A stretch of DNA of 64,000 nt, from contig JAKSMX010000013.1 in assembly GCA_024400305.1 (NCBI GenBank), positions 1-64,000 on the forward strand, written 5' to 3'. Source of the stretch: Bacteroidales bacterium. GTDB taxonomy: Bacteria; Bacteroidota; Bacteroidia; Bacteroidales; F082. Below the pieces are notes generated by a model that made no database searches, had not been told where the DNA came from, and saw only the letters and a list, made by a program, of their open reading frames with translations. Every line of letters begins with the position of its first letter. Positions within the stretch are counted from its first letter, which is position 1. Positions 1-64,000 of this stretch are shown one piece after another. The position numbers and the translations under genes were made by a program.

Positions 1-101
1 TTATCGATATATTTCTTTGATTGTCAGATGTTTAATTTATAGAAGTCCCCTCAACTCATTTCGCTGCCGTTATTTCCGTCTTCAAAAAACGCAACAGGTC
101 T

Positions 102-201
102 GCAAGAGCTTTTGCCTTCTCTTTCTCAAAACGTTTTCGGTAACAAAACGCCTCAACTTCAATTGACGTTCAGCGGTAGAGCATGTGGCAAAAGCACTTG
201 C
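102..201. repeat. Imperfect palindrome E, 100 bp
   Basis: Left arm GCAAGAGCTTTTGCC (102-116) is the reverse complement of right arm GGCAAAAGCACTTGC (187-201) except for one base. The arms share the core GCAAGWGC/GCWCTTGC with the palindromes at 2.8-3.4 kb, so this is a member of the same family on the other side of the AlbA gene. No coding potential is seen in it. Confidence 0.7.
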
Positions 202-343
202 CTGAAGCACCCTGCCAACGTTCACGGCATTGAAAAACACTCACGCTTAAAATGAAAAATCGGAAAATCGGGGAAAACATAACGCTCAACAACAAAAACA
301 CACCACAAATAATTTTTCCCAACCGTCTGTCAAAAAAATTCAC

Positions 344-351
344 TACTTTTG
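344..351 (+). promoter_or_regulatory. Bacteroidota -7 box before the AlbA-type gene
   Basis: TACTTTTG matches TAnnTTTG and lies 23 bp before the ATG at 374. No clear TTTG -33 box is visible at the expected distance, so the call rests on the -7 element and its position. Confidence 0.5.
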
Positions 352-373
352 CAATCCTAACACATTAGGTCAC

Positions 374-1783
374 ATGACAATCGACGACATACGCAAAATT
401 ATCGCTCCCAATGAGCATCGCGAACTTGAACTTAAAAAGACCACTGGCGAGTTGAAAGACGCCATGCATTCGGCTTGCGCATTTCTGAACACCGACGGCG
501 GCTGGCTGATTTTCGGAATTGCTCCGACATCACTCAATATTGTTGGTCAGGAAGTCACCGATAACACCCAGCGTGAGATGGCCAATGCACTGAGCGGATT
601 CGAGCCAGCTGTTAATGTCCGCGTGGAGTATGTCGATGTGCCGGAACATCCCGGCAACAAAGTCATTGCAATAAATTTCGACGGCTGGGTGTGGGGGAAA
701 GAACCATACACATATCATGGCTGTCCATATATCCGAGTTGAAAGCACGACGAAGCAGATGCTGCGTCAGATGTTTGAGGAACGTCTGAAAGCCGCAAAGC
801 CGCACAAGTTCGGATGGGAAAAGCAGGTGGCTGATGACTATACTGTAGATGATTTGGATGAGAATCGTATCAGGGCAGCAGTGAAGTTTGGCGTAGAGAA
901 CGGGCGTATTTCCCCAACAGCACAAGGTGCGACCATCGAAACCATTTTGGAAAAGTTGAATCTCATGAAACAGGGTATGCTGACTAATGCAGCAGTGATG
1001 TTGTTTGCTAAAAACACAAGCGACTATCCTCAATTGTTGATTAGGCTGGCACGTTTCAAAGGAACTGACAAACTTGAATTTATTGACAATAAACGTGTAA
1101 AAGGCAATTTCTTCGATTTGCTCGATGCAAGTATGGAGTTTGCATACAGACATCTGAATATCAGCGGCAAAATTGTTGGATTACACAGAGAAGATAGACT
1201 GGAAATCCCCATTCCTGCACTGAGAGAAGCCCTTGTCAACGCTTTGTGTCACAGAGTTTACGACAATCTTGGTGCAAGTGTTGGTTTTGCCATCTACGAT
1301 GACAGAGTGGAGATAGAAAATCCCGGCCGTTTCCCCGAAGGTCTTACCACAGAAAACATCAAGGAATCACACAAGTCATTACCTTACAACCAACTTATTG
1401 CAGAAGTCTTGTACAAGACATCATGGCTTGAGAGTTGGGGCACAGGAGTTCGGAGAATGTGTGATGAATGCTTGAAATACAAAATTCCAGAGCCATATTA
1501 TGAGATTGGTCAGGGTTTCGTGACTATTATATTCAAAAAGGGTGCTTCTGCAAGCGAAAGTTGCGTAAGTGATTGCAGAAGTCAACTATCTGATAGACAA
1601 TGTAAAATATTGGATTTTATAGATACCAACAATCATATTACTGCAAGTCAAATTGCAGAAGCCTTGCATATAAGCGTCAGAACAGTTTCAACCGAAATAT
1701 CTGTCTTGCGCAGCAATGGATATATTGAAAAGTCGGGCAAAGATAATAAGAGTCCTTGGTTGGTACTGAAAAAAACTGATTAG
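374..1783 (+). CDS. AlbA/Schlafen-type DNA-binding ATPase regulator
   Basis: This 469-residue protein has the layout of the RecG-like/AlbA_2 putative transcriptional regulators. Residues about 10-130 form the AlbA_2 (Schlafen-fold) domain, with the ExxELELKK start and the NTDGGWLIFGI strand. Residues about 270-385 resemble the HATPase_c_4 domain (ALREALVNALCHR, EIENPGRFPEG, SWGTGVRRM). The last 70 residues form a winged helix (ASQIAEALHISVRTVSTEISVL). The family occurs widely in defence and mobile regions, and its targets are mostly unknown. The ATG is preceded by a TACTTTTG box. The gene stands alone, with members of one palindrome family on both sides, which suggests it travels as a unit with them. 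Fold assignment is good; a biological role cannot be given. Confidence 0.85.
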   Translation: MTIDDIRKIIAPNEHRELELKKTTGELKDAMHSACAFLNTDGGWLIFGIAPTSLNIVGQEVTDNTQREMANALSGFEPAVNVRVEYVDVPEHPGNKVIAINFDGWVWGKEPYTYHGCPYIRVESTTKQMLRQMFEERLKAAKPHKFGWEKQVADDYTVDDLDENRIRAAVKFGVENGRISPTAQGATIETILEKLNLMKQGMLTNAAVMLFAKNTSDYPQLLIRLARFKGTDKLEFIDNKRVKGNFFDLLDASMEFAYRHLNISGKIVGLHREDRLEIPIPALREALVNALCHRVYDNLGASVGFAIYDDRVEIENPGRFPEGLTTENIKESHKSLPYNQLIAEVLYKTSWLESWGTGVRRMCDECLKYKIPEPYYEIGQGFVTIIFKKGASASESCVSDCRSQLSDRQCKILDFIDTNNHITASQIAEALHISVRTVSTEISVLRSNGYIEKSGKDNKSPWLVLKKTD

Positions 1784-2003
1784 TTTGAGGAAAGACTCGC
1801 CTGTAAGCAACTTGTCTAAAAACGCTCACTCTTAAAAATGAAATATCGGAAAAAAATAAAAAAGAAATCACTTTAAATCAGAGTGTTATAGTTTTTTATA
1901 AAGGTTAAAAAGGAAGTTTACGTCTCTCAACCAAGCCCCTCGTAGCAAAACGGTCCAGGCGGTGAAGCGGTGTTCCTCACTCTTCCGCTTTGTCGGCGTT
2001 CCA

Positions 2004-2089
2004 TGGCTGGCAAGGGCTTCGCGAGCGGCTGCAAAAAAAATCTCCACCCCTACGGGGTAGTATTTTTTATGCGCCGCCCTTGCCAGCCA
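2004..2089. repeat. Palindrome F with A-tract/T-tract core
   Basis: Perfect 14-bp arms TGGCTGGCAAGGGC (2004-2017) and GCCCTTGCCAGCCA (2076-2089) enclose a core at 2033-2068: eight A, TCTCCACCCC, TAC, GGGGTAGTA, then a T run. The core can itself fold (ACCCC/GGGGT). Outside the arms, GGCGTTCC and GGAACCGCC nearly pair as well. The same core occurs at 3605-3651. Confidence 0.8.
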
Positions 2090-2777
2090 CCGCGCTATGG
2101 CGCTTGGAACCGCCGCCAGCACGCTCCATCGTTCGTCACTCGCGGCTTCCCCTGGCACCCTTGACCCATTTCAGCGGTGCGCTACGCGCATCTTTTCAAA
2201 GGGTGCCAGCCGCCGCTTTAGTTATAGCGCGCCGCCGTGTCGCCTCGCTGGTGGCTGCAGGCAAAGCGGCAATGAAGCTCCCGTCTCTTATGAAGGTTGT
2301 TCGCCGCATTTGCCTTTGCCACCTTACTGCCAGACGCCCTCATGCAGCCCTTGACGCTTACGTCTTCTCTCAACGCACCATGGTAACAAAACGCAGCCGT
2401 TTCCAAACAATGGTTTTCATCGGGCTGCATTCCGGGCTTTTCCTGGCAGAGCGAGGCTCCGCGCGCGGCGCGCGCCACCCGCATTCAGGCACATCTGAAC
2501 ATGACGCTCTCACCCCGCTTGTCGGCTTCTCGTGTTTATTAGGAAGCGCGCGCCATTTTCACCGCAACTCCGTGAAAGGAAAGTGCCCTCGGTGAAAGTC
2601 GGTTTTCAACGTCTTCAGTGACATTACGGTTCACTCTATCACCAAAAGCCCCGACGGAAACGGAAAGTGTACGGTCTTGTCATCAGTTTTCGGTATCAAT
2701 CAGTTCCCAGACTTACGTTTACGTCATTCCCAAAACGCACCTGCTTACATTACGGTTGATTTTTAATGGTTTTCGGT

Positions 2778-2879
2778 GGCAAGTGCCAGACTTCGTTACG
2801 ACTTCATTACGCTGTCCTGCATTCCGCAAAGCTCCATTTCGGACGGCTTCATTCGTCTCCACTGCGTCAGGCACTTGCC
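2778..2879. repeat. Palindrome A, 102 bp
   Basis: Arms GGCAAGTGCC (2778-2787) and GGCACTTGCC (2870-2879) are exact reverse complements. The right arm is followed by CTTGACGGTTTCTCC, a linker type that recurs after other units. Confidence 0.75.
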
Positions 2880-2948
2880 CTTGACGGTTTCTCCTTACTT
2901 GACGGTTGTTTTTTTGAAGTTTCCGTTTCTGTTCAAGGTTCTCGGTGA

Positions 2949-3047
2949 GCAAGAGCCTTCCTGCGTTCCGCCTTCATATCGCCGACGCTGTTCCGCTACG
3001 CTCCACGGCTTACGGCGTATTACGGCTTCACTCCGTCAGGCACTTGC
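2949..3047. repeat. Palindrome B, first copy of a 306-bp direct repeat
   Basis: Arms GCAAGAGCC and GGCACTTGC pair with one mismatch. The whole unit is repeated about 306 bp downstream (3256-3353). The shared right end CGGCTTCACTCCGTCAGG plus CACTTGCAT is identical over 27 bp (3023-3049 and 3329-3355). Confidence 0.75.
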
Positions 3048-3122
3048 ATCAAGCATCTTCTTCTATTGACGGTATTTTACGGCTATCGTGATTTTTAGGT
3101 TTCCGTCTCTCAACAACGCACA

Positions 3123-3195
3123 CTGCAAGACCTTCTGCTTCGAGGGGCTTCACTCCGCAAGCTGCGTTTCGCCTCACTCGCAGAAGCACTTGCAG
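3123..3195. repeat. Palindrome D, 73 bp
   Basis: Arms CTGCAAGACCTTCTGC (3123-3138) and GCAGAAGCACTTGCAG (3180-3195) pair at 14 of 16 positions. The boundary motif TTCCGTCTCTCAACAACGCA ends 3 bp before it. Confidence 0.75.
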
Positions 3196-3255
3196 TTCAA
3201 TCGTGACATGACGGACTTTTTTGAAAGTTCATGCTTCTTTTGATGGTTATCGTTG

Positions 3256-3353
3256 GCAAGAGCCATCCTGCGTTCCGCCTCCATCGCCGCCAGCTGTTAC
3301 GCTGCGCTCCACGGCTGACGACTGATTCCGGCTTCACTCCGTCAGGCACTTGC
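3256..3353. repeat. Palindrome C, second copy of the 306-bp repeat
   Basis: Same layout as the unit at 2949-3047: GCAAGAGCC, CCTGCGTTCCGCC, GCTCCACGGCT and a right arm GGCACTTGC. The interior differs at many positions while the arms stay complementary. Confidence 0.75.
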
Positions 3354-3577
3354 ATTAAGCACCTGCTTCTATAAACGCTTTTTAATTACTTGAAATTTAA
3401 GGTGTTACGTCCCACCCAACCCACCCCCACGAAGTATCTGCTGCCATGAAGTTTCCTAATATCGGAATATCGAAAAAAAAGAATGTTATCGGCAAAACAA
3501 AAAAAAGCAAAAACGCTTCTTCAGGAAAAAAATAACAAATAAAATCATAATGCAAAGTTAGCTCGTAAAGTTTGCCT

Positions 3578-3665
3578 GTCAAGGCCAAGCCCTACGGGTT
3601 TTTGAAAAAAAATCTCCACCCTTCCGCAAGCTACAGGGTAGTATTTTTTTTCAAAAAGCCTTGAC
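3578..3665. repeat. Palindrome G with A-tract/T-tract core
   Basis: Outer arms GTCAAGGC (3578-3585) and GCCTTGAC (3658-3665) pair exactly. Inner arms TTTTTGAAAAAAAA (3599-3612) and TTTTTTTTCAAAAA (3644-3657) also pair exactly. The core TCTCCACCC ... GGGTAGTA is shared with the unit at 2004-2089, although the arms differ in sequence. Confidence 0.8.
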
Positions 3666-3870
3666 TGTCTGCACTTTACTTCGCTGAAAAAGCATTATCA
3701 TTTTATTTTTGCTTTTTCTTTTGGTTTCGTTTCAAAAAAATTTTTGGGGGGCATTCGCGTTGCTGTGGCTTCGCGTCGCAGTCGCTTCGCGTCTCTGTGG
3801 CTTCGCGCCATCGAGGGCTTGCACCTCTGGGTTTGTATAATTTAAGTTTAACAATAAAAAATTGAATATC

Positions 3871-4218
3871 ATGAATTTAGCTATCGTAGGCAGCAGAACC
3901 TTTGACAACTACACTTTGTTGTCTGAATCAATCAAGAACCTTCAGGACTTCGACCTGATTGAAAACATCATCACTGGCGGCGCAAAAGGCGCAGACTCAT
4001 TGGCTGCAAGGTTTGCGGCTGGGCATTCCATTGAGTGCATTGAGCTTCTTCCCGACTGGAGGCACTATGGCAGAGGCGCAGGGCTTGTCCGCAACAAGCA
4101 AATCATCAGCCTGTGTGACCTGTGCATCGCCTTTTGGGACGGTCAGTCCAAAGGCACCAAAGCCGATATCGCTCTTTGCGAGAAGATGGGCAAGCCTTGC
4201 CTGGTGGTCAGCTTCTGA
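3871..4218 (+). CDS. SLOG/DUF2493-family nucleotide-binding protein
   Basis: This small Rossmann-like protein of 116 residues shows the family signatures: GSRTF at the N-terminus, the ITGGAKGADSLAARFA loop, the PDWRHYGRGAGLVRNKQI segment and the C-terminal FWDGQSKGTKADI strand-loop. SLOG proteins bind nucleotides or related ligands. Members in phages and mobile elements have no established reaction, though some act in signalling-type defence. I chose the ATG at 3871; an in-frame TTG sits three codons upstream. An A-rich leader precedes it. The gene is followed directly by three 10-bp repeats and a strong hairpin, so it is probably transcribed alone. Confidence 0.85.
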   Translation: MNLAIVGSRTFDNYTLLSESIKNLQDFDLIENIITGGAKGADSLAARFAAGHSIECIELLPDWRHYGRGAGLVRNKQIISLCDLCIAFWDGQSKGTKADIALCEKMGKPCLVVSF

Positions 4219-4219
4219 T

Positions 4220-4249
4220 GCACATTCCAGCACGTCCAAGCACATTCCG
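4220..4249. repeat. Three tandem 10-bp repeats after the SLOG gene
   Basis: GCACATTCCA, GCACGTCCAA and GCACATTCCG follow without gaps, starting 1 bp after the stop codon. An equivalent three-copy array follows the nuclease gene at 5333-5362. Confidence 0.85.
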
Positions 4250-4278
4250 ACACCGCCTTTGTCGGTGTCAGAATGTGC
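4240..4278 (+). terminator. Strong hairpin after the SLOG gene
   Basis: GCACATTC, one mismatch, GACACCG / loop / CGGTGTC, one mismatch, GAATGTGC gives a 15-bp stem. It is not followed by a T run, so it may stop or stabilise transcripts rather than be an intrinsic terminator. Confidence 0.5.
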
Positions 4279-4526
4279 CACGGTTATGTTGACTAACTTT
4301 GTCACCGAAACACAAAAATTCAACAAATATGGATGCCGTTTTTCATCAGAATTTCACTCCAGCGGCCGACACGCTTTTCAGACGTGTTTTTCGCACATTT
4401 CTAACCCGGATTCCACGCAATACTTCCGATATGTTTTCCCCATACCAACCATATACCAACTATATACCAACTCCAGTGTTCTCCTCCCGGATTCGCCACT
4501 GGCTCAAAACACCAAACAGACACCAA
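4279..4526. other. Leader region of the nuclease gene with an 11-bp repeat
   Basis: A TAACTTTG box at 4294-4301 fits the -7 consensus. TACCAAC occurs three times at 11-bp spacing (4443, 4454, 4465). The reading frame of the nuclease is open upstream to 4299, but that extension is low-complexity and would bury the signal peptide, so I treat it as leader. Confidence 0.45.
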
Positions 4527-5318
4527 ATGTCGCACTCCAAAATGACGAAAATTTCACCCCTAATAGGCATCTTTTTTCTCCTTTTCATATTCGCGGCTTC
4601 GCCGCTTCATGGCCAGACCGTCGGAGCGTTCCCGACCGATATGCTGGAGATACCTGCCGCCATCCAAGACCGATCCGAGACCGTCATCCGACACAAAGGC
4701 TTCACCTTGTCGTATAACTCCGACTGGCTTATTCCAAACTGGGTCGCCTACGAGCTGACAGCTGAAGAAGCCGAAGGAACTGAACCACGCTCGACAACCT
4801 TCACCATCGACCCGGGTTTGGCTTCCTTTCAGTCAGCCACCGCCGCCGACTACACCAACTCCGGATTCGACCGCGGACACATGGCACCTGCCGCAGATAT
4901 GTCATGGAGTGCAGAAGCGATGAGAGAATCATTCTACACCACCAACATCTGCCCACAGAATCCAGCCTTGAACCGTGGAGCATGGAAGTCACTCGAAGAA
5001 AAAGTCCGCCGCATCGCACAGGAATATGGACGTGTTTTTGTCGTCTGTGGCCCAATAGTTGATGACGACCACAAGACAATAGGACAGAATCATGTCACCG
5101 TCCCGAACTATTTCTTCAAAGTCTTGCTGCTGGTTGACGGCTGTGATGTTGCCGCCATCGGCTTTATCTACCCGAATATGAAATGCAATTACCCCACGTC
5201 GTTTTACGCAAAATCGGTTGACTGTGTGGAGGACATCACTGGAATCGACTTCTTTCCAAAGCTACCCGACCACATCGAGAACCGCATCGAAGCAACCTTT
5301 GATTTCTCCGAGTGGTAA
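4527..5318 (+). CDS. Secreted DNA/RNA non-specific endonuclease (NUC1 family)
   Basis: The protein carries the hallmark DRGHMAPAADM motif of beta-beta-alpha-metal nucleases (histidine as general base) and the downstream metal-site segment NICPQNPALNRGAW. The N-terminus from the chosen ATG has a typical signal peptide: Lys, then a hydrophobic stretch ISPLIGIFFLLFIFAAS, then a likely cut near HGQT. A second ATG at 4542 is equally possible. Mature length (about 230 residues) fits the family. It probably degrades nucleic acid outside the cytoplasm without sequence preference. It sits in the mobile region between the SLOG and DUF6266 genes, with no visible immunity gene. A nutritional, antagonistic or release-associated role is therefore open. 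Confidence 0.88.
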   Translation: MSHSKMTKISPLIGIFFLLFIFAASPLHGQTVGAFPTDMLEIPAAIQDRSETVIRHKGFTLSYNSDWLIPNWVAYELTAEEAEGTEPRSTTFTIDPGLASFQSATAADYTNSGFDRGHMAPAADMSWSAEAMRESFYTTNICPQNPALNRGAWKSLEEKVRRIAQEYGRVFVVCGPIVDDDHKTIGQNHVTVPNYFFKVLLLVDGCDVAAIGFIYPNMKCNYPTSFYAKSVDCVEDITGIDFFPKLPDHIENRIEATFDFSEW

Positions 5319-5332
5319 CACATCATCACAAG

Positions 5333-5362
5333 CACATTCTTGCACATTCTTGCACATTCCGA
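5333..5362. repeat. Three tandem 10-bp repeats after the nuclease gene
   Basis: GCACATTCTT twice, then GCACATTCCG, without gaps, starting 14 bp after the stop codon. Same unit and copy number as at 4220-4249. Confidence 0.85.
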
Positions 5363-5405
5363 CCACATTACACCGAAACTTAAAGTATAGGTTTAAGTTT
5401 CGCTG

Positions 5406-5413
5406 TATCTTTG
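5406..5413 (+). promoter_or_regulatory. -7 box for the DUF6266 pair
   Basis: TATCTTTG followed by CA, the most common Bacteroidota -7 form, lies 120 bp before the first DUF6266 start. This leaves a long leader (about 5420-5533) in which I see no clear riboswitch. Confidence 0.6.
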
Positions 5414-5533
5414 CATTCGGTTTCAGGTAGGTACCGACCCGATGGCGCACCGGTCAAAGCCAGACAAGTCCAATCCTGCTGAATATCCACCAAAAACCAA
5501 AATTTTTATAAACACTCAAAAACCAAAATTACC

Positions 5534-6184
5534 ATGGGTACAATCAAACAAGGTATTCTCGGCGGCTTCTCCGGCAAGGTCGGAACCGTCGTCGGCGCGT
5601 CCTGGAAAGGGATCGCCTACATGCGCTCCATGGCGCAGTCAGTCAAGGACAGACGTTCGTCACGTCAGGTGGCGCACCGCGCCAAGTTCGCGATGCTCAT
5701 CGACCTGCTCAAGCAGTTCTCAGACTTCATCGCAATCTCCTTCAAAGAATATGCAAAAAAGATGTCTGAGTTCAACGCGGCTTTCCAGATCAACTACAAC
5801 AACGGCATCATCAGCGGCACCTATCCGAGCCTCACCATTGACCCGTCAAAGATGGTGGTCGCCCGCGGCTCGCTCACTGGTGTCCCTTCGGCGACGGCAG
5901 AAATCAGCGGCGGCATGGCGAAGATTTCCTGGGCCGACAACTCCGGCGAGGGCGACGCATCCGCAACCGACAAGGCTCTCCTTGTGTTCTACAACATCAC
6001 GAAAGACCAGGTCGTGGCATTCGCCAACACGGGTAAGACACGCTCCAACGGCTCGTATTCGACGAGCATCGCCGATGCCTGGGCCGGCGACTCTGTCGCC
6101 TGCCACCTCGCATTCCGGAAGGCCGACGACTCCGCCGTATCTGATTCAGTCTATGCCGGAACGGTAACGCTCCCGTCAGAGTAA
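5534..6184 (+). CDS. DUF6266-family protein, copy 1
   Basis: This 216-residue protein of unknown function starts with a glycine-rich segment, MGTIKQGILGGFSGKVGTVV, that marks the DUF6266 family, followed by a basic stretch (QSVKDRRSSRQVAHRAKF). The rest reads as beta-rich: alternating hydrophobic residues, an Ig-like middle, and the end SDSVYAGTVT. No signal peptide or membrane anchor is visible. The adjacent gene at 6226 is a paralogue. Members are common in Bacteroidales accessory regions, often near lysozyme genes as here. A particle or extracellular structural role is possible but unproven. Confidence 0.8.
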   Translation: MGTIKQGILGGFSGKVGTVVGASWKGIAYMRSMAQSVKDRRSSRQVAHRAKFAMLIDLLKQFSDFIAISFKEYAKKMSEFNAAFQINYNNGIISGTYPSLTIDPSKMVVARGSLTGVPSATAEISGGMAKISWADNSGEGDASATDKALLVFYNITKDQVVAFANTGKTRSNGSYSTSIADAWAGDSVACHLAFRKADDSAVSDSVYAGTVTLPSE

Positions 6185-6225
6185 GTCACTGAAAAGTAAT
6201 CACTAACAACTAAAAACCAGAAATC

Positions 6226-6846
6226 ATGGGAACAATCAAGAAAGGCATCCTCGGAGGTTTCTCCGGCAAGGTTGGGACAGTCGTGGGCGGAAGCTGGAAG
6301 GGCATCGCCTACATGCGCGGACAGGCGCAGTCAATCAAGAACCCACGCAGCGAAAGACAGGTGGCGCAGCGCGAGAAGCTGAAATTCATCGTCAAGGCCC
6401 TCAAGCCGTTCGAGAACATCATCAACCTCGGCTTCAAATACGCCAACATCTCACCGATGAACGCAGCCGTATCGTACAACATCAGAAATGCGGTGGCTGG
6501 CACCAACCCGAGCTTTATGCTCGACTACCAGAAATTCGTGTTCAGCAGCGGCAGACTCCCGTCAGTTGTTGCAGCCGAGGCTTCGGGAGGCTCCAGCGCG
6601 ATAACAATCGACTTCGAGTATGTCACCGGCGCTGACACGGACATCGCCGTGGCGGTCGGCATCAACAAGACGACAAACGAAGTTGTGGTCTGTGAAGACG
6701 CGGAGAACATAAGGGGAAATGCCTCCACGACCCTCACGACCCCCGCGTCATGGAGCGGCGCACAGGTCGCCTGCTACGTCTTCTTCAAGTCAGCCGACGG
6801 CAGGGATGTGTCCGACTCGTTCTACGCCGGGACAGCGACAGCGTAA
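6226..6846 (+). CDS. DUF6266-family protein, copy 2
   Basis: This 206-residue paralogue of the preceding gene starts 41 bp downstream. The first 31 residues differ from copy 1 at only two positions, including the shared ILGGFSGKVGTVVG run. After the basic segment (SIKNPRSERQVAQREKL) identity falls sharply, but the end SDSFYAGTAT is again similar. The pattern points to strong constraint on the N-terminus and diversification of the remainder. A textbook intrinsic terminator follows at 6876-6904, ending this two-gene unit. Function unknown. Confidence 0.8.
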   Translation: MGTIKKGILGGFSGKVGTVVGGSWKGIAYMRGQAQSIKNPRSERQVAQREKLKFIVKALKPFENIINLGFKYANISPMNAAVSYNIRNAVAGTNPSFMLDYQKFVFSSGRLPSVVAAEASGGSSAITIDFEYVTGADTDIAVAVGINKTTNEVVVCEDAENIRGNASTTLTTPASWSGAQVACYVFFKSADGRDVSDSFYAGTATA

Positions 6847-6875
6847 CAATCCACAAATCCACATTTGGAACACCC

Positions 6876-6904
6876 AAGCCGTCCGCCCCGGCGGACGGCT
6901 TTTT
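6876..6904 (+). terminator. Intrinsic terminator after the DUF6266 pair
   Basis: A perfect GC-rich stem GCCGTCCGCC / GGCGGACGGC with a two-base gap is followed directly by TTTTT. Confidence 0.9.
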
Positions 6905-6909
6905 AAACA

Positions 6910-6983
6910 CCTCAAATCCCTCAAATCCCTCAATTACCTCAAACACCTCAAATTCCTCAAACTCCTAATCACCTAACCACCTC
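6910..6983. repeat. Tandem 9-bp repeat array abutting the lysozyme start
   Basis: Six exact-length 9-bp units of the form CCTCAAWNN are followed by two 8-bp units (CCTAATCA, CCTAACCA) and CCTC, which runs straight into the ATG at 6984. The top strand has no G in this stretch. Confidence 0.9.
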
Positions 6984-7430
6984 ATGAAAACCTCTCAAAA
7001 CGGAATCACGCTAATCAAGTCATTTGAAGGCCTACGCCTGTCAGCGTACCGCTGTCCGGCTGGACACCTCACCATCGGCTACGGTCATACGTCAAACGTC
7101 CATGAAGGTATGACAATAACAGAACAGCAAGCCGAAAAACTCCTGAAGCAGGACATCTATTTCGCCGAACTCGCAGTTGACATGCTCGGCAAACTCACAC
7201 AGAACCAATATGATGCCTTGGTCTCGTTTGTCTTCAACGTCGGAAACAGAGCCTTCTCGTCCTCGCGGCTCCGCCGCTACGTCCTCGCCAATCCGAATGA
7301 CCCTGCCATCCGTCAGGAGTTCCTCCGCTGGATTTACATCACCGTCAAAGGCAAAAAGCAGGTTTCAAAAGGCTTGCAAAACCGCCGTCATGCGGAATCC
7401 AATCTTTATTTCAATACTGAAATCTCCTAA
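6984..7430 (+). CDS. Phage-type lysozyme (GH24)
   Basis: This 148-residue endolysin would cleave the glycan strands of peptidoglycan. Glu15 (in KSFEG), Cys24 and Thr30 (in GHLTIGYGHT) reproduce the E-8-C-5-T spacing of the phage P1 Lyz triad; T4 lysozyme has Asp where this has Cys. The rest follows the family (QNQYDALVSFVFNVGN, RLRRYVLAN, FLRWIYI..GKKQVSKGLQNRR). There is no signal peptide or signal-anchor segment, so a holin or other route would be needed to reach the cell wall. The next two genes encode membrane proteins suited to such a lysis module. The start codon abuts a 9-bp repeat array. Confidence 0.9.
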   Translation: MKTSQNGITLIKSFEGLRLSAYRCPAGHLTIGYGHTSNVHEGMTITEQQAEKLLKQDIYFAELAVDMLGKLTQNQYDALVSFVFNVGNRAFSSSRLRRYVLANPNDPAIRQEFLRWIYITVKGKKQVSKGLQNRRHAESNLYFNTEIS

Positions 7431-7448
7431 TATCGAGATACCGAAAAA

Positions 7449-7484
7449 CTAAATACCTTAAACACCTAAACACCTCAAACACCT
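7449..7484. repeat. Short 9-bp repeat array before the small membrane protein gene
   Basis: CCTTAAACA, CCTAAACA and CCTCAAACA lead directly into CCTATG. Just upstream, CTAATATCGAGATACCGAAAAA resembles CTAATATCGGAATATCGAAAAA near 3446-3468. Confidence 0.8.
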
Positions 7485-7820
7485 ATGACCTTCGACCTTA
7501 CCCAAATAATCCTCGCCATCACCACTTTGCTTTCCCTTTGCGGCTGGTTCGTCAACGGACGCAAGCATCGTAAGGAGACCGAAGCCATCGATGCCGACAA
7601 CAAGCAGAAAGAATTTGAACTCGGCAAGCAGTACATCGGCGAGTTCAAGGAAAACATTGTCAAACCGCTCCAAACCGAAATGAAAGGACTGAAAAATGAA
7701 GTCAAAAAGTTACACAAAGCAATCGATCGTGTCAACGATTGTTCTCACCGCGATAATTGCCCTGTCCGCGCAGAGTTGCAGAAGCAGCAAGCCGCTGACG
7801 ACAACAACCCAGAGAAATGA
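7485..7820 (+). CDS. Small membrane/coiled-coil protein, candidate holin or spanin partner
   Basis: This 111-residue protein has one N-terminal membrane segment (TQIILAITTLLSLCGWFV), then a basic turn (NGRKHRKE) and a long helical, probably coiled-coil region rich in Lys and Glu. Two cysteines (NDCSHRDNCPV) lie near the end. This layout occurs in phage holin-like and inner-membrane spanin-like proteins, but no family signature is decisive. It lies between the lysozyme gene and the lipoprotein gene, whose start lies inside this gene (125-bp overlap in another frame). That arrangement recalls nested Rz/Rz1 pairs. The function is inferred from context only. Confidence 0.6.
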   Translation: MTFDLTQIILAITTLLSLCGWFVNGRKHRKETEAIDADNKQKEFELGKQYIGEFKENIVKPLQTEMKGLKNEVKKLHKAIDRVNDCSHRDNCPVRAELQKQQAADDNNPEK

Positions 7821-8220
7821 CAGCACAATCATTATCGAGAAGATGAGAGACACCACCATAATAATTCCGCCGGATTCCGCCTGGCTTAAAGCCTGGCTCC
7901 AGTGCGACAGCACTGGCAACATCCTCATGCAGCAGCTGGAATTGAAATCCTCAAATTTCGTGATGCCGATGGCACGTCTGGAATACATTACGCCATCCGG
8001 CGCAATCCTCTCTCTCGATTGCAAAACCGACAGCCTTGAAATGGTCATCCGTCTGAAGGAAAGAACCATCCGGCATCTTCAACAATCCCAGACCACACAA
8101 TACATCGAAGTTGAGCGCAAACTTACATGGTGGCAGCAGACCCAAATCCATCTCGGCAGGGCGTTGCTTGTTTTGCTCGCCGCCGCAGTGGTTTATGCCA
8201 TTGTCAAACTAAAACATTAA
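7696..8220 (+). CDS. Lipoprotein with C-terminal membrane anchor, candidate unimolecular spanin
   Basis: The 174-residue product starts with a basic N-terminus, a hydrophobic stretch (IVSTIVLTAIIALSAQSC) and a cysteine at residue 28 that could be lipidated, although the Gln before Ser-Cys makes the lipobox weak. The middle is a probable periplasmic linker ending in a helical part. Residues about 153-171 (GRALLVLLAAAVVYAIVKL) form a C-terminal transmembrane helix. An outer-membrane lipid anchor plus an inner-membrane helix on one chain is the topology of u-spanins such as T1 gp11, which fuse the two membranes at lysis. The position after lysozyme supports this. The start overlaps the upstream gene by 125 bp. 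Confidence 0.6.
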   Translation: MKSKSYTKQSIVSTIVLTAIIALSAQSCRSSKPLTTTTQRNDSTIIIEKMRDTTIIIPPDSAWLKAWLQCDSTGNILMQQLELKSSNFVMPMARLEYITPSGAILSLDCKTDSLEMVIRLKERTIRHLQQSQTTQYIEVERKLTWWQQTQIHLGRALLVLLAAAVVYAIVKLKH

Positions 8221-8340
8221 TCACTCTAATGACCTTAATCACATTAATCACCTTAATCTCCTAACACCCTAATTGACACCTTTCAGCCCATTCCGACCAC
8301 TTTTCTCTCCCACCTTGCATCACGTCAATAAAATTCACTA

Positions 8341-8440
8341 TCTTTGCACTGCTAAAAAATTTTTTAAGAGCTGCTTCCATAGCTCGATTGGTCAAGGTGG
8401 CTATGCTCCGGCACTCAGCCGGAGTTCATCCCAAACAGTT
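8341..8440 (+). ncRNA. Candidate structured or tRNA-like RNA
   Basis: A TATCTTTGCA box (8341-8350) is followed by two adjacent hairpins: CATAGC/GCTATG (8380-8385 with 8402-8407), enclosing GATTGGTCAA, and CTCCGGC/GCCGGAG (8408-8426) with loop ACTCA, then a T run at 8441-8446. The order GCTTCCATAGCTC, a GG-containing loop, an anticodon-like arm and TTCATCCC recalls the 5' two thirds of a tRNA. The D stem does not pair properly, position 33 would be A, and no T arm follows. It may be a tRNA remnant or a small RNA. Confidence 0.4.
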
Positions 8441-8557
8441 TTTTCACACTGCCAAATGTCACAAATGGTTATATCACCCAGCCGCCTTGACCTTTTTCAA
8501 AATTCATCAATCAGTTTCGTTAAAATCCCAATTTTCGAATGCCGGAAAAAGCGAAAT

Positions 8558-8594
8558 CCTCAAATCCTCACATTGAGGAAATGAGGATTTGAGG
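8558..8594. terminator. Hairpin of inverted 9-bp repeat units
   Basis: CCTCAAATCCTCA (8558-8570) and TGAGGATTTGAGG (8582-8594) pair perfectly over 13 bp around an 11-base loop. It lies between convergent genes and could act on transcripts from both sides. No long T run follows on either strand. Confidence 0.5.
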
Positions 8595-8739
8595 AAATCA
8601 CCTGTTTTTTCGCCACATCTTCATCCATTTGCAGCCTTTTTCATCATTTTGCACCATTTTGCAGCCTCTTTCACACTTGTTTTTCAAAATCCTCAAATCC
8701 TCAGAATCCTTAAATCCTCACCCAGCGGAAATGAGGATA

Positions 8740-10554
8740 TTATGTTTTTTCATAGCTGTCGTGTGCCGAATGCTTCAGCCGTCCAGTGCTGCAAAACTTA
8801 CTGATGTACCGCTCAGCTGTCTTTGATGCTATCTTCAACTTCTCCGCCACCGCCAAGTAATCCCTCCTCGAAAAACTCTGCGGCAGGTTGTCCAAGAATG
8901 TCTGCTTGATGTTCGTCAGTCCGTTGGACAACGCCTCACAGTCAGTCAATGGCAGCGAGCCGAACACCTTTGCGGTATGTTCGAGAAGCACCCTGGCCAT
9001 GATTATTGAAGCCTTGAAATCATCGTCGTCGCACTCGATAATGTCAGGGAAACAGCCGTTGTCAACCATCCTCAACGACGACAGAATCATCCCGATCCGA
9101 AACGTTATCAGACCAAGCCGCCGCACCGATGCCACAATGTCAAGCCCGAACAGCTTTGAATATTCCACCTGCACCACCTCGAAGAAATCGTTGAACTGTT
9201 TTTGCTGCAACTCCGTGTAGGTGAATCTTTTGGGTGTTGATTTTTCAAGAATCTTGTAAAGCTCATAGAAGTCGTATCCGAGCTGCTGGAAATAGCCGTC
9301 CAAAGGTTTATCCGATTCGGCGAAAACGTCATTCCATTCAAGCCTCGTGTTCATCCAGTAGAATATGAATCTGCTGAAGAGTCCGTTCTCGGCGTCTGGA
9401 ATCAAGGCGAGAACCTGTTTCGGAGTCCCCGACAGCAAGGCGGAAAGTTTAGGTTTCGACAGTTCCACAAACTCCCTGTCCTTGCGCCTGGTGTAGGAAA
9501 TCATTTCATGGTGAAACGCTTTCCGGAAACCGTCAGAGAAGTTGCCGTAGTCCGACTTGAAAGTGTTGGCCAACGTGTCGCCTTCCGTCTCAAACATCAG
9601 CCCAACGCCGCCGTTGTCGTTCAATACTTGATAGACAGATGTCGCGCTGCTGTTAGCCGGAATAAGCAGGGTTTTCAATGGCGGCTCCGTCGGCTGCTGG
9701 TTGTTTTTCCTGTCAAGCACATATTCATTCAAAAGGTTTTTGTATTCCTCCATTGAGCTGTGGTACTGCTTTTTCAGATAGTTATGCACTGGCATCACCA
9801 GATGTCGGCAGAGCGTCAGCCTGCCTTTCCCCGACGAAGCCTGTGCCGTGATGAAAAGAAACAGGTTCGGGAACACCTCGCGCCGGGCATAGTTGCCATA
9901 CACATTCGGCAGACACGCCGACAGAGCCGTTATTGCACCGAGAACCAACATATCGGCATCTTCAGCCGATGTCGCCACCGCCATCACGTTCCGCAGCATC
10001 TGAGGCAGCAAACCCTCAACATCCTGCGAGAACGTCGGCATCAGCTCGGCAAATTCGTCGGTTGCAACCGACGAATTATCGTTGTCGTCTATTTCGTCGG
10101 TCGTACTCGATGAAATGTCAGAGTTGTCAAAATCCCCAATCTCGCCATCACCCTCTGAAACCCTTGAAACTCCTGAAACTCCTAAATCACCTAAAACTCC
10201 TAATTTCCTACCCACCTCAACACCTGCTTCCTTCGCCCTGTGAAAGAACGTCGCTATCGTCACCCCATGACCCTTGGCTTTAAGGCATCTGTTATATTGA
10301 ACCTCTGTTTCGTTGAACGAATATTCCCGATAGAACCTGCTGATTCTGTGGTAGTATTGCCGCCCGGCTTCGCCGAGCGCGTCAGTCAGGGCGAAGCCGA
10401 GGTCACGCCATTCGGCGTAACCGCCGGTAATATCCACCGAAGCTGCCTCAATGCGTTTGGTCACATCCTCAATGTCTTTCTCAACGCCGTCAACCCTTGA
10501 AACCTCTGAAACCTCCGATTTCCATTCATCGGGGTTGAATTTTTTCTTTGCCAT
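8740..10554 (-). CDS. PriCT/DUF3987 primase-helicase-like protein
   Basis: This 604-residue protein probably acts in replication of the mobile element. Residues about 45-110 match a primase C-terminal (PriCT-2) domain (GGYAEWRDLGFALTDAL, YNRCLKAKG). Residues about 170-500 form the DUF3987 ATPase/helicase-like domain with the Walker-A-like ITAQASSGKGRLT and the LFETEGDTLAN segment. The last 70 residues look like a winged helix (SRRDYLAVAEKLKIASKTAERYI). Between the first two lies a low-complexity, acidic linker partly encoded by the 9-bp repeat. The start ATG is 2 bp after the stop of the upstream primase gene, so translation is likely coupled. In Bacteroidales this protein regularly follows a VirE-N/BT4734 protein, as here. 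Confidence 0.85.
   Translation of the reverse strand: MAKKKFNPDEWKSEVSEVSRVDGVEKDIEDVTKRIEAASVDITGGYAEWRDLGFALTDALGEAGRQYYHRISRFYREYSFNETEVQYNRCLKAKGHGVTIATFFHRAKEAGVEVGRKLGVLGDLGVSGVSRVSEGDGEIGDFDNSDISSSTTDEIDDNDNSSVATDEFAELMPTFSQDVEGLLPQMLRNVMAVATSAEDADMLVLGAITALSACLPNVYGNYARREVFPNLFLFITAQASSGKGRLTLCRHLVMPVHNYLKKQYHSSMEEYKNLLNEYVLDRKNNQQPTEPPLKTLLIPANSSATSVYQVLNDNGGVGLMFETEGDTLANTFKSDYGNFSDGFRKAFHHEMISYTRRKDREFVELSKPKLSALLSGTPKQVLALIPDAENGLFSRFIFYWMNTRLEWNDVFAESDKPLDGYFQQLGYDFYELYKILEKSTPKRFTYTELQQKQFNDFFEVVQVEYSKLFGLDIVASVRRLGLITFRIGMILSSLRMVDNGCFPDIIECDDDDFKASIIMARVLLEHTAKVFGSLPLTDCEALSNGLTNIKQTFLDNLPQSFSRRDYLAVAEKLKIASKTAERYISKFCSTGRLKHSAHDSYEKT
10152..10225. repeat. 9-bp repeat array inside the primase-helicase gene
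   Basis: Units such as CCCTTGAAACT, CCTGAAACT, CCTAAATCA and CCTAAAACT continue the intergenic 9-bp family within the coding region. They encode tripeptide-like repeats (GVL GDL GVS GVS RVS) in the linker. A shorter run at 10493-10517 encodes SEVSEVSRV near the N-terminus. Confidence 0.8.
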
Positions 10555-10556
10555 AA

Positions 10557-11516
10557 TCACAGATATTTCGGGTTGATGAACGCGTCGGGGTCGTATGGCA
10601 GGAAGCAGGCCCTCGACACATCCTTGCCAGACGAATCAATCCCGATGCCGTAAGTCTTCCTGATGTAGCATGAAATGGCGTTGAAATACTCTCCGTGTGG
10701 AGTCTGGCCGATGTCATCAATTGCCACCACCCATTTCAAGCCGTCGCCCGACGGACTTCTGAAAAGCATCTGCGTCTCGAAGTATTCGTCAGCGAGCAGC
10801 GAGTTGAACACGTCTTCAAGGTTCGCGATATGGTCGAAGTCAAGGCACATCAGCCCCGAATGCCTGATGATGTTCCTGTCGCTCCGCGACACGAACACGC
10901 CCGAAAACGTGCAGTAGTCGAAGTTGGCAGCCTTGTAAAGCCGCCGCCGCTTCGCATCGGCTATACTTCTCAGCTTCCACGTCCTTTCCTTGGCGTAATG
11001 ACCTTTTATGTAAGTGTAAATATCAAGCAAAGTCACTGACCTGTAAGGTGTTATGTTGCTTATCGGCGCACGGTAGAAAGAGAACATCGGAATTGGTTTC
11101 ACAGCCGGTACAATCTCACGGCCATCAGAATCCATTTTGCTGTAGAACCCCTTTGAATCAGAGATGTTAAGGTTCAAATCCCTGTCGATGGCAAACATCA
11201 GCTCGTCGCCGTCCAGACCGTAGTATAGTTTTGCGAACACGAACACGTCGCCGTGCGGTATCGTTCCGCTCGAATCCTCATGGACTGCATACTCGTCATA
11301 GATGGCTTCCGGCATCGCGCTCTTCTCGATCCATATCTTCAGGGTTTTCCTTCCGCCGTTGAAGGGGTTCCGGCAGGTGCCGCAGTCACGCCCCGAAAGG
11401 CTGAAGACAACATTGTCATTCGGGAAACACTTGTGGAGGATGTAGGCGTAGATGTTTATGCCATAGTTCGTCTTCGCGAGAATCTGGCTTTTTGAGGGTA
11501 CTGTGGCGTTATTCAT
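10557..11516 (-). CDS. VirE-N/BT4734-type archaeo-eukaryotic primase
   Basis: This 319-residue protein resembles the BT4734/BF3469 family with a VirE N-terminal, AEP-type primase domain. The catalytic-like strand GLMCLDFDHI (acidic pair), the segment LFRSPSGDGLKWVV and the C-terminal GKDVSRACFLPYDP are the family signatures. The N-terminal 110 residues contain two cysteines (GRDCGTCRNPF) and may form a separate nucleic-acid-binding part. Together with the downstream PriCT/DUF3987 protein it would prime replication of the excised element. Its ATG overlaps the stop of the preceding helix-turn-helix gene by 4 bp (ATGA), indicating one operon. Confidence 0.85.
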   Translation of the reverse strand: MNNATVPSKSQILAKTNYGINIYAYILHKCFPNDNVVFSLSGRDCGTCRNPFNGGRKTLKIWIEKSAMPEAIYDEYAVHEDSSGTIPHGDVFVFAKLYYGLDGDELMFAIDRDLNLNISDSKGFYSKMDSDGREIVPAVKPIPMFSFYRAPISNITPYRSVTLLDIYTYIKGHYAKERTWKLRSIADAKRRRLYKAANFDYCTFSGVFVSRSDRNIIRHSGLMCLDFDHIANLEDVFNSLLADEYFETQMLFRSPSGDGLKWVVAIDDIGQTPHGEYFNAISCYIRKTYGIGIDSSGKDVSRACFLPYDPDAFINPKYL

Positions 11517-11833
11517 TTCTTTCCCTCCTTGTAGTTGCGTTTCAGCATCTTGGCGATGTCCTCTGTGCTGTAAACTATTTTCGACCCGAACTTGGTGTAA
11601 GGGATTTTGTGGTTGGAACGCATGTTCTGCAAGGCGTTCCTGCTGATGTTGAACGACAGCATCACGTCCTGGTTGTCAACCCAGCCGCCGATGTCGCTGA
11701 ACTTGTCTTTCGGCTTCTTCGCCATGTCGTCAAGCACCGTCAATTTCTTCATCAGCTCGGCGACGAAAGGGCATGGGCATTCAACCATCTTGCCGTTGTC
11801 ATCCGATGGTTCAAATCTTACTATGTCTTCCAT
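11513..11833 (-). CDS. Small helix-turn-helix protein, excisionase-like, 2
   Basis: This 106-residue protein has a C-terminal MerR/excisionase-type DNA-binding domain (WVDNQDVMLSFNISRNALQNMR, then PYTKFGSKIVYSTEDIAKMLKRN), the form annotated as 'helix-turn-helix domain-containing protein' next to Bacteroidales integrases. It would regulate the element or assist excision. The ATG at 11833 overlaps the upstream stop as TGATG. The paralogous gene directly upstream has the same wing motif (PFSQFGNKIYVLKKDL). Confidence 0.8.
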   Translation of the reverse strand: MEDIVRFEPSDDNGKMVECPCPFVAELMKKLTVLDDMAKKPKDKFSDIGGWVDNQDVMLSFNISRNALQNMRSNHKIPYTKFGSKIVYSTEDIAKMLKRNYKEGKK

Positions 11834-12201
11834 CACTCACTGTCCTCCCCGCCGCCATAGTCTATGTAGCCGATTTTAGCCTTGATGTGGTTCGATTCCA
11901 TGAATGTCTGGAGGTCTTTCTTCAGGACATAAATCTTGTTTCCGAACTGAGAGAAAGGAATGTAGCCGGCCTTCCGCCACGACGACCAGGTCCTTGAACT
12001 GATGTGGAGAGTCTTCATCACCTCTCCAGAGTCAATCCATTCATTGCCGGGCTTCTTTTCTTCCTTCTTCTCTTTCCTTGTGACGAAATCCCTGATGTCG
12101 TCAATCTGTTTTTTGAGGCTGTCCCATTCCTGTTCCGGAATCATGAGCACGGTCATTGCGCCCTGTACCACTGCCTGTCGCTGTCTTTTGCAATCTTCCA
12201 T
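11833..12201 (-). CDS. Small helix-turn-helix protein, excisionase-like, 1
   Basis: A MerR/excisionase-like domain occupies the C-terminal half (WIDSGEVMKTLHISSRTWSSWRK and the wing PFSQFGNKIYVL), with a basic-acidic linker before it (TRKEKKEEKKPG). I chose the ATG at 12201. An in-frame GTG at 12246 would lie about 8 bp from the predicted transcription start. It heads a four-gene operon (two HTH genes, primase, primase-helicase) driven from the promoter at 12261-12288. TGTTCC operator-like sites lie just upstream. It is a plausible repressor or excision factor of the element. Confidence 0.78.
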   Translation of the reverse strand: MEDCKRQRQAVVQGAMTVLMIPEQEWDSLKKQIDDIRDFVTRKEKKEEKKPGNEWIDSGEVMKTLHISSRTWSSWRKAGYIPFSQFGNKIYVLKKDLQTFMESNHIKAKIGYIDYGGGEDSE

Positions 12202-12260
12202 AATTGTAATCGAACAGTGAAAATGAACCGCGACATTGCGGCTCACGTCTGTTCAGGCAG

Positions 12261-12288
12261 CAAAAGTATATAGATTTTCCGCCACAAA
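12261..12288 (-). promoter_or_regulatory. Promoter of the HTH-primase operon
   Basis: On the minus strand TTTG (12285-12288) and TACTTTTG (12261-12268) are 16 bp apart, close to the Bacteroidota -33/-7 arrangement. The predicted start is near 12254. Confidence 0.6.
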
Positions 12289-12301
12289 AACAAGCCCAAT
12301 C

Positions 12302-12385
12302 GGAACATTAATGCACTATTTTACAAGGTGTTTGTGTTCCCAAATCGGAACAGAAACGCCTCTGTTTTTGAAACATTTTTGTTCC
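12302..12385. promoter_or_regulatory. Cluster of TGTTCC/GGAACA operator-like sites
   Basis: A perfect inverted repeat TGTTCC-N6-GGAACA at 12335-12352 is flanked by half-sites GGAACA at 12302-12307 and TGTTCC at 12380-12385. The cluster lies upstream of the HTH-primase promoter and may bind one of the HTH proteins. Confidence 0.5.
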
Positions 12386-12393
12386 GCCTTGTT

Positions 12394-13464
12394 TCAATGA
12401 TGTTTGTTGGTGACGCTGTTTCTTTTCGACGACTGCAAAGTGACCTCATTCCCGATGTACGGCTCCGCAAGTTCCACCATCTCCTGCACGATGTCCGATG
12501 TGTCGTCGGGCTGTCTCACGCCTAAGAAACACAGTGCGCCAATCTTTTTGGCTTCCGTCAAAGCCGACTTCATAAACCTCGCATTGTCTCTCGTGGCGCA
12601 TTCCTCATCCTTGTCGATGAATCCGAACAGCCGCAAGATGTCGTAAGCATCCCTCTTATCCTGGTTTGATAGTTCAACGTCATTGGGGAAGACAACACCG
12701 TCCATCAGGAAGAACCTGTACATGTCAGGCGTGACCTCGCAATGTGAAGTCACCGTCTCGATGGCGTCCAAAATCTTCTTGCTGTCATACCGGGGTTCAC
12801 ACACCGAGAGCATAATGATGATGGCTGCGTGAAGCCAGATGTTCTTTGGCGGTGCGCCCTTCGTGGCGGTTTCGTTGTATTCCGTTTCAAGTCTCTCGAT
12901 AGTTGATCTGACGCTTTCGATGGTCTTTTCCTGCGATGCTTTTTTCTCATCATGGTTCGGGTATTTCAGATACGCCAAATCGTAGTTCACAGGGTTGAAT
13001 CTGATGTCAAAACTTGGGTCAACTTCAGTGGCGTACTTGTGCTTCAGGAAGTTGAACACGCCCGAAAGCAAATCTTCGCTTGTCAGAGTCAGTTTTCTTT
13101 TTTCACTGTAGCTGGCTTTTTTGTTCACGATGTCGATTTCCTGTGAGAGTTTAATCGCTGATTCAATACTGACAAGCAGCGATTCGGCGATCTGTCTTTT
13201 CTGGAAAATCCTGTATCTCGTCACGAATGACAAGTCAGTCTTAATGTCGTGGACGGAAGTCCGTCTCAGCAGGTTGAGCGCGGTCCAGAGGTATTCCGAA
13301 TAATCCTCGAAGCGTGTCTTCACGACCATCCTGTCGAATGCCGTCCGCGTCACGTTGTTGAAGTGTATCGTTTCCGGCTCGCTGATTTTTGTGTAGGCGA
13401 GTAGTATCATGGTGTCAAATTTTAGGTTAATATTTTGTTTCAAACAATAGGACATCGGCGGCAT
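12394..13464 (-). CDS. Protein of unknown function cotranscribed with the integrase
   Basis: I do not recognise a family. The 356-residue product is largely helical by eye, with charged amphipathic stretches (KTIESVRSTIERLETEYNE) and a hydrophobic helix (IWLHAAIIIMLSVC) too polar around it to be a certain membrane span. The start overlaps the integrase stop as TAATG, so translation is likely coupled to the integrase. That suggests a role in integration, excision or maintenance. A later ATG at 13410 is possible. No catalytic motif is evident. Confidence 0.7.
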   Translation of the reverse strand: MPPMSYCLKQNINLKFDTMILLAYTKISEPETIHFNNVTRTAFDRMVVKTRFEDYSEYLWTALNLLRRTSVHDIKTDLSFVTRYRIFQKRQIAESLLVSIESAIKLSQEIDIVNKKASYSEKRKLTLTSEDLLSGVFNFLKHKYATEVDPSFDIRFNPVNYDLAYLKYPNHDEKKASQEKTIESVRSTIERLETEYNETATKGAPPKNIWLHAAIIIMLSVCEPRYDSKKILDAIETVTSHCEVTPDMYRFFLMDGVVFPNDVELSNQDKRDAYDILRLFGFIDKDEECATRDNARFMKSALTEAKKIGALCFLGVRQPDDTSDIVQEMVELAEPYIGNEVTLQSSKRNSVTNKHH

Positions 13465-14888
13465 TAGATGCCGTCAATGTTCTCGCTTGCGATTCTGAGT
13501 CTGATTTCCTTGAACATGGTTTTTGCAAACTCTTCGTTGTTTGTGTCGCGGATAAGGTCGCTGATCTTGTTAATCCAGAGTTCGATGCCGCCGACTTTCT
13601 TCTTGAAAACGTTTTTCAGAGCCTCGTCTGTTGCGTTGGTGTCGAAGTTGCCCATATAGCCTTCGGTTATTTTCAGGGAGGAGTGGGCGAGCATTTTCTG
13701 TATTGCGCTGTTGTCAGTGCCTTCGTCTTTGGCTATCTTGGCGAAAGAGTGTCGGCTGATGTGCATTGAGACCCTTTTGTCTATTCCGGCGAGTTCCGCA
13801 ATTTTGTTCAGTTCCTTGTTGATGAGCGCGTTTTTCGCTGAAATGTCTTTGAAAAGCTCTTGTTTGGTTGCCACATTCATTGAATCGTAGTCCATTTCGG
13901 TCACACATTTTGCGTAAGGTTTTGATGGGTCGAGCAGAGGGAAGATGTAATCTGAGCCTTTGAATTTCTCCGGCCTGTAATAGTCGAGGATTTTCAATGC
14001 AGGTTCAACGAGCACCAAATCCCTCACCTTGTGGTTCTTTCCCATCTGATAGTTGAGGCGTTCCCCCACGATGTTGCGCCACCGCATCTGAATCAGGTCA
14101 CCTGCTCTAATTCCGGCGCAGTAAAAGCTGAACAGGAAGTAGTTTCGGCAGTGCCAGAGCAGCGAACCCTCTTTGAGTTCGAGAGCCTTGATGCTTTCAA
14201 TCTCGTCAGCTGTCAGTTTGTCTTTCACGGTCTTCACGCCTTTGATTTGGAACACCATGAAAGGGTTCTTTTCCGGAGCCATCTTTCCTTCCTTGATGGC
14301 TTTGTTGATGTTTGAGCGGAACTCGTTAAGCACCTCCTGCACGGTATTAGGGTGGATTCGTTTTTCTGGGTGTCGTTCATTCGGCAGTTTATCGAGATAA
14401 GCCTTGAAGTTGGTGATATATTCGTAGTCGATTTCACTGAAGAGCAGGTCTTTGCCTTTCTGGTATTTTTTGAGTTTGTTAAGGAAATTGCTGTGTTTTT
14501 TCCAGTTTCTTATGCCGCCGCTGTCGAGTATGCTTTGAATCTTCGCCGCCGCAAACTCGATGAACGATTCGGAAACATTCTTTGCCTTGATAGCGTCCGC
14601 GACCTTTCCCGATGAAACGGTGGTTTCTTTGTCAAGTTCAAGATACTTGTTTCGGCTCTCTTCAATCATTCTTGCGAGTTCGTCGTTCCATTTCTTTGAA
14701 TAGGGGAGACTTTTCTTGATCCAGTTGTTGTTGACGCATTTTGAATTGAAGTCGGAGCGTTTGTCAACTTCGTATGGAGTCTTGATCTTCTTTCTTACAC
14801 CGCCGACTGTGATGCAGATGTAGATAGTCCATTTGTTGTTTCTTGTAGGTCTGTTGTTGAGTTCCAGTCTGAAAGAGTGTGCTTCCAT
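13464..14888 (-). CDS. Tyrosine recombinase (phage-type integrase)
   Basis: This 474-residue site-specific recombinase has the full catalytic set: Arg in CAGIRAGDLIQM, Lys in GKNHKVRD, His-x-x-Arg in MHISRHSFAKIA, His in MLAHSSLKITEGY, and the nucleophile Tyr in EGYMGNF. An Arm-type N-terminal domain (about 1-90) and a SAM-like core-binding domain (about 105-210) precede the catalytic part, as in Bacteroidales element integrases. It would insert the element at a tRNA 3' end. A truncated tRNA 3' end lies 220 bp upstream of its start. The leader contains a TATCTTTG box (minus strand, 14951-14958) and a small hairpin, GCTGAT/ATCAGC. Confidence 0.95.
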   Translation of the reverse strand: MEAHSFRLELNNRPTRNNKWTIYICITVGGVRKKIKTPYEVDKRSDFNSKCVNNNWIKKSLPYSKKWNDELARMIEESRNKYLELDKETTVSSGKVADAIKAKNVSESFIEFAAAKIQSILDSGGIRNWKKHSNFLNKLKKYQKGKDLLFSEIDYEYITNFKAYLDKLPNERHPEKRIHPNTVQEVLNEFRSNINKAIKEGKMAPEKNPFMVFQIKGVKTVKDKLTADEIESIKALELKEGSLLWHCRNYFLFSFYCAGIRAGDLIQMRWRNIVGERLNYQMGKNHKVRDLVLVEPALKILDYYRPEKFKGSDYIFPLLDPSKPYAKCVTEMDYDSMNVATKQELFKDISAKNALINKELNKIAELAGIDKRVSMHISRHSFAKIAKDEGTDNSAIQKMLAHSSLKITEGYMGNFDTNATDEALKNVFKKKVGGIELWINKISDLIRDTNNEEFAKTMFKEIRLRIASENIDGI

Positions 14889-14950
14889 AATGCTAAAAAA
14901 TTAAAATTAAAAACTAAAAAACCGCTGATATATCTCTCATCAGCATGTTG

Positions 14951-14958
14951 CAAAGATA
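14951..14958 (-). promoter_or_regulatory. -7 box of the integrase gene
   Basis: TATCTTTG on the minus strand, 63 bp before the integrase ATG. A TTTG at 14981-14984 lies 22 bp further upstream as a possible -33 box. The promoter overlaps the repeat at 14976-14995. Confidence 0.6.
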
Positions 14959-14975
14959 CAAAATATTTCAAAACT

Positions 14976-14995
14976 ACATGCAAATTACATGCAAA
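14976..14995. repeat. Double ACATGCAAA repeat, candidate integrase arm site
   Basis: ACATGCAAATTACATGCAAA is a direct repeat between the integrase and the attachment site. A near copy in inverted orientation (TTTGCACGTAATTTGCACGT) lies at 15624-15643, and related TTTGCATTACTTTGCATA occurs near 15018-15035. Confidence 0.6.
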
Positions 14996-15110
14996 AAGTC
15001 TGTATTTTATTTCATTATTTTGCATTACTTTGCATAGTATTAAAATAAAAAATACACTTAACTAATTGAAAAACAATGCAAAACCCTGTAATTAAAAACA
15101 ATGGGTCTAA

Positions 15111-15136
15111 TAGGTTTAAGTTCGGCCCTGGGTACT
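15111..15136 (+). other. Truncated tRNA 3' end, candidate attachment site
   Basis: Read on the plus strand the segment has a T-loop-like TTTAAGT, a 3' T-stem strand TCGGC and an acceptor strand CCTGGGT followed by ACT, but no upstream tRNA body. The 5' T-stem strand does not match. This is what remains at the distal end when an element integrates into a tRNA 3' end. It lies beside the integrase and before a terminator-like hairpin. Confidence 0.55.
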
Positions 15137-15141
15137 GATTC

Positions 15142-15189
15142 AAGAGGTTAAGTGGTTGAAATTAAATCGCTTGACCTCTTTTGTTTTTA
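15142..15189 (+). terminator. Terminator-like hairpin after the attachment site
   Basis: AAGAGGTTAAG (15142-15152) pairs with CTTGACCTCTT (15170-15180) with one wobble, followed by TTGTTTTT. Probably the original terminator of the tRNA targeted by the element. Confidence 0.65.
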
Positions 15190-15702
15190 TATCGAATGGC
15201 AAATTACCGGCAAAATTCAAAATTTTCTCATTTTTTGTATCTAATTTTTTGTATCTCATTTTCTTTCAGTGTATTACGCCGTTTTTCAGTGGTTTTTAAT
15301 ACTCTCTGATGCCTTCAAAATACCAATATAAGTTCACCCTGTTTTCACATATTTCAACGAGGACGTTACAACAAATTTACTCGTTTTTTACAAAATGGCG
15401 AAAAATTTCCACGCCAAATTGCCAAAGAAACACGAATTGCCAAAATGGAGATTTGGCAATTTGGCAATATGAAATGCGTAATTTTTCCGTGAATTTTACA
15501 AAATCAGCGTGAAAATTTGCGGCTTCAGTCGCTTATAATGCTATCAAAAATTCACTTCTTGTCAAATTTACAGAAAATTTTTGGAAAAGAGGGGTGAAAA
15601 AGGCGGAAATAGAGTGAAAAGTATTTGCACGTAATTTGCACGTGGTTTAAAAAATCAAAAAGGTAACTTATTGAATAATAATAAATTACCTCTAAATGTT
15701 AG
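15190..15702. other. Gene-free stretch before tRNA-Arg
   Basis: No gene is supported. The sequence is AT-rich with words such as CAAATTGCCAAAGAAACACG and GGCAATTTGGCAATATG that repeat a GGCAA/TTGCC theme. It contains the TTTGCACGTAATTTGCACGT double repeat at 15624-15643. It may be a remnant of an older integration at the tRNA. Confidence 0.5.
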
Positions 15703-15774
15703 TACCCCAGCTGGGAATCGAACCCAAATCTAAAGTTTAGGAAACTTCCATTCTATCCGTTGAACTACCGGGGC
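15703..15774 (-). tRNA. tRNA-Arg (anticodon CCT)
   Basis: The minus strand folds into a complete cloverleaf: acceptor GCCCCGG/CTGGGGT, D stem GTTC/GAAT, anticodon stem GAAGT/ACTTT with loop TTCCTAA (anticodon CCT, reading AGG), T stem TTGGG/CCCAG with loop TTCGATT, and discriminator A. CCA is not encoded. A TATCTTTG -7 box lies 13 bp upstream (15788-15795, minus strand). Confidence 0.93.
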
Positions 15775-15787
15775 GACTTTCAGGCTG

Positions 15788-15795
15788 CAAAGATA
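15788..15795 (-). promoter_or_regulatory. -7 box of tRNA-Arg
   Basis: TATCTTTGC on the minus strand, 13 bp before the tRNA 5' end. Confidence 0.65.
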
Positions 15796-15837
15796 CTAAT
15801 TTTTTCAATCTGTTGTCATTTATATTTTCTAATTATG

Positions 15838-15845
15838 TAATTTTG
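15838..15845 (+). promoter_or_regulatory. -7 box of the flippase-like gene
   Basis: TAATTTTGC, 16 bp before the ATG at 15862, divergent from the tRNA promoter. The leader is very short. Confidence 0.5.
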
Positions 15846-15861
15846 CAAAGTTTTTTGAATT

Positions 15862-16842
15862 ATGAATAAAAAAATTTCTAAGTCGTTGTCTTACATGGCA
15901 TTCCTCGCTCTCGGACTTGCGCTGCTGTGGTTCAGTTTCCGCAATGTGAACCTGCACGGGCTTTGGAATGACGTGAAAACCGCTAAAATCTCGTGGCTTT
16001 TGTTGAGTCTGGTGTGTCTCGCCGCCTCATTATTTTTTAGGGCGTTGCGCTGGAACATCCAGATTGAGGCGATGGGCTGCAAGACGCGCGCGTCTTCAAC
16101 CTACGGTGCCGTCTTGATCGCATATCTCGCCAACTGCATCTTCCCGCGCCTCGGCGAGGTGGTGCGCTGCTCCGTCCTCAAACGCAAGGAAAACATACCG
16201 TTCGACAAGAACCTCGGCAGCGTCGTCTCCGAACGCATCATCGACCTGTGCGTGCTGTTCCTGCTCGCGTTTTTGGTCATCGTATTCCAATGGCAGCTGC
16301 TCGGGAGTCTGATTACTTCATGGATGATACCATTAATTAATAAGGTGAGAGATAACATCCTGCTTGGTGTTGTTGCAGTGGCGGCAGTTATCGTTTTTGT
16401 AATTGTCATCATTAGACTTTGCAGGAAAAGCAGCAGGCTCGCCAAAATCTGGCACGGCTTCATCGATGGCATCAGGAGCGTCATCACGATGAAAAGGAAG
16501 TGGCGTTTTATCCTCTATACGTTTGGTGTCTGGGGCTTTTATGTCGTCATGACATGGCTGCCGTTTTACATGCTGAGTGAGACGTCGCAACTCGGTTTTG
16601 TCGAGGCTGTCACGCTTCTCGGAATCGCGACATTGGGTGTAGTCGCACCGGTCCCGGGCGGCATCGGCACATATCATTTCATCTGCATAACGTTGCTGAG
16701 CGGTTTTTACGGGATTTCCGAACAGACCGCCGGCTCCTTTGCAGCGTTAAATCACGGCTCGCAGATGATTTTTTACATCATCACCGGAATAATCGCTTAC
16801 ATCGTAATGATGTTTTTTGACAAAAGAAAACCTTCAAATTAA
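15862..16842 (+). CDS. Flippase-like/lysylphosphatidylglycerol synthase TM-family protein
   Basis: This integral inner-membrane protein of 326 residues has about eight hydrophobic segments and the family's conserved features: the early RALRWNIQIEAMG segment, IFPRLGEVVRCSVLKRKENIPFDKNLGSVVSERIID, and the late VAPVPGGIGTYHF motif. These mark the UPF0104/LPG_synthase_TM family, homologous to the flippase part of MprF and to glycan/lipid flippase-like proteins. There is no cytosolic lysyl-transferase domain, so lipid lysylation is not implied. It precedes a heptose-phosphate adenylyltransferase gene, which would fit an envelope role. Confidence 0.85.
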   Translation: MNKKISKSLSYMAFLALGLALLWFSFRNVNLHGLWNDVKTAKISWLLLSLVCLAASLFFRALRWNIQIEAMGCKTRASSTYGAVLIAYLANCIFPRLGEVVRCSVLKRKENIPFDKNLGSVVSERIIDLCVLFLLAFLVIVFQWQLLGSLITSWMIPLINKVRDNILLGVVAVAAVIVFVIVIIRLCRKSSRLAKIWHGFIDGIRSVITMKRKWRFILYTFGVWGFYVVMTWLPFYMLSETSQLGFVEAVTLLGIATLGVVAPVPGGIGTYHFICITLLSGFYGISEQTAGSFAALNHGSQMIFYIITGIIAYIVMMFFDKRKPSN

Positions 16843-16843
16843 A

Positions 16844-16887
16844 AACTTGTGCAACTTGTGAAATAAACTCGTGCAACTTGTGTTAAA
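16844..16887. repeat. AACTTGTGCAACTTGTG repeat cluster
   Basis: Four copies of the unit AACTYGTG, with linkers, occupy the interval between two genes. A similar cluster lies at 46588-46631. Confidence 0.75.
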
Positions 16888-16920
16888 AATTCAGAAAGAA
16901 TAAATTATAAAAATTTGATT

Positions 16921-17412
16921 ATGAACTACTTTGAAGATATAAACAACAAAATCCTTGACGGAAATAATCTCGAAAACTGGCTCGGGGAATGTCGCCGAAG
17001 CGGAAAGAAAATCGTGTTTTCCAACGGTTGTTTCGACATCCTGCACCGCGGTCACGTTGAATATCTCTCGAAAGCCGCCGCGAAAGGTGATGTTTTGATA
17101 ATCGGCTTGAACACCGATGCTTCAGTGAAACGGTTGAAAGGTTCGTCGCGTCCCGTCAACGATGAGAAAGCCCGCGCCTTCGTACTCGCGGCACTCGGTT
17201 TTGTCAGTGCGGTGACGCTTTTCGATGAAGACACGCCTTACCAATTAATTAATAAGGTGCAGCCTGATGTCCTCGTGAAAGGCAGCGACTACAAACCTGA
17301 AGACATTGTGGGCTACGACATCGTGATGGCGAAAGGTGGTCGTGTCGAAACAATCGACCTCGTGGAAGGGTTCTCCACAACGAAAACAATAGAAAAACTT
17401 TCCTGCAAATAA
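16921..17412 (+). CDS. D-glycero-beta-D-manno-heptose 1-phosphate adenylyltransferase
   Basis: This 163-residue cytidylyltransferase-fold enzyme would transfer AMP to heptose 1-phosphate for LPS core synthesis, the same reaction as the C-terminal domain of HldE. The signature FSNGCFDILHRGHVEYLSKAA contains the HxGH nucleotide-binding motif. GLNTDASVKRLKG and the C-terminal VEGFSTTKTIEKL are also diagnostic. Length matches stand-alone RfaE2 proteins. I use the ATG at 16921; a TTG two codons upstream is less likely. No heptokinase gene is in the window. Confidence 0.9.
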   Translation: MNYFEDINNKILDGNNLENWLGECRRSGKKIVFSNGCFDILHRGHVEYLSKAAAKGDVLIIGLNTDASVKRLKGSSRPVNDEKARAFVLAALGFVSAVTLFDEDTPYQLINKVQPDVLVKGSDYKPEDIVGYDIVMAKGGRVETIDLVEGFSTTKTIEKLSCK

Positions 17413-17418
17413 TATTTG

Positions 17419-17471
17419 GTCACGCAGATCGCACAGACGAATATGCGATTAATCTGCGAAATCTGCGTGAC
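17419..17471. repeat. Long inverted repeat between convergent genes
   Basis: GTCACGCAGAT (17419-17429) and ATCTGCGTGAC (17461-17471) pair perfectly, with inner CGCA/TGCG and CGCAGATT-like elements. It may serve as a two-way terminator or be a REP-like dispersed repeat. Confidence 0.7.
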
Positions 17472-17479
17472 ATATATTT

Positions 17480-18673
17480 TTATCCTATCTGAAGAACCAG
17501 TCCTTTAAGATAAGCGCCTTCCGGGTGGTAAATGTTTATCGGATGGTCTTCCGGTTGCGAGAGCTGATGCAGAATCCTGACTTTTCTGCCGGTTTCAATT
17601 GCCGCCGCCATCACGATGCTTTGGAACTGGGCCTTGTCAACGGCCTGCGAGCAGCTGAATGTGAACAGCAGTCCGCCTTCTTTTATCTTCATGATAGCCT
17701 CTTTGTTGATGAATTTATATCCGAGCAGCCCGCGATGCAGCGATTTGTGGTTCTTTGCAAACGCCGGCGGGTCGAGGATAATCATATCAAATTGATTTTC
17801 AGGCATATTCTGAAGATAAAGCTTGGCATCTTCATCGATTGTCGGATTCGTTTCTTTTGAAAATCCGTTCAATTCGATGTTCTTTTCGCATATCGCTATA
17901 GCCTTTTTCGAGCTGTCAACGGAGACGACCTGTGTCGCGCCGCCCCGCAACGCCGTCACGGAAAAGCCGCCGGTGTAGCAGAACGTATTCAAGACGGTGC
18001 GGCCTTTCGCAAGTCTCCTCACTAAATCGCGGTTGCAACGCTGGTCGAGGAAGAAACCGGTTTTCTGACCTTCCTCCCAGTCAATCAGGAACTTGGAGTC
18101 GTTTTCGAGGACGAAATCTTCGGATTTTCCGCCAAGGAGGTAGCCGTCATTGACAGCGTCTTTCCCCATTCGTTGCATGGCTTCGGAACTCTTGTTGTAA
18201 ATGGCTTCGAGTTTCAAATCGGGAATGGCTTCAAGTGCGAGAGCTATCGCCTTGATGTTCAACGCCATTCCTTCAGTCTGGGCCTGAATGACAGCGGTCT
18301 TTCCGTAGATGTCGATGATAAGTCCCGGAAGCCCGTCGCCTTCGGAATGAACGAGACGGTAGCAGTTTGTATGTTGATTATCAACAAATCCGAGAGCCTT
18401 ACGCATCTCAAATGCTGCATTGAGGCGTTGCTGCCAGAACATCGCGCCGATTTTCGTGTTGTCGAACGACAGAAGTTTCACGGCGATGTTGCCGGCCTCG
18501 CAGAAACCGGTGCCGATAATTTCATCGTTATTGTCTGTAACTGTCACAATATCACCAGCTTGAAGGCCTTCGGGACCTGATTCTATTGCGCCTGAAAAAA
18601 TCCATGGATGGAAACGCCTCACGGCATCGTCCTTGCCTTTGTGAAGTTTGATAACAGGGTATAATGGACTCAT
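17480..18673 (-). CDS. Class I rRNA large-subunit cytosine methyltransferase (RlmI type)
   Basis: A 397-residue SAM-dependent methyltransferase. An N-terminal PUA domain (about 5-85, RRFHPWIFSGAIE) is followed by a linking beta-hairpin domain and a Rossmann domain with VLNTFCYTGGFSVTALRGGATQVVSVDSSKKAI (SAM site) and the catalytic ILDPPAFAKN motif. The cysteine in FTFSCSQAVD near the end is typical of m5C enzymes of the YccW/RlmI group. The first ATG of the frame is three codons upstream of the one used here. A TATCTTTG box lies at 18697-18704. Confidence 0.88.
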   Translation of the reverse strand: MSPLYPVIKLHKGKDDAVRRFHPWIFSGAIESGPEGLQAGDIVTVTDNNDEIIGTGFCEAGNIAVKLLSFDNTKIGAMFWQQRLNAAFEMRKALGFVDNQHTNCYRLVHSEGDGLPGLIIDIYGKTAVIQAQTEGMALNIKAIALALEAIPDLKLEAIYNKSSEAMQRMGKDAVNDGYLLGGKSEDFVLENDSKFLIDWEEGQKTGFFLDQRCNRDLVRRLAKGRTVLNTFCYTGGFSVTALRGGATQVVSVDSSKKAIAICEKNIELNGFSKETNPTIDEDAKLYLQNMPENQFDMIILDPPAFAKNHKSLHRGLLGYKFINKEAIMKIKEGGLLFTFSCSQAVDKAQFQSIVMAAAIETGRKVRILHQLSQPEDHPINIYHPEGAYLKGLVLQIG

Positions 18674-18696
18674 AATATTCAAAATTTAAAATCCTG

Positions 18697-18704
18697 CAAA
18701 GATA
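18697..18704 (-). promoter_or_regulatory. -7 box of the rRNA methyltransferase gene
   Basis: TATCTTTGC on the minus strand, 24 bp before the chosen ATG. Confidence 0.6.
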
Positions 18705-18733
18705 CAGATTTTTTGTCTTGTCATGTTGAAATT

Positions 18734-20326
18734 TTACTCCGCCATCAGATTCTCAAACTGGAACTTGTCGCCGTTGAAAAGTCCTTTGTCGCTGAGTTTC
18801 AACGACGGGATGACCAACAACGCCATGAAACCCATCGTCATGAACGGAGCGTTGAGTGTCGTGCCGAGACTCTTTGCAAATTTATCAACATTTTTGTATG
18901 CCTCCGCGACCATGTAACCATCGCCGTTGTTCATCAGGCCGGCGACAGGCATAGGCATGGTGACACACATCTCCTTTGAATATGCAGTGATACCGCCTTT
19001 ACATGTAACGATCTGATTTACAGCGGCAGCCATCTCTTCATCGCTGCATCCGATCACAACAATATTGTGACTGTCATGGGCGATGCTTGATGCCAATGCG
19101 CCTCTTTTCAGACCGAAATTCTTGACATATCCGACAGCTGGCTTTGACTTTTGGTATCTGTTGATGACGGCGATTTTCAAGACATCAGGATCGTGGCGGT
19201 CAACAACGACTTTGTTTGTCACTAATTGTCCGGGAATGATTTCTATCGCATTGATTTTCTTTCCGTTTTCCTCAACTTGAAAATCTTCGGCTGTGACAGG
19301 TTCCGCATCGAAGTTGTTGACTGGAGTTGTCGCAAGATGCTCAAGTCTGCTTTCTCCGTTTTCAGCGACGAGTTCGCCGTTGATGAAAGTTTGCAAGACA
19401 TTAAAATTCTCGAAGTTATCAATGACGATAAAGTCGGCGGGGTCGTTTTTTTGCAGAAGACCGATGTTCATCTTGTAATGTTCGACGGGATTTGCGGTGG
19501 CCGCTCTGATTACATCGAATTTGTTGTAACCCAATGATATTGCGCGTTTTACCGAGCGGTTGACATGATTTTTGACCAAGTCGTCGGGATGACAGTCGTC
19601 GGTGCAGAACATCACTTTGTCGGGGCAGATTTTGAAAAGCGGCACGAGTGCGTCGAAGTTTTTTGCTGCGCTGCCTTCACGGATCAAGATTTTCATGCCG
19701 AGTTTCACTTTTTCGAGTGCCTCCTCCAAAGTGAAGCATTCGTGGTCGGTTGTGATGCCAGCCGATGCGTATTTTCTCGCGTCGTCTCCAACCATGCCTG
19801 GTGCGTGTCCGTCGATGGGCTTGTGGTGACGTTTCGCGGCTTCGAGTTTTTTGTGAACCTCATCGTCATTGAAGATGACTCCCGGATAATTCATCATCTC
19901 GCCGAGGAAATGAATGTCGTCCATCGCCATCAATTTTTCGATGTCGTTGTGGTCGATGACCGCACCCGACGTCTCGAAAGTCGTTGCCGGAACACAGCTC
20001 GGCGCGCCGAAATAGAATTTGAAAGGGGTGCGTTTTCCGTTGTCAATCATAAAACGTATTCCGTTGATGCCCAATACGTTGGCGATTTCATGCGGGTCGC
20101 AGACTGCACCTACGCTGCCGTGGACGACGGCCATTCTCGCAAACTCCGACGGCACAAGCATCGAACTCTCGATGTGAATGTGCGCGTCAACCAAGCCCGG
20201 CATGATGATACGGGTTTCGTTGTTTTTTTCTTCAATGATGTCGGCGATCTTGCCGTTTTCCACCGTCACTGTGCCAGGAAACATCCTTCTTCCGGCAACA
20301 TCAATTATTTGACCTGAAATTTTCAT
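18734..20326 (-). CDS. ade: Adenine deaminase
   Basis: This 530-residue amidohydrolase would convert adenine to hypoxanthine and ammonia in purine salvage. Metal-binding residues are visible in MPGLVDAHIHIESS, in HGSVGAVCDPHEIANVLG and in VMFCTDDCHPDDL. The C-terminal domain carries the family signature AHDSHNIVVIGCSDEEMAAAV. The length matches bacterial Ade proteins. It follows the lipoprotein gene at 20354 by 27 bp on the same strand and may be cotranscribed with it. Confidence 0.93.
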   Translation of the reverse strand: MKISGQIIDVAGRRMFPGTVTVENGKIADIIEEKNNETRIIMPGLVDAHIHIESSMLVPSEFARMAVVHGSVGAVCDPHEIANVLGINGIRFMIDNGKRTPFKFYFGAPSCVPATTFETSGAVIDHNDIEKLMAMDDIHFLGEMMNYPGVIFNDDEVHKKLEAAKRHHKPIDGHAPGMVGDDARKYASAGITTDHECFTLEEALEKVKLGMKILIREGSAAKNFDALVPLFKICPDKVMFCTDDCHPDDLVKNHVNRSVKRAISLGYNKFDVIRAATANPVEHYKMNIGLLQKNDPADFIVIDNFENFNVLQTFINGELVAENGESRLEHLATTPVNNFDAEPVTAEDFQVEENGKKINAIEIIPGQLVTNKVVVDRHDPDVLKIAVINRYQKSKPAVGYVKNFGLKRGALASSIAHDSHNIVVIGCSDEEMAAAVNQIVTCKGGITAYSKEMCVTMPMPVAGLMNNGDGYMVAEAYKNVDKFAKSLGTTLNAPFMTMGFMALLVIPSLKLSDKGLFNGDKFQFENLMAE

Positions 20327-20353
20327 ATTCTTGAATTTTAGATTTTAAACATT

Positions 20354-22087
20354 TTAAAGTTCCCAAGGTTCATCCAAATCAATGTCCCAGTTGGCTTTTA
20401 CATCAAGTTCTGTTTTGTAGAAGACAATCTTTTCCGGTTGAATTTTGTGCTTGAAATTGCCTGGACTCCATTCGCCGTTGGCATCCATGTCGTAGGTGGC
20501 TCTCAATTTGTATTTCCCGGCGTCAAGATATTCAAAAACGACCTCTTGTGTCTTTGTAATTATTTGTTTGTCAATAAGTTTGTCTTTTGTGTCAAGTAAA
20601 TCCACAATGATTTGCGGAACGTTTTCAGGCACTTCGACGGTAAGATAAATGTTGCCGTATTGTGCAAGTTCAGGTACTGAAAAGTTCAGTTTCAAGGTGT
20701 CGTTGGTCAAGCCGCGGAAACCGAAAAACACCGAATCAGGAATGATGATCTGGTATTTTTCTTCGGGCTTGAAATTTTTTTCGACCTTATATTTAAAACC
20801 GTATTCGTCAACTTTCGTAAAACGTAAGTCATTGTAAATGGTATCTTTAGCAGTAATGAACCACATTGTGTCGCGCATCGCAACGTCAACAACGGGGTCG
20901 TTGAATGAAAGAATCAGTTGTTGATTCGGTTTCAGTTTGTTGCCTGCTGCGTTGTCTTTGATATTCAGCCGTTTGACGACGACCTCTTCTTCGTTTTTCT
21001 TGCGTTTGTTAGGCTTCACGGCCTTGCGCATTTTCAGGCTGTAATGTGTGGTGTCTTTTATTATCGTATCGTAATTGATGCAAATCCAAAGGCTGTCGAT
21101 TTCTGGCATCACATACAGAGAAACGGTATCTCTTTTTTCAGAGAACACTTTCATGATTTTTATGCTGTCGGGAAGCTCGTCTTTAGGCCCAATGCTCACG
21201 TTATCAGTTGAATAGCGGAAGGCAAAACGAAGCACCCCGTCGTCAAAAGTCTCTTTTTTAAGGATTTTTTGAATGGAATCCTCTTGGACAAAAGTGTTGA
21301 GATTATATTTTGTCGTGTCGAAAGGAGCTGGTTTCATCACGATGGAGTCTTTTATTGCTGTGTCGATAACAAATTGATTTACAGGAATATATTGAGGTTT
21401 TACCATTTCCGGATAGTAACCGATTTCTTCATTTGGAAGGTCGAAAAGCATGTTTGAATTGACATCTTTGATTGCGAAAAGGAGGTATTCCTTGTCGGCG
21501 AGGCCTGAAAATGCGAACTCGCCTTTTTTATTGGTCTTTGTCATGTAGTTCGGGACGACGCAGTAAGGCAACGAATCGAGTTTGACGGTGTCGTTGTCGT
21601 CAGAATAAAGGAAGACAAAGAAATCCTCCGCGGGTTTTAAAGTCTGCGCTGAAATCGCTTTCCCGGCGAGCGAGAGGGTATCGATATTTTCTCCGGTCGA
21701 AAACACAAACACATAGTCTTTCAATATGTTACCTTCGTGCAGGTCTTTTATCGCATTCCCGAAATTGATTGAATATGTCGTCTCTGGTTTCAAGTTATCC
21801 TCGAATCTTATCAGAAGAGTTTTGCCGTTCAGACGGTATGTCGGAGATTTTTTCTGCGGCGGCGAAATCAGGATGTTTTTGCTTGCATTGTCGAGCATGA
21901 CGAACTCGTCGAAGGTGACGTTGATGGTCTTGCCTGAAAAATTTTTTGAGAAATTATCCGGAGATGTGCCTAAAACCACAGGCGGGATTTCGTCCTTCGG
22001 ACCGCCAGTCGGAGATACGGCATTGGCACATCCGTTGATAATCAATGCTATAAATGCAAATAATATATAGTTCAATATTTTTTTCAT
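20354..22087 (-). CDS. Ig-like (SbsA/Big_5) domain lipoprotein
   Basis: A 577-residue surface or periplasmic lipoprotein. The signal peptide ends in the lipobox-like LIINGC at residue 20. Directly after it comes VSPTGGPKDEIPPVVLGTSP, the hallmark of a widespread Bacteroidota family with an N-terminal Big_5 Ig-like domain (about 35-130). It continues with a carboxypeptidase-regulatory-like segment (KKGEFAFSGLADKEYLLFAI), a further Ig-like domain and a C-terminal beta-rich part. Its role is unknown. Divergent promoters separate it from the gene at 22164. Confidence 0.82.
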   Translation of the reverse strand: MKKILNYILFAFIALIINGCANAVSPTGGPKDEIPPVVLGTSPDNFSKNFSGKTINVTFDEFVMLDNASKNILISPPQKKSPTYRLNGKTLLIRFEDNLKPETTYSINFGNAIKDLHEGNILKDYVFVFSTGENIDTLSLAGKAISAQTLKPAEDFFVFLYSDDNDTVKLDSLPYCVVPNYMTKTNKKGEFAFSGLADKEYLLFAIKDVNSNMLFDLPNEEIGYYPEMVKPQYIPVNQFVIDTAIKDSIVMKPAPFDTTKYNLNTFVQEDSIQKILKKETFDDGVLRFAFRYSTDNVSIGPKDELPDSIKIMKVFSEKRDTVSLYVMPEIDSLWICINYDTIIKDTTHYSLKMRKAVKPNKRKKNEEEVVVKRLNIKDNAAGNKLKPNQQLILSFNDPVVDVAMRDTMWFITAKDTIYNDLRFTKVDEYGFKYKVEKNFKPEEKYQIIIPDSVFFGFRGLTNDTLKLNFSVPELAQYGNIYLTVEVPENVPQIIVDLLDTKDKLIDKQIITKTQEVVFEYLDAGKYKLRATYDMDANGEWSPGNFKHKIQPEKIVFYKTELDVKANWDIDLDEPWEL

Positions 22088-22091
22088 GCTG

Positions 22092-22143
22092 CAAAAATAG
22101 TAAAAAAAAACGAACTTCCGTAAGCTAAAATTATGTAATTTTG
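22092..22143. promoter_or_regulatory. Divergent -7 boxes
   Basis: TATTTTTG on the minus strand (22092-22099) for the Ig-like lipoprotein gene and TAATTTTG on the plus strand (22136-22143) for the beta-helix gene. Confidence 0.5.
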
Positions 22144-22163
22144 GCGATTAAAATATTAAAAAT

Positions 22164-23771
22164 ATGCGAAAGAATCTTTACTTTTTTATTGTGGCGTTTT
22201 TTGCCTTGTTGGTTAATAATGTCAATGCCCAGATTACAGAGGTGTCGGGCGAACAGAATGGTACGTGGAATGGTACGGTTATGCTTATGGGCGATGTATA
22301 TGTCACTGATAATCTGACTGTTGAGCCGGGAACGACGGTTGTTTCGGCAAAGAATTTCACTATCAACGTGTCAGGTGCTTTCAAGGCGGAAGGCACAAAG
22401 GAGAATATGATCACATTTTCCGTTGCCGACACGACCGGGTTTGCTGATTATCAAACGGTTAACGGCGGTTGGGGTGGCATTGAATTCAGAAAATGCAACG
22501 ATGTCGTTTTGAAATATTGTGACTTCTCATACGGAAAGACTCCTCTCGACGGCAATGGGGCTGACCTACGTTTCTATAATGTAAATGACGCAAAAGTCCA
22601 CGACTGCGTGTTCCACGACAATATTTTCCGTGCGAAAGGCGGCGGGATATTTGCATCGCATTCAAAGATTGAAGTCGTTGGCTGTGAGGCGTTTAACAAC
22701 AAAGGTTTCGGTTATGAAGGCAGTTATACTTACGGCGGCGGTTTCTTCTTCATCAACTGCGATGTCGTTGTCGAAGACATGATTTCGCACGACAATTACA
22801 TCCCTTCCGGCTACGGCGGCGGCTGCAGTTTCGACAGTTGCAACGTGGTCTTGAATAACGCAATATTTTATAACAATTATGCGACCAACGGCGGCGGTCT
22901 CGGTCTCCAGCGAAGCAAACACCTTGACGTGAAAATGTCTAACGTCTTGGCTTACAACAACGAAGTGGTGCATTACGGCGGCGGAATGGCGATGGCGACG
23001 GCAAGTCCGGAACTCAACAATTTCACGTTGGTCAATAATTTCTGCGGTGGCGGCGGCGGCGCAGGTATGCAAATATCTTTCGAGTCAGACCCAATTATCA
23101 ATAACTCAATCATTTACGGAAACCATGCGCTTTATTTCGATCTTTCAGGCAGTATCTACGAGTATTACTACGGCTCGCAGGTATGGCTTTGGGGCGACGG
23201 CAACTGGCCGATGTTCAGAAATGGTGATATTCAATATGGTCTCGACTCGATTTTTCATAATCCCGATTTATATACCGAAGATTATTATATCGACATGATA
23301 AAAGATGATCCTTTGTTTGTTGATAGTGAAGCATTTGACTTTAGACTTTCAGGTGAAAGCCCCTGCATCGACAAGGGAGTTGAGAATATTGAAGGAATGT
23401 TTATTCCTGAATTAGACCTGAATGGCCAGCCGCGTGTCTTCAATAACAGAATCGACATGGGCTGTTATGAATGGAACAACATCGGCCTGAATGAGATCAA
23501 TTCCAATGTTTCTGAAATGGAAATTGCTCCTAATCCATTGAATGCCAATAGTGTTTGTTATCTCACCTCTGAAAAGCCACAAGATGCGACTCTGCGTTTG
23601 ATTTCCCTTGACGGAAAAGAGATTTTCAAAAAAGATTGCGTAAAACTTCAGGCGGGAGAGAATAAAATCCAGCTTGGCGAATTGATTGAAAATGTTGGAA
23701 GAAGCAATAAAATGTATCTGTTAATTATTGATACTCAAGAAATTAACTATTGCAAAAAAGTGATTTATTAA
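22164..23771 (+). CDS. Secreted right-handed beta-helix protein with T9SS sorting domain
   Basis: The 535-residue product has a signal peptide (LYFFIVAFFALLVNNVNA). Residues about 80-330 form a parallel beta-helix built of repeats such as DVVLKYCDFSYG, KVHDCVFHDNIF and YGGGCSFDSC, rich in GGG turns. Next comes a 'choice-of-anchor'-like segment ending SPCIDKGVENIEG, and the C-terminal 80 residues (EIAPNPLNANSV ... KMYLLIIDT) form a type A T9SS sorting domain. It is predicted to cross the outer membrane through T9SS. Substrate or binding target is unknown. The next gene starts 1 bp after its stop. Confidence 0.85.
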   Translation: MRKNLYFFIVAFFALLVNNVNAQITEVSGEQNGTWNGTVMLMGDVYVTDNLTVEPGTTVVSAKNFTINVSGAFKAEGTKENMITFSVADTTGFADYQTVNGGWGGIEFRKCNDVVLKYCDFSYGKTPLDGNGADLRFYNVNDAKVHDCVFHDNIFRAKGGGIFASHSKIEVVGCEAFNNKGFGYEGSYTYGGGFFFINCDVVVEDMISHDNYIPSGYGGGCSFDSCNVVLNNAIFYNNYATNGGGLGLQRSKHLDVKMSNVLAYNNEVVHYGGGMAMATASPELNNFTLVNNFCGGGGGAGMQISFESDPIINNSIIYGNHALYFDLSGSIYEYYYGSQVWLWGDGNWPMFRNGDIQYGLDSIFHNPDLYTEDYYIDMIKDDPLFVDSEAFDFRLSGESPCIDKGVENIEGMFIPELDLNGQPRVFNNRIDMGCYEWNNIGLNEINSNVSEMEIAPNPLNANSVCYLTSEKPQDATLRLISLDGKEIFKKDCVKLQAGENKIQLGELIENVGRSNKMYLLIIDTQEINYCKKVIY

Positions 23772-23772
23772 A

Positions 23773-26223
23773 ATGAACAAGTTTTTCACGGAAAACAAGA
23801 AATCTCTCGGCATCGTTCTTTGCATCGTTGCCTTCGCATTGATAACGCTGGTTTATTTTTATCCGATAATTCAAGGAAAACGCATCAAGCAGCACGACAT
23901 CGAAATGTATAAGGGGATGTCGAAGGAAATCGTTGATTTTAAGGCGCAGACAGGTGAACAGAGTCTTTGGACGAATTCGATGTTTGGCGGAATGCCGGCC
24001 TGGAACATCAGTGTGCCGCAGAACAGTAACTTGATGACCTACATACATCGGTTGCTTAATGCAGGTTTCCCGCACCCTGTCGGAGCCGTTTTCATCAGTA
24101 TGTTGGGGTTTTTCATCCTGCTTCTCGTGATGGATTGCAAGATATGGGTGAGTTTCATCGGCGCACTGGCGTATGGATTTACGTCGTATATGTTTATAAT
24201 AATAGGTGCCGGACATAATTCAAAAGCGATGGCGATGGCTTACATGGCTCCCGTAATCGCCGGTATCTTGTTGACTTACAAGGGGAAATGTTTCTGGGGC
24301 GCAGTACTTACCGCTATAGCGTTGGCACTCGAAATCCGTGCCGGACATCTTCAGATTACGTATTATCTGCTGCTGACTGTTTTTTGCATTGTCATTGCGG
24401 AATTTGTTTCTGTCGTAAAAGAAAAAAAATATTCGGAATTTTTCAAGGCGAGCGGAATCTTGGCAGGTGTTGCGATTCTTGCCATAATGACTTGTACCAC
24501 AACGCTTTACGCAAATTACGAATTTGGAAAAGAAACGATGCGCGGCAAACCGGTCCTGACGAAAAACGTTGAGAATCAGACAAAAGGCCTCGATCGTGAT
24601 TATATCACTCAATGGAGCTACGGGATAGGGGAGACGTGGAGCCTGATGATTCCGAATGTGAAAGGCGGTGCGTCGGGTTATATCGGAAACAGAAATGCCG
24701 CTCTTGACTGTGCCGATTCTCGTTTCCGTTCGACGATAGCGCAGCAGAACGCTTACTGGGGCGATCAGCCCGGTACAAGCGGCCCCGTCTATGTCGGCGC
24801 AATAGTCTGTTTCCTTTTCATCCTCGGACTTTTTGTTGTGAAAGGAAAATACAAATGGGCACTTCTTGCCGCAACGGTTCTCTCGATTTTGCTCAGCTGG
24901 GGCAAGAATTTCATGGGATTCACGGATTTCTTCCTAGATTTCGTGCCTGGTTACAATAAGTTCCGCGCAGTCTCAATGACTTTGGTGATCGCGGAAGTAT
25001 GTATGCCGTTGCTGGCGTTCCTTGCCTTGGCGGAAATTTTCAAGAATCCTGAAGTGTTGAAAAACAATATGAAATATTTCTGGATCTCGTTGGGCTTGAC
25101 AGGCGGTATTTGCCTGATTTTCTATGTAATGCCGCAGACATTCTTTAATTTCTTAAGTAAAAACGAAACTGTTCAGTTCCAGCAACTTATGTCTGGAAAA
25201 GATGGCGCGATGTACCAGACTTTCGCTGCGCAATTGGAAAATGTCCGTGTCGAAATATTCAAGAAGGACGCAATGAGAAGCCTGCTCTTCATCGTTGCCG
25301 CAGCTGCGATTATCTTATTGAATATTAAAGGTAAAATGAAATCAAATGTCATGTTTGCGACATTGGCGGTTTTGGTTGTGGCTGATATGTTCACAATCGA
25401 CAGGCGTTATCTGAACAACGACAATTTCATTGATAAGCGTAAATTTGATAAACCATTCGTAATCAGTGACATAGATAAGACAATTATGAACGACAATTCG
25501 CTCGATTATCGTGTTATCAACCTTTCGACGAGCACTTTTAACGATGCAAGCACATCTTATTTCCATAAATCTGTCGGTGGATACCACGGTGCAAAACTCC
25601 GCCGTTATCAGGATATTATCGACCATTACCTTTCCGGCAAGACGGATGCGAATTATTTCAAGGTGCTCGACATGTTGAATACCAAATATATAATATATCC
25701 GAGAGATAACAAACTGTCTTATTATCCTAATTTTGAAGCTTTCGGAAATGCATGGATAGTTTCTGATATTCAATGGGTTACGACACCAAATGACGAGATA
25801 GATGCCATTGCGACGACGGATGTGAAAAATGTTGCGATTGTCAATGAGGAATTTAAGGATATTCTTGGTGATTTTGCTGCAACTCCGGCTGAAGGCACCA
25901 TCAAACTTGTTGATTATAAGCCGAATCAGTTGACGTATAACTTCGATTCGTCAAAAGACGAACTCGTTGTCTTCTCCGAAATTTGGACAAAGAAAGGTTG
26001 GATAATGTGGATAGACGGAGTCGAAAGCCAGTTGTTCCGCTCTGATTATATCTTGCGCTCGGCAATCATTCCGGCCGGTCAGCATGAAGTCGTAATGCGT
26101 TATGAACCAAGGATTTGGAAGGTCGGGAATACAATACAGTTGATTACTTCGTTCATTCTCATTGCAGGGTTGATTTTCGCTGTTTACATGACATATAGGA
26201 AGAGAAAATCAGCAAGTTTGTAA
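23773..26223 (+). CDS. YfhO-family large membrane protein
   Basis: This 816-residue polytopic membrane protein matches the YfhO family, GT-C-fold-like proteins linked to glycosylation of surface polymers. It has an N-terminal membrane segment, a loop with SLWTNSMFGGMPAW, many further membrane helices, a long soluble part (about 560-780) with the YFHKSVGGYHGAKLRRYQD segment, and a last helix near the C-terminus. In Bacteroidota it commonly sits beside glycosyltransferase genes, as here, so cell-surface glycan assembly is likely. The start is 1 bp after the upstream stop. Confidence 0.87.
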   Translation: MNKFFTENKKSLGIVLCIVAFALITLVYFYPIIQGKRIKQHDIEMYKGMSKEIVDFKAQTGEQSLWTNSMFGGMPAWNISVPQNSNLMTYIHRLLNAGFPHPVGAVFISMLGFFILLLVMDCKIWVSFIGALAYGFTSYMFIIIGAGHNSKAMAMAYMAPVIAGILLTYKGKCFWGAVLTAIALALEIRAGHLQITYYLLLTVFCIVIAEFVSVVKEKKYSEFFKASGILAGVAILAIMTCTTTLYANYEFGKETMRGKPVLTKNVENQTKGLDRDYITQWSYGIGETWSLMIPNVKGGASGYIGNRNAALDCADSRFRSTIAQQNAYWGDQPGTSGPVYVGAIVCFLFILGLFVVKGKYKWALLAATVLSILLSWGKNFMGFTDFFLDFVPGYNKFRAVSMTLVIAEVCMPLLAFLALAEIFKNPEVLKNNMKYFWISLGLTGGICLIFYVMPQTFFNFLSKNETVQFQQLMSGKDGAMYQTFAAQLENVRVEIFKKDAMRSLLFIVAAAAIILLNIKGKMKSNVMFATLAVLVVADMFTIDRRYLNNDNFIDKRKFDKPFVISDIDKTIMNDNSLDYRVINLSTSTFNDASTSYFHKSVGGYHGAKLRRYQDIIDHYLSGKTDANYFKVLDMLNTKYIIYPRDNKLSYYPNFEAFGNAWIVSDIQWVTTPNDEIDAIATTDVKNVAIVNEEFKDILGDFAATPAEGTIKLVDYKPNQLTYNFDSSKDELVVFSEIWTKKGWIMWIDGVESQLFRSDYILRSAIIPAGQHEVVMRYEPRIWKVGNTIQLITSFILIAGLIFAVYMTYRKRKSASL

Positions 26224-26244
26224 GATTTGCTTGATTTATATAGT

Positions 26245-27549
26245 ATGAAACGTGTTCTGATAATTACATATTACTGGCCGCCATCGGGAGGTTCCGGTGT
26301 GCAGCGTTGGCTGAAAATGTCAAAGTATCTGCCTGAAAACGGCTGGCAACCAGTGATTTACACCGCCGAAGATGCCGAATATCCTGTTGAAGATTCATCG
26401 TTGGAAAAAGATGTCGCACCAGAAACGGAGGTTATCAGAAGGCCGATAGTTGAACCGTACACCATTTACAAAAAACTTCTTGGAATCAAGAAGGAGGAGA
26501 AGGTAAAAGCTGGTTTTGTCAACGAAGGAAGGCAGAAATCCACCTGGAAAGAAAACCTGAGTGTTTGGATCAGAGGTAATTTATTCATTCCCGACGCCCG
26601 TTGCTGGTGGATCAGGCCATCGGTTAGGTTTCTGTCAAAATATCTTAAGGAAAATTCCGTTGATGCGATTATTTCTACAGGTCCGCCGCATTCAATACAC
26701 TTGATTGCCAAGGTGTTACATAAAAAATTGAGTATTCCTTGGGTCGCTGATTTCCGTGACCCGTGGACGGAGATATTCTATTTCGACTCGCTAAAATTGT
26801 CAAAACGTAGCCTGCGGAAACATAAAAATCTTGAAAAACAAGTGCTTACTGAAGCTGACAAAGTTGTTGCCGTCGGGTGGCACGAAGCCGCTGATCTTGA
26901 AAATCTCGGTGCAAAAAACGTTCAAGTTGTGACAAATGGCTTTGATAATGAATGTGTTAATTCTGAAATTCGGTTTGAAAGGAACGAAAAGTTTACGATA
27001 ACATATACAGGAGTTCTTCTTCCAAATGAGTCGTTTGTGATATGGGATGCGCTAAATGAACTTTGCGGGGAAAATTCAGAATTTGCCAACAATTTGAAAA
27101 TCAAACTTATCGGTCATATTGACGGGAAGGTCAGAAGTTATATCGCAGAGAAGAATCTTGAATCAAAAGTCGAGAATGTTGAATATATGCAACATGCGCA
27201 AGTACTTGAATATCAACGAAAATCGGATTTGCTACTTTTGTTGGTCCCGATAGCGAAGAAAGCGGAGTGTATTTTGACAGGCAAGCTTTTTGAATATCTT
27301 GCTTCCGGTCGGCCAGTCTTGGCCATCGCCCCTGAAAACGGTGATGTCGCAAGAGTCTTGAAGGAGACTGCGTGCGGTTTCACTGTTGATTTCAACGATA
27401 AAGAGAAAATGAAATCAATTATTATGGATTTGTTTGTTAAATATCAAGAAAATCAATTGGTTACGAATAAGAATGACGTTGTGGGAAAATTCTCAAGACG
27501 TAATCTGACAAAAGAATTTTCAAAAATACTTGATAATATAATCAAATAA
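26245..27549 (+). CDS. Glycosyltransferase family 4-like protein
   Basis: A 434-residue GT-B-fold glycosyltransferase. The N-terminal ITYYWPPSGGSGVQRW motif and the DAIISTGPPHSIHLIA and WVADFRDPW segments form the acceptor domain. The C-terminal domain has the nucleotide-sugar site region (GKLFEYLASGRPVLAIAP) with the usual Glu residue. It likely adds a sugar to a surface polysaccharide or lipid carrier. The donor is unknown. The start chosen is the ATG 22 bp after the YfhO stop. Confidence 0.88.
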   Translation: MKRVLIITYYWPPSGGSGVQRWLKMSKYLPENGWQPVIYTAEDAEYPVEDSSLEKDVAPETEVIRRPIVEPYTIYKKLLGIKKEEKVKAGFVNEGRQKSTWKENLSVWIRGNLFIPDARCWWIRPSVRFLSKYLKENSVDAIISTGPPHSIHLIAKVLHKKLSIPWVADFRDPWTEIFYFDSLKLSKRSLRKHKNLEKQVLTEADKVVAVGWHEAADLENLGAKNVQVVTNGFDNECVNSEIRFERNEKFTITYTGVLLPNESFVIWDALNELCGENSEFANNLKIKLIGHIDGKVRSYIAEKNLESKVENVEYMQHAQVLEYQRKSDLLLLLVPIAKKAECILTGKLFEYLASGRPVLAIAPENGDVARVLKETACGFTVDFNDKEKMKSIIMDLFVKYQENQLVTNKNDVVGKFSRRNLTKEFSKILDNIIK

Positions 27550-27554
27550 AAAAA

Positions 27555-28718
27555 ATGAATGACGATTGTTTCAACGGAAAAATAAAAGTGTGCCATCTTA
27601 TCAGCAAACATAAAATGGATGACATGCGTGTTTTCCATAAGGAATGTAAGTCGTTGGTTGACAATGGATTTGATGTCACTTTGGTTGGTTTTGGCGAAAA
27701 GCCGGAGACAAAAATCATTGACGGAGTAAATTGCATAACACAATTCTGCCCAATAAAGAACAACATTGAACTGCTTCGTAAACGCAACAGAATGAGCTAT
27801 TTGACAGCTCTTGAAGTTGACGCTGACATCTATCATCTGCATGAGCCGGAACTTCTTTCAATCGGATTGAAATTGAAAAGGAAAGGTAAAATCGTTATTT
27901 TCGACAGTCATGAATTTTATGGATGGCAGTTGCACGATAACATACATAAAATCAAGGTGATAAAGGTTCCGGCTTTGTTGATGAAACTCATCGGGAATCT
28001 TTATATGAAATATGAGAAATTTGTTTGCGAAAGGATTGACGGAGTGATTCAGGTCTGCACCTTGAATGGCAAAGACTATTTTGAAAAACGTTGTCGTAAG
28101 TCATTGTTTGTCAGAAATTTACCGAATATTGCTGATTATACCCGAAAAACAGAAGTCAGATTTTCTGATAATCCGCTTGTTGCCATGATTGGCGGAATCA
28201 CAAAAGAACGTGGCATTACACAATTAACGAAAGCTTCTTACAATGCAGGGGCAAGATTGCAGCTTGCGGGAAACTTCATGCCGGAATCATACGAGCATGA
28301 ATTAAAGCAAATGCCTGCATATCAATGTGTTGAATATAAAGGCTTCCTTGATAAAAAAGGAATGTTAAATGTTTTGGAGAACTCGTCAATCGGAGCTTCG
28401 ACATTGCTTCATGTCGGGCAATATAACCTAATCGACACTTTTCCGACAAAGGTTTATGACTATATGGCGATGGAACTTCCAGTGATTATTTCAAATACGC
28501 CTTACGCATTGAAAATGAATAAAATACATTATTTTGGCATCTGTGTTGACCCATCAAATGTTAATGAAATAGCAGATGCTATCACTTGGCTGAAGTGTCA
28601 TCCTGAAGAAGCAGTCGCAATGGGAAAAAACGGCAGAAAGGCTGTCGTTGATGAGTTTAACTGGGAGAAAGAAAGCAAAAAATTAGTGACATTCTATCAT
28701 GAATTGTTGAACTCATAA
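27555..28718 (+). CDS. Glycosyltransferase, GT-B fold
   Basis: This 387-residue glycosyltransferase starts 5 bp after the preceding one. Visible features are the N-terminal KVCHLISKHKMDDMRVFHKE, the DIYHLHEPELL and IVIFDSHEFYGWQ segments, and the C-terminal donor-binding part (TFPTKVYDYMAMELPVIISNTP). The second half matches GT1/GT4 families. It forms an operon with YfhO and the preceding transferase. Acceptor and donor cannot be inferred. Confidence 0.87.
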   Translation: MNDDCFNGKIKVCHLISKHKMDDMRVFHKECKSLVDNGFDVTLVGFGEKPETKIIDGVNCITQFCPIKNNIELLRKRNRMSYLTALEVDADIYHLHEPELLSIGLKLKRKGKIVIFDSHEFYGWQLHDNIHKIKVIKVPALLMKLIGNLYMKYEKFVCERIDGVIQVCTLNGKDYFEKRCRKSLFVRNLPNIADYTRKTEVRFSDNPLVAMIGGITKERGITQLTKASYNAGARLQLAGNFMPESYEHELKQMPAYQCVEYKGFLDKKGMLNVLENSSIGASTLLHVGQYNLIDTFPTKVYDYMAMELPVIISNTPYALKMNKIHYFGICVDPSNVNEIADAITWLKCHPEEAVAMGKNGRKAVVDEFNWEKESKKLVTFYHELLNS

Positions 28719-29084
28719 TTGTAATTTTTTATTTACAATTTCTTTTAAAAATTAACCGAACTGCTCCATGCTGACTCCGTTTTTTGCTGAAACAGGGAAC
28801 AACTTCATGTCGGCATTCAATTCCTTGACGTTCATTTGTAATGCTTCGAAATCGAAATCAAACATACTGAAATAATCAATATTGTTGATTATCAATGTTT
28901 TACTATCGTTTTCAGCGATACTGCCTTTTGCGATGTAATCCCAATATTTCTGTATTATTTCCGGAGTGTATCGCGCAAAAAGCCACTCTGCAATGCGACA
29001 AGGCTGATGTGTTGTGTTTCAACACTTTTAGCCTTGGCGATTACAGTCTTAAAAATGCTTTCGTTATCGGAAGTTTATGCTTTT
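28719..29084. other. Stretch with a hypB relic
   Basis: Between a glycosyltransferase and a thioredoxin-like gene there is no intact gene, only the decayed hypB fragment described separately and about 60 bp of spacer on its upstream side. Confidence 0.6.
28752..29018 (-). pseudogene. Decayed C-terminal fragment of HypB-like GTPase
   Basis: The minus strand encodes an open stretch of 88 codons whose last 55 residues read TLIINNIDYFSMFDFDFEAL, then about 14 residues, then KLFPVSAKNGVSMEQF and a stop. This matches the C-terminus of HypB, the G3E GTPase for nickel insertion into hydrogenase: LxINKIDLLPxxDFD, then xVxPVSAKTGEGxxxW. The NKxD guanine-specificity motif has become NNID. There is no start codon in family-like context, and TAA and TGA stop codons precede it in frame. 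The N-terminal two thirds, including the P-loop, is missing. No hydrogenase gene is nearby. Confidence 0.6.
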
Positions 29085-30203
29085 TTATTTGTTCAACGCA
29101 TTCACGACTGCGTTTTCAATTTCTTCTCCGCGGATTCCACGGTTGATGATGATGCCGTCTTTTCCGACCAGCATGATTTCCGGAATGCCGTTGAATCCGT
29201 AAATCTTTGATGCAATGTTCGCTGTGTCAATGACTTGTGGATATGTAATTCCAAGTTTTTCAACCATTGCTGCGTGTTTGTCAATCTGATCCCAGACATC
29301 AACACCGACAACTACAAGGCCTTGTTTAGCATATTTCTCGGAAATCCTGATAAGGTTTTCCTTGATTTCATCTCTGCACGGGCTGCACCATGAAGCCCAG
29401 AAATCAACGATGGCTAATTTCCCGCCTATGACATCACTTAACTTTCCTAATTCATTGGTACTGAAATTGATACATTCAAAATCAACATATTGTTTGCCGT
29501 CTGAAGTCGCTTCAGCAGCCTGTAGTCTCTCGATTTCCTTGTTGAGTCTTTCATCATCTTTTACAATCGAACCTTCGGCGTCGCGTACTGAAAGGAGCTG
29601 TTCCACTGTCGGCACTGCTTCAAGAAGTTCTGAAACGGCGTACCTGCCGAGAATGTTGCTCTTGTTTTCATTGAAAAGTCTGTCGGCGGCTTCATTGGAA
29701 TTTACAATGTATTGTTCATGAATTTCCTCAAAGCGATTTGACAGGCTGTCTTTGACGTTTTCGTCATCGATGCTGTAATACAATTTAATGATTTCAGCCG
29801 ATTCTTTCTGATAATCTGTCACGTTGCATTCGTTGAAGTATTGTGTAAGACGCTCGTTGAGTGGAGTGCCGGTGACGGTGTTTTCTTCAATATTAATACT
29901 AATGTTACCGGCTTCAAGGATGAATTCCAGACCGCCTTTTCTTGGACTTGCGCTTGCGTAGGCCATCATTGGTGTGGTGATTGTGTCAGTGAATGTGAAT
30001 GTTCCGTTTGTAACTATCGCAGTGTCAATCGGTTTTGCATTACGTGTTTTGTAATTGTAGAAGTCGTAAAGATAGATTTCTGTTCCGTCTTCGACATCTT
30101 GGACTTGTCCGTTGACGACGTATTTGTTTGTGTTCTTGTTTCCGCATGAAAATGCGATGATGGCCAAGGCCATGATTGTGATTGATTTTTTAATTGTATT
30201 CAT
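29085..30203 (-). CDS. DUF4369/TlpA-type thioredoxin lipoprotein
   Basis: A 372-residue exported lipoprotein with lipobox LAIIAFSC. Residues about 28-130 match DUF4369 (NGQVQDVEDGTEIYLYD, AKPIDTAIVTNGTFTF). A helical middle follows. The C-terminal 140 residues are a TlpA/AhpC-like thioredoxin domain with active site DFWASWCSPCRDE and the cis-proline region GFNGIPEIMLVGKDG. It probably reduces or exchanges disulfides in the periplasm. Such proteins are numerous in Bacteroidota and individual substrates are unknown. Confidence 0.88.
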   Translation of the reverse strand: MNTIKKSITIMALAIIAFSCGNKNTNKYVVNGQVQDVEDGTEIYLYDFYNYKTRNAKPIDTAIVTNGTFTFTDTITTPMMAYASASPRKGGLEFILEAGNISINIEENTVTGTPLNERLTQYFNECNVTDYQKESAEIIKLYYSIDDENVKDSLSNRFEEIHEQYIVNSNEAADRLFNENKSNILGRYAVSELLEAVPTVEQLLSVRDAEGSIVKDDERLNKEIERLQAAEATSDGKQYVDFECINFSTNELGKLSDVIGGKLAIVDFWASWCSPCRDEIKENLIRISEKYAKQGLVVVGVDVWDQIDKHAAMVEKLGITYPQVIDTANIASKIYGFNGIPEIMLVGKDGIIINRGIRGEEIENAVVNALNK

Positions 30204-30218
30204 ATTTCAAAAATTTTA

Positions 30219-30226
30219 CAAAGATA
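30219..30226 (-). promoter_or_regulatory. -7 box of the TlpA-type gene
   Basis: TATCTTTG on the minus strand, 15 bp before the start codon. Confidence 0.55.
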
Positions 30227-30302
30227 CAAATATTTTAAAAAGGTTAATCAAATATTATTATTTAATCAACTTTTGCAAAATATTGTTTAAGATTATATAA
30301 AA

Positions 30303-30332
30303 GCGCGAAACAAGTCTGAACTCGCTTCGCGC
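30303..30332 (-). terminator. Terminator of the ATP synthase operon
   Basis: Read on the minus strand, GCGCGAA (30326-30332) and TTCGCGC (30303-30309) pair and are followed by TTTTATATAA. It lies about 30 bp after the atpG stop. Confidence 0.65.
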
Positions 30333-30363
30333 CCTTTTAACTTTCAACTTTATGATTTTCAAC

Positions 30364-31260
30364 TTAAAGCGCATTCGCGCCGCCGACGATTTCGATGATT
30401 TCGTTTGTGATGGCGGTCTGACGTGCCTTGTTGTATGAAAGGTTGAGTTCTTTCAGCAGTTCGGCTGCGTTGTCCGTCGCCTTGGTCATGGAGACCATTC
30501 TCGCACCGTGTTCGGATGTTATGCTGTCGAGTAACACCTTGAAAACCTGCAATTTAAGTGATTTCGGAACCAATGTCTCAAGAATTTCACTTTTTGAAGG
30601 CTGGAAGATATATTCAACATCGCTTTGCATCTTCTTTTCGGTTGCAGTTTCCTCCTTGTTGACGATGGGAAGGAACTGCTCTTTCACGAGAATCTGGCTC
30701 CCGGCGTTTTTGAACTGGTTGTAAATGAATATGATACGGTCGTATTTCTCGTTCACGAAGTCATTCATCAGTTCTTCGGCGAAAGGCAGGGTGTTGTCGT
30801 AAGTAAGGTTGTCGAGAATCTCAAATCTCGGTTCCAGATTCGGAACTTTCTTGAATTTGAGTGTCTCATAGACCTTCTTGCTTATACATAAAATGTCAAC
30901 GTTGCCTTTGTCGAAATGTGTCTGATAGTTATCCTTGATGAAACTCATTGTTTCACGGATCACTGTCGCGTTGAAGACACCGCACAGTCCTTTGTTTGAC
31001 GCCACCGGTATGATGAGTATTTTCTCGTCTTCCGGATGTTCTCTGTGGATTTTTGCATAGACTCCTTCGTTGGATGTCTGCAACGATGACGAAAGATCCT
31101 GCATTATCTCGCTGAGCTTGGAGGCGTAAGGGCGGAGTGCCAGAATCGCGTTCTGCGACTTGCGCAGTTTTGACGCCGACACCATCTTCATGGCGGACGT
31201 GATCTGCATCGTTGAATTTACAGAAGCGATTCGTATTCTGACTTCTTTGAGGTTCGCCAT
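30364..31260 (-). CDS. atpG: ATP synthase F1 gamma subunit
   Basis: This 298-residue central-stalk subunit couples rotation to catalysis. The N-terminal helix (KEVRIRIASVNSTMQITSAMKMVSASKLRK) and the C-terminal helix (MTKATDNAAELLKELNLSYNKARQTAITNEIIEIVGGANAL) are the conserved coiled-coil halves. A central domain carries SNKGLCGVFNATV. It is the last gene of the operon, 8 bp after atpA. The beta and epsilon genes are not here, consistent with the split arrangement known in Bacteroidota. Confidence 0.97.
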   Translation of the reverse strand: MANLKEVRIRIASVNSTMQITSAMKMVSASKLRKSQNAILALRPYASKLSEIMQDLSSSLQTSNEGVYAKIHREHPEDEKILIIPVASNKGLCGVFNATVIRETMSFIKDNYQTHFDKGNVDILCISKKVYETLKFKKVPNLEPRFEILDNLTYDNTLPFAEELMNDFVNEKYDRIIFIYNQFKNAGSQILVKEQFLPIVNKEETATEKKMQSDVEYIFQPSKSEILETLVPKSLKLQVFKVLLDSITSEHGARMVSMTKATDNAAELLKELNLSYNKARQTAITNEIIEIVGGANAL

Positions 31261-31268
31261 AATAATCT

Positions 31269-32855
31269 TTATTTCTTATTCATCAGTTCGATGATTTCAT
31301 TGGCGGCGTTTTTCAGCACGTTTGTGATTTCATCTGTATATTTGCCGGCTTTGAGTTCGGCCATTGTGTCTTGATGTGAGCTGTTGAGCAGCGCGAGGTA
31401 TCTCTTCTCGAAGTCTGCCACCTGATTCGGCTGGATTTTCCTGAGCAGGTTGTTGACGCCGCAGTAGATGATAGCGACTTCCTCTTCGACTCTCAAAGGT
31501 GACGACTGCGGCTGGATTAGCATCTGCACGTTGCGGCGGCCTTTGTCGAGGACTGCCTGTGTTGCTGCATCGAGGTCGGAGCCGAATTTCGAGAATGCTT
31601 CCAGTTCACGGAACTGCGCCTGATCGAGTTTCAAGGTGCCTGCGACTTTCTTCATTGACTTGATTTGCGCCTTGCCGCCGACGCGCGACACCGAGATACC
31701 GACGTTGATGGCGGGACGGATACCCGCGTTGAAGAGGTTGGTCTCCAGGAATATCTGTCCGTCAGTGATTGAGATGACGTTTGTCGGGATGTACGCCGAC
31801 ACGTCGCCGGCCTGTGTCTCGATAATAGGAAGTGCCGTCAATGAACCGCCGCCTTTGACCTTTCCTTTAAGGCTTTCCGGGAGGTCGTTCATTTTTGCCG
31901 CAATCTCATCGTTGTTGATAATCTTCGCTGCTCTTTCGAGAAGACGTGAGTGAAGATAGAACACGTCGCCCGGATATGCTTCACGTCCTGGTGGTCTGCG
32001 GAGAAGCAAGGAGACTTCGCGATAAGCCACGGCCTGTTTCGAGAGGTCATCGTAGATGATGAGGGCTGAACGGCCCGTGTCGCGGAAATATTCACCGATG
32101 GCTGCTCCGGCGAACGGTGCGTAATATTGCATTGCGGCTGTGTCGGATGCAGTCGCGGCCACCACGATTGTGTATGGAAGTGCGCCGTGGTCTTCAAGGT
32201 TCTGCACGATGTTGGCGATTGTCGAACCTTTCTGTCCGATGGCCACGTAGATGCAATAGACCGGTTCGCCTTTGTCGTAGAATTCCTTCTGGTTGATGAT
32301 GGTGTCGATTGCGATTGCCGTCTTGCCTGTCTGGCGGTCGCCGATGATAAGCTCGCGCTGTCCGCGTCCGATCGGGATCATTGCGTCGATGGCCTTGATG
32401 CCAGTCTGGAGAGGTTCATCGACAGGTTTGCGGAAGATGACGCCCGGAGCTTTGCGTTCAAGTGGCATCTCCACTGTCTCGCCTTTGATTTCGCCCTTGC
32501 CGTCGATTGGGTCGCCTAACGTGTTGATGACACGTCCGAGCATGCCTTCGCCGACGTTGACTGATGCGATGCGGTGGGTGCATACGACAGTGTCGCCCTC
32601 CTGAATGTCACCGGCGTCGTTGAGAAGCACCACGCCCACGTTGTCCTCTTCGAGGTTCTGGACGATGCCCATCACACCGTTTTTCTCAAACTCGACAAGC
32701 TCGCCTGACTCGGCGTTCCCCATGCCATACACGCGGGCCACGCCGTCACCGACGTTTAGCACCGTGCCCTTGACATCGAGAGTGGCCTTGTTTTCGAAAT
32801 TGGTCAACTCGTCAAGTAATATTGCTGATACTTCAGCGGGTTTTATTTTTCCCAT
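31269..32855 (-). CDS. atpA: ATP synthase F1 alpha subunit
   Basis: This 528-residue subunit carries the non-catalytic nucleotide sites of F1. Visible are the P-loop [13 protein letters not shown] at about residue 170, the beta-barrel N-terminus ([21 protein letters not shown]) and the signature [14 protein letters not shown] with its conserved Arg. Length and order fit the family. It precedes atpG by 8 bp. Confidence 0.98.
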
Positions 32856-32891
32856 ATTTTATTTTTTGTCTGATTATCAAACTGTTAATTA

Positions 32892-33449
32892 TCAATATCC
32901 TTTAACATAAAGGTTCTCGGTGAATATCTTCGAAAGCCGTTTCAGCTTCGTCCTGATACTTGCGTCGTATTCGTAGTCGCCACGGCGGATGATGAAACCT
33001 CCGATGATTTTTTCATCAATCTTGTTGACGATCTGAATGTGGCCTTTGATGATATCTTTCACGAAAGTGAGGAATTTCTGTCTTGTGGCCTCGTCGATTT
33101 CAACGGCGGTGGTTATTGTCACAACCTCGATATTATTGTACTCGTTGTATAAATCGCGATACTGTTCGTATATGTCTCCAATTATCTCGCCGCGGTTCTT
33201 TTCAACCATCATCGAGATGAAATTCAAAGTATTGGCCGAGATGCTGTCTTTGAAGATGCGTACGAGTATCTCTGATTTCTTTTTGTCGGAGACAAACGGT
33301 CTGGATAGTAGTCCACGCAATTCGTGACTCTCGTTGATTGTATCGCAAACAGTCTCGAGGTCCGACAGTCCTTCTTCCGTCATGTTGTTTTTTATGGCGA
33401 AATCGAGGAATGCCTTGGCGTATCGGCGTGTCAAAAGAGTGTCTTTCAT
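32892..33449 (-). CDS. atpH: ATP synthase F1 delta subunit
   Basis: The 185-residue subunit links F1 to the peripheral stalk. The N-terminal LLTRRYAKAFLDFAIKN and the C-terminal KIIGGFIIRRGDYEYDASIRTKLKRL are the two family signatures. It sits between atpF and atpA, 10 bp after the atpF stop. Confidence 0.95.
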   Translation of the reverse strand: MKDTLLTRRYAKAFLDFAIKNNMTEEGLSDLETVCDTINESHELRGLLSRPFVSDKKKSEILVRIFKDSISANTLNFISMMVEKNRGEIIGDIYEQYRDLYNEYNNIEVVTITTAVEIDEATRQKFLTFVKDIIKGHIQIVNKIDEKIIGGFIIRRGDYEYDASIRTKLKRLSKIFTENLYVKGY

Positions 33450-33459
33450 ACTACCTTAA

Positions 33460-33957
33460 TTAATTGTTGTTTTCCGTTTCCTTGATGATTCTCTCTATGT
33501 AATCCATTTGTGCCTGGTTGCTGTCGAGTTGTTTCTCAAGGATTTTCTCCGCCACCTTTATTGAGATGTTGGCGATTTCATTCTTGATGTCGGTCAGCGC
33601 GGCTTTGCGTTCATTCTCAATGGTTTCCTTTGCGGTTTCCACGATGTGGTTTGTCTCTTCCGTCGCCTTAGCCTTTGCTTCCTCGATGATTCTGTCACGT
33701 GTCGAACGCGCGTCGGTCAAGATTTTGTCGCGTTCCTCGCGTGCTTCCTGGAGGACTTTCTCGTTGTCGGCCTGAAGTTGTTTCATCTCTTCATGTGTGC
33801 GTTCCGCCAGTTCAAGAGCTTCGGTGATTTTTTCCTCGCGTTTCTTCAAAGCCTTGCCGATGATTGGGAAAGCGACTTTAGCCAAAACTAAAAACACTAT
33901 GCCGAATGCCAATGTCATCCAGAAAATCAACCCAAAATCAGGAGTTATAAGTTCCAT
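33460..33957 (-). CDS. atpF: ATP synthase Fo b subunit
   Basis: The 165-residue peripheral stalk subunit has one N-terminal membrane span (FGLIFWMTLAFGIVFLVLAKVAF) followed by a long charged helix rich in Glu, Lys and Ala. This is the standard b-subunit layout. It follows atpE after an 80-bp intergenic stretch with a strong hairpin, unlike the other tightly spaced genes. Confidence 0.95.
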   Translation of the reverse strand: MELITPDFGLIFWMTLAFGIVFLVLAKVAFPIIGKALKKREEKITEALELAERTHEEMKQLQADNEKVLQEAREERDKILTDARSTRDRIIEEAKAKATEETNHIVETAKETIENERKAALTDIKNEIANISIKVAEKILEKQLDSNQAQMDYIERIIKETENNN

Positions 33958-33996
33958 TTCTTTTATTTTTTGTTTGTGTTTTCATTTTTAAAATCC

Positions 33997-34023
33997 CAGG
34001 TCGCAACCAACCGTTGCGACCTG
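33997..34023 (-). promoter_or_regulatory. Intercistronic hairpin between atpE and atpF
   Basis: CAGGTCGCAAC and GTTGCGACCTG form a perfect 11-bp stem with a 5-base loop, 15 bp after the atpE stop. On the minus strand the run toward atpF is A/T-rich (TTTAAAAATG) rather than a pure T tract, so partial termination or mRNA 3'-end protection are both possible. Confidence 0.7.
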
Positions 34024-34037
34024 AGACTGTTCGCTTG

Positions 34038-34304
34038 TTAAAGTGCGATGAGCAGACAGACGACCAAAGCGAAGAATGACACACCTTCGATAAGGGCGGC
34101 TGCGATGATCATGCTGGTCTGGATGCTTCCGGCTGCTTCCGGCTGGCGTGCCATTGATTCCAATGCGCTGCTGCCGATTTTCCCGATGCCCATTGCCGCA
34201 CCGATTGTTGCGATACCTGCTGCGAGACCTGCGCCCAATTTTGCCAATGGCGCCAAGTCAACTGCTGCTTTTGCTACTTCTTGTAACATGACTAATAATG
34301 ACAT
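34038..34304 (-). CDS. atpE: ATP synthase Fo c subunit
   Basis: This 88-residue hairpin of two membrane helices forms the rotor ring. Helix 1 is glycine-rich (GAGLAAGIATIGAAMGIGKIG), the polar loop ARQPEAAGSIQ is typical, and helix 2 carries the ion-binding Glu in AAALIEGVSFFALVV. The residues around the Glu lack the Gln/Ser/Thr/Tyr set of Na+-type rings, which favours proton coupling. Confidence 0.97.
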   Translation of the reverse strand: MSLLVMLQEVAKAAVDLAPLAKLGAGLAAGIATIGAAMGIGKIGSSALESMARQPEAAGSIQTSMIIAAALIEGVSFFALVVCLLIAL

Positions 34305-34375
34305 AATTTATAGTTTTTAAAGTTTAAAAGTTCAAATGTTTTTAAAGTTTTCGTCACACTCTCATCTCTCATCTT

Positions 34376-35491
34376 TTAACCATGATGCTCCTCTTTGCTG
34401 GCCATTCCGAAATACAATGCTGAAAGCAAGGTGAAGACGTAGGCCTGGATGTACGCGACCAAAAGTTCAAGCACGTCAACGAAGATGGCGAGGAGCAACG
34501 ACAGCACCGACATCGCTCCGCCGGCCGCGGCGCTCATCTCTCCGAGGATGAAAATCATGCTGATGAATCCTAAAACAACAATGTGCCCCGCCGTGATGTT
34601 CGCGAAAAGACGTATCGCAAGGACCAACGGTTTCGTCAGGCAACCCACAAATTCAATCAGCGGCATCAACGGTAGCGGGAGCTTCAGGAAAACCGGGACG
34701 CCCGGCGTGTTGAAGATGTCTTTGTAATATTCCTTGTTTCCGAAAATATTCGTGATGATAAACGTGAAAATCGCCAGGACAGCTGTGATTGCAATGTTTC
34801 CCGTGAGGTTCGCGCCAAACGGGAAGAACGGAATCAAACCTAAAAGATTGTTGAAGAATATGAAGAAGAACACCGTTATTAAATAAGGTGTGTATCTGTC
34901 AACATGTTTTTCATCAATGGATTTCTTCGCGATGTCGTCCCTCACATATACTATGAGCATCTCAAACAACGACTGTAGTCCTTTCGGTGCCTTTTCGCCG
35001 CGTTTCTTGTAGGCATTCGCGACAATCAGGAACAACGTGACAAGCAACGTGCATGAAATAAAAAGCCCGAAGACGTTCTTTGTGATTGAAATATCAAAAG
35101 GTCTGATTCTGTCTTCTCCTTTTAGAATCACGACTTTGCCTTTGTAGTCACCCTCGGATGGAATGCTGAAGGTGATGGGATTGCCTGTGTTTTTGTCAGG
35201 AACTTCATAAGTTCCATGCATCAGGTGCTTCGAAGAAAAGGAATAACATTTGCCCTCGTTGAAAACGATTATCGGGAGGTTTATGGCCACGTGATGGCCT
35301 TTCCATGTGAATATGTGCCATTGATATGAATCGAGAATATGCTCGAAAATCATCTCACCGGCATTGAATTTTTCTTTCGTTTCAGTTTGTTCTGTCTCAT
35401 TTTTCGTTTCATTTGCGTGTGAATATGTGTGGATTCCAAAAATGAAACACATTAAGAATGAGATACTTATGATTAATTTGCTATTTTTCAT
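34376..35491 (-). CDS. atpB: ATP synthase Fo a subunit
   Basis: The 371-residue stator subunit forms the proton channels. The essential Arg is seen in LVLAIRLFANITAGHIVVLG. The N-terminus is extended, as usual in Bacteroidota: a signal peptide (IISISFLMCFIFGIHTYSHA) and about 110 extra-cytoplasmic residues precede the first channel helix (NVFGLFISCTLLVTLFLIVA). It is the first gene of the operon; its leader overlaps the divergent pheT leader. Confidence 0.96.
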   Translation of the reverse strand: MKNSKLIISISFLMCFIFGIHTYSHANETKNETEQTETKEKFNAGEMIFEHILDSYQWHIFTWKGHHVAINLPIIVFNEGKCYSFSSKHLMHGTYEVPDKNTGNPITFSIPSEGDYKGKVVILKGEDRIRPFDISITKNVFGLFISCTLLVTLFLIVANAYKKRGEKAPKGLQSLFEMLIVYVRDDIAKKSIDEKHVDRYTPYLITVFFFIFFNNLLGLIPFFPFGANLTGNIAITAVLAIFTFIITNIFGNKEYYKDIFNTPGVPVFLKLPLPLMPLIEFVGCLTKPLVLAIRLFANITAGHIVVLGFISMIFILGEMSAAAGGAMSVLSLLLAIFVDVLELLVAYIQAYVFTLLSALYFGMASKEEHHG

Positions 35492-35597
35492 TTTAGTTAA
35501 AAACTCTAAAATATTTGATTTTGCAAGTTTACAAAATATTTTTCAATATTTAACAAAAAAAATAAAAAAAAATGACTGACATTTTGTCAGAATTATG

Positions 35598-35605
35598 TAT
35601 TTTTG
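35598..35605 (+). promoter_or_regulatory. -7 box of the pheT operon
   Basis: TATTTTTGC, 34 bp before the ATG at 35639, in the divergent atpB-pheT intergenic region. Confidence 0.55.
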
Positions 35606-35638
35606 CATTTCGTAAAAAAGAAATTAATTTTTTAGAAT

Positions 35639-38107
35639 ATGAAAATATCATACAATTGGCTTAAACAGTACATTCAGTGCGAGTTATCTGCTGAAGAATT
35701 GGGTAAAACATTGACCGGAACAGGTCTTGAAGTTGAAGATTTGGAACGTTACGAGTCTGTCAAAGGCGGTCTCAAGGGCGTCGTTGTCGGAAAAGTCCTG
35801 ACATGCATCGACCATCCGAACTCCGATCATCTTCACATCACTACGGTTGATGTCGGTGCGGCGGAGCCTTTGCACATCGTGTGCGGCGCCCCGAATGTCG
35901 CTGCCGGTCAGACTGTTTTGGTTGCCACAATAGGCTGCGAACTTTGGAAAGGCGACGAGTCGTTCACAATCAAGAAAGGCAAGATTCGCGGCGAGGTGTC
36001 GGAGGGCATGATCTGCGCCGAGGACGAACTCCAGCTCGGTGAGTCGCACGACGGCATCATGGTGCTGCCCGACAGCTATGAAGCCGGCAGACCTGCTTCG
36101 TTCTATTTCCCTGTGGAAGAAGATTTTACATACGAAATCGGACTTACCGCCAACCGTTCTGATGCCACATCGCACATCGGCTGCGACCGCGACATCGTGG
36201 CGGCTCTTAACCACAAGAATAACACTCACGAATATCACATCACCCGCCCTTCAGTCGATGATTTCAAAGTTGAAAACACAAGCAACAACATTGAAGTTGA
36301 AGTCGTTGACACGAAGGCGTGTCCACGCTACTCCGGCGTCACCGTCAGTGGAGTGAAAGTCGGGCCTTCTCCGGCGTGGCTCAAACACCGTCTCGAAGCC
36401 ATTGGCCTCCGCTCGATAAACAACATCGTTGACATTTCAAATTACGTCCTGATGGAAGTCGGACAACCGCTCCATATCTTCGACGCCGACAAGATTAAAG
36501 GCGGGAAAGTCGTTGTCAAATGTTTGGCGAAGGATACTCCTTTCACCACTTTGGACGGAATCCAGCGCAAACTCAACGATACCAACCTGATGATTTGCAA
36601 CGCTGAAGAGCCGATGTGTATCGCCGGTGTATTCGGCGGCCTCGACTCCGGCGTCACCGAGACGACAACCAATGTATTCATCGAAAGCGCATATTTCAAC
36701 CCGACTTCAATCCGCAAGACGGCACGTTTCCACGGACTTCAGACCGACGCGAGCTTCCGCTATGAACGCGGCTGCGACCCGAACATCACGGTTTACGCCT
36801 TGAAACGAGCCGCACTCTTGATCAAGGAACTCGCCGGCGGAACTGTTTCTTCGGAAATAAAAGACGTGGTCAACGGCGACTTCACGCCAGTCCGCGTACA
36901 GCTGAAATTCGATTACCTTAACAAGATTGCAGGTCAGCCTATAGAAAAGGAAATCGCAGTGAATATCTTGAAAGACCTTGATTGTCAGGTTGTTGAACTT
37001 ACAGATGCTTATGTCACGGTCGATGTACCGACATGCAAGGTTGATGTCTATCGCCCCGCTGACTTGGTTGAGGAGATTCTCCGTATCTACGGTTACGACA
37101 ATATAGTTATACCTTCAAAAATCAATGCGAGCCTGAACGTCAACAACAAGCCGGATGCAGAGAAACTGCAGAAAGAGATTTCTATCATGCTGGCTGCCAA
37201 TGGCTTCTATGAAATCATGAACAACTCATTGACGAAATCGGCTTACACCCGCGAACTCGACAGCTTCGACGAGGAGAAGAACGTGAAAATCATGAATCCG
37301 TTGAGCAGCGACCTCGATGTCATGCGCCAGTCGCTGATGTTCGGCGGCCTCGAAAGCATAGCGAGAAACCAGAACTTCAAGACTTTCGACATGAAGTTCT
37401 TTGAATTCGGAAACACATATTTATACAATAAGGAGAACCAGCAGACTGATGAGAAACCGTTGAATCCGTACAGCGAGAATTTCCGTATGGACATGCTCCT
37501 TACCGGCAATGACACCGCCGAATCATGGAATGCGAAACCGCAAAGCCTTGGTTTCTACGACATTAAGAAATATGTCCTCGCTGTCATTCACAAGTTGGGC
37601 ATCAACGCCGATGAACTTGAAATGAGAGAAGGAACGGTGTCGCATTACGACTATTCAATTGTTTATTCATTGAATAACAATGATTTGGTCACTATCGGAA
37701 AAATCAGTCAGAAGACTTTGAAGATTTTCGACGTGAAGAAGGAGGTCTATCACGCAACTTTCGACTGGAACATGATTTTAAAAGTCGTCAAGGGTTTGAA
37801 GACAATCAGTTTCAAGGCGTTGCCGAAATTCCCGAGCGTCCGTCGTGACCTCGCTCTCGTCATGGACAAGAACGTGACATTCGAAATGGTGAAGAAAGTG
37901 GCGATGGCCGCCGAAAAGAATATTTTGAAGTCTGTCAATTTGTTCGACATCTACGAAGGTGACAAGATTCCGGCCGGAAAGAAACAATATGCTGTCAGCT
38001 TCACATTGCAGGACACTCAGAAGACATTGACTGACAAGGTTATTGAAAAGACGATGGCCAGGATTCAGTCATCGATTGAGCAACAATTACAGGCAACATT
38101 GAGATAA
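35639..38107 (+). CDS. pheT: Phenylalanyl-tRNA synthetase beta subunit
   Basis: The 822-residue subunit acts in the alpha2-beta2 enzyme charging tRNA-Phe. It shows the EMAP-like tRNA-binding domain (about 40-150, CIDHPNSDHLHITTVDVG), the B3/B4 editing domain, the B5 domain (VEEILRIYGYDNIVIP), the catalytic-like core (NPLSSDLDVMRQSLM) and the C-terminal anticodon-binding domain (FPSVRRDLALVMD). The last base of its stop overlaps the next start (ATAATGG context). pheS is not in the window. Confidence 0.97.
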   Translation: MKISYNWLKQYIQCELSAEELGKTLTGTGLEVEDLERYESVKGGLKGVVVGKVLTCIDHPNSDHLHITTVDVGAAEPLHIVCGAPNVAAGQTVLVATIGCELWKGDESFTIKKGKIRGEVSEGMICAEDELQLGESHDGIMVLPDSYEAGRPASFYFPVEEDFTYEIGLTANRSDATSHIGCDRDIVAALNHKNNTHEYHITRPSVDDFKVENTSNNIEVEVVDTKACPRYSGVTVSGVKVGPSPAWLKHRLEAIGLRSINNIVDISNYVLMEVGQPLHIFDADKIKGGKVVVKCLAKDTPFTTLDGIQRKLNDTNLMICNAEEPMCIAGVFGGLDSGVTETTTNVFIESAYFNPTSIRKTARFHGLQTDASFRYERGCDPNITVYALKRAALLIKELAGGTVSSEIKDVVNGDFTPVRVQLKFDYLNKIAGQPIEKEIAVNILKDLDCQVVELTDAYVTVDVPTCKVDVYRPADLVEEILRIYGYDNIVIPSKINASLNVNNKPDAEKLQKEISIMLAANGFYEIMNNSLTKSAYTRELDSFDEEKNVKIMNPLSSDLDVMRQSLMFGGLESIARNQNFKTFDMKFFEFGNTYLYNKENQQTDEKPLNPYSENFRMDMLLTGNDTAESWNAKPQSLGFYDIKKYVLAVIHKLGINADELEMREGTVSHYDYSIVYSLNNNDLVTIGKISQKTLKIFDVKKEVYHATFDWNMILKVVKGLKTISFKALPKFPSVRRDLALVMDKNVTFEMVKKVAMAAEKNILKSVNLFDIYEGDKIPAGKKQYAVSFTLQDTQKTLTDKVIEKTMARIQSSIEQQLQATLR

Positions 38108-39324
38108 TGGATATTCAGACAATAAAACAAAGATACAAGATTATAGGCAACGACCCCCATCTGAATCGCGCCATCGAGGTGGCGGTTCAGGTGGCGGATT
38201 CTGATCTGACGGTGCTTATCAATGGGGAAAGTGGCACCGGCAAGGACATCATTCCGAAAATCATTCACGATAACAGTTCGCGCAAGCACGGACAGTATTT
38301 TGCCATCAACTGCGGCGCCATTCCGGAAGGAACCATTGATTCTGAACTGTTTGGACATGAGAAAGGTGCTTTTACCGGAGCTGTCGATTCCCGTAAAGGC
38401 TATTTTGAAGTTGCCAATGGAGGAACGTTGTTTCTCGACGAGGTCGGCGAACTGCCGTTGGCGACACAGGCGAGGCTGTTGAGGGTTCTTGAGAACGGCG
38501 AGTTCATCAAGGTCGGCTCGTCAACAATCCAGAAGACCAATGTGCGTGTCGTGGCGGCTACAAATGTCGATATTCCTGATGCGATAAAGAAAGGCCGTTT
38601 CCGTGAAGACCTTTATTACCGTCTCAACACAATCCCGATCACCATTCCGCCTCTCCGTGAGAGAAAAGGAGATATCAGCCTGCTGTTCAGGAAGTTCGCT
38701 TCGGATTTCGCCGACAGGTATCATGTCGATCCGATCCGCCTGACACCTGAAGCCCTCGTTATGTTTGAGAATTACCGTTGGGAAGGCAACATCCGTCAGC
38801 TGAAGAATGTCACAGATCAGATCTCAATCATCGAGGAGACCAAGGTCATCACTCCTGAAATTTTAATGAATTATCTTCCGAAACAGACATCGCTGCCGGT
38901 TCTGGCTGGCGCAAAGGAGCAGGAATCAATTTCTGAACGTGACATACTATATAAGGTGTTGTTCGACATGAAGAAAGACATCATGGAGCTTCGCAAGACT
39001 GTCAATGACCTTACGAACGGTAAAGTCGTTGTTTCTCATAATGTTACATCAGAGCCGTCGTCGATAACACAGATTCGAGGGACGGTGCTGAATCCTGCTG
39101 AGGATGACGAAGCACTTGACTATGAATCAGCTCAGGATGCGGAGGTGGAGTTTGTTTCGGCAAAGCCTATAATCGACAGCTTATCGCTTCAGGATAAAGA
39201 GAAAGAAGTGATTATCAAGGCGTTGCGTAAATATAACGGAAAACGCAGGGCGGCCGCCAATGAACTTGGAATAAGCGAAAGGACACTTTACAGAAAAATT
39301 AACGACTACGAAATTGATATTTGA
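38107..39324 (+). CDS. Sigma-54-dependent transcriptional activator without receiver domain
   Basis: A 405-residue AAA+ activator of RNA polymerase-sigma54. The AAA+ domain starts near residue 10 with Walker A GESGTGKD, the sigma54-contacting loop GAFTGA, Walker B GGTLFLDEVGEL and the sensor/arginine-finger region TNVRVVAATN. The Fis-type helix-turn-helix is at the C-terminus (KRRAAANELGISERTLYRKI). There is no N-terminal response-regulator domain, so activity may be constitutive or set by expression or partner proteins. It overlaps pheT by one base and lptE by one base. Confidence 0.93.
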   Translation: MDIQTIKQRYKIIGNDPHLNRAIEVAVQVADSDLTVLINGESGTGKDIIPKIIHDNSSRKHGQYFAINCGAIPEGTIDSELFGHEKGAFTGAVDSRKGYFEVANGGTLFLDEVGELPLATQARLLRVLENGEFIKVGSSTIQKTNVRVVAATNVDIPDAIKKGRFREDLYYRLNTIPITIPPLRERKGDISLLFRKFASDFADRYHVDPIRLTPEALVMFENYRWEGNIRQLKNVTDQISIIEETKVITPEILMNYLPKQTSLPVLAGAKEQESISERDILYKVLFDMKKDIMELRKTVNDLTNGKVVVSHNVTSEPSSITQIRGTVLNPAEDDEALDYESAQDAEVEFVSAKPIIDSLSLQDKEKEVIIKALRKYNGKRRAAANELGISERTLYRKINDYEIDI

Positions 39325-39827
39325 TGAATAAGATTCACACCTTATTAATATTAATAGTGACGTTTATGCTGACCGGCTGCGGGGTGTATTCATTCACTGG
39401 AGCGAGCGTCCCGCCGGAGGCAAAAACGGTGTCGGTGCAGTATTTCCCTAACAATGCGAATCTGGTTTATCCGATGTTAAGTTCAATGCTGACCAACACT
39501 TTGCGTGACTATTTCATGAATCAAACGACCTTGTCGGAAGTTGGTAACAACGGGGATTTGGCTGTCGAAGGCGAAATTGTCGGTTATGAAACGGCTCCGA
39601 CGGCCATCACTGGCGACCAGACCGCCGCATTGAACCGCCTGACAATAACGGTGAATGTGAGATTCTTCAACAGATTTGACGAGACGAAGAATTTCGAGCA
39701 GAAATTTTCACAATACGAGGATTATCCGAGCAGTCAGGATCTGAATTCCGTGCAGGAAACGCTGTCGAATACAATTGTAGAGAAGTTGTGTGAGGACATT
39801 TTCAACAAGGCGGTTGTCAATTGGTAA
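39324..39827 (+). CDS. lptE: LptE-family LPS-assembly lipoprotein
   Basis: This 167-residue lipoprotein probably plugs the LptD barrel in LPS export. The signal ends in the lipobox LTGC at residue 18; the following GVYSFTGASVPPEAKTVSVQYFPN is typical of Bacteroidota LptE. An amphipathic helix and beta strands follow (TITVNVRFFNRFDETKNFEQKFSQ). The ATG overlaps the upstream TGA (TGATG), showing an operon. Sequence conservation with proteobacterial LptE is low, so identification relies on pattern and position. Confidence 0.82.
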   Translation: MNKIHTLLILIVTFMLTGCGVYSFTGASVPPEAKTVSVQYFPNNANLVYPMLSSMLTNTLRDYFMNQTTLSEVGNNGDLAVEGEIVGYETAPTAITGDQTAALNRLTITVNVRFFNRFDETKNFEQKFSQYEDYPSSQDLNSVQETLSNTIVEKLCEDIFNKAVVNW

Positions 39828-39845
39828 CTTAAAAAGCATCGGGAT

Positions 39846-40607
39846 TTGGATCAGATAAGATTTATAGAATTGGTTGAACATCCTGAAATTATTGGAAATC
39901 AGGATGTTGATGACCTTGAAGTGATGCTTGTCAGGTATCCGTACTTCACGGTCGGACAGACATTGCTGGCCGTCGGCATGTACAGAAACGGACATGCGAA
40001 ATCAATTCAGCAGTTGAGATTGGCGTCGTCGATGTCGCCTGACAGGAATGTGCTGCGCAGACTTTGCACGCAGTTGCCTGATGAATATGTGGAAGAAACG
40101 GAGCCGGTTCATGACGAAGCTGTCGTGGTTATGGAAAAAACGTCGAAGGTCATTCCGGAAAAGACATTTGTCATACCTGAGATAGATTTGGGGAAAGACA
40201 CCGAGGAACTCAACAGGGAGTTCGCGGTTCTCGAAGAGAAAAAGAAGACCCTTGACGAACTCATGGCGATAATCGAGAACAAAATCGCGGAGCTGGAAAA
40301 GGAGAGATCCAAACCGAAAAAAGAAGAGAAAAAATTGACAAAATCGGAAATTATTGACAAATTTATAGCGGAAAATCCGTCGATTTCACGTCCGAAACAG
40401 GAATTTTTCAACCCGATTTCGGCTGCACAAGACTCTGTCGTCGATCAAGAGAAGATTGTAAGTGAAACATTAGCAATGATTTACGCAAAGCAAGGATACA
40501 TTGAAAAAGCAATTTCAATTTATGAAAAATTAATCTTGAAAAATCCAGAAAAAAGTGTTTATTTTGCAGGTCAAATTAATGAGTTAAAAAATAAGTTAAA
40601 CAATTAA
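39846..40607 (+). CDS. Tetratricopeptide-like protein of the lptE-secG operon
   Basis: This 253-residue protein has an N-terminal helical part ([21 protein letters not shown]), a charged coiled-coil middle ([25 protein letters not shown]) and a C-terminal TPR-like pair ([32 protein letters not shown]). The start appears to be TTG, since the next ATG would remove conserved-looking residues. It occurs at this place in many Bacteroidota, and its function is unknown. It lacks a signal peptide, so a cytosolic role is likely. Confidence 0.75.
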
Positions 40608-40618
40608 TATTAAAGACG

Positions 40619-40936
40619 ATGTACGTAACAATTTCAGTATTAATCCTTATCGTCAGTTTCTTGATGATGTTGGTCGTTTTGGTTCAGAATTCAAAAGGTG
40701 GCGGGTTGGTTTCAAATTTCTCATCACAGAATCAGATTCTCGGCGTGCGCAAGACAACCGACTTTCTTGAAAAGACAACATGGACACTCGCAGTTCTTTT
40801 GGTAGTGTTCTGTCTCGTTTCAAGCGTGGCGATTCCAAAGGGTGGCGCACAGAAAGCCAACCAGGTTGATTCACAGATGCGCAGCCAGATTGAAAATACT
40901 ATTCCGGCCGCTCCTGAAGCGCCAATAGCGGAATAA
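40619..40936 (+). CDS. secG: Preprotein translocase subunit SecG
   Basis: This 105-residue inner-membrane protein has two hydrophobic spans (VTISVLILIVSFLMMLVVLV and TWTLAVLLVVFCLVSSVAI) joined by the conserved loop VQNSKGGGLVSNFSSQNQILGVRKTTDFLEK. It assists SecYE in protein export. It is the last gene before a clear terminator. Confidence 0.93.
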   Translation: MYVTISVLILIVSFLMMLVVLVQNSKGGGLVSNFSSQNQILGVRKTTDFLEKTTWTLAVLLVVFCLVSSVAIPKGGAQKANQVDSQMRSQIENTIPAAPEAPIAE

Positions 40937-40958
40937 TCTATCGGCAAAAACAGAAAAA

Positions 40959-40994
40959 TGTCAGAATGTCATACGTTCTGACATTTTTTTTTGT
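40959..40994 (+). terminator. Intrinsic terminator after secG
   Basis: AATGTCAGAA and TTCTGACATT form a perfect 10-bp stem with a 9-base loop, followed by a run of T. Confidence 0.9.
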
Positions 40995-41090
40995 TTTGTC
41001 ATAAAAACTTTTTTGGAATGAATTTTGTTAAGCGGAAGCCGAAAAATTCAAAATATTAAAGAATATTAACGATAAATTAAATATAAAATC

Positions 41091-41369
41091 ATGACACAAT
41101 TGACAATCAAACCTTTGGCGGACCGCGTGGTCATCGAACCGGCAGCCGCAGAGCAGAAAACAGCCAGCGGAATCATCATCCCTGACACAGCAAAAGAAAA
41201 ACCACAGAAGGGCACAGTCGTAGCTGTCGGTCCTGGCACGAAAGACGTACAGATGACAGTGAAGGTCGGCGATACAGTCATTTATGGCAAATACGCTGGC
41301 ACAGAGTTCCATTTCGATGGCAAGGATTATATGATCATGCGCGAAAACGACATCATCGCAATTATTTAA
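41091..41369 (+). CDS. groES: Co-chaperonin GroES
   Basis: The 92-residue lid of the chaperonin shows the N-terminal [12 protein letters not shown], the mobile loop [19 protein letters not shown] and the C-terminal [24 protein letters not shown]. The upstream region has no CIRCE-type inverted repeat. groEL follows after 26 bp. Confidence 0.98.
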
Positions 41370-41392
41370 GTTTAAATTTTCAAAGTTAATAA

Positions 41393-43030
<1,638 letters not shown>

Positions 43031-43066
43031 TCTTCGGTTAAGAGATTATAGAGTAAAGTTAAGAGA

Positions 43067-43111
43067 GGCTGGCGCACGATGGATCGTATTCCTTGTGTGC
43101 CAGCCTTTTTT
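43067..43111 (+). terminator. Intrinsic terminator after groEL
   Basis: GGCTGGCGCAC and GTGTGCCAGCC pair over 11 bp with one wobble, followed by TTTTTT. Confidence 0.9.
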
Positions 43112-43165
43112 AGTTAAAATTATGTGGAGAAATCTGCGTTAAATTTGCAAAGTCTTCAGGGAAAA

Positions 43166-43570
43166 TTATTCCATATTATATTGATAACTAACGACTTTCA
43201 GCGTGTCACCGTTGTCTTTTATGCGGCAGAACGAATACTCGAACTCGGTCTCATCGCCGAGCAGCTCGTCAAGGTCTGATTCTCTGAAAAATACGGTACA
43301 GTTGTCGAAATACACCTTCGCCTGTCTGTCGGCCTCCTCGATGCACACCGCATCGTTTTTGCCATAGATGGATAGGCTGAAAGATGTGCCGACTTTCTGT
43401 GCGCCCTTTTTTGAGATGTAATTTCTGACATTGTCGAGGTCGGCGGTGTGTTTAGAGTAAAAATGGGTGAGTTCGCAGTTGAATGTGACTATAATTGTTC
43501 GTGCCTGTTCGCACGAACAGAAAATCAAGCTGATTGCGAGAACCAACAATATTGATGCTAATTTTTTCAT
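43166..43570 (-). CDS. Small lipoprotein of unknown function
   Basis: A 134-residue protein with a signal peptide ending in LIFCSC (lipobox-like, Cys at residue 20). The mature part is mixed alpha/beta by eye, with three further cysteines (FNCELTHF, DAVCIEEA, DNCTVFF). I do not recognise the family. It stands alone between the groEL terminator and a T9SS cargo gene on the same strand. Confidence 0.7.
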   Translation of the reverse strand: MKKLASILLVLAISLIFCSCEQARTIIVTFNCELTHFYSKHTADLDNVRNYISKKGAQKVGTSFSLSIYGKNDAVCIEEADRQAKVYFDNCTVFFRESDLDELLGDETEFEYSFCRIKDNGDTLKVVSYQYNME

Positions 43571-43585
43571 ATTGTTTTGTTTAAA

Positions 43586-43617
43586 AAAGAGGAGAGACGT
43601 CGCACTCTCTCCTCTTT
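43586..43617 (-). terminator. Terminator of the T9SS thioredoxin-like gene
   Basis: AAAGAGGAGAG and CTCTCCTCTTT pair perfectly; on the minus strand the stem is followed by a T run. Confidence 0.75.
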
Positions 43618-43640
43618 AACTTAAATCTTTCAACTTTTAA

Positions 43641-45026
43641 TTATCTTACGATAAGTTTCTGTGTGCTTGTTCCGTTGACTTTCACGAAATAGATGCCAGA
43701 TTCGAGGTCTTTCGTCGGGATTGTCGTTTCGTTGCCACTGACTTCCTGTCTAATGATGGTCTGTCCTGTCATGTTGAAGATTTCGACAGTCTTGAGGTCG
43801 TTGCCTTCAATCTTCACGAAGTCGTTGGCCGGATTAGGGAAGATGTTGAATGACAATGCGTTTTCATCGCCGATAGCGTCAGGCATTGTGACGAACGGAA
43901 CGAGTGTTATTGTTCCCCATTCGCCGTTTGTGTTAAAGCCCTGTGCGAAGCCATAATATTCTGTTTCAGGTGAAAGGTCGATCCATTTCCATTCGCTGTA
44001 TTCGTAGTAAGGATACATGTCCTCCTGGATTATCTGGATAAGTCCTTCTTCGCCGATTTCTTCGTAATATGCCTTTTCGATAAGTCCGTAGTGGTATTCT
44101 GCTGTCTGGTCGTTAGGTGTGGTGAATGTCTTTACTTCCGTTGCGGAAAGCACTTCTACAGTCATTTCGATTTCAGAAAGTCCTGTGCCGCCGGCTGTTT
44201 GTGTCGTGGCTGTTGCAGTCACCATTTCGCCGAGAGTGGTGTCGGCGTTTACAGGGACGACATAGATGGTGTATTCTGTTGCCGGTGCCTGGTCATCCCA
44301 TGTGTATGTTGTTGATGATGTGGCTTGGATGCCCCACATCATGACGAGTTGTTCCAATGACATCTGCATCCACTGCATCCACATCGCCATTTCAGCTTCT
44401 ATGCCGATCATGTAATAATATGAGGCGCAGTCTTCGTTAGGCGTGAAGGTCGCGGTCACTGTTGTGTTTGTCGTTGTGATGTCCGAAATCTCGACGCTCG
44501 CGCTCGCCGGGCTGGTGCAGTCATATTCCTGAATGCCGTGGTTTGCGAGTGCTGTGGTGATTGATTGTGCGTTGCTTATTGGCCAAAGGTCGTTGATGAC
44601 GATGGAACGGTCCGGCTTGATTAATATCACTGTCGGATATGCGGAAATTCCGTATGTGTTGCAGATAGAACCGCCTCCGCTCGAAGTTCCGATGGTCGGA
44701 TATTCAACACCGTACTGCTGGCACCAGTTTTGGCACTGTGTATCATTGTCTGATGGACTGATTTCCATGAAAAAGACATCGTGCATGTTGCATCCCAAGA
44801 TCTGGTAGGCTTCAACAACTTTCGGGCACGCCGAGTTGCAAGGGCCGCATGTTGTGTAGAAGAAATCAATGAGAACATACTGTCCGCCGTCGAGAATGTC
44901 GAAGAGATGTACCTCCGTGCCGTGGCAGTCTGTCGCCGTGAAATCAACGGCTGTTGAAAGTGGACATTGAGCAAATACATTGATGCTCAATAATGTAGCT
45001 AAAACAAATGTAAAAATTTTTTTCAT
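43641..45026 (-). CDS. Secreted thioredoxin-like protein with T9SS sorting domain
   Basis: A 461-residue exported protein. The signal peptide (IFTFVLATLLSINVFAQ) is followed by a thioredoxin-like domain (about 25-165) with the redox motif FFYTTCGPCNSACPKVVEAY and GISAYPTVILIKPDRS. Next come Ig/fibronectin-like repeats (TVTATFTPNEDCASYYYMIG; TEYTIYVVPVNADT). The C-terminal type A T9SS domain includes FNIFPNPANDFVKIEG and ends in STQKLIVR. It would be placed on the surface or secreted. Confidence 0.88.
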   Translation of the reverse strand: MKKIFTFVLATLLSINVFAQCPLSTAVDFTATDCHGTEVHLFDILDGGQYVLIDFFYTTCGPCNSACPKVVEAYQILGCNMHDVFFMEISPSDNDTQCQNWCQQYGVEYPTIGTSSGGGSICNTYGISAYPTVILIKPDRSIVINDLWPISNAQSITTALANHGIQEYDCTSPASASVEISDITTTNTTVTATFTPNEDCASYYYMIGIEAEMAMWMQWMQMSLEQLVMMWGIQATSSTTYTWDDQAPATEYTIYVVPVNADTTLGEMVTATATTQTAGGTGLSEIEMTVEVLSATEVKTFTTPNDQTAEYHYGLIEKAYYEEIGEEGLIQIIQEDMYPYYEYSEWKWIDLSPETEYYGFAQGFNTNGEWGTITLVPFVTMPDAIGDENALSFNIFPNPANDFVKIEGNDLKTVEIFNMTGQTIIRQEVSGNETTIPTKDLESGIYFVKVNGTSTQKLIVR

Positions 45027-45129
45027 ACAGTAAAGAATTTAATTAATAAATCAGTTATAAATTTCAGGTCGTAAAATTATAAAAAAAATCAATATTGCAA
45101 ATGTTTTTATTATGAAAATCAAAATTTCG

Positions 45130-45137
45130 TATTTTTG
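45130..45137 (+). promoter_or_regulatory. -7 box of the HMG-CoA reductase gene
   Basis: TATTTTTGCAG, 65 bp before the ATG at 45203. Confidence 0.5.
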
Positions 45138-45202
45138 CAGCCGATTTGATATTAAACGAATAAAAACAAACATAACCGTATCAGCGGTTACATATCCGTA
45201 AC

Positions 45203-46555
45203 ATGGGAGAGGAGAGACCGACAAGAAAGCGCGACCGCATCATCAAGGGGTTTTCGAAGCTTCTGAAAGAGGACAAGTTGAAGGCTGTTTCAGAATACAT
45301 CGAGAATCCGGGTGAGTTCATTGCGCTTTTGAAGAGTTTCTGGTATTCTGATGCCGAGAAGCAGAAGCAGTTCGACGAGTTCAGTGAGAACACCATTTCC
45401 AATTTCCACATCCCGTACGGCGTGTCGCCAAATGTATTAATTAATGGTAAGCGATATGTCGTGCCGATGGTGATTGAGGAGAGCAGTGTTGTCGCGGCGG
45501 CCTCGGCCGCCGCGAAATTCTGGGGCGACCGCGGCGGATTCCATGCCGAAGTGATTGACACACAGAAGGTCGGACAAGTGCATTTCTGTTATAAAGGGAA
45601 AAAAGATGTCCTGCTGTCTCTCTTCCCGGAGATAAAACAGGCTCTGTGCGATGCCACGAAGCCAATAACCGCAAAGATGGAGAAACGCGGCGGCGGAATT
45701 GTTGATATTCAATTAGTTGACTTCACCGACAAGATTCCTGATTATTACCAGCTACGTGTCACTTTTTACACCTGTGACTCGATGGGCGCAAACTTCATCA
45801 ACACCTGCCTCGAGACTTTCGCACACACACTTCAGGACTTCTTCCTCCGTCAGAACCAGCTTCCGCAAAACGAACGTCAGGTTGAGATTGTGATGTCAAT
45901 TTTGTCAAACTATACGCCTCAATGTCGTGTCAAAGTCTGGGTCGAATGTCCGGTCTATGACCTCGACGGTGTTGACGAACACCTTGACGGACAGGCATTT
46001 GCGGAGAAATTCAAGAAAGCTGTTGACATCGCACATATCGATGTGTATCGCGCCACCACACATAATAAAGGTATATACAACGGCATCGATGCGGTCGTCA
46101 TAGCCACCGGCAACGATTTCCGTGCCACCGAAGCTGCCGGTCATTCTTACGCCGCCCGCAACGGACAGTACGAATCGCTGTCATCGGTCGAAATTAATGA
46201 CGGAAAGTTCAAGTTCATCCTCGAAGTCCCGATGGCTCTCGGCACTGTCGGCGGTTTGACATCGCTTCATCCTTTGGCAAAGGAATCACTCGAACTTCTT
46301 GGAAATCCTTCGGCTCCGGAACTGATGATGATTGCCGCCACAATGGGTCTCGCAAATAACTACGCCGCCGTCAAGTCACTGACAACCAAAGGAATACAAC
46401 AAGGTCACATGAAAATGCACCTCGCCAATATCCTCAATCAGATGAACGCCACCGATGAAGAAAAAGCTGCGGCTCTGGTTCACTTCAAAGATGTCACCGT
46501 GACATACGCTGGCGTGGAGGAGTTTCTGAAGGAGATCAGGAAATCAGGTGATTAG
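45203..46555 (+). CDS. Hydroxymethylglutaryl-CoA reductase, class II
   Basis: The 450-residue enzyme would interconvert HMG-CoA and mevalonate. Class II features are the N-terminal VPMVIEESSVVAAASAAAKFW segment, the catalytic DSMGANFINTCLE region (Asp/Asn cluster) and the cofactor/substrate part HNKGIYNGIDAVVIATGNDFRATEAAGH. The late PMALGTVGG segment and MKMHLANI provide the conserved His region. The neighbouring downstream GHMP kinase supports a biosynthetic mevalonate pathway to isoprenoids, rather than mevalonate catabolism. Confidence 0.92.
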   Translation: MGEERPTRKRDRIIKGFSKLLKEDKLKAVSEYIENPGEFIALLKSFWYSDAEKQKQFDEFSENTISNFHIPYGVSPNVLINGKRYVVPMVIEESSVVAAASAAAKFWGDRGGFHAEVIDTQKVGQVHFCYKGKKDVLLSLFPEIKQALCDATKPITAKMEKRGGGIVDIQLVDFTDKIPDYYQLRVTFYTCDSMGANFINTCLETFAHTLQDFFLRQNQLPQNERQVEIVMSILSNYTPQCRVKVWVECPVYDLDGVDEHLDGQAFAEKFKKAVDIAHIDVYRATTHNKGIYNGIDAVVIATGNDFRATEAAGHSYAARNGQYESLSSVEINDGKFKFILEVPMALGTVGGLTSLHPLAKESLELLGNPSAPELMMIAATMGLANNYAAVKSLTTKGIQQGHMKMHLANILNQMNATDEEKAAALVHFKDVTVTYAGVEEFLKEIRKSGD

Positions 46556-46587
46556 ATAATTAGGAGTTTTAGGAAGAAAATTATAAG

Positions 46588-46631
46588 AAACTCGCGTAAC
46601 TTGTGTCAAAAACTTGTGCAACTCGTGTTAA
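46588..46631. repeat. AACTCGYG/AACTTGTG repeat cluster
   Basis: Four copies of AACTYGYG-type units with the same spacing logic as at 16844-16887, ending 3 bp before the GHMP kinase start. Confidence 0.7.
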
Positions 46632-46634
46632 AAT

Positions 46635-47561
46635 ATGGATAAATTCAGAGCTAACGGAAAATTCTTGCTTACCGGCGAATATCTTGTGCTTCAAGGCGCT
46701 TCGGCTTTGGCGTTGCCGCTGAAGTTAGGGCAGACTTTGGAAGTAAATACGTTGGAAATCAACAACGGAGTGCTTCACTGGGACGCTTTCACACCGAAAG
46801 GTTTCTGGTTTTCGGCGATGCTCAATAAAAGTGACCTTACTGTCCGTGCTTCCGATGACATGGAGAAAGCCGGGATGCTGAGTAAAATATTCCAGACCAT
46901 CAAATCATTGAATCCAAATATTTTACAAGAGAATAACGATTATTCTTTCACGACACATCTGGAGTTTGACAAGGAATGGGGCCTTGGAAGCAGCTCGACT
47001 TTGATTTCGTGCCTATCACAATGGGCAGGTGTCAATCCATACGAGGTGCTGAAACGCACCATGGGCGGTTCAGGCTACGACATCGCTTGCGCAACAGCTT
47101 TAAAACCAATACTTTATCGTTTGGAAAACGGCAATCCTATCGTTGAGGAAGCCGACTTCAAACCAGGATTTTTAGATAAACTGTATTTTATTTACCGGAA
47201 CCACAAGCAAAGTTCTGGCAAGGAAGTGAAGTCGTTCAAGGAAAGACTGAAAACCAACGATTTTGCAAGAGAAATAAGGGAAATTTCGGTCATGTCTGAT
47301 GTTTTGTCAGGCCCGTGTCTTGCCGGCTTCGATGACTTCTGCGCCATCATGGAACGTCACGAAGAAATCATCGGAAGTTGCATTTGTCAAAATCCGTTGA
47401 AGACCCAATTTGCGGATTTTCAAGGCGTTATAAAATCACTTGGTGCCTGGGGCGGCGATTTTTTCCTTGCGGCAACGAAACTTCCTGAAACAGAAGTCAG
47501 AAAATATTTTGAAGAAAAAGGCCTGACGACGTTTTTCAGATATGACGAAATGGTGATTTGA
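46635..47561 (+). CDS. GYDIA-family GHMP kinase
   Basis: A 308-residue small-molecule kinase of the mevalonate kinase superfamily. Visible are the N-terminal GKFLLTGEYLVLQGASALALPL, the ATP-binding GLGSSSTLIS motif and the signature GGSGYDIACATALKPILY that names the Bacteroidota GYDIA group. Placement 80 bp after the HMG-CoA reductase gene suggests phosphorylation of mevalonate or phosphomevalonate. The exact substrate is not proven. Confidence 0.85.
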   Translation: MDKFRANGKFLLTGEYLVLQGASALALPLKLGQTLEVNTLEINNGVLHWDAFTPKGFWFSAMLNKSDLTVRASDDMEKAGMLSKIFQTIKSLNPNILQENNDYSFTTHLEFDKEWGLGSSSTLISCLSQWAGVNPYEVLKRTMGGSGYDIACATALKPILYRLENGNPIVEEADFKPGFLDKLYFIYRNHKQSSGKEVKSFKERLKTNDFAREIREISVMSDVLSGPCLAGFDDFCAIMERHEEIIGSCICQNPLKTQFADFQGVIKSLGAWGGDFFLAATKLPETEVRKYFEEKGLTTFFRYDEMVI

Positions 47562-47562
47562 T

Positions 47563-47919
47563 TCATTTTTTCTTGTAAACCACCGTCATCCAGCCAATCG
47601 GAGTCTTGATTTTTGATGTTATCCTCTCGTTTTCCAACGTCCCGATTTTCATGTCTTCAACAAAAATGCCATTGCCATCAATATGATAAATGTAGTCGCC
47701 GTTCATGTCGGACATTATTATGTTGACAATACTGTCATTTTTGAAAATCAATGAGTTGTGCATTTCCTGCTCGCCAGCCTGGTGAATCATATCGGGTGTG
47801 TTCCGCCTCTCGTCGAAATCAAAAGTCACCTTTTCGACCGTCCATTTTCCGATGACGGAGTCGGATTTTGAACAGGCAGCGAGAAAGAACAATGTTATTA
47901 TGAAAATGATTTTTTTCAT
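47563..47919 (-). CDS. Lipocalin-like small lipoprotein
   Basis: A 118-residue protein with signal peptide and lipobox LAAC (Cys at residue 16), followed by SVIGKWTVEKVTFDFDE. GxW in the first strand and the beta-rich remainder suggest a small lipocalin-like domain of the type common in Bacteroidota. No specific ligand is inferable. It converges on the GHMP kinase gene with 1 bp between the stop codons. Confidence 0.7.
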   Translation of the reverse strand: MKKIIFIITLFFLAACSKSDSVIGKWTVEKVTFDFDERRNTPDMIHQAGEQEMHNSLIFKNDSIVNIIMSDMNGDYIYHIDGNGIFVEDMKIGTLENERITSKIKTPIGWMTVVYKKK

Positions 47920-47938
47920 CGAATGAAATTCAAAAATT

Positions 47939-47984
47939 AAAAGTTAAAAGAGAATTCAGCGTGGCCTCGTCTCTTTTAACTTTT
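47939..47984 (-). terminator. Terminator of the first M24 peptidase gene
   Basis: AAAAGTTAAAAGAGA and TCTCTTTTAACTTTT form a 15-bp stem with a 16-base loop, just after the peptidase stop on the minus strand. Confidence 0.7.
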
Positions 47985-48000
47985 AACTTTCCACTTTTAA

Positions 48001-49422
48001 CTAAAACAATCCGGGAATTCTTATCCATTCGCGTGCTTCGGCGCAGGTGGCTTCGACTTCCGCCACTGTCTTCGGAATCGGGCGGCCGAGGATGCGGTTG
48101 CCTGTCTCGGTGATGAGCAGGTCGTCTTCGATGCGTATTCCGCCGAAATCCTTGAATGTCTCGAGTTTGTCGTAGTTGATGAAGTCTTTGTGCTTGCCTT
48201 CTGCCTTGAAGATGTCAATGAGTGTCGGAATGAAATAGATGCCTGGTTCGTCGGTGACTACGAAACCTGGTTTCAGCGTTTTCCCGCAGCGGAGGCAGCT
48301 GAATCCCTGTTTCGTTGAGCGCGGCGTCTGCTTGTTGTAGCCCACGTTGACTTCACCGAGTCCTTCCATGTCGTGAACGTCCATTCCGAGCATGTGGCCG
48401 AGTCCGTGAGGCTGGAACAGATAATGTGCGCCTGCTTCGAGGGCGTCGTCGGTGTTGCCTTTCATAAGTCCGATGCCTTTGAGACCGTCGATGAGGGTGC
48501 GTGCCGCGAGTCTGTGCATCTCCATGTATTCTATGCCCGGACGTGTGTTCTTCGCCACTTCGGTGTTGGCTTTCAACACTATCTCATAGACATCACGCTG
48601 ACGGGCGTTGAACTTGCCGCCGACAGGTGTGGTGCGTGTGAAGTCGCTGTCAAGGTAGTTGCCGGTTTCGGCACCGCAGTCGCAGACCATCATGCGGCCT
48701 TCAACGAGAACGTTGCCGTGGTTGTGGTTGTGCAATGTCTGCCCGTCCATGCTGACGATGTTCGGGAACGAGACGACACCGCCGCGTGCTATGGCGATGC
48801 CTTCGATGGTGCCGCTGATCTCCTGCTCGATGACACCCGGCTTACACATTTTCATCGCCGTGGTGTGCATGTAATAGGCAGTGTTTGCTGCATATTCCAT
48901 CTCGTCGATTTCAATTTGGCTCTTGATTTCGCGGAGGCTCACGATAGCTTCGATGAGCTGCTGGCTCACGTATTTCTCGACCTCGCATGTGCAGATGTCC
49001 ATGAAGTTCGCTATCTTGATGGTCATGTCGCCGCGATATGTCGGGGTGATGTGAATCTGACGGCCTTTCTCCACGGCCTCGCGGATGTATTCCGGGAAAC
49101 GGTTGATGTCGCGGCAGTCTTTGATGCCGATTTTGTCGCCTTGCTCCTGCAATGACGGAAGCGGCCCGCACCAGATGACGTCATCAATGGTGACCTCCTG
49201 CCCGAAAAGGATCTCCTCACCGCTTTCAAAATCTATAACTCCAACTAAATCAGGGTGATTGAGACCGAAGAAATAGGCGAAATTGCTGTCTTGACGATAA
49301 TGATAAGTGTTGTCAGGGTAATTCATGGAAGCCTCGTCGTTGGCTACGAAGAAAGCCAAACCCTTGTTCATCAGCTTCTTCAACGCCTCTCTGTGACCGG
49401 CGTAAAATTCTTTGGTAAACAT
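48001..49422 (-). CDS. Aminopeptidase P family protein (M24B), copy 1
   Basis: A 473-residue metallopeptidase likely removing N-terminal residues before proline. The N-terminal creatinase-like domain (about 1-170) precedes the pita-bread domain with metal ligands in MVCDCGAETGNYLDSDFTRTTPV (two Asp), in FQPHGLGHMLGMDVHD (His), in FVVTDEPGIYFIP (Glu) and in GGIRIEDDLLITETG (Glu). It is cytosolic, with no signal. A shorter paralogue is encoded at 50567-51847. Confidence 0.92.
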   Translation of the reverse strand: MFTKEFYAGHREALKKLMNKGLAFFVANDEASMNYPDNTYHYRQDSNFAYFFGLNHPDLVGVIDFESGEEILFGQEVTIDDVIWCGPLPSLQEQGDKIGIKDCRDINRFPEYIREAVEKGRQIHITPTYRGDMTIKIANFMDICTCEVEKYVSQQLIEAIVSLREIKSQIEIDEMEYAANTAYYMHTTAMKMCKPGVIEQEISGTIEGIAIARGGVVSFPNIVSMDGQTLHNHNHGNVLVEGRMMVCDCGAETGNYLDSDFTRTTPVGGKFNARQRDVYEIVLKANTEVAKNTRPGIEYMEMHRLAARTLIDGLKGIGLMKGNTDDALEAGAHYLFQPHGLGHMLGMDVHDMEGLGEVNVGYNKQTPRSTKQGFSCLRCGKTLKPGFVVTDEPGIYFIPTLIDIFKAEGKHKDFINYDKLETFKDFGGIRIEDDLLITETGNRILGRPIPKTVAEVEATCAEAREWIRIPGLF

Positions 49423-49528
49423 GATATTTTATTTTTTATGATTCAAAAATTATTTCGCAAAGTTATAAAAAAGACGTTAAACAAAGGTGTCTTTTCACAT
49501 AAATTTGATGATTTGTTTTCAGAGCGAT

Positions 49529-50551
49529 TCATTTGAAAAGTATTTTGTAATGTGATTCCTTGTTTGTAACATCGTCTTTAATCCTGATGATGACTGGCGT
49601 GTTGGCACGATAATTGCTTAATTCACAACGATTTGAGCCTTTCACAAATGTTTTATTAATTTCATTCCCACAGAAATCATATACAAAGATTGATGCGTTA
49701 ATCTCTTTTTTTGACATGATTATTATCTTGCCATTGGAATGAACGAACTCGAAATCATCTTCATTATCAGTTGTTTCTGAAATCGCGGAAGGTTCGAGTA
49801 CTGTCTCGGTTGCGACTTTTTGAAGGTAGCCTGCCGTTTTCTCGCTCATGTTTTCTGGAAACCACAGTCCGTTTGGACTTTCATTCCATAACAGAGCGTG
49901 GAACGTGCAGGCGGCAAGGTAACTGCCTTCGATTGTCGGGTGACTGTCGTCGCCGCTGTGCAGCACGATTTCCGATTCTGTCAAGACCTTCCTCCATGCC
50001 TCCCCGACAGGTGCTGTCAGTCCGCCGAAAAGTTCACGGCATTCATTGTAAGCACTTGACAATGAGTCCTGCATGTGGTCGAAGTCGCGGAAGTCTGCGC
50101 TGCAATACATTCCCAAACCGTAGTTTTCGCATTGTTGTCCGCCATGACGCCTCCCCCATGTCATGTATCCGACAATCTGGGCGTCGGGGTTGTACAAAAG
50201 GACGGAGTCGCGTAGCTGCTGGTAACCGCTGTGCATGAACTCATAACGGTAAAAGTCGATGCTCGGCAGCTGACTTTGTTCTTGCAACACAACATAATCC
50301 CATTTTCCATTACGTATGAGGTTGATACTCTGCGTGTTTTCGACATGTTGCTTGAGGAGATAACCTCCAGGAGTGTTGGCTGCCGTATTCATGACTTTCC
50401 GGCTGCTTTCCGCAAGAGAAGCGCATAACTGTGGCAGGTTATTGACATTGGTATATGAATTTCCAAGAAATAAAACATTGATGGTGTCTTGCGCCCATAA
50501 AATATTGGTTGCCAATAATATACAGATGATTATGAGTGCTTTTTTACGCAT
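49529..50551 (-). CDS. Secreted SGNH/GDSL-type hydrolase (DUF4886-like) with T9SS-like tail
   Basis: A 340-residue exported hydrolase. The signal peptide ends near NILWAQ. The nucleophile block INVLFLGNSYTNVNNLPQLC corresponds to the GxS motif of SGNH enzymes, and DDSHPTIEGSYLAACTFH carries the catalytic Asp-x-x-His-like block. The last 75 residues (FEFVHSNGKIIIMSKKE ... ESHYKILFK) resemble a type A T9SS sorting domain. It probably cleaves esters on extracellular glycans or other substrates. It lies between the two M24 peptidase genes. Confidence 0.82.
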   Translation of the reverse strand: MRKKALIIICILLATNILWAQDTINVLFLGNSYTNVNNLPQLCASLAESSRKVMNTAANTPGGYLLKQHVENTQSINLIRNGKWDYVVLQEQSQLPSIDFYRYEFMHSGYQQLRDSVLLYNPDAQIVGYMTWGRRHGGQQCENYGLGMYCSADFRDFDHMQDSLSSAYNECRELFGGLTAPVGEAWRKVLTESEIVLHSGDDSHPTIEGSYLAACTFHALLWNESPNGLWFPENMSEKTAGYLQKVATETVLEPSAISETTDNEDDFEFVHSNGKIIIMSKKEINASIFVYDFCGNEINKTFVKGSNRCELSNYRANTPVIIRIKDDVTNKESHYKILFK

Positions 50552-50566
50552 ATCTCGGTTAAATGT

Positions 50567-51847
50567 TTATAATCTTGCCAAATCTTCAATCTCAATCGGC
50601 AAATCGCCGAAAAGATTGACCGGTTCATTTTCAGTGATTAAGATGTCGTCTTCAAGTCTGATTCCGATGCCTTCCTCGCGGATGTAAATGCCCGGTTCGC
50701 ACGAAAGCACCATGCCCGCCCTGAAAGGTTCATATTTGTCGAGGTTGTCGTGGCAGTCCAAACCGACGTGGTGAGCCATGCCGTGCATGAGGTATTTCTT
50801 GTACATCGGTTTGTCAGGCTCTTGATTGTCAACGTCTTGCTGCGTGAAAAGTCCGAGTTTTATCATCTCTTTCTCCATCAAGGCGTATGTCGTGCGGTTG
50901 ATTTCATCAATAGTGTGACCGATCTTGTAAAGTTTCGTGATTTCTTTCTTCACCCTCATGACGGCTTCGTAGCATTCTTTCTGACGTGGCGTGAACTTGC
51001 CGTTTACCGGAATCGTCCTGCTTAAATCGGAGGCGTAGTTCTTATATTCGCAACCCATGTCGAAAAGCAGCAAGTCGTTGTCATTCAATATGCTGTCGTT
51101 TTTGGAGTAATGCAGGCAACAGGCGTTTCTGCCTCCTGCTATAATTGGATGGAAAGCGTGGCCTGATGCGTTGTTCATTTTGAAAATGTATTCCATCTCG
51201 GCTTGCATTTCATATTCGTAACGTCCTGGTTTTACGGTCTTTACGCAATGCATGAACGCTTTTCCCGTGATGTCGCAGGCCTGTTTCATAATTTCGATTT
51301 CCTCTTCCGATTTGATTTTTCGCAGCGTATTTAATATAGGTGCCGAGCGTTCGAATTTATGAAGCGGGTACTGATTCATGATTTCTTTCACGAAACGTTC
51401 TTGGATTGTCACGACTTTCGTCTCGAAACGTGAATATTCGTAAAGATTCAGATAAACTGTTTCAGCATTGAGAATCAATTCTTTAAGAGTGTCATTGAAA
51501 TTGTCGGCATACATTACGTTCTCGCATCCGGAGATTTCTTTTGCTTGATTTGCGTCAAGCATTTCCCCGCGCCAGATGGCTTTCATCTCGCTGTATGGCT
51601 CAACGAAAAGAATCTCGCGCAATGCCGGATTCGGATGGTCGGGATACAAAATCAGAAATGCGCCTTCGCGGTCAATTCCGGTGAGGTAAAAGAAGTCGGA
51701 ATTCTGACGGAAAGGGTAGCACTGGTCGCCGTTTCTCGGCATTTCTTCGTTCGCCGTGAAGACAGCAATGGAGTTTTTTTTCATCGCCGAAGCGAAATTC
51801 TTTCTGTTCCTGACAAAAAGAGAATTTGGTATATTGTTGATTGACAT
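50567..51847 (-). CDS. Aminopeptidase P family protein (M24B), copy 2
   Basis: A 426-residue paralogue of the peptidase at 48001. It has the N-terminal segment MPRNGDQCYPFRQNSDFFYLTGIDREGAF and the metal ligands in LLFDMGCEYKNYASDLSRTIPV, MHGMAHHVGLDCHD, MVLSCEPGIYI and GIRLEDDILITE. It is closer in length to E. coli PepP. It precedes the SGNH hydrolase gene on the same strand by 15 bp, so the two may be cotranscribed. Confidence 0.92.
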   Translation of the reverse strand: MSINNIPNSLFVRNRKNFASAMKKNSIAVFTANEEMPRNGDQCYPFRQNSDFFYLTGIDREGAFLILYPDHPNPALREILFVEPYSEMKAIWRGEMLDANQAKEISGCENVMYADNFNDTLKELILNAETVYLNLYEYSRFETKVVTIQERFVKEIMNQYPLHKFERSAPILNTLRKIKSEEEIEIMKQACDITGKAFMHCVKTVKPGRYEYEMQAEMEYIFKMNNASGHAFHPIIAGGRNACCLHYSKNDSILNDNDLLLFDMGCEYKNYASDLSRTIPVNGKFTPRQKECYEAVMRVKKEITKLYKIGHTIDEINRTTYALMEKEMIKLGLFTQQDVDNQEPDKPMYKKYLMHGMAHHVGLDCHDNLDKYEPFRAGMVLSCEPGIYIREEGIGIRLEDDILITENEPVNLFGDLPIEIEDLARL

Positions 51848-52014
51848 TATGTTGCGTTTTTTAGATTATATTAATTTTTTATGTGGACAATGATTTCTAA
51901 AATTTTGTCCTGTGCTTTTTTAATACGTACAAAAGTAGTGAAATTTTTTGGAATAATTTTTTAATTTTAGATTTAAAAAAATTGTATTTTTACGGAACTA
52001 AAATAAAAAGTCAA

Positions 52015-52674
52015 ATGAAAGCTAAATTTTTACTGTTTGTATGTGTTATTGTGTTGAGTATCAATGTATCGGCACAATATAAGGAATTTCAATTCGGTTT
52101 GATGGTACAGCCAGGTTGCAGCTGGTTCAAGGTTTCAAACGACAACATCTCTAATGTCAAGAACAAGTTCACCTCAAAATATGGGGTTTTTGGTTCTTAT
52201 TATATGACTGAAAACTACGGTTTTACTTCAGGAATAGTCATTAAAAACACAGGCGCACGCTATGATTTCAACTATGCCACTGAAGCGTCTGTGACACAAT
52301 ATCGTCATGATTTCAAAAACACGTATTTGGAAATCCCGGTTCTTTTCAAAGGCAGGACCGACCAGTTTTCAAGATTCAGGGTGCTTGGCGAGTTCGGTGT
52401 CGGCTTTGACTTCCTCGTCAGCAACAACGAATCTTTCTCGAACATCAGTGGGCCGGATGAGCATCTGAAACTTAAGTACCGCACTTTCTGCCCGACTTTG
52501 ATGATTGGACTCGGAACGGAGATAAACATTTACAAATCAAGTTCTGTGCTGTTGGAGCTTGTGTTAGACAAAGGCTTCGCAAATGTCATCAGAAAAACAG
52601 ACGAAACCGAAGATTATTATGATTCCGCAATGAAGACCACCTGTCTTTATTTGCAAATCGGCTTCATTTTCTAA
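52015..52674 (+). CDS. PorT-like outer-membrane beta-barrel protein
   Basis: A 219-residue protein with signal peptide (FLLFVCVIVLSINVSAQ), then alternating hydrophobic strands from EFQFGLMVQPGCSWF to the C-terminal CLYLQIGFIF ending in Phe. This is the layout of the small outer-membrane barrels annotated as PorT family in Bacteroidota. The chosen ATG restores the signal peptide; an earlier in-frame ATG at 51982 would add 11 residues. Its role is unknown. Confidence 0.8.
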   Translation: MKAKFLLFVCVIVLSINVSAQYKEFQFGLMVQPGCSWFKVSNDNISNVKNKFTSKYGVFGSYYMTENYGFTSGIVIKNTGARYDFNYATEASVTQYRHDFKNTYLEIPVLFKGRTDQFSRFRVLGEFGVGFDFLVSNNESFSNISGPDEHLKLKYRTFCPTLMIGLGTEINIYKSSSVLLELVLDKGFANVIRKTDETEDYYDSAMKTTCLYLQIGFIF

Positions 52675-52680
52675 AAAAGC

Positions 52681-53502
52681 ATGAAGATAACTTTAGCTCA
52701 GAAAGGTTTTACCTCGTGTGATATTGACTTGAATGTCAACAAGATAATTGAGTCAGCACACGAGGCGAAGGCTTCGAGTCTTGTGATTTTTCCGGAATTT
52801 TCAGTTTGTGGTGTCAATCCATACGACCATCTTTCTGATGAAGGTTTTGTTGAAAAATGCGAGAAAGCGCTCGACAGAATCGCTGCCGAATGCGAACATG
52901 TTGCGGTGTTGGTCGGTTGTCCGGTAAGAAACACTTCCGGCAATGGGAAACCGTTTTACAATGCGGCGGTGTATATGTTTCAAGGACAACGTAAGATATT
53001 CAAAAAGAAACAGATAGGACTCGCTGACAAACGCGAGTTCGACTTTTTCGAGCCTTCGGATGTGAATGAGATACTGCAAGTCGGTTGCCATAAATTCGCC
53101 GTCACAATCGGAAGCGACCTATATAATATAGGTGAAGACGAATTTCTGATTCAAAACAGGGTCGATGAACTGATGCCTCTCGCACCTGATGTGATTGTCA
53201 ACATCGCTTCTGAAGAATATGATTATCAGAAGATTACAAGACATCGCGACCAATTGCGGCAGAATGTTCTGAAAACAGAACGTCCGTTGGTTTATGTGAA
53301 CAATGTCGGCAAAAAAGACGGGAAGGTCTTTGACGGCCATTCGATGATTTTCGGTTACGAAGGCTATGTCGTGGCATCGAATCCTTTTTTTGAAGAGAAA
53401 GTCAACGATGTTGATTTGGTTTGCCTTATTTCAATGAAACAATCTGATATTCAGGATATTCCATCGGAAAAGGAATTGGAGAACTTAATCAGTAAACTGT
53501 AA
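52681..53502 (+). CDS. Nitrilase-fold protein lacking the catalytic cysteine
   Basis: A 273-residue carbon-nitrogen hydrolase-fold protein resembling the glutaminase domain of NAD synthetases. Glu is present in VIFPEFSVCGVNPYDH and Lys in FKKKQIGLADKREFDFFEP, but the third triad position is changed. Where NAD synthetase glutaminase domains have TICEDIW, this protein has VTIGSDLYN, so Cys is replaced by Gly. No synthetase domain is fused. It starts 6 bp after the barrel gene and is probably cotranscribed. It may be a non-catalytic paralogue, or use different chemistry. Confidence 0.75.
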   Translation: MKITLAQKGFTSCDIDLNVNKIIESAHEAKASSLVIFPEFSVCGVNPYDHLSDEGFVEKCEKALDRIAAECEHVAVLVGCPVRNTSGNGKPFYNAAVYMFQGQRKIFKKKQIGLADKREFDFFEPSDVNEILQVGCHKFAVTIGSDLYNIGEDEFLIQNRVDELMPLAPDVIVNIASEEYDYQKITRHRDQLRQNVLKTERPLVYVNNVGKKDGKVFDGHSMIFGYEGYVVASNPFFEEKVNDVDLVCLISMKQSDIQDIPSEKELENLISKL

Positions 53503-53534
53503 AGTTGAAAACCTTTTTAGGTTTTAACACCAAT

Positions 53535-54407
53535 TTATATTCTGTCTAAAACCGTGACAATCAGTTTTTCCATTGTCGGGTGATAGTTTGGCGAGAATTT
53601 CTCCAAAACGCGGTTCGCCGCTATTGCGCATACTGTCAATGCGTTGTGTCCCAATATCTTGGCTAACAAAAACAATGCTGACGACTCCATTTCGAAGTTG
53701 GTGATTTTCCATTCGTTGAATCTGAAGTTTTCAATGTCTTTGTTAAGATTCGGATAATTGAGTTCGGCGCGGACGCAACGTCCTTGCGGACCGTAAAAGC
53801 CTGGAGATGTGGCGGTTATGCCTTTATGAAAACCTTCGGCAACCCTGTTGAAAAGACTTGGTGACGATTCGACCATGTATGGTTTTGGCAAATCGGTGGG
53901 GTAGTTCATGTCTCTGATGAAGGTATTCGTCATCTCATTGTTAATCACCGACTTATAATCTTTGTAGAAATATGCGAGACCGTCAAATCCGACGGCATAA
54001 CGTGAAGCGACGCAGGTGTCAACGTCAATTTCGGGTTGAAGTGCGCCACTCGTCCCGATGCGTATTAGATTCAAAGTCCTGTGAGTGGCGTTTGGAACGC
54101 GGTTTTTGAAGTCGATGTTTGCCACGGCATCGAGTTCGTTTACCACGATGTCAATGTTGTCTGTCCCCATTCCGGTTGACATCGCTGTGACGCGTTTTCC
54201 TTTGTAAGTGCCTGTGTGTGTGATTATTTCGCGGTTGCTTCTTCTGTATTCTATGTTGTCAAAATATTTTGAAACCATCGAAACGCGATTTGGGTCGCCG
54301 ACTAAAATCACATTGTCGGCCAACATTTCCGGAAACAAATTCAGATGATATATCGCACCTTCTTCGTTGAAGACCAATTGCGAATTTGGTATGGGTTGAA
54401 CGTTCAT
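53535..54407 (-). CDS. Nucleoside phosphorylase (uridine phosphorylase-like)
   Basis: A 290-residue PNP/UDP phosphorylase-family enzyme that would cleave a nucleoside with phosphate. It shows VILVGDPNRVSMVSKYFD (phosphate-site Gly-Asp-Pro), ITHTGTYKGKRVTAMSTGMG, LIRIGTSGALQ and the nucleoside-binding NFEMESSALFLLAKILGH with its Glu-Met-Glu. Uridine-type specificity is likely but cannot be proven. It is cytosolic. A TATTTTTG box lies at 54425-54432 on the minus strand. Confidence 0.88.
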   Translation of the reverse strand: MNVQPIPNSQLVFNEEGAIYHLNLFPEMLADNVILVGDPNRVSMVSKYFDNIEYRRSNREIITHTGTYKGKRVTAMSTGMGTDNIDIVVNELDAVANIDFKNRVPNATHRTLNLIRIGTSGALQPEIDVDTCVASRYAVGFDGLAYFYKDYKSVINNEMTNTFIRDMNYPTDLPKPYMVESSPSLFNRVAEGFHKGITATSPGFYGPQGRCVRAELNYPNLNKDIENFRFNEWKITNFEMESSALFLLAKILGHNALTVCAIAANRVLEKFSPNYHPTMEKLIVTVLDRI

Positions 54408-54424
54408 TTGTTAAAAAATTTTTG

Positions 54425-54512
54425 CAAAAATAATGCTTTTTTATGCTAAAAAGTCCACAAATGTTAAAAATTGTAAAATTTGTGAAAATTAAAATTTTAA
54501 TGTGTAACTTTG
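54425..54512. promoter_or_regulatory. Divergent -7 boxes of the phosphorylase and cinA genes
   Basis: TATTTTTGC on the minus strand (54425-54432) and TAACTTTGC on the plus strand (54505-54512) lie 18 and 30 bp before the respective starts. Confidence 0.6.
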
Positions 54513-54541
54513 CAGCCTGAATTTTAAGTTTAGACTTTATC

Positions 54542-55804
54542 ATGAAGACAAATAACGACTTTGTAAAAGCGAAAATAATTTCAATTGGTGATGAACTGCT
54601 GATTGGCCAAGTGGTGAACACCAATGCTTCTTGGCTTGGCAATAAATTGACAACCAATGGAATACAGGTTGTTTCGACATTGACTATAGGCGATGGTGAG
54701 AAGGATATAATGGATGCGCTGACAGCATGTTCGGATGTTGATATCGTGGCGATTACGGGCGGTCTCGGACCTACTGCCGATGATATTACGAAACCTGTGA
54801 TGTGTAAATTTTTCAACACGGAGCTGGTGTTTTGTCAGGATGCGTATGATAACGTCATGAGTATCTTTAAGTTGCGCGGTTATCCGATGAGCAAGCGCAA
54901 CGAAGGTCAGGCGTATATCCCTAAAGCGTGCAAATATATTCCAAATCGTTATGGCACAGCACCTTGCATGTGGTTTGAGAAAGACAAGACGGTTTATGTC
55001 TCAATGCCCGGAGTGCCATTTGAGATGAAAAATGTTTTTGAAAAAGAGATTCTGCCGATGCTTCTGGAACATTTCAAGGTGACACCTTATTTAAGCAAGG
55101 TGGTTATGACGACGGGTGTCGGCGAGTCGTTTCTTGCTGATAAAATCAAAGACTGGGAAGAGTCGTTGCCCGACTTCCTTTCATTGGCGTATCTGCCGCA
55201 GTACGGAATGGTGAAACTGCGTTTGGATGGCCGTCATCCTGATGAAAAATTGCTTCGTGAGACACTTGATAATGAAATAGATAAGCTTGTTTCACTGATT
55301 GGCGACCATGTCTTCGGATATGATGAAATCTCAATTGCGGAGGCTGTCTTCAAACTTTTAAAGGCAAAAGGTAAAACCGTCGCTTCGGCCGAAAGTTGTA
55401 CAGGCGGCACTATTGCTAAAATGATAACGGCGATACCTGGAAGCTCGGCGGTGTTCAAGGGAACAGTCGTCTCATACGCCACCGAAGTGAAAGAAAATGT
55501 ATTGAATGTCAATCATTTGGATGTTGAAAAATATTCAGTTGTGAGCCAGCAGGTCGTCGAGCAGATGGCTGTCGGAGTGAGGAATTTATTGAAAACGGAT
55601 TATGCCGTCGCGACTACCGGCATCGCCGGTCCTGACGGCGGGACGGAATTGACACCCGTCGGGACCGTGTGGATCGCCGTCGCAACACCTGATGGCGTTG
55701 TCTCGAAAATCAATAATTTTGGCAAGGACAGAGGCAATAATATTGAACGAGCTTCCATCACCGCTTTGGAAATGTTAAGGCAGGAACTGAAAAAATTGAG
55801 TTGA
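54542..55804 (+). CDS. cinA: CinA-family NMN deamidase-related protein
   Basis: A 420-residue two-domain protein. The N-terminal MoaB/MogA-like domain has SIGDELLIGQVVNTNASWLGNKL, AITGGLGPTADDITK and KTVYVSMPGVPFEM. The C-terminal CinA domain, with NMN deamidase activity in characterised members, has SAESCTGGTIAKMITAIPGSSAVFKG and TTGIAGPDGGT. It recycles NMN in NAD metabolism and may have other roles. gldB starts 1 bp after its stop. Confidence 0.93.
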   Translation: MKTNNDFVKAKIISIGDELLIGQVVNTNASWLGNKLTTNGIQVVSTLTIGDGEKDIMDALTACSDVDIVAITGGLGPTADDITKPVMCKFFNTELVFCQDAYDNVMSIFKLRGYPMSKRNEGQAYIPKACKYIPNRYGTAPCMWFEKDKTVYVSMPGVPFEMKNVFEKEILPMLLEHFKVTPYLSKVVMTTGVGESFLADKIKDWEESLPDFLSLAYLPQYGMVKLRLDGRHPDEKLLRETLDNEIDKLVSLIGDHVFGYDEISIAEAVFKLLKAKGKTVASAESCTGGTIAKMITAIPGSSAVFKGTVVSYATEVKENVLNVNHLDVEKYSVVSQQVVEQMAVGVRNLLKTDYAVATTGIAGPDGGTELTPVGTVWIAVATPDGVVSKINNFGKDRGNNIERASITALEMLRQELKKLS

Positions 55805-55805
55805 T

Positions 55806-56807
55806 ATGAGAAGGATTTTGTTGGTCTTGTTTGCAGTCGTTTTTGTATCATGTTCAAAATCAAGTGGATATAAAAAGAAATTAGACGTGAATTGCAGCGA
55901 TAAGGAGCCTCGGGAATTGGTGGTCAAACAATACAGCAAGGCACTTTTCAGCCTCGACACTGCTGATTTTGCAAATGAAATTTCAGGCTTGCATGACGAT
56001 TTCCCGGAATTGATTCCTTCAGATCTTGACGATGAACAGATTAATTATCTGAAATTATTCGTGTCTGACACTTTCTGTATGAGAATCAATAAGATGGTGG
56101 AGCAGGCGTTTCCTGACATCGCTTTTGTTGAGGATGACGTGAAGTCGGTTTATCAGCATTTGAATTATTATTTCCCTGAGATTCCGGTGCTTCCGACATA
56201 CACATACGTTTCCGGAATTGACATGTCAAGTGGTCCGGTCATGCTTGCTGACAATTATGTGATGATAAGTCTCGATTATTATCTTGGAAATAAAAACCTG
56301 ATTTACGATTATGTTGGGATGCCGCGTTTCATGTCGGTGCGCTGCAAGCCCGAAAATCTGGAGAGAGATTTGGCGCAAGCGTTGTATTTCAAGTATTTAC
56401 GTCAGAATGTCATTTCAAAGGATGTTCTTTCAGAAATGATTGAGAGAGGAAGGATGTATTATTTTATTGAAGCGATGACACCGTCGGTGGCTGATTCGGT
56501 TTTGCTCGGATATTCTGAAAAACAGATGAAGTGGGTTGGCGATAATGAGGGTCAGGTCTGGGCTTCTGTTGTTGGAAACAAGATGTTGTATAGCAACAAT
56601 TTGGAAATAAAACGAATGCTTTTCAATGAGGGACCGTTCACGGCGGCGTTTTCGGAGAATGCGCCGGCGCGTCTCGGCGATTTCCTCGGACTTCAGATCG
56701 TGCGTTCGTTCATGTCGTCAAATGATGTCACACTGACCAAGCTGTTGAATATCAGTGATGAACAGGAGATTTTCCAGATGTCGCAATATAAACCGTCGAA
56801 AAGATAA
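55806..56807 (+). CDS. gldB: GldB-like lipoprotein
   Basis: A 333-residue lipoprotein with lipobox VSC at residue 16. The order of features matches GldB, a gliding/T9SS-associated lipoprotein of Bacteroidota: LPTYTYVSGIDMSSGPVMLADNYVMISLDYYLG, later RDLAQALYFKYLRQN, and EKQMKWVGDNEGQVWASVVGNKMLYS. Many non-gliding Bacteroidales keep it. The T9SS cargo genes in this window fit its presence. Confidence is moderate because the family is divergent. Confidence 0.75.
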   Translation: MRRILLVLFAVVFVSCSKSSGYKKKLDVNCSDKEPRELVVKQYSKALFSLDTADFANEISGLHDDFPELIPSDLDDEQINYLKLFVSDTFCMRINKMVEQAFPDIAFVEDDVKSVYQHLNYYFPEIPVLPTYTYVSGIDMSSGPVMLADNYVMISLDYYLGNKNLIYDYVGMPRFMSVRCKPENLERDLAQALYFKYLRQNVISKDVLSEMIERGRMYYFIEAMTPSVADSVLLGYSEKQMKWVGDNEGQVWASVVGNKMLYSNNLEIKRMLFNEGPFTAAFSENAPARLGDFLGLQIVRSFMSSNDVTLTKLLNISDEQEIFQMSQYKPSKR

Positions 56808-56964
56808 GGATGAAATGACTGCTGCGGTTGCGTGACGGAGAACGCCGCCGCATTACACAATCGGGGCCGATGCCTTGATTGTTGGTATTTTGAACATTGC
56901 ACAGACAACCGCACAATTGTCTGAGCATGGTTATTGTTGTCATTTTATTTTTAGAAAACAAATA

Positions 56965-58497
56965 ATGTTAGTAAAAACTTATGGAAGTGCCTTGAACGGC
57001 ATTGACGCAATCACAGTGACTATTGAAGTGAACATCGACCGCGGTGTGCAGTTTTTCCTTGTCGGACTGCCAGACAGCGCGGTGAAAGAAAGCCAGCAAC
57101 GTATTGAATCAGCATTGAGTAACAATGGGTTGAAGTATCCTAAACGGAAAATCACAATCAACATGGCACCGGCCGACATCAGGAAGGAAGGCTCGCACTA
57201 CGACCTGCCGTTGGCGATCGCCATCCTCGCCGCGTCGGAACAGGTGAAAGACGACATGCTTGACAAATACATACTGATGGGCGAGCTTTCACTTGACGGC
57301 AGCATCAACCCGATTAAAGGCGCGTTGCCTATCGCAATCAAAGCGGCGGAGGACGGGTTCAAAGGAATTATAGTTCCTAAAGCTAACGCAAAGGAAGCCG
57401 CCGTCGTTGAAGACATTGAGGTTTGCGGCGTTGAGACGATAATGGATGTGATAAACTTTTTCAATGGTTTTCAACACGTTGAGCCGACGAAACTCAGCAT
57501 TGAGGACGAACCTAACGGCGACTTTTACGATTTCGATTTCGCCGACGTGAAGGGGCAGGAGAACATAAAACGTGCGTTGGAAGTGGCTTCCGCCGGCTCG
57601 CACAATGTGATATTGATCGGTTCTCCCGGTTCCGGGAAGACGATGCTGGCGAAACGTCTGCCGAGTATCTTGCCGCCGATGACGTTGAAGGAGGCGTTGG
57701 AAACCACGAAGATACATTCTGTCGTCGGACTGCTGGCGCATGATGTGTCGTTGTTGAGGACGCGCCCTTTCCGCAGCCCTCATCACACGACGTCGTATGT
57801 CGGGCTTGTCGGCGGCGGCACTTACCCGCAGCCCGGCGAGGTGAGCCTTGCGCATAACGGCGTGTTGTTTTTAGACGAGTTCGGAGAATTCAAAAGAAAC
57901 GTCCTTGAAGTTCTCCGTCAGCCGATGGAGGACCGTGTCGTGACGATAGCGCGGGCGAAACAGACTGTCGAGTTCCCGGCGAGCTTCATGCTTGTCGCCG
58001 CGATGAACCCGTGCCCGTGCGGCTACTACAACCACCCGACAATGGAATGCACCTGCAAACCGGGTGTTGTCGAGCAGTATCTTAACCGCATTTCGGGGCC
58101 GATTTTAGATAGAATCGACCTTCATGTAGAGGTGACACCTGTGCCTTTTGAAGACCTCACGAAAATCAAAACCGGCGAGAAAAGCTCCGTTGTCCGCGAA
58201 CGCGTGGTGAAGGCGCGCATGATTCAGACACAGCGTTTCGCCGACGTGCCGGGCGTTCATTGCAACTCGCAGATGACAACGAAGCTCATACAGCAATATT
58301 GCCGACTCGACAAGGAATGCAGTGCTTTGCTGAAGAACGCGATGGAAAGACTTAACCTTTCTGCACGCGCTTACGACAGAATTTTAAAGGTTTCTCGCAC
58401 CATCGCCGACCTTGACAATTCGTTGGAAATCAACGCCGGACATTTGTCGGAGGCGATACAATATCGGAGTTTGGACAGGGAGAACTGGGGGAAGTGA
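56965..58497 (+). CDS. YifB/ComM-family Mg-chelatase-like AAA+ ATPase
   Basis: A 510-residue ring ATPase. The N-terminal Lon-like S16 domain (VNIDRGVQFFLVGLPDSAVKESQQRI) is followed by the Mg-chelatase AAA+ domain with Walker A LIGSPGSGKTMLAKRLP, RPFRSPHHTTS, Walker B GVLFLDEFGEF and a Cys-rich insertion (MNPCPCGYYN, CTCKPG). The C-terminal helical lid is RAYDRILKVSRTIADLD. ComM in other bacteria is a branch-migration helicase in natural transformation; the role here is inferred. The start chosen gives the canonical MLVKTYGSALNGIDA N-terminus. Confidence 0.93.
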   Translation: MLVKTYGSALNGIDAITVTIEVNIDRGVQFFLVGLPDSAVKESQQRIESALSNNGLKYPKRKITINMAPADIRKEGSHYDLPLAIAILAASEQVKDDMLDKYILMGELSLDGSINPIKGALPIAIKAAEDGFKGIIVPKANAKEAAVVEDIEVCGVETIMDVINFFNGFQHVEPTKLSIEDEPNGDFYDFDFADVKGQENIKRALEVASAGSHNVILIGSPGSGKTMLAKRLPSILPPMTLKEALETTKIHSVVGLLAHDVSLLRTRPFRSPHHTTSYVGLVGGGTYPQPGEVSLAHNGVLFLDEFGEFKRNVLEVLRQPMEDRVVTIARAKQTVEFPASFMLVAAMNPCPCGYYNHPTMECTCKPGVVEQYLNRISGPILDRIDLHVEVTPVPFEDLTKIKTGEKSSVVRERVVKARMIQTQRFADVPGVHCNSQMTTKLIQQYCRLDKECSALLKNAMERLNLSARAYDRILKVSRTIADLDNSLEINAGHLSEAIQYRSLDRENWGK

Positions 58498-58512
58498 TTT
58501 GGTTGGAGAATT

Positions 58513-61038
58513 TTAAAACTCAACAATCAGTTTCAGGTTCAACTGTCTGCCGGTCAGATAGTTGGGGACGGCGTACTGGATGTTGTAAACGTCGGTGACC
58601 CACATGTAAGAGCTTACGTTGTTCACGCCGAGCAGGTTGAAGACCTCGAGGCTCAGCCAGCAGTTGCTGATGTATCTCAACGGGTTGTTCGGGTTTTTGA
58701 ATTTGGTGCCTTCGCCGATGAGCTGTTTGCTGAAACCGATGTCAACGCGGCGGTAAGGCGACATCCTCATTGTCTGTCGGTAACGTTCTGAATTTGAAGC
58801 CCCGAACGGAAGCCCAGTGCCGAAGATCAGTTTCAGGTTCACCCTGAACGACGGGATGAACGGGATGTAGTCCTGGAAGAAAATCGCGAAGTTGACGCGC
58901 TGGTCCGACGGGCGCGGGATGCCGTTGATGATGGTGTCGTGGTCGAATTCGGCACCGTTGTTGATGTCGGTCTGCGACAGTATGCTTCCGTCGGCGGCGA
59001 CATGATATTTGATGTTCTCCGCCGTCTTCATCACCGAAAGCGATGCCCAGCTGTCGATGCCTTTCACAAATTCCCCGTTGACTTTCAAATCGATGCCGGT
59101 TGCGTAGCCGGTCGCTTTCTGGTCGGCGAAATATCTTATCCTGATGTTATCGACTTCGTAAGGCACGATGTCTTTGAGATATTTGTAATAGATCTCACTT
59201 GTCAGGACGAAAGGTCTGTCCCAAGCCATGAAGTTGAATTCGTGGCCGAGGACAACCTGATAAGATTTCTGTGACGAGGCGTTGTCGGGGTCAACGAGCG
59301 AGCCGTCGAACATCCTGATTTCCCGATAGAACGGCTGTTGCACATAGACTCCGCCGGAAAGCCTGAACACCATGTCGTGGTTCCAGTGCGGCTTCACGGC
59401 GAATCCGACACGCGGGCTCACATCCGCTTTTTTGTTGTAACCCCAGTAGTTGGCGCGAAGTCCGGCCGTGATGACGAAGATGTCGTCCTTCTTGTTTTCA
59501 ATCTGCCACGAGTTTTGGATGAAGGCGTCAACATTGTTGACATGCAGGATGTTATGTCCGTTGGCTACGTTTTTCAGCTCAAGCGGCGTCTGCATCGGGT
59601 TCGACGGGTTCAAGATGGAATCGGTGGAGTGGGGGAGCGTGAACCCCGTTGAATCGACCATCTCCCATTCCCTGATGATGTCGTCGATGGCTTGGTGCTG
59701 ATAGCGGACGCCCCATTTCAGGGTGCTTCCGTTGTGATTGTATGCGCCTTTGTGGTCGATGTTGGCGACTCTCGAATAGAAATAATTCCGTGCGTGTTCG
59801 ATGTACGTGCCTACACCTTGGTTCGTCACTACGTCGCCTTCCTGCTCGGTGCTGTTGGTCGTTTCCAAAAGTCCGATCCAGTATTGGCCTTGAATGTCAA
59901 ATGTTTCCGATTCCGAAGCCGAATACATCGAGCCGATGAGTTTCAGGTTGAGGTCTTCATTGGGGCTGTAGTTGAATGTCACGGCACCGAGGCCGGTGTT
60001 ATAACGGCTGGCTTCTTTGCCGTCGAAATAGACTTTGAGGCGATATGAGGCCTGAAGGTTTCCGAAGTCGGTCTCACGTGTCTCCGGAACCATGGTGTAG
60101 CTGTTTCTCGAATAATATCCGAGAGCCGAGATCTCAAATTTCGGTGTGACGTTATATGTCAGAAGTCCTTGTACATCAGTGAAGTTTGGCTGATAAACGC
60201 CTTTTGTCTCCATTTTTCCGAGGATGTATTTCGTGTTTTTGTAACGTGTTCCGATGAGGTAGCTCAATTTGTTGTGTGCCGTGCGTCCTTCGGCGTGTAT
60301 GTCGGCGCCGAGCATGCTGAGCGTCACCGAGCCTGCCGTCTTTGTCGGTTTCTTGTAGGTGATGTCAAGCACTGATGACATCTTGTCGCCGTATTCGGCG
60401 GCGTATCCGCCGGCTGAGAACTCGATGTTTGAAATGAGCCGGGAGTTGATGAAGCTGAGGCCTTCCTGCTGTCCGGAGCCGACGAGGAATGGTTTGTATA
60501 TTTCTATCCCGTTGACGTAGATGAGGTTTTCGTCGAAGTTGCCGCCGCGGACGTTATATTGAGAACTGAGTTCGTTGGTCGAAGACACGCCCGGAAGCGT
60601 CTTCACCAGGTCTTCGATGCCGCCGGAGCCCGACGACGGAAGCAGCACCGTCTCACGCGCGTCGAGACGTGTCACCGTCTCGGACTTCACCGCCTGGTCG
60701 CTGACGGTGGCCTCTTCGAGCATCGTCGAAGTGACCGAGAGCCTCATGTCCTGTTTGCGTCTCTCTTTGCTTTTCAATCTGACGCTGACGCTTTTCTGTT
60801 CGTATCCCACAAACGAATAGACGACTTCCAGCGTGATGTCGGCCGGAAGCGTCAGCGAATATTCGCCGCGGCTGTCGGAGACAACGCCGTAAGGGGAGTC
60901 TATGACCGCAACGTTGACGTATTCGAGAGCCTTGCCGTCACCATCGGTTATCCTGCCGTACAAAACGCCCTCCTTTTTCTGCCCGAAAGCAAAAAACGGA
61001 AGCAAAATCAATATGATAACCAATAGTTTAGACTTCAT
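58513..61038 (-). CDS. TonB-dependent receptor with N-terminal regulatory-like domain
   Basis: An 841-residue outer-membrane transporter. The signal peptide (LVIILILLPFFAFGQ) is followed by a carboxypeptidase-regulatory-like domain (VLYGRITDGDGKALEYVNVAV). The plug contains IEDLVKTLPGVSSTNELSSQYNVRGGNFDENLIYVNGIEIYKPF, and a beta-barrel of about 600 residues ends in LTGRQLNLKLIVEF with terminal Phe. No SusD partner is adjacent, so glycan import is not implied. The ligand is unknown. Confidence 0.93.
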   Translation of the reverse strand: MKSKLLVIILILLPFFAFGQKKEGVLYGRITDGDGKALEYVNVAVIDSPYGVVSDSRGEYSLTLPADITLEVVYSFVGYEQKSVSVRLKSKERRKQDMRLSVTSTMLEEATVSDQAVKSETVTRLDARETVLLPSSGSGGIEDLVKTLPGVSSTNELSSQYNVRGGNFDENLIYVNGIEIYKPFLVGSGQQEGLSFINSRLISNIEFSAGGYAAEYGDKMSSVLDITYKKPTKTAGSVTLSMLGADIHAEGRTAHNKLSYLIGTRYKNTKYILGKMETKGVYQPNFTDVQGLLTYNVTPKFEISALGYYSRNSYTMVPETRETDFGNLQASYRLKVYFDGKEASRYNTGLGAVTFNYSPNEDLNLKLIGSMYSASESETFDIQGQYWIGLLETTNSTEQEGDVVTNQGVGTYIEHARNYFYSRVANIDHKGAYNHNGSTLKWGVRYQHQAIDDIIREWEMVDSTGFTLPHSTDSILNPSNPMQTPLELKNVANGHNILHVNNVDAFIQNSWQIENKKDDIFVITAGLRANYWGYNKKADVSPRVGFAVKPHWNHDMVFRLSGGVYVQQPFYREIRMFDGSLVDPDNASSQKSYQVVLGHEFNFMAWDRPFVLTSEIYYKYLKDIVPYEVDNIRIRYFADQKATGYATGIDLKVNGEFVKGIDSWASLSVMKTAENIKYHVAADGSILSQTDINNGAEFDHDTIINGIPRPSDQRVNFAIFFQDYIPFIPSFRVNLKLIFGTGLPFGASNSERYRQTMRMSPYRRVDIGFSKQLIGEGTKFKNPNNPLRYISNCWLSLEVFNLLGVNNVSSYMWVTDVYNIQYAVPNYLTGRQLNLKLIVEF

Positions 61039-61114
61039 AAACCAATTAACGGCATTTCATTTCAAAAATTACAGTCGGAAGTGAAAAAAATTGACGGGAC
61101 TCCCTGCGAGACTT

Positions 61115-61143
61115 AAAAAAAAAGCCGCCTTGATACAGACGGC
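61115..61143 (-). terminator. Intrinsic terminator after rpmB
   Basis: On the minus strand GCCGTC and GGCGGC pair with one wobble around an 8-base loop and are followed by nine T. Confidence 0.8.
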
Positions 61144-61165
61144 ATTAATCTTTTTAAGGTATATA

Positions 61166-61408
61166 TTACCAGCGGTTCAGATAGCCGGCGTCCTGTGCGT
61201 CGCACATTGCCTTGTAAACACCCTTCTTGTCAATGGTGCGGAGACCTGCCGCTGAAACTTTCAATACTACCCACTCGTCCAATTCCGGAACATAGAATTT
61301 CTTGATCTTCAAGTTCGGTTTGAACGTTCTCTTAGTCTTCTTGTTTGAGTGTGAAACGTTGTTCCCACTGATGACTTTCTTTCCTGTTATCTGACAAATT
61401 CTTGACAT
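61166..61408 (-). CDS. rpmB: Ribosomal protein L28
   Basis: This 80-residue basic protein of the large subunit starts [21 protein letters not shown] and continues with [19 protein letters not shown] and LRTIDKKGV, all L28 signatures. It is transcribed alone here; a TATTTTTG box lies at 61456-61463 on the minus strand. L33 does not follow directly, unlike in some Bacteroidota. Confidence 0.97.
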
Positions 61409-61455
61409 AACTCTGACTTATTTATTGTTCAATTTATTCCACTTAAAACGAGGTG

Positions 61456-61517
61456 CAAAAATACAACATTTTTTGATTTGTACAAATGTTTTGATAAAAT
61501 ATTTTTTTCTATCTTTG
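61456..61517. promoter_or_regulatory. Divergent -7 boxes of rpmB and the DegT gene
   Basis: TATTTTTGC on the minus strand (61456-61463) and TATCTTTGC on the plus strand (61510-61517), the latter 22 bp before the start at 61540. Confidence 0.65.
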
Positions 61518-61539
61518 CAGCGTAATTAATAATTGTAAG

Positions 61540-62670
61540 ATGCAACAGATTCCAATGGTTGACCTTGTCGGTCAATATAAAAAGATTAAGTCAGAGGTTG
61601 ACGCCTCGATACAGCAGATTCTTATGACAGCCGGCTTCATCGGCGGTCCTTTTGTGAAGAAATTTCAGGAAGATTTACAGGAATATCTGGGTGTGAAACA
61701 CGTGATACCGTGTGCGAACGGCACTGACGCCCTTCAGGTTGCCATGATGGGCCTCGGCCTTGAACCCGGCGACGAAGTGATTACGACATCGTTCACTTTC
61801 ATCGCGTCGGCCGAGATAATAGCGCTCCTTCGCCTGAAACCCGTTGTCGTTGACGTTGAACCTGATACGTATTGCATTGACCCCGCGGCGGTTGAACGCG
61901 CCATCACTCCGCGCACCAAAGCCATCGTGCCGGTGCATCTTTTCGGACAATGCGCCAATATGGATGCCATCATGGACATCGCGAAACGTCATAACCTCTA
62001 TGTCGTTGAAGACAACGCGCAGGCTATCGGTGCGCATTACACCTTCAAGGACGGCACGGTGAAGAAGTCTGGCACTATCGGCAATGTCGGCTGCACCTCG
62101 TTCTTCCCGTCGAAGAACCTCGGCTGCTACGGCGACGGCGGCGCACTGTTCACCGATGACGACGCTCTCGCCGAGATGCTGCGCTGCGTCGTGAACCACG
62201 GCATGAAGGTGCGTTATTACCACGACTACGTCGGTGTCAACTCTCGCCTCGACGCGATCCAGGCCGCTGTTCTTGACATCAAGTTGAGACATCTCGATGA
62301 ATATATCCACGCCCGCCGGTATGTCGCGGCATGTTACGACGAGGCTTTCGCACAGACTGAACACATTGTCACGCCGAAGCATCCTGCTTTCACCGACCAC
62401 GTGTATCATCAGTATGTCGTTGTCTTGAAAGACGTTGACCGCGCCGGCCTCATGGCTCATCTTCAGTCGAAGGGCATCGCGAGTGCGATTTACTATCCGG
62501 TGCCGCTCCACATGCAGAAGGCCTACGCCGACCCGCGCTACAAACAGGGCGACTTCCCGGTCTGCGAGTATCTCTGCGATCACGTAGTGGCACTCCCGAT
62601 TCACACCGAATTCAGCGACGAGGATTTGAAATATGTGACAGATTCAGTTCTTGAATTTGTTGAGAAATAG
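61540..62670 (+). CDS. DegT/DnrJ/EryC1/StrS-family sugar aminotransferase
   Basis: A 376-residue PLP enzyme transferring amino groups to nucleotide-linked keto-sugars. Features are the N-terminal IPMVDLVGQYKKIKSEVD, CANGTDALQVAMMGLGLEPGDEVITTSFTF, HLFGQCANMDAIM, the cofactor Asp region VVEDNAQAIGAHY and the Schiff-base Lys in SFFPSKNLGCYGDGGAL. It probably makes an amino sugar for O-antigen or another surface glycan. The partner genes are not adjacent. Confidence 0.93.
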   Translation: MQQIPMVDLVGQYKKIKSEVDASIQQILMTAGFIGGPFVKKFQEDLQEYLGVKHVIPCANGTDALQVAMMGLGLEPGDEVITTSFTFIASAEIIALLRLKPVVVDVEPDTYCIDPAAVERAITPRTKAIVPVHLFGQCANMDAIMDIAKRHNLYVVEDNAQAIGAHYTFKDGTVKKSGTIGNVGCTSFFPSKNLGCYGDGGALFTDDDALAEMLRCVVNHGMKVRYYHDYVGVNSRLDAIQAAVLDIKLRHLDEYIHARRYVAACYDEAFAQTEHIVTPKHPAFTDHVYHQYVVVLKDVDRAGLMAHLQSKGIASAIYYPVPLHMQKAYADPRYKQGDFPVCEYLCDHVVALPIHTEFSDEDLKYVTDSVLEFVEK

Positions 62671-62678
62671 AGGTTCTT

Positions 62679-62870
62679 TCATATTATATTATTCAGCAGT
62701 AATTCTTTACTGCAATGTAAGATTGAAAACGCGAACCATTTTTTGCCAAGGTCTTTCAACGACACACCGAGATGATATATTTCATCATTGATGGAATATA
62801 TCATCTCGATAAAGGCCCGCATGATTCTGATGTTGTCAATGACGTCTTCTTCCTCTTTTTTATCAACCTT
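62679..62870 (-). other. Open frame after the T9SS gene stop, possible small ORF
   Basis: Downstream of the TAA of the right-edge gene the same frame stays open for 64 codons to a TGA at 62679. An internal ATG at 62822 would give 47 residues (MRAFIEMIYSINDEIYHLGV and onward). The translation looks protein-like and helical, but I know no family. It may be a small gene, a remnant, or chance. A perfect 13-bp inverted repeat (62769-62807) lies inside it. Confidence 0.3.
62769..62807. repeat. Perfect 13-bp inverted repeat
   Basis: GAGATGATATATT and AATATATCATCTC pair exactly. The loop TCATCATTGATGG can extend the stem (CATC/GATG). It lies between the convergent DegT gene and the T9SS gene; no T run follows. 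Confidence 0.75.
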
Positions 62871-64000
62871 TTATCTTACTATTATCTTCTGCGTCTTGAC
62901 TTCATTTCCCGTCAATCTCACGATGTATGCGCCGGTGGTGAGCTTGCTGACATCGACTCTCTGTCCGTGAAACTCCTCGCTGATGACCACTCTTCCGAGG
63001 ATGTCGAACACCTGAAGCAAGCCCTCGCCATCGATGATAAGCTCATTGCCGTACTGATAGACGAACTGTTCGTCATCGTCGCTGCCGTTGCTGACGCCGA
63101 GCTTCACCGTGAAGCGGTTTTCGTTGTCGGCGGGCGAGCCGACGAACGAATAGTTGTCTTCAAGCAGCATGTTGGTCTCTTCGCCTGTCATGTTGTCGAT
63201 GAGAATCAGATGGTTGATGTCGTCGGTGGCTTTGACGCTGATGTCGTATCTGCCTGTCGTCATGGCCTTGAAGTTGAGCGGGAACACTCTCACGCCCTCG
63301 TTCATGAACGCGATTGCGAAGTCCTCGCCGTCCTGCGGGATGTAGAGCATCGGGGCTTCGGCGTTGCGGTGGCTGACCTTGTTGAGGCCGGTGCCTTCGC
63401 CGAGCACCGCGAAAGCGTTGTCTTTATAGTTGTCGTTTGACACTACGATTTCGATGTTGTCGTTCTTTTTGTCTGAACGCTCGACCTTGCTCCCCGAACC
63501 CGGCTTGCTGATGGTGACACCGCCGGCCACGGTAGCCTGCACGAGGAAACCCTGGAGTGGTTTGATTTCGCCGTCTGTGAGTCTTGTCCCCCATGTGTTC
63601 TCGTTGGAGAGAACATAGAAGCCGTCCGCAAAGTCGGCACTTCCTTTTCTGACGTCTGTCAGCTTGATGTTCTGTGTGAACGGGTTGCCGATGAGGTTGA
63701 AGCCGTGCGCCGCACCGATTGTGAGGTTGCATTCAACGTCTCCGACATTGATTTTGCCATTGAATTCAAGTGTCGTGCCGTTTTCTATATGGTATATGTA
63801 TCCGACGCCTTTGTCTATTGTCTTGAAGTCGGGGTTCGCGATGACGTTTGAATTGTCATTGACTTTTGAGTTCACCCAGATGCCGTTTTTCTCGTCGAGG
63901 CGGTAGAGGTCGTAGTCGGTCGCCGTGACTGTTGTCGGGATGAGGCCTTTGACATTTGTGAGCGCGGTGCTGGCCGTGAGCGGCGAGCTTATCGTAAACC
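62871..64000 (-). CDS. Secreted protein with T9SS sorting domain, cut by the window edge
   Basis: The reading frame is open to the right edge, so only the C-terminal 376 residues are seen, and the start lies outside. The visible part is beta-rich with segments common in Bacteroidota surface proteins (AHGFNLIGNPFTQNIKL, FYVLSNENTWGTRLTDGEIKPLQGFLVQA). The end is a type A T9SS domain (LLQVFDILGRVVISEEFHGQ ... KTQKIIVR). An internal GTG at 63875 is not a real start, because the upstream codons continue the same protein pattern. The function of the missing part is unknown. Confidence 0.85.
   Translation of the reverse strand, partial: FTISSPLTASTALTNVKGLIPTTVTATDYDLYRLDEKNGIWVNSKVNDNSNVIANPDFKTIDKGVGYIYHIENGTTLEFNGKINVGDVECNLTIGAAHGFNLIGNPFTQNIKLTDVRKGSADFADGFYVLSNENTWGTRLTDGEIKPLQGFLVQATVAGGVTISKPGSGSKVERSDKKNDNIEIVVSNDNYKDNAFAVLGEGTGLNKVSHRNAEAPMLYIPQDGEDFAIAFMNEGVRVFPLNFKAMTTGRYDISVKATDDINHLILIDNMTGEETNMLLEDNYSFVGSPADNENRFTVKLGVSNGSDDDEQFVYQYGNELIIDGEGLLQVFDILGRVVISEEFHGQRVDVSKLTTGAYIVRLTGNEVKTQKIIVR

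Follow-up and report, generated by a model that had tools for sequence, protein, structure and literature searches.

The window, i.e. the whole stretch of 64,000 nucleotides analysed here, is part of an integrated element that lies beside a tRNA-Arg gene and has a variable slot for defence genes, with an array of DNA hairpins near one end. The slot, in which relatives have differing genes, is occupied by an AlbA/Schlafen-type gene (374–1783, plus strand; SLFN_AlbA_2, HATPase_c_4 and HTH domains). To the right of the array, the plus strand carries a SLOG gene (YAcAr, PF10686; 3871–4218), a DNA/RNA non-specific endonuclease gene co-directional with it (4299–5318), two DUF6266 genes (5534–6846) and a phage-type lysozyme gene (6984–7430). 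The minus strand carries further element genes with DUF3987/PriCT_2, BT4734-like_N (primase-type) and HTH_17 domains (8740–12246), a tyrosine integrase gene (13464–14888) and a tRNA-Arg(CCT) gene (15702–15774), the probable integration site. A first-pass annotation had raised a mobile repeat or cassette carrying the AlbA-type gene; this was not supported, given that relatives retain the hairpin region and the genes adjoining it change: G088 has an AlbA gene and an Argonaute-like gene beside it, and G076 an AIPR-like gene along with a distinct AlbA-like gene.

Seven imperfect palindromes had been annotated, and an inverted repeat was found at each of these positions. They do not form one family, as had been supposed, but two, namely, units with GCAAG arms (starting at 102, 2778, 2949, 3123 and 3256) and a pair that we call HEAD (2004) and TAIL (3578). 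The arm GCAAGWGCC, attributed to five units, is exact in three (2779, 2949 and 3256), the arms of units 102 and 3123 reading GCAAGAGCT and GCAAGACCT, respectively. A boundary motif assigned to five sites is present at 74, 1918 and 3101 (up to 3 mismatches; 0.21 occurrences expected by chance), but not at 2358 or 2719, and the palindrome placed at 3578–3665 exists but has wider limits, 3525–3718. The pattern GCAAGNGC-N58..88-GCNCTTGC occurs at six sites in the 2.86-Mb genome (102, 2010, 2779, 2949 and 3256 of the window, and one on contig C14), and the reversed pattern at none in the same genome.

Fold strength was expressed as z relative to dinucleotide-preserving shuffles, using RNA energies on each strand. 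On the plus strand, z was −5.8 for unit 2004, −4.3 for 3578, −3.8 for 3123, −3.7 for 2778, −2.2 for 102, −1.9 for 2949 and +0.15 for 3256; on the minus strand, the respective values were −6.7, −4.3, −2.9, −3.6, −2.6, −2.4 and −1.9. A uniform structured-RNA reading of the entire array was rejected: in a scan with DNA energies, z was below −3 in 3 of 29 scan windows, each at HEAD or TAIL, and these two alone stand out. Rfam 15 gave no match to the palindrome units at the gathering score, a tRNA being the sole match in the window; between 1780 and 3880, at E ≤ 5, there were two matches (E = 1.7 and 3.6, scores 12 and 18 vs. gathering scores of 95 and 55). An exact 25-mer of unit 102 had no locus in the collections of genome contigs and viral contigs, and the window region had no match in the phage and plasmid collections.

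The TAIL hairpin (3525–3718, about 190 nt, delimited by the outermost paired bases of the DNA fold; the strand proposed to function in single-stranded form is the minus strand) is 83–84% conserved in G088 and G076. On the minus strand, it contains a −33/−35 element, TTGACA (3577–3582), a −7 element, TAACTTTG (3553–3560), placed by the stem prediction in an internal loop, with 19 nt between TTG and this box (TTG-N19-TAACTTTG), and a tip core, AAAAAAAATCTCCACCC..GGGTAGTATT (3605–3645), with matches across the phylum; this core is a GC stem between an A-run and a T-run. The HEAD hairpin (2004–2089, minus strand) has a copy of the core at 2033–2064, and no −7 element was recognised beside it in the window. 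The core common to both, ATCTCCACC..GGTAGTATT, was found at no fewer than 117 genome loci and in one viral contig; among the matches listed, titles assign 110 genome loci to Bacteroidota. The core is present in 17 of 173 genomes of the family (reversed pattern, 0 of 173). A lack of further copies, named in the annotation as refuting its reading, was not observed for either family, a model of the GCAAG units (R1) finding copies in 5 of 99 genomes of the genus, own genome counted. Carriers of HEAD or TAIL include plasmids, one of them a Rep_3 plasmid, conjugative elements and integrative elements. On 2.7-kb plasmids with the hairpin, RepL and MobV are the only recognised genes, and therefore the reader of the hairpin is probably a host protein. 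In three more plasmids of Bacteroides/Phocaeicola, the tip has diverged, and the hairpin and the CAAANNTA box (TAnnTTTG on the minus strand) are at the unchanged place.

Selection for folding, suggested in the annotation, is supported by pairing beyond the arms. When the 60-nt flanks of 22 non-redundant loci were folded within their own locus, the mean energy was −19.3 kcal/mol vs. −8.9 kcal/mol for swapped flank pairs, which are not independent samples, and −8.5 kcal/mol for random places in the same loci; flank pairing was under its own 5th percentile in 18 of the 22, and −15 kcal/mol was reached by 73% of flanks vs. 1.8% of random places. The sequences of the outer arms differ between loci and complementarity is kept within each locus, indicating that folding is selected; in these 22 loci, the hairpin is thus long and stable and its pairing selected, as looked for in an Frpo promoter. 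The two strands are not equivalent: with DNA energies, 18 of 22 flank pairs are more stable on the minus strand and 3 on the plus strand (p = 0.0014), and with RNA energies, the minus strand folds better in 131 of the 134 non-independent core instances, a difference to which the fixed core contributes.

The −7 consensus described for the Bacteroidota sigma-A factor is TAnnTTTG (PMC9723704). Within 130 nt to the left of the core, CAAANNTA was present in 79 of the 134 non-independent instances, compared to 8.8% at random positions (57/76 for TAIL, 16/40 for HEAD and 6/18 for unclassified instances), and the opposite orientation of the box in 2; an ordinary plus-strand promoter box was found within 130 nt downstream in only 3 of 134. 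At the level of non-redundant loci, the exact box occurs in 35 of 60 (composition-preserving shuffles: mean 3.9, maximum 12) and is absent from the left flank in 25. Boxes of the host sigma factor, as looked for in Frpo, thus lie within the hairpin on one side only (35/60), namely, in the 3′ arm when the proposed functional strand is folded. An unpaired bubble at the −10/−7 box is a feature of Frpo-type promoters. The pairing value of the −7 box was 0.32 vs. 0.67 and 0.50 for its stem neighbours; however, a −7 bubble is inseparable from AT content because AT-rich octamers elsewhere in these flanks show similar pairing (0.37, p = 0.22). As duplex, the promoter in TAIL points away from the operon, and on the folded minus strand it would point into it.

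Genes of two BLAST clusters lie downstream of the hairpin and invariably on the plus strand: the DUF6943-type (43 of 43 loci) and the DUF6266-type (48 of 48 genes in 38 loci); no mention of DUF6266 or DUF6943 was found in the literature searched. For all genes, the nearest right neighbour is on the plus strand in 87 of 107 loci, and co-orientation is partly general because the nearest left neighbour is so in 76 of 104; in 18 loci, there is a gene family on the minus strand downstream. Two of the three plasmids with a diverged tip have SSB genes 6–11 kb downstream, co-directional with the hairpin, and in both there are opposite-strand genes in between. Relaxase genes belonging to the elements themselves are co-oriented with the hairpin in all 10 records or loci in which one was found, representing about five kinds of elements; none was recognised in the element of the window. 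In p214, a nested insertion with the mobilization genes BfmA/BtgA and DUF5712 (36421–37888) faces against the hairpin, and was set aside from this count as another element. Relaxase genes, as a rule, enter the recipient last, so that their orientation is consistent with transfer of the minus strand. On that deduction, the transferred strand would be the template of the downstream genes, as expected of Frpo.

These observations are best accommodated, with a probability of roughly 60%, if TAIL and its Bacteroidota relatives are Frpo/sso-type promoters and priming sites in single-stranded DNA, fitted to the Bacteroidota sigma factor. When the element is transferred or replicated in single-stranded form, the minus strand would fold into a hairpin of about 200 nt, the 3′ arm of which would present the TTG.. 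(−33) and TAnnTTTG (−7) elements as duplex, and host RNA polymerase would load there. Since a polymerase that reads a folded single strand has to move toward the 5′ end of that strand, transcription would proceed rightward, in the plus sense, into the adjoining genes. In the window, these are SLOG, the first to be reached, and those for the endonuclease, DUF6266 proteins and lysozyme; in other carriers, they are DUF6943, PcfK/PcfJ and, at a greater distance, SSB. The transcript may double as a primer for second-strand synthesis, and, after conversion to duplex, the same promoter would face away from the operon. The guess in the annotation that the DNA acts in single-stranded form is supported, so far as sequence can tell. 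The feature common to carriers across the phylum is a promoter element located in the hairpin and followed by co-oriented genes.

Rolling-circle plasmids have single-stranded origins (sso), and M13 a complementary-strand origin, at which host RNA polymerase reads a promoter in a single-strand hairpin. Compared by description, the proposed site resembles these, but carriers of HEAD/TAIL hairpins also include integrative and conjugative elements as well as a Rep_3 plasmid. Frpo of the F plasmid is a one-strand hairpin with a promoter in the stem that is off once the DNA is double-stranded, with ssb behind Frpo2 (PMC9849209). Like Frpo and the ssi of ColIb-P9, the present hairpins are long, formed by one strand, with −35/−10-type boxes in the stem and leading-region genes, ssb among them, lying downstream (PMC9849209, PMC11541004), whereas the Bacteroidota TTG/TAnnTTTG boxes, the phylum-wide tip core and the other downstream genes set them apart, the function here being a prediction. 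A 2024 survey used five known Frpo/ssi sequences and TTGACA/TATAAT for the search, and ‘bacteroid’ is absent from its main text (PMC11541004). In the work cited, single-strand promoters were studied in F-like plasmids and sought with E. coli-type boxes (PMC9849209, PMC11541004), and a literature search for ssDNA promoters in Bacteroides-type bacteria gave none.

Among the alternatives, it is unlikely that the duplex promoter in TAIL drives a leftward structured noncoding RNA that regulates the element. The TTG/TAnnTTTG motif does point left, the minus strand folds better as RNA and the T-run of the core lies behind the stem as in a terminator; running from TAIL towards HEAD, such an RNA would have a length of about 0.36 kb in Algoriphagus, compared to 1.6 kb in the window. 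However, with its start at the left base of the hairpin, it would exclude the TAIL hairpin with its conserved pairing, the HEAD–TAIL interval varies in length, two exact cores occur in only 16 of 118 loci (loci of up to 8 kb), and an ordinary promoter has no need of a 200-nt palindrome around it. Next in order, and improbable as well, the hairpin could be an sso/ssi-type initiation site for second-strand synthesis only, with the genes facing it being incidental. RNA-polymerase-dependent origins follow the same promoter-in-hairpin logic, and there is little to transcribe on the 2.7-kb RepL/MobV plasmids or in pFTRAC01, where the hairpin is near the presumed oriT and, therefore, RNA made on the linear strand would be short, a point that also counts against the preferred reading; against the priming-only role, the DUF6943-type and DUF6266-type genes are all downstream in the direction in which the folded strand would be read.

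Integron attC sites are imperfect palindromes in which the arms are conserved and the interiors vary, and such folded single-strand recombination sites, or transposon ends recognised as hairpins, with the GCAAG units as their array, are a very improbable reading. The units do have constant arms and variable interiors, there are more of them in the window than in G076 or G088, and a tyrosine-recombinase-like sequence lies immediately left of HEAD in three genomes of the genus; but there is no recognised gene between units, no recombinase was recognised on the 2.7-kb carriers, the flanks pair without being repeated ends and, unlike in attC, no R/L box pattern was seen by eye. No positive evidence was found for the recombination role raised in the annotation, the array being one without recognised gene cassettes. 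Equally improbable are bidirectional terminators or insulators at the element edges, for which the GC stem of the core bordered by an A-run and a T-run would speak, given that terminators need about 30 nt and here pairing spans about 200 nt and the promoter motif is one-sided.

Returning to the single-stranded-DNA promoter, we give about even odds to the broader proposition that Bacteroidota possess their own phylum-wide class, characterised by the strongly conserved tip core and the TTG/TAnnTTTG boxes of the unusual sigma factor of the phylum and common to conjugative transposons, integrative elements and 2.7-kb plasmids, which would turn establishment genes on before second-strand synthesis. 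If so, dependence on the polymerase of the phylum would help to confine the elements to Bacteroidota, suggestive of a basis for host range, and the first-gene expression of common gut conjugative elements in a new cell would be explained. Attention would also be drawn to establishment genes that are as yet uncharacterised (DUF6943, DUF6266, DUF6926 and those linked to PcfK/J), and a short signature would be available for locating element ends in Bacteroidota genomes.

The GCAAG units, all assigned to the minus strand, are probably accessory single-strand hairpins. They comprise unit 102–201, which adjoins the AlbA gene and has further genomic copies on C14 and C11, units 2779–2878, 2949–3047 and 3256–3353, all identified by fold, arm pattern and R1, and a shorter unit, 3123–3195, with counterparts in G076 and G088. 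Except for unit 102, they share with HEAD and TAIL a stretch in which no genes were recognised; the array holds ORFs of 60–201 aa, none of the 9 scanned having a Pfam match at E ≤ 0.01, and no −7 element was seen beside the units. The own genome has seven GCAAG units and only two exact HEAD/TAIL cores, few compared to REP elements and MITEs, which are likewise short palindromic repeats with local duplication. GCAAG..CTTGC arms were found in this genus only: among the 173 family genomes, the arm pattern matched in 50, including the own genome, and when the matched letters were read, two others had true GCAAG copies (G076 and G088) and four had HEAD copies (G079, G097, G115 and G167), the remaining matches being taken as chance. 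Two-sided change was seen in 1 of 8 predicted pairs of the arms, which cannot covary because they hardly vary. Although the interiors differ between subfamilies, pairing within the unit was seen in 6 representatives (p = 0.0004 to 0.005). Compensatory changes between the window and G076/G088 are few (7 to 10 cells; control mean 1.7 to 1.8, maximum 7 to 9) and so add little. Units 2949 and 3256 have one and the same alignment partner in G076, and likewise in G088, which identifies them as a local duplication. In the minus-strand folds of these two units, a regular GNA/GNA pattern of internal loops was noticed by eye, which may be a mini-hairpin DNA motif.

The seven palindromes that the first-pass annotation had treated as one set form two families: the GCAAG family, with five copies in the window (at 102, 2778, 2949, 3123 and 3256), and the HEAD/TAIL family, in which HEAD (2004-2089) and TAIL (3578-3665; full hairpin 3525-3718) share a common tip core and are placed at opposite ends of the array. 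The same succession, HEAD then TAIL with the cores 363-364 nt apart, was found in six other loci (L110, L139, L160, L172, L182 and L210).

The HEAD/TAIL hairpin extends past the palindrome first seen. When the 60 nt beyond each arm were compared for the 22 loci without a common 10-mer (14 TAIL, 5 HEAD, 3 unclassified) among 117 usable instances, pairing between a locus's own left and right flanks averaged −19.3 kcal/mol vs. −8.9 kcal/mol for swapped loci (the swapped pairs are not independent), and 18 of the 22 loci lay beyond their own 5th percentile of swapped pairs. Random places in the same loci gave −8.5 kcal/mol (sd 2.5); −15 kcal/mol or lower was reached by 73% of flank pairs vs. 1.8% of random places. 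The selection for folding that had been suggested at first is thus upheld, with covariation at the scale of whole outer arms. Under DNA energy parameters, 18 of the 22 loci pair better on the minus strand and 3 on the plus strand (p = 0.0014), an indication that the minus strand is the one to fold.

One arm contains a promoter motif. The TTG box of such a promoter lies at about −33. On the minus strand, the TAIL arm of the window carries TTGACA at 3577-3582 and, 19 nt from the TTG, TAACTTTG at 3553-3560; TAnnTTTG is described as the sigma-A −7 box in Flavobacterium (PMC9723704). In the left flank, this box was present in minus orientation in 79 of 134 instances, compared with 8.8% at random positions, and in the opposite orientation in 2/134; a rightward promoter box in the right flank was found in 3/134. 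Among non-redundant instances, 35 of 60 have the box (shuffles: average 3.9, maximum 12). Spacings cluster at 20 to 23 where the arm was found at 10-30 nt (39 of 76 TAIL and 16 of 40 HEAD instances). Predicted pairing at the −7 box is lower than in the adjoining stem (0.32 vs. 0.67 and 0.50), and similar to that of other AT-rich octamers in these flanks (0.37, p = 0.22). The window HEAD is without a −7 box, and none was seen beside the GCAAG units.

The logic of the TAIL-type hairpin closely matches that of Frpo, the single-stranded-DNA promoter of the F plasmid, the two being likened by description. Frpo is described as a leading-region sequence that, when single-stranded, forms a stem-loop containing a −10 and a −35 box and drives early leading genes until second-strand synthesis switches it off (PMC9849209). 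By this analogy, TAIL-type hairpins are candidate Frpo-type promoters. RNA polymerase on the folded strand would use the 5' arm as template and proceed towards the 5' end of that strand; a folded minus strand would yield rightward transcription, in + sense. A 2024 leading-region survey relied on five known Frpo/ssi sequences as queries, together with TTGACA/TATAAT boxes, and 'bacteroid' is absent from its main text (PMC11541004); the open-access literature searched, preprints excluded, yielded no publication on such promoters in Bacteroidota.

Downstream of the hairpin, DUF6943-type genes (a BLAST cluster, with one member checked against Pfam) occur in 43 loci and 48 DUF6266-type genes in 38 loci, all on the + strand; Bacteroides elements have PcfK or PcfK/PcfJ genes there, and the window has SLOG. 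SSB genes lie 6-11 kb downstream in the same direction in two plasmids, with some opposite-strand genes intervening, and 18 further loci have a downstream gene family on the opposite strand. In duplex form, the promoter faces left; the first left gene is on the + strand in 76 of 104 loci and, therefore, the duplex promoter is seldom the normal promoter of the left-hand gene. In the window (5534-6846) and in locus L058 (3920-6562), the hairpin is followed by DUF6266 genes in tandem, whose N-terminus is fixed (MGTIKQGILGGFSGKVG); the name DUF6266 was absent from the literature searched.

The elements' own relaxase genes share the hairpin orientation in all 10 cases found, across about five kinds of element (p214_V8GG_COL1, BFG-481, BFG-201, pFTRAC01, pES183-2, an Elizabethkingia plasmid and four Chryseobacterium loci, the last being the only matches of seven mobilization-related queries against 118 loci). 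Since relaxase genes are reported as typically last to enter (PMC11541004), the minus strand would be the transferred strand. In p214_V8GG_COL1, the mobilization genes of a nested insertion face against the hairpin; this insertion in the tra region (L229 36421-42371) contains BfmA/BtgA mobilization, DUF5712, one abortive-infection-type gene and two integrases. No relaxase was recognised in the window's element, where a 356-aa protein (12394-13464) is without family match. RepL and MobV alone were recognised on 2.7-kb plasmids; the reader of the hairpin is therefore probably a host factor.

Judged by sequence matches, the HEAD/TAIL core is phylum-wide in Bacteroidota. Its pattern occurs in at least 117 genome loci, of which 110 among those listed are Bacteroidota by record title and genus placement; the other seven (L146, L151, L162, L172, L173, L180 and L215) are bins from metagenomes with a different label, which may reflect misbinning or a close phylum. 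The core occurs in 17 of the 173 genomes of the window's family and the reversed pattern in none. BLAST with an Algoriphagus copy retrieved Bacteroides, Parabacteroides, Phocaeicola and Marivirga plasmids, a Marivirga copy retrieved 2.7-kb plasmids of Empedobacter and Elizabethkingia, and a Bacteroides copy retrieved 11 records, three of which have a diverged tip and still keep hairpin and promoter box. Viral contigs gave one match. A record filed as 'Bacteriophage sp.' (MT836306.1), possibly from a mobile element and not from a phage, has two near-identical TAIL-like hairpins (9913 and 11084, ~1.2 kb apart). In a 'plasmid' record (NZ_OY725750.1), chromosomal-looking genes adjoin a CTnDOT-like element end, with the hairpin just inside the element.

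Besides the five GCAAG copies of the window, the genome has two more (contigs C14 and C11). Relatives have further copies: a covariance model built from 11 copies, including those of genomes G076 and G088, detected the family in 5 of 99 genus genomes, own included, recovering its 11 copies plus two outside its training set (G151, E = 5e-5; G081, E = 8.5e-4). In G081, ~1.2 kb separate the copy and a HEAD core-like sequence. The arms are nearly invariant; the interiors vary, and they pair better inside a unit than between different ones (6 representatives, p = 0.0004 to 0.005). Units 2949 and 3256 of the window compare with a single unit in relatives. Between HEAD and the GCAAG units, more long inverted repeats were spotted by eye (2250-2430), and 2278-2359 gave a weak model match (E = 0.0024).

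Window positions 1-51, identical to C11:2162-2212, which adjoins transposase-like sequence, are the end of an insertion sequence; the contig begins within it and, therefore, the left portion of the element is unseen. An AlbA/Schlafen-type gene (374-1783, +) is followed by ~2 kb in which no gene was recognised (1784-3870) and where nine ORFs of 63-201 aa had no match in a Pfam scan. To the right lie, on the + strand, SLOG, a non-specific endonuclease, two DUF6266 genes and a phage-type lysozyme, then, on the minus strand, DUF3987/PriCT_2, BT4734-like_N, HTH_17 and a tyrosine integrase adjoining tRNA-Arg(CCT) (15702-15774), an arrangement suggestive of an integrated mobile element.

The proposal that the repeats carry the AlbA gene as a cassette was not sustained. 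In G076 and G088, the hairpin region is kept at 83-86% identity and the adjoining leftward genes differ, which makes AlbA the occupant of a slot whose defence-like genes vary, rather than cargo of the repeats. The slot of G076 (L052:15-2417) holds an AIPR-like gene (MzaE model, E = 5e-108, under the model's curated cut-off) and another AlbA-like gene; that of G088 (L053:450-2543) holds an Argonaute-like gene (a weak match under the curated cut-off) and AlbA. This position, to the left of the hairpins, is possibly a swap site for defence genes. Directly left of HEAD, three genus genomes have tyrosine-recombinase-like sequence (L058:60-1000, L054 783-941 and L055 1273-1431).
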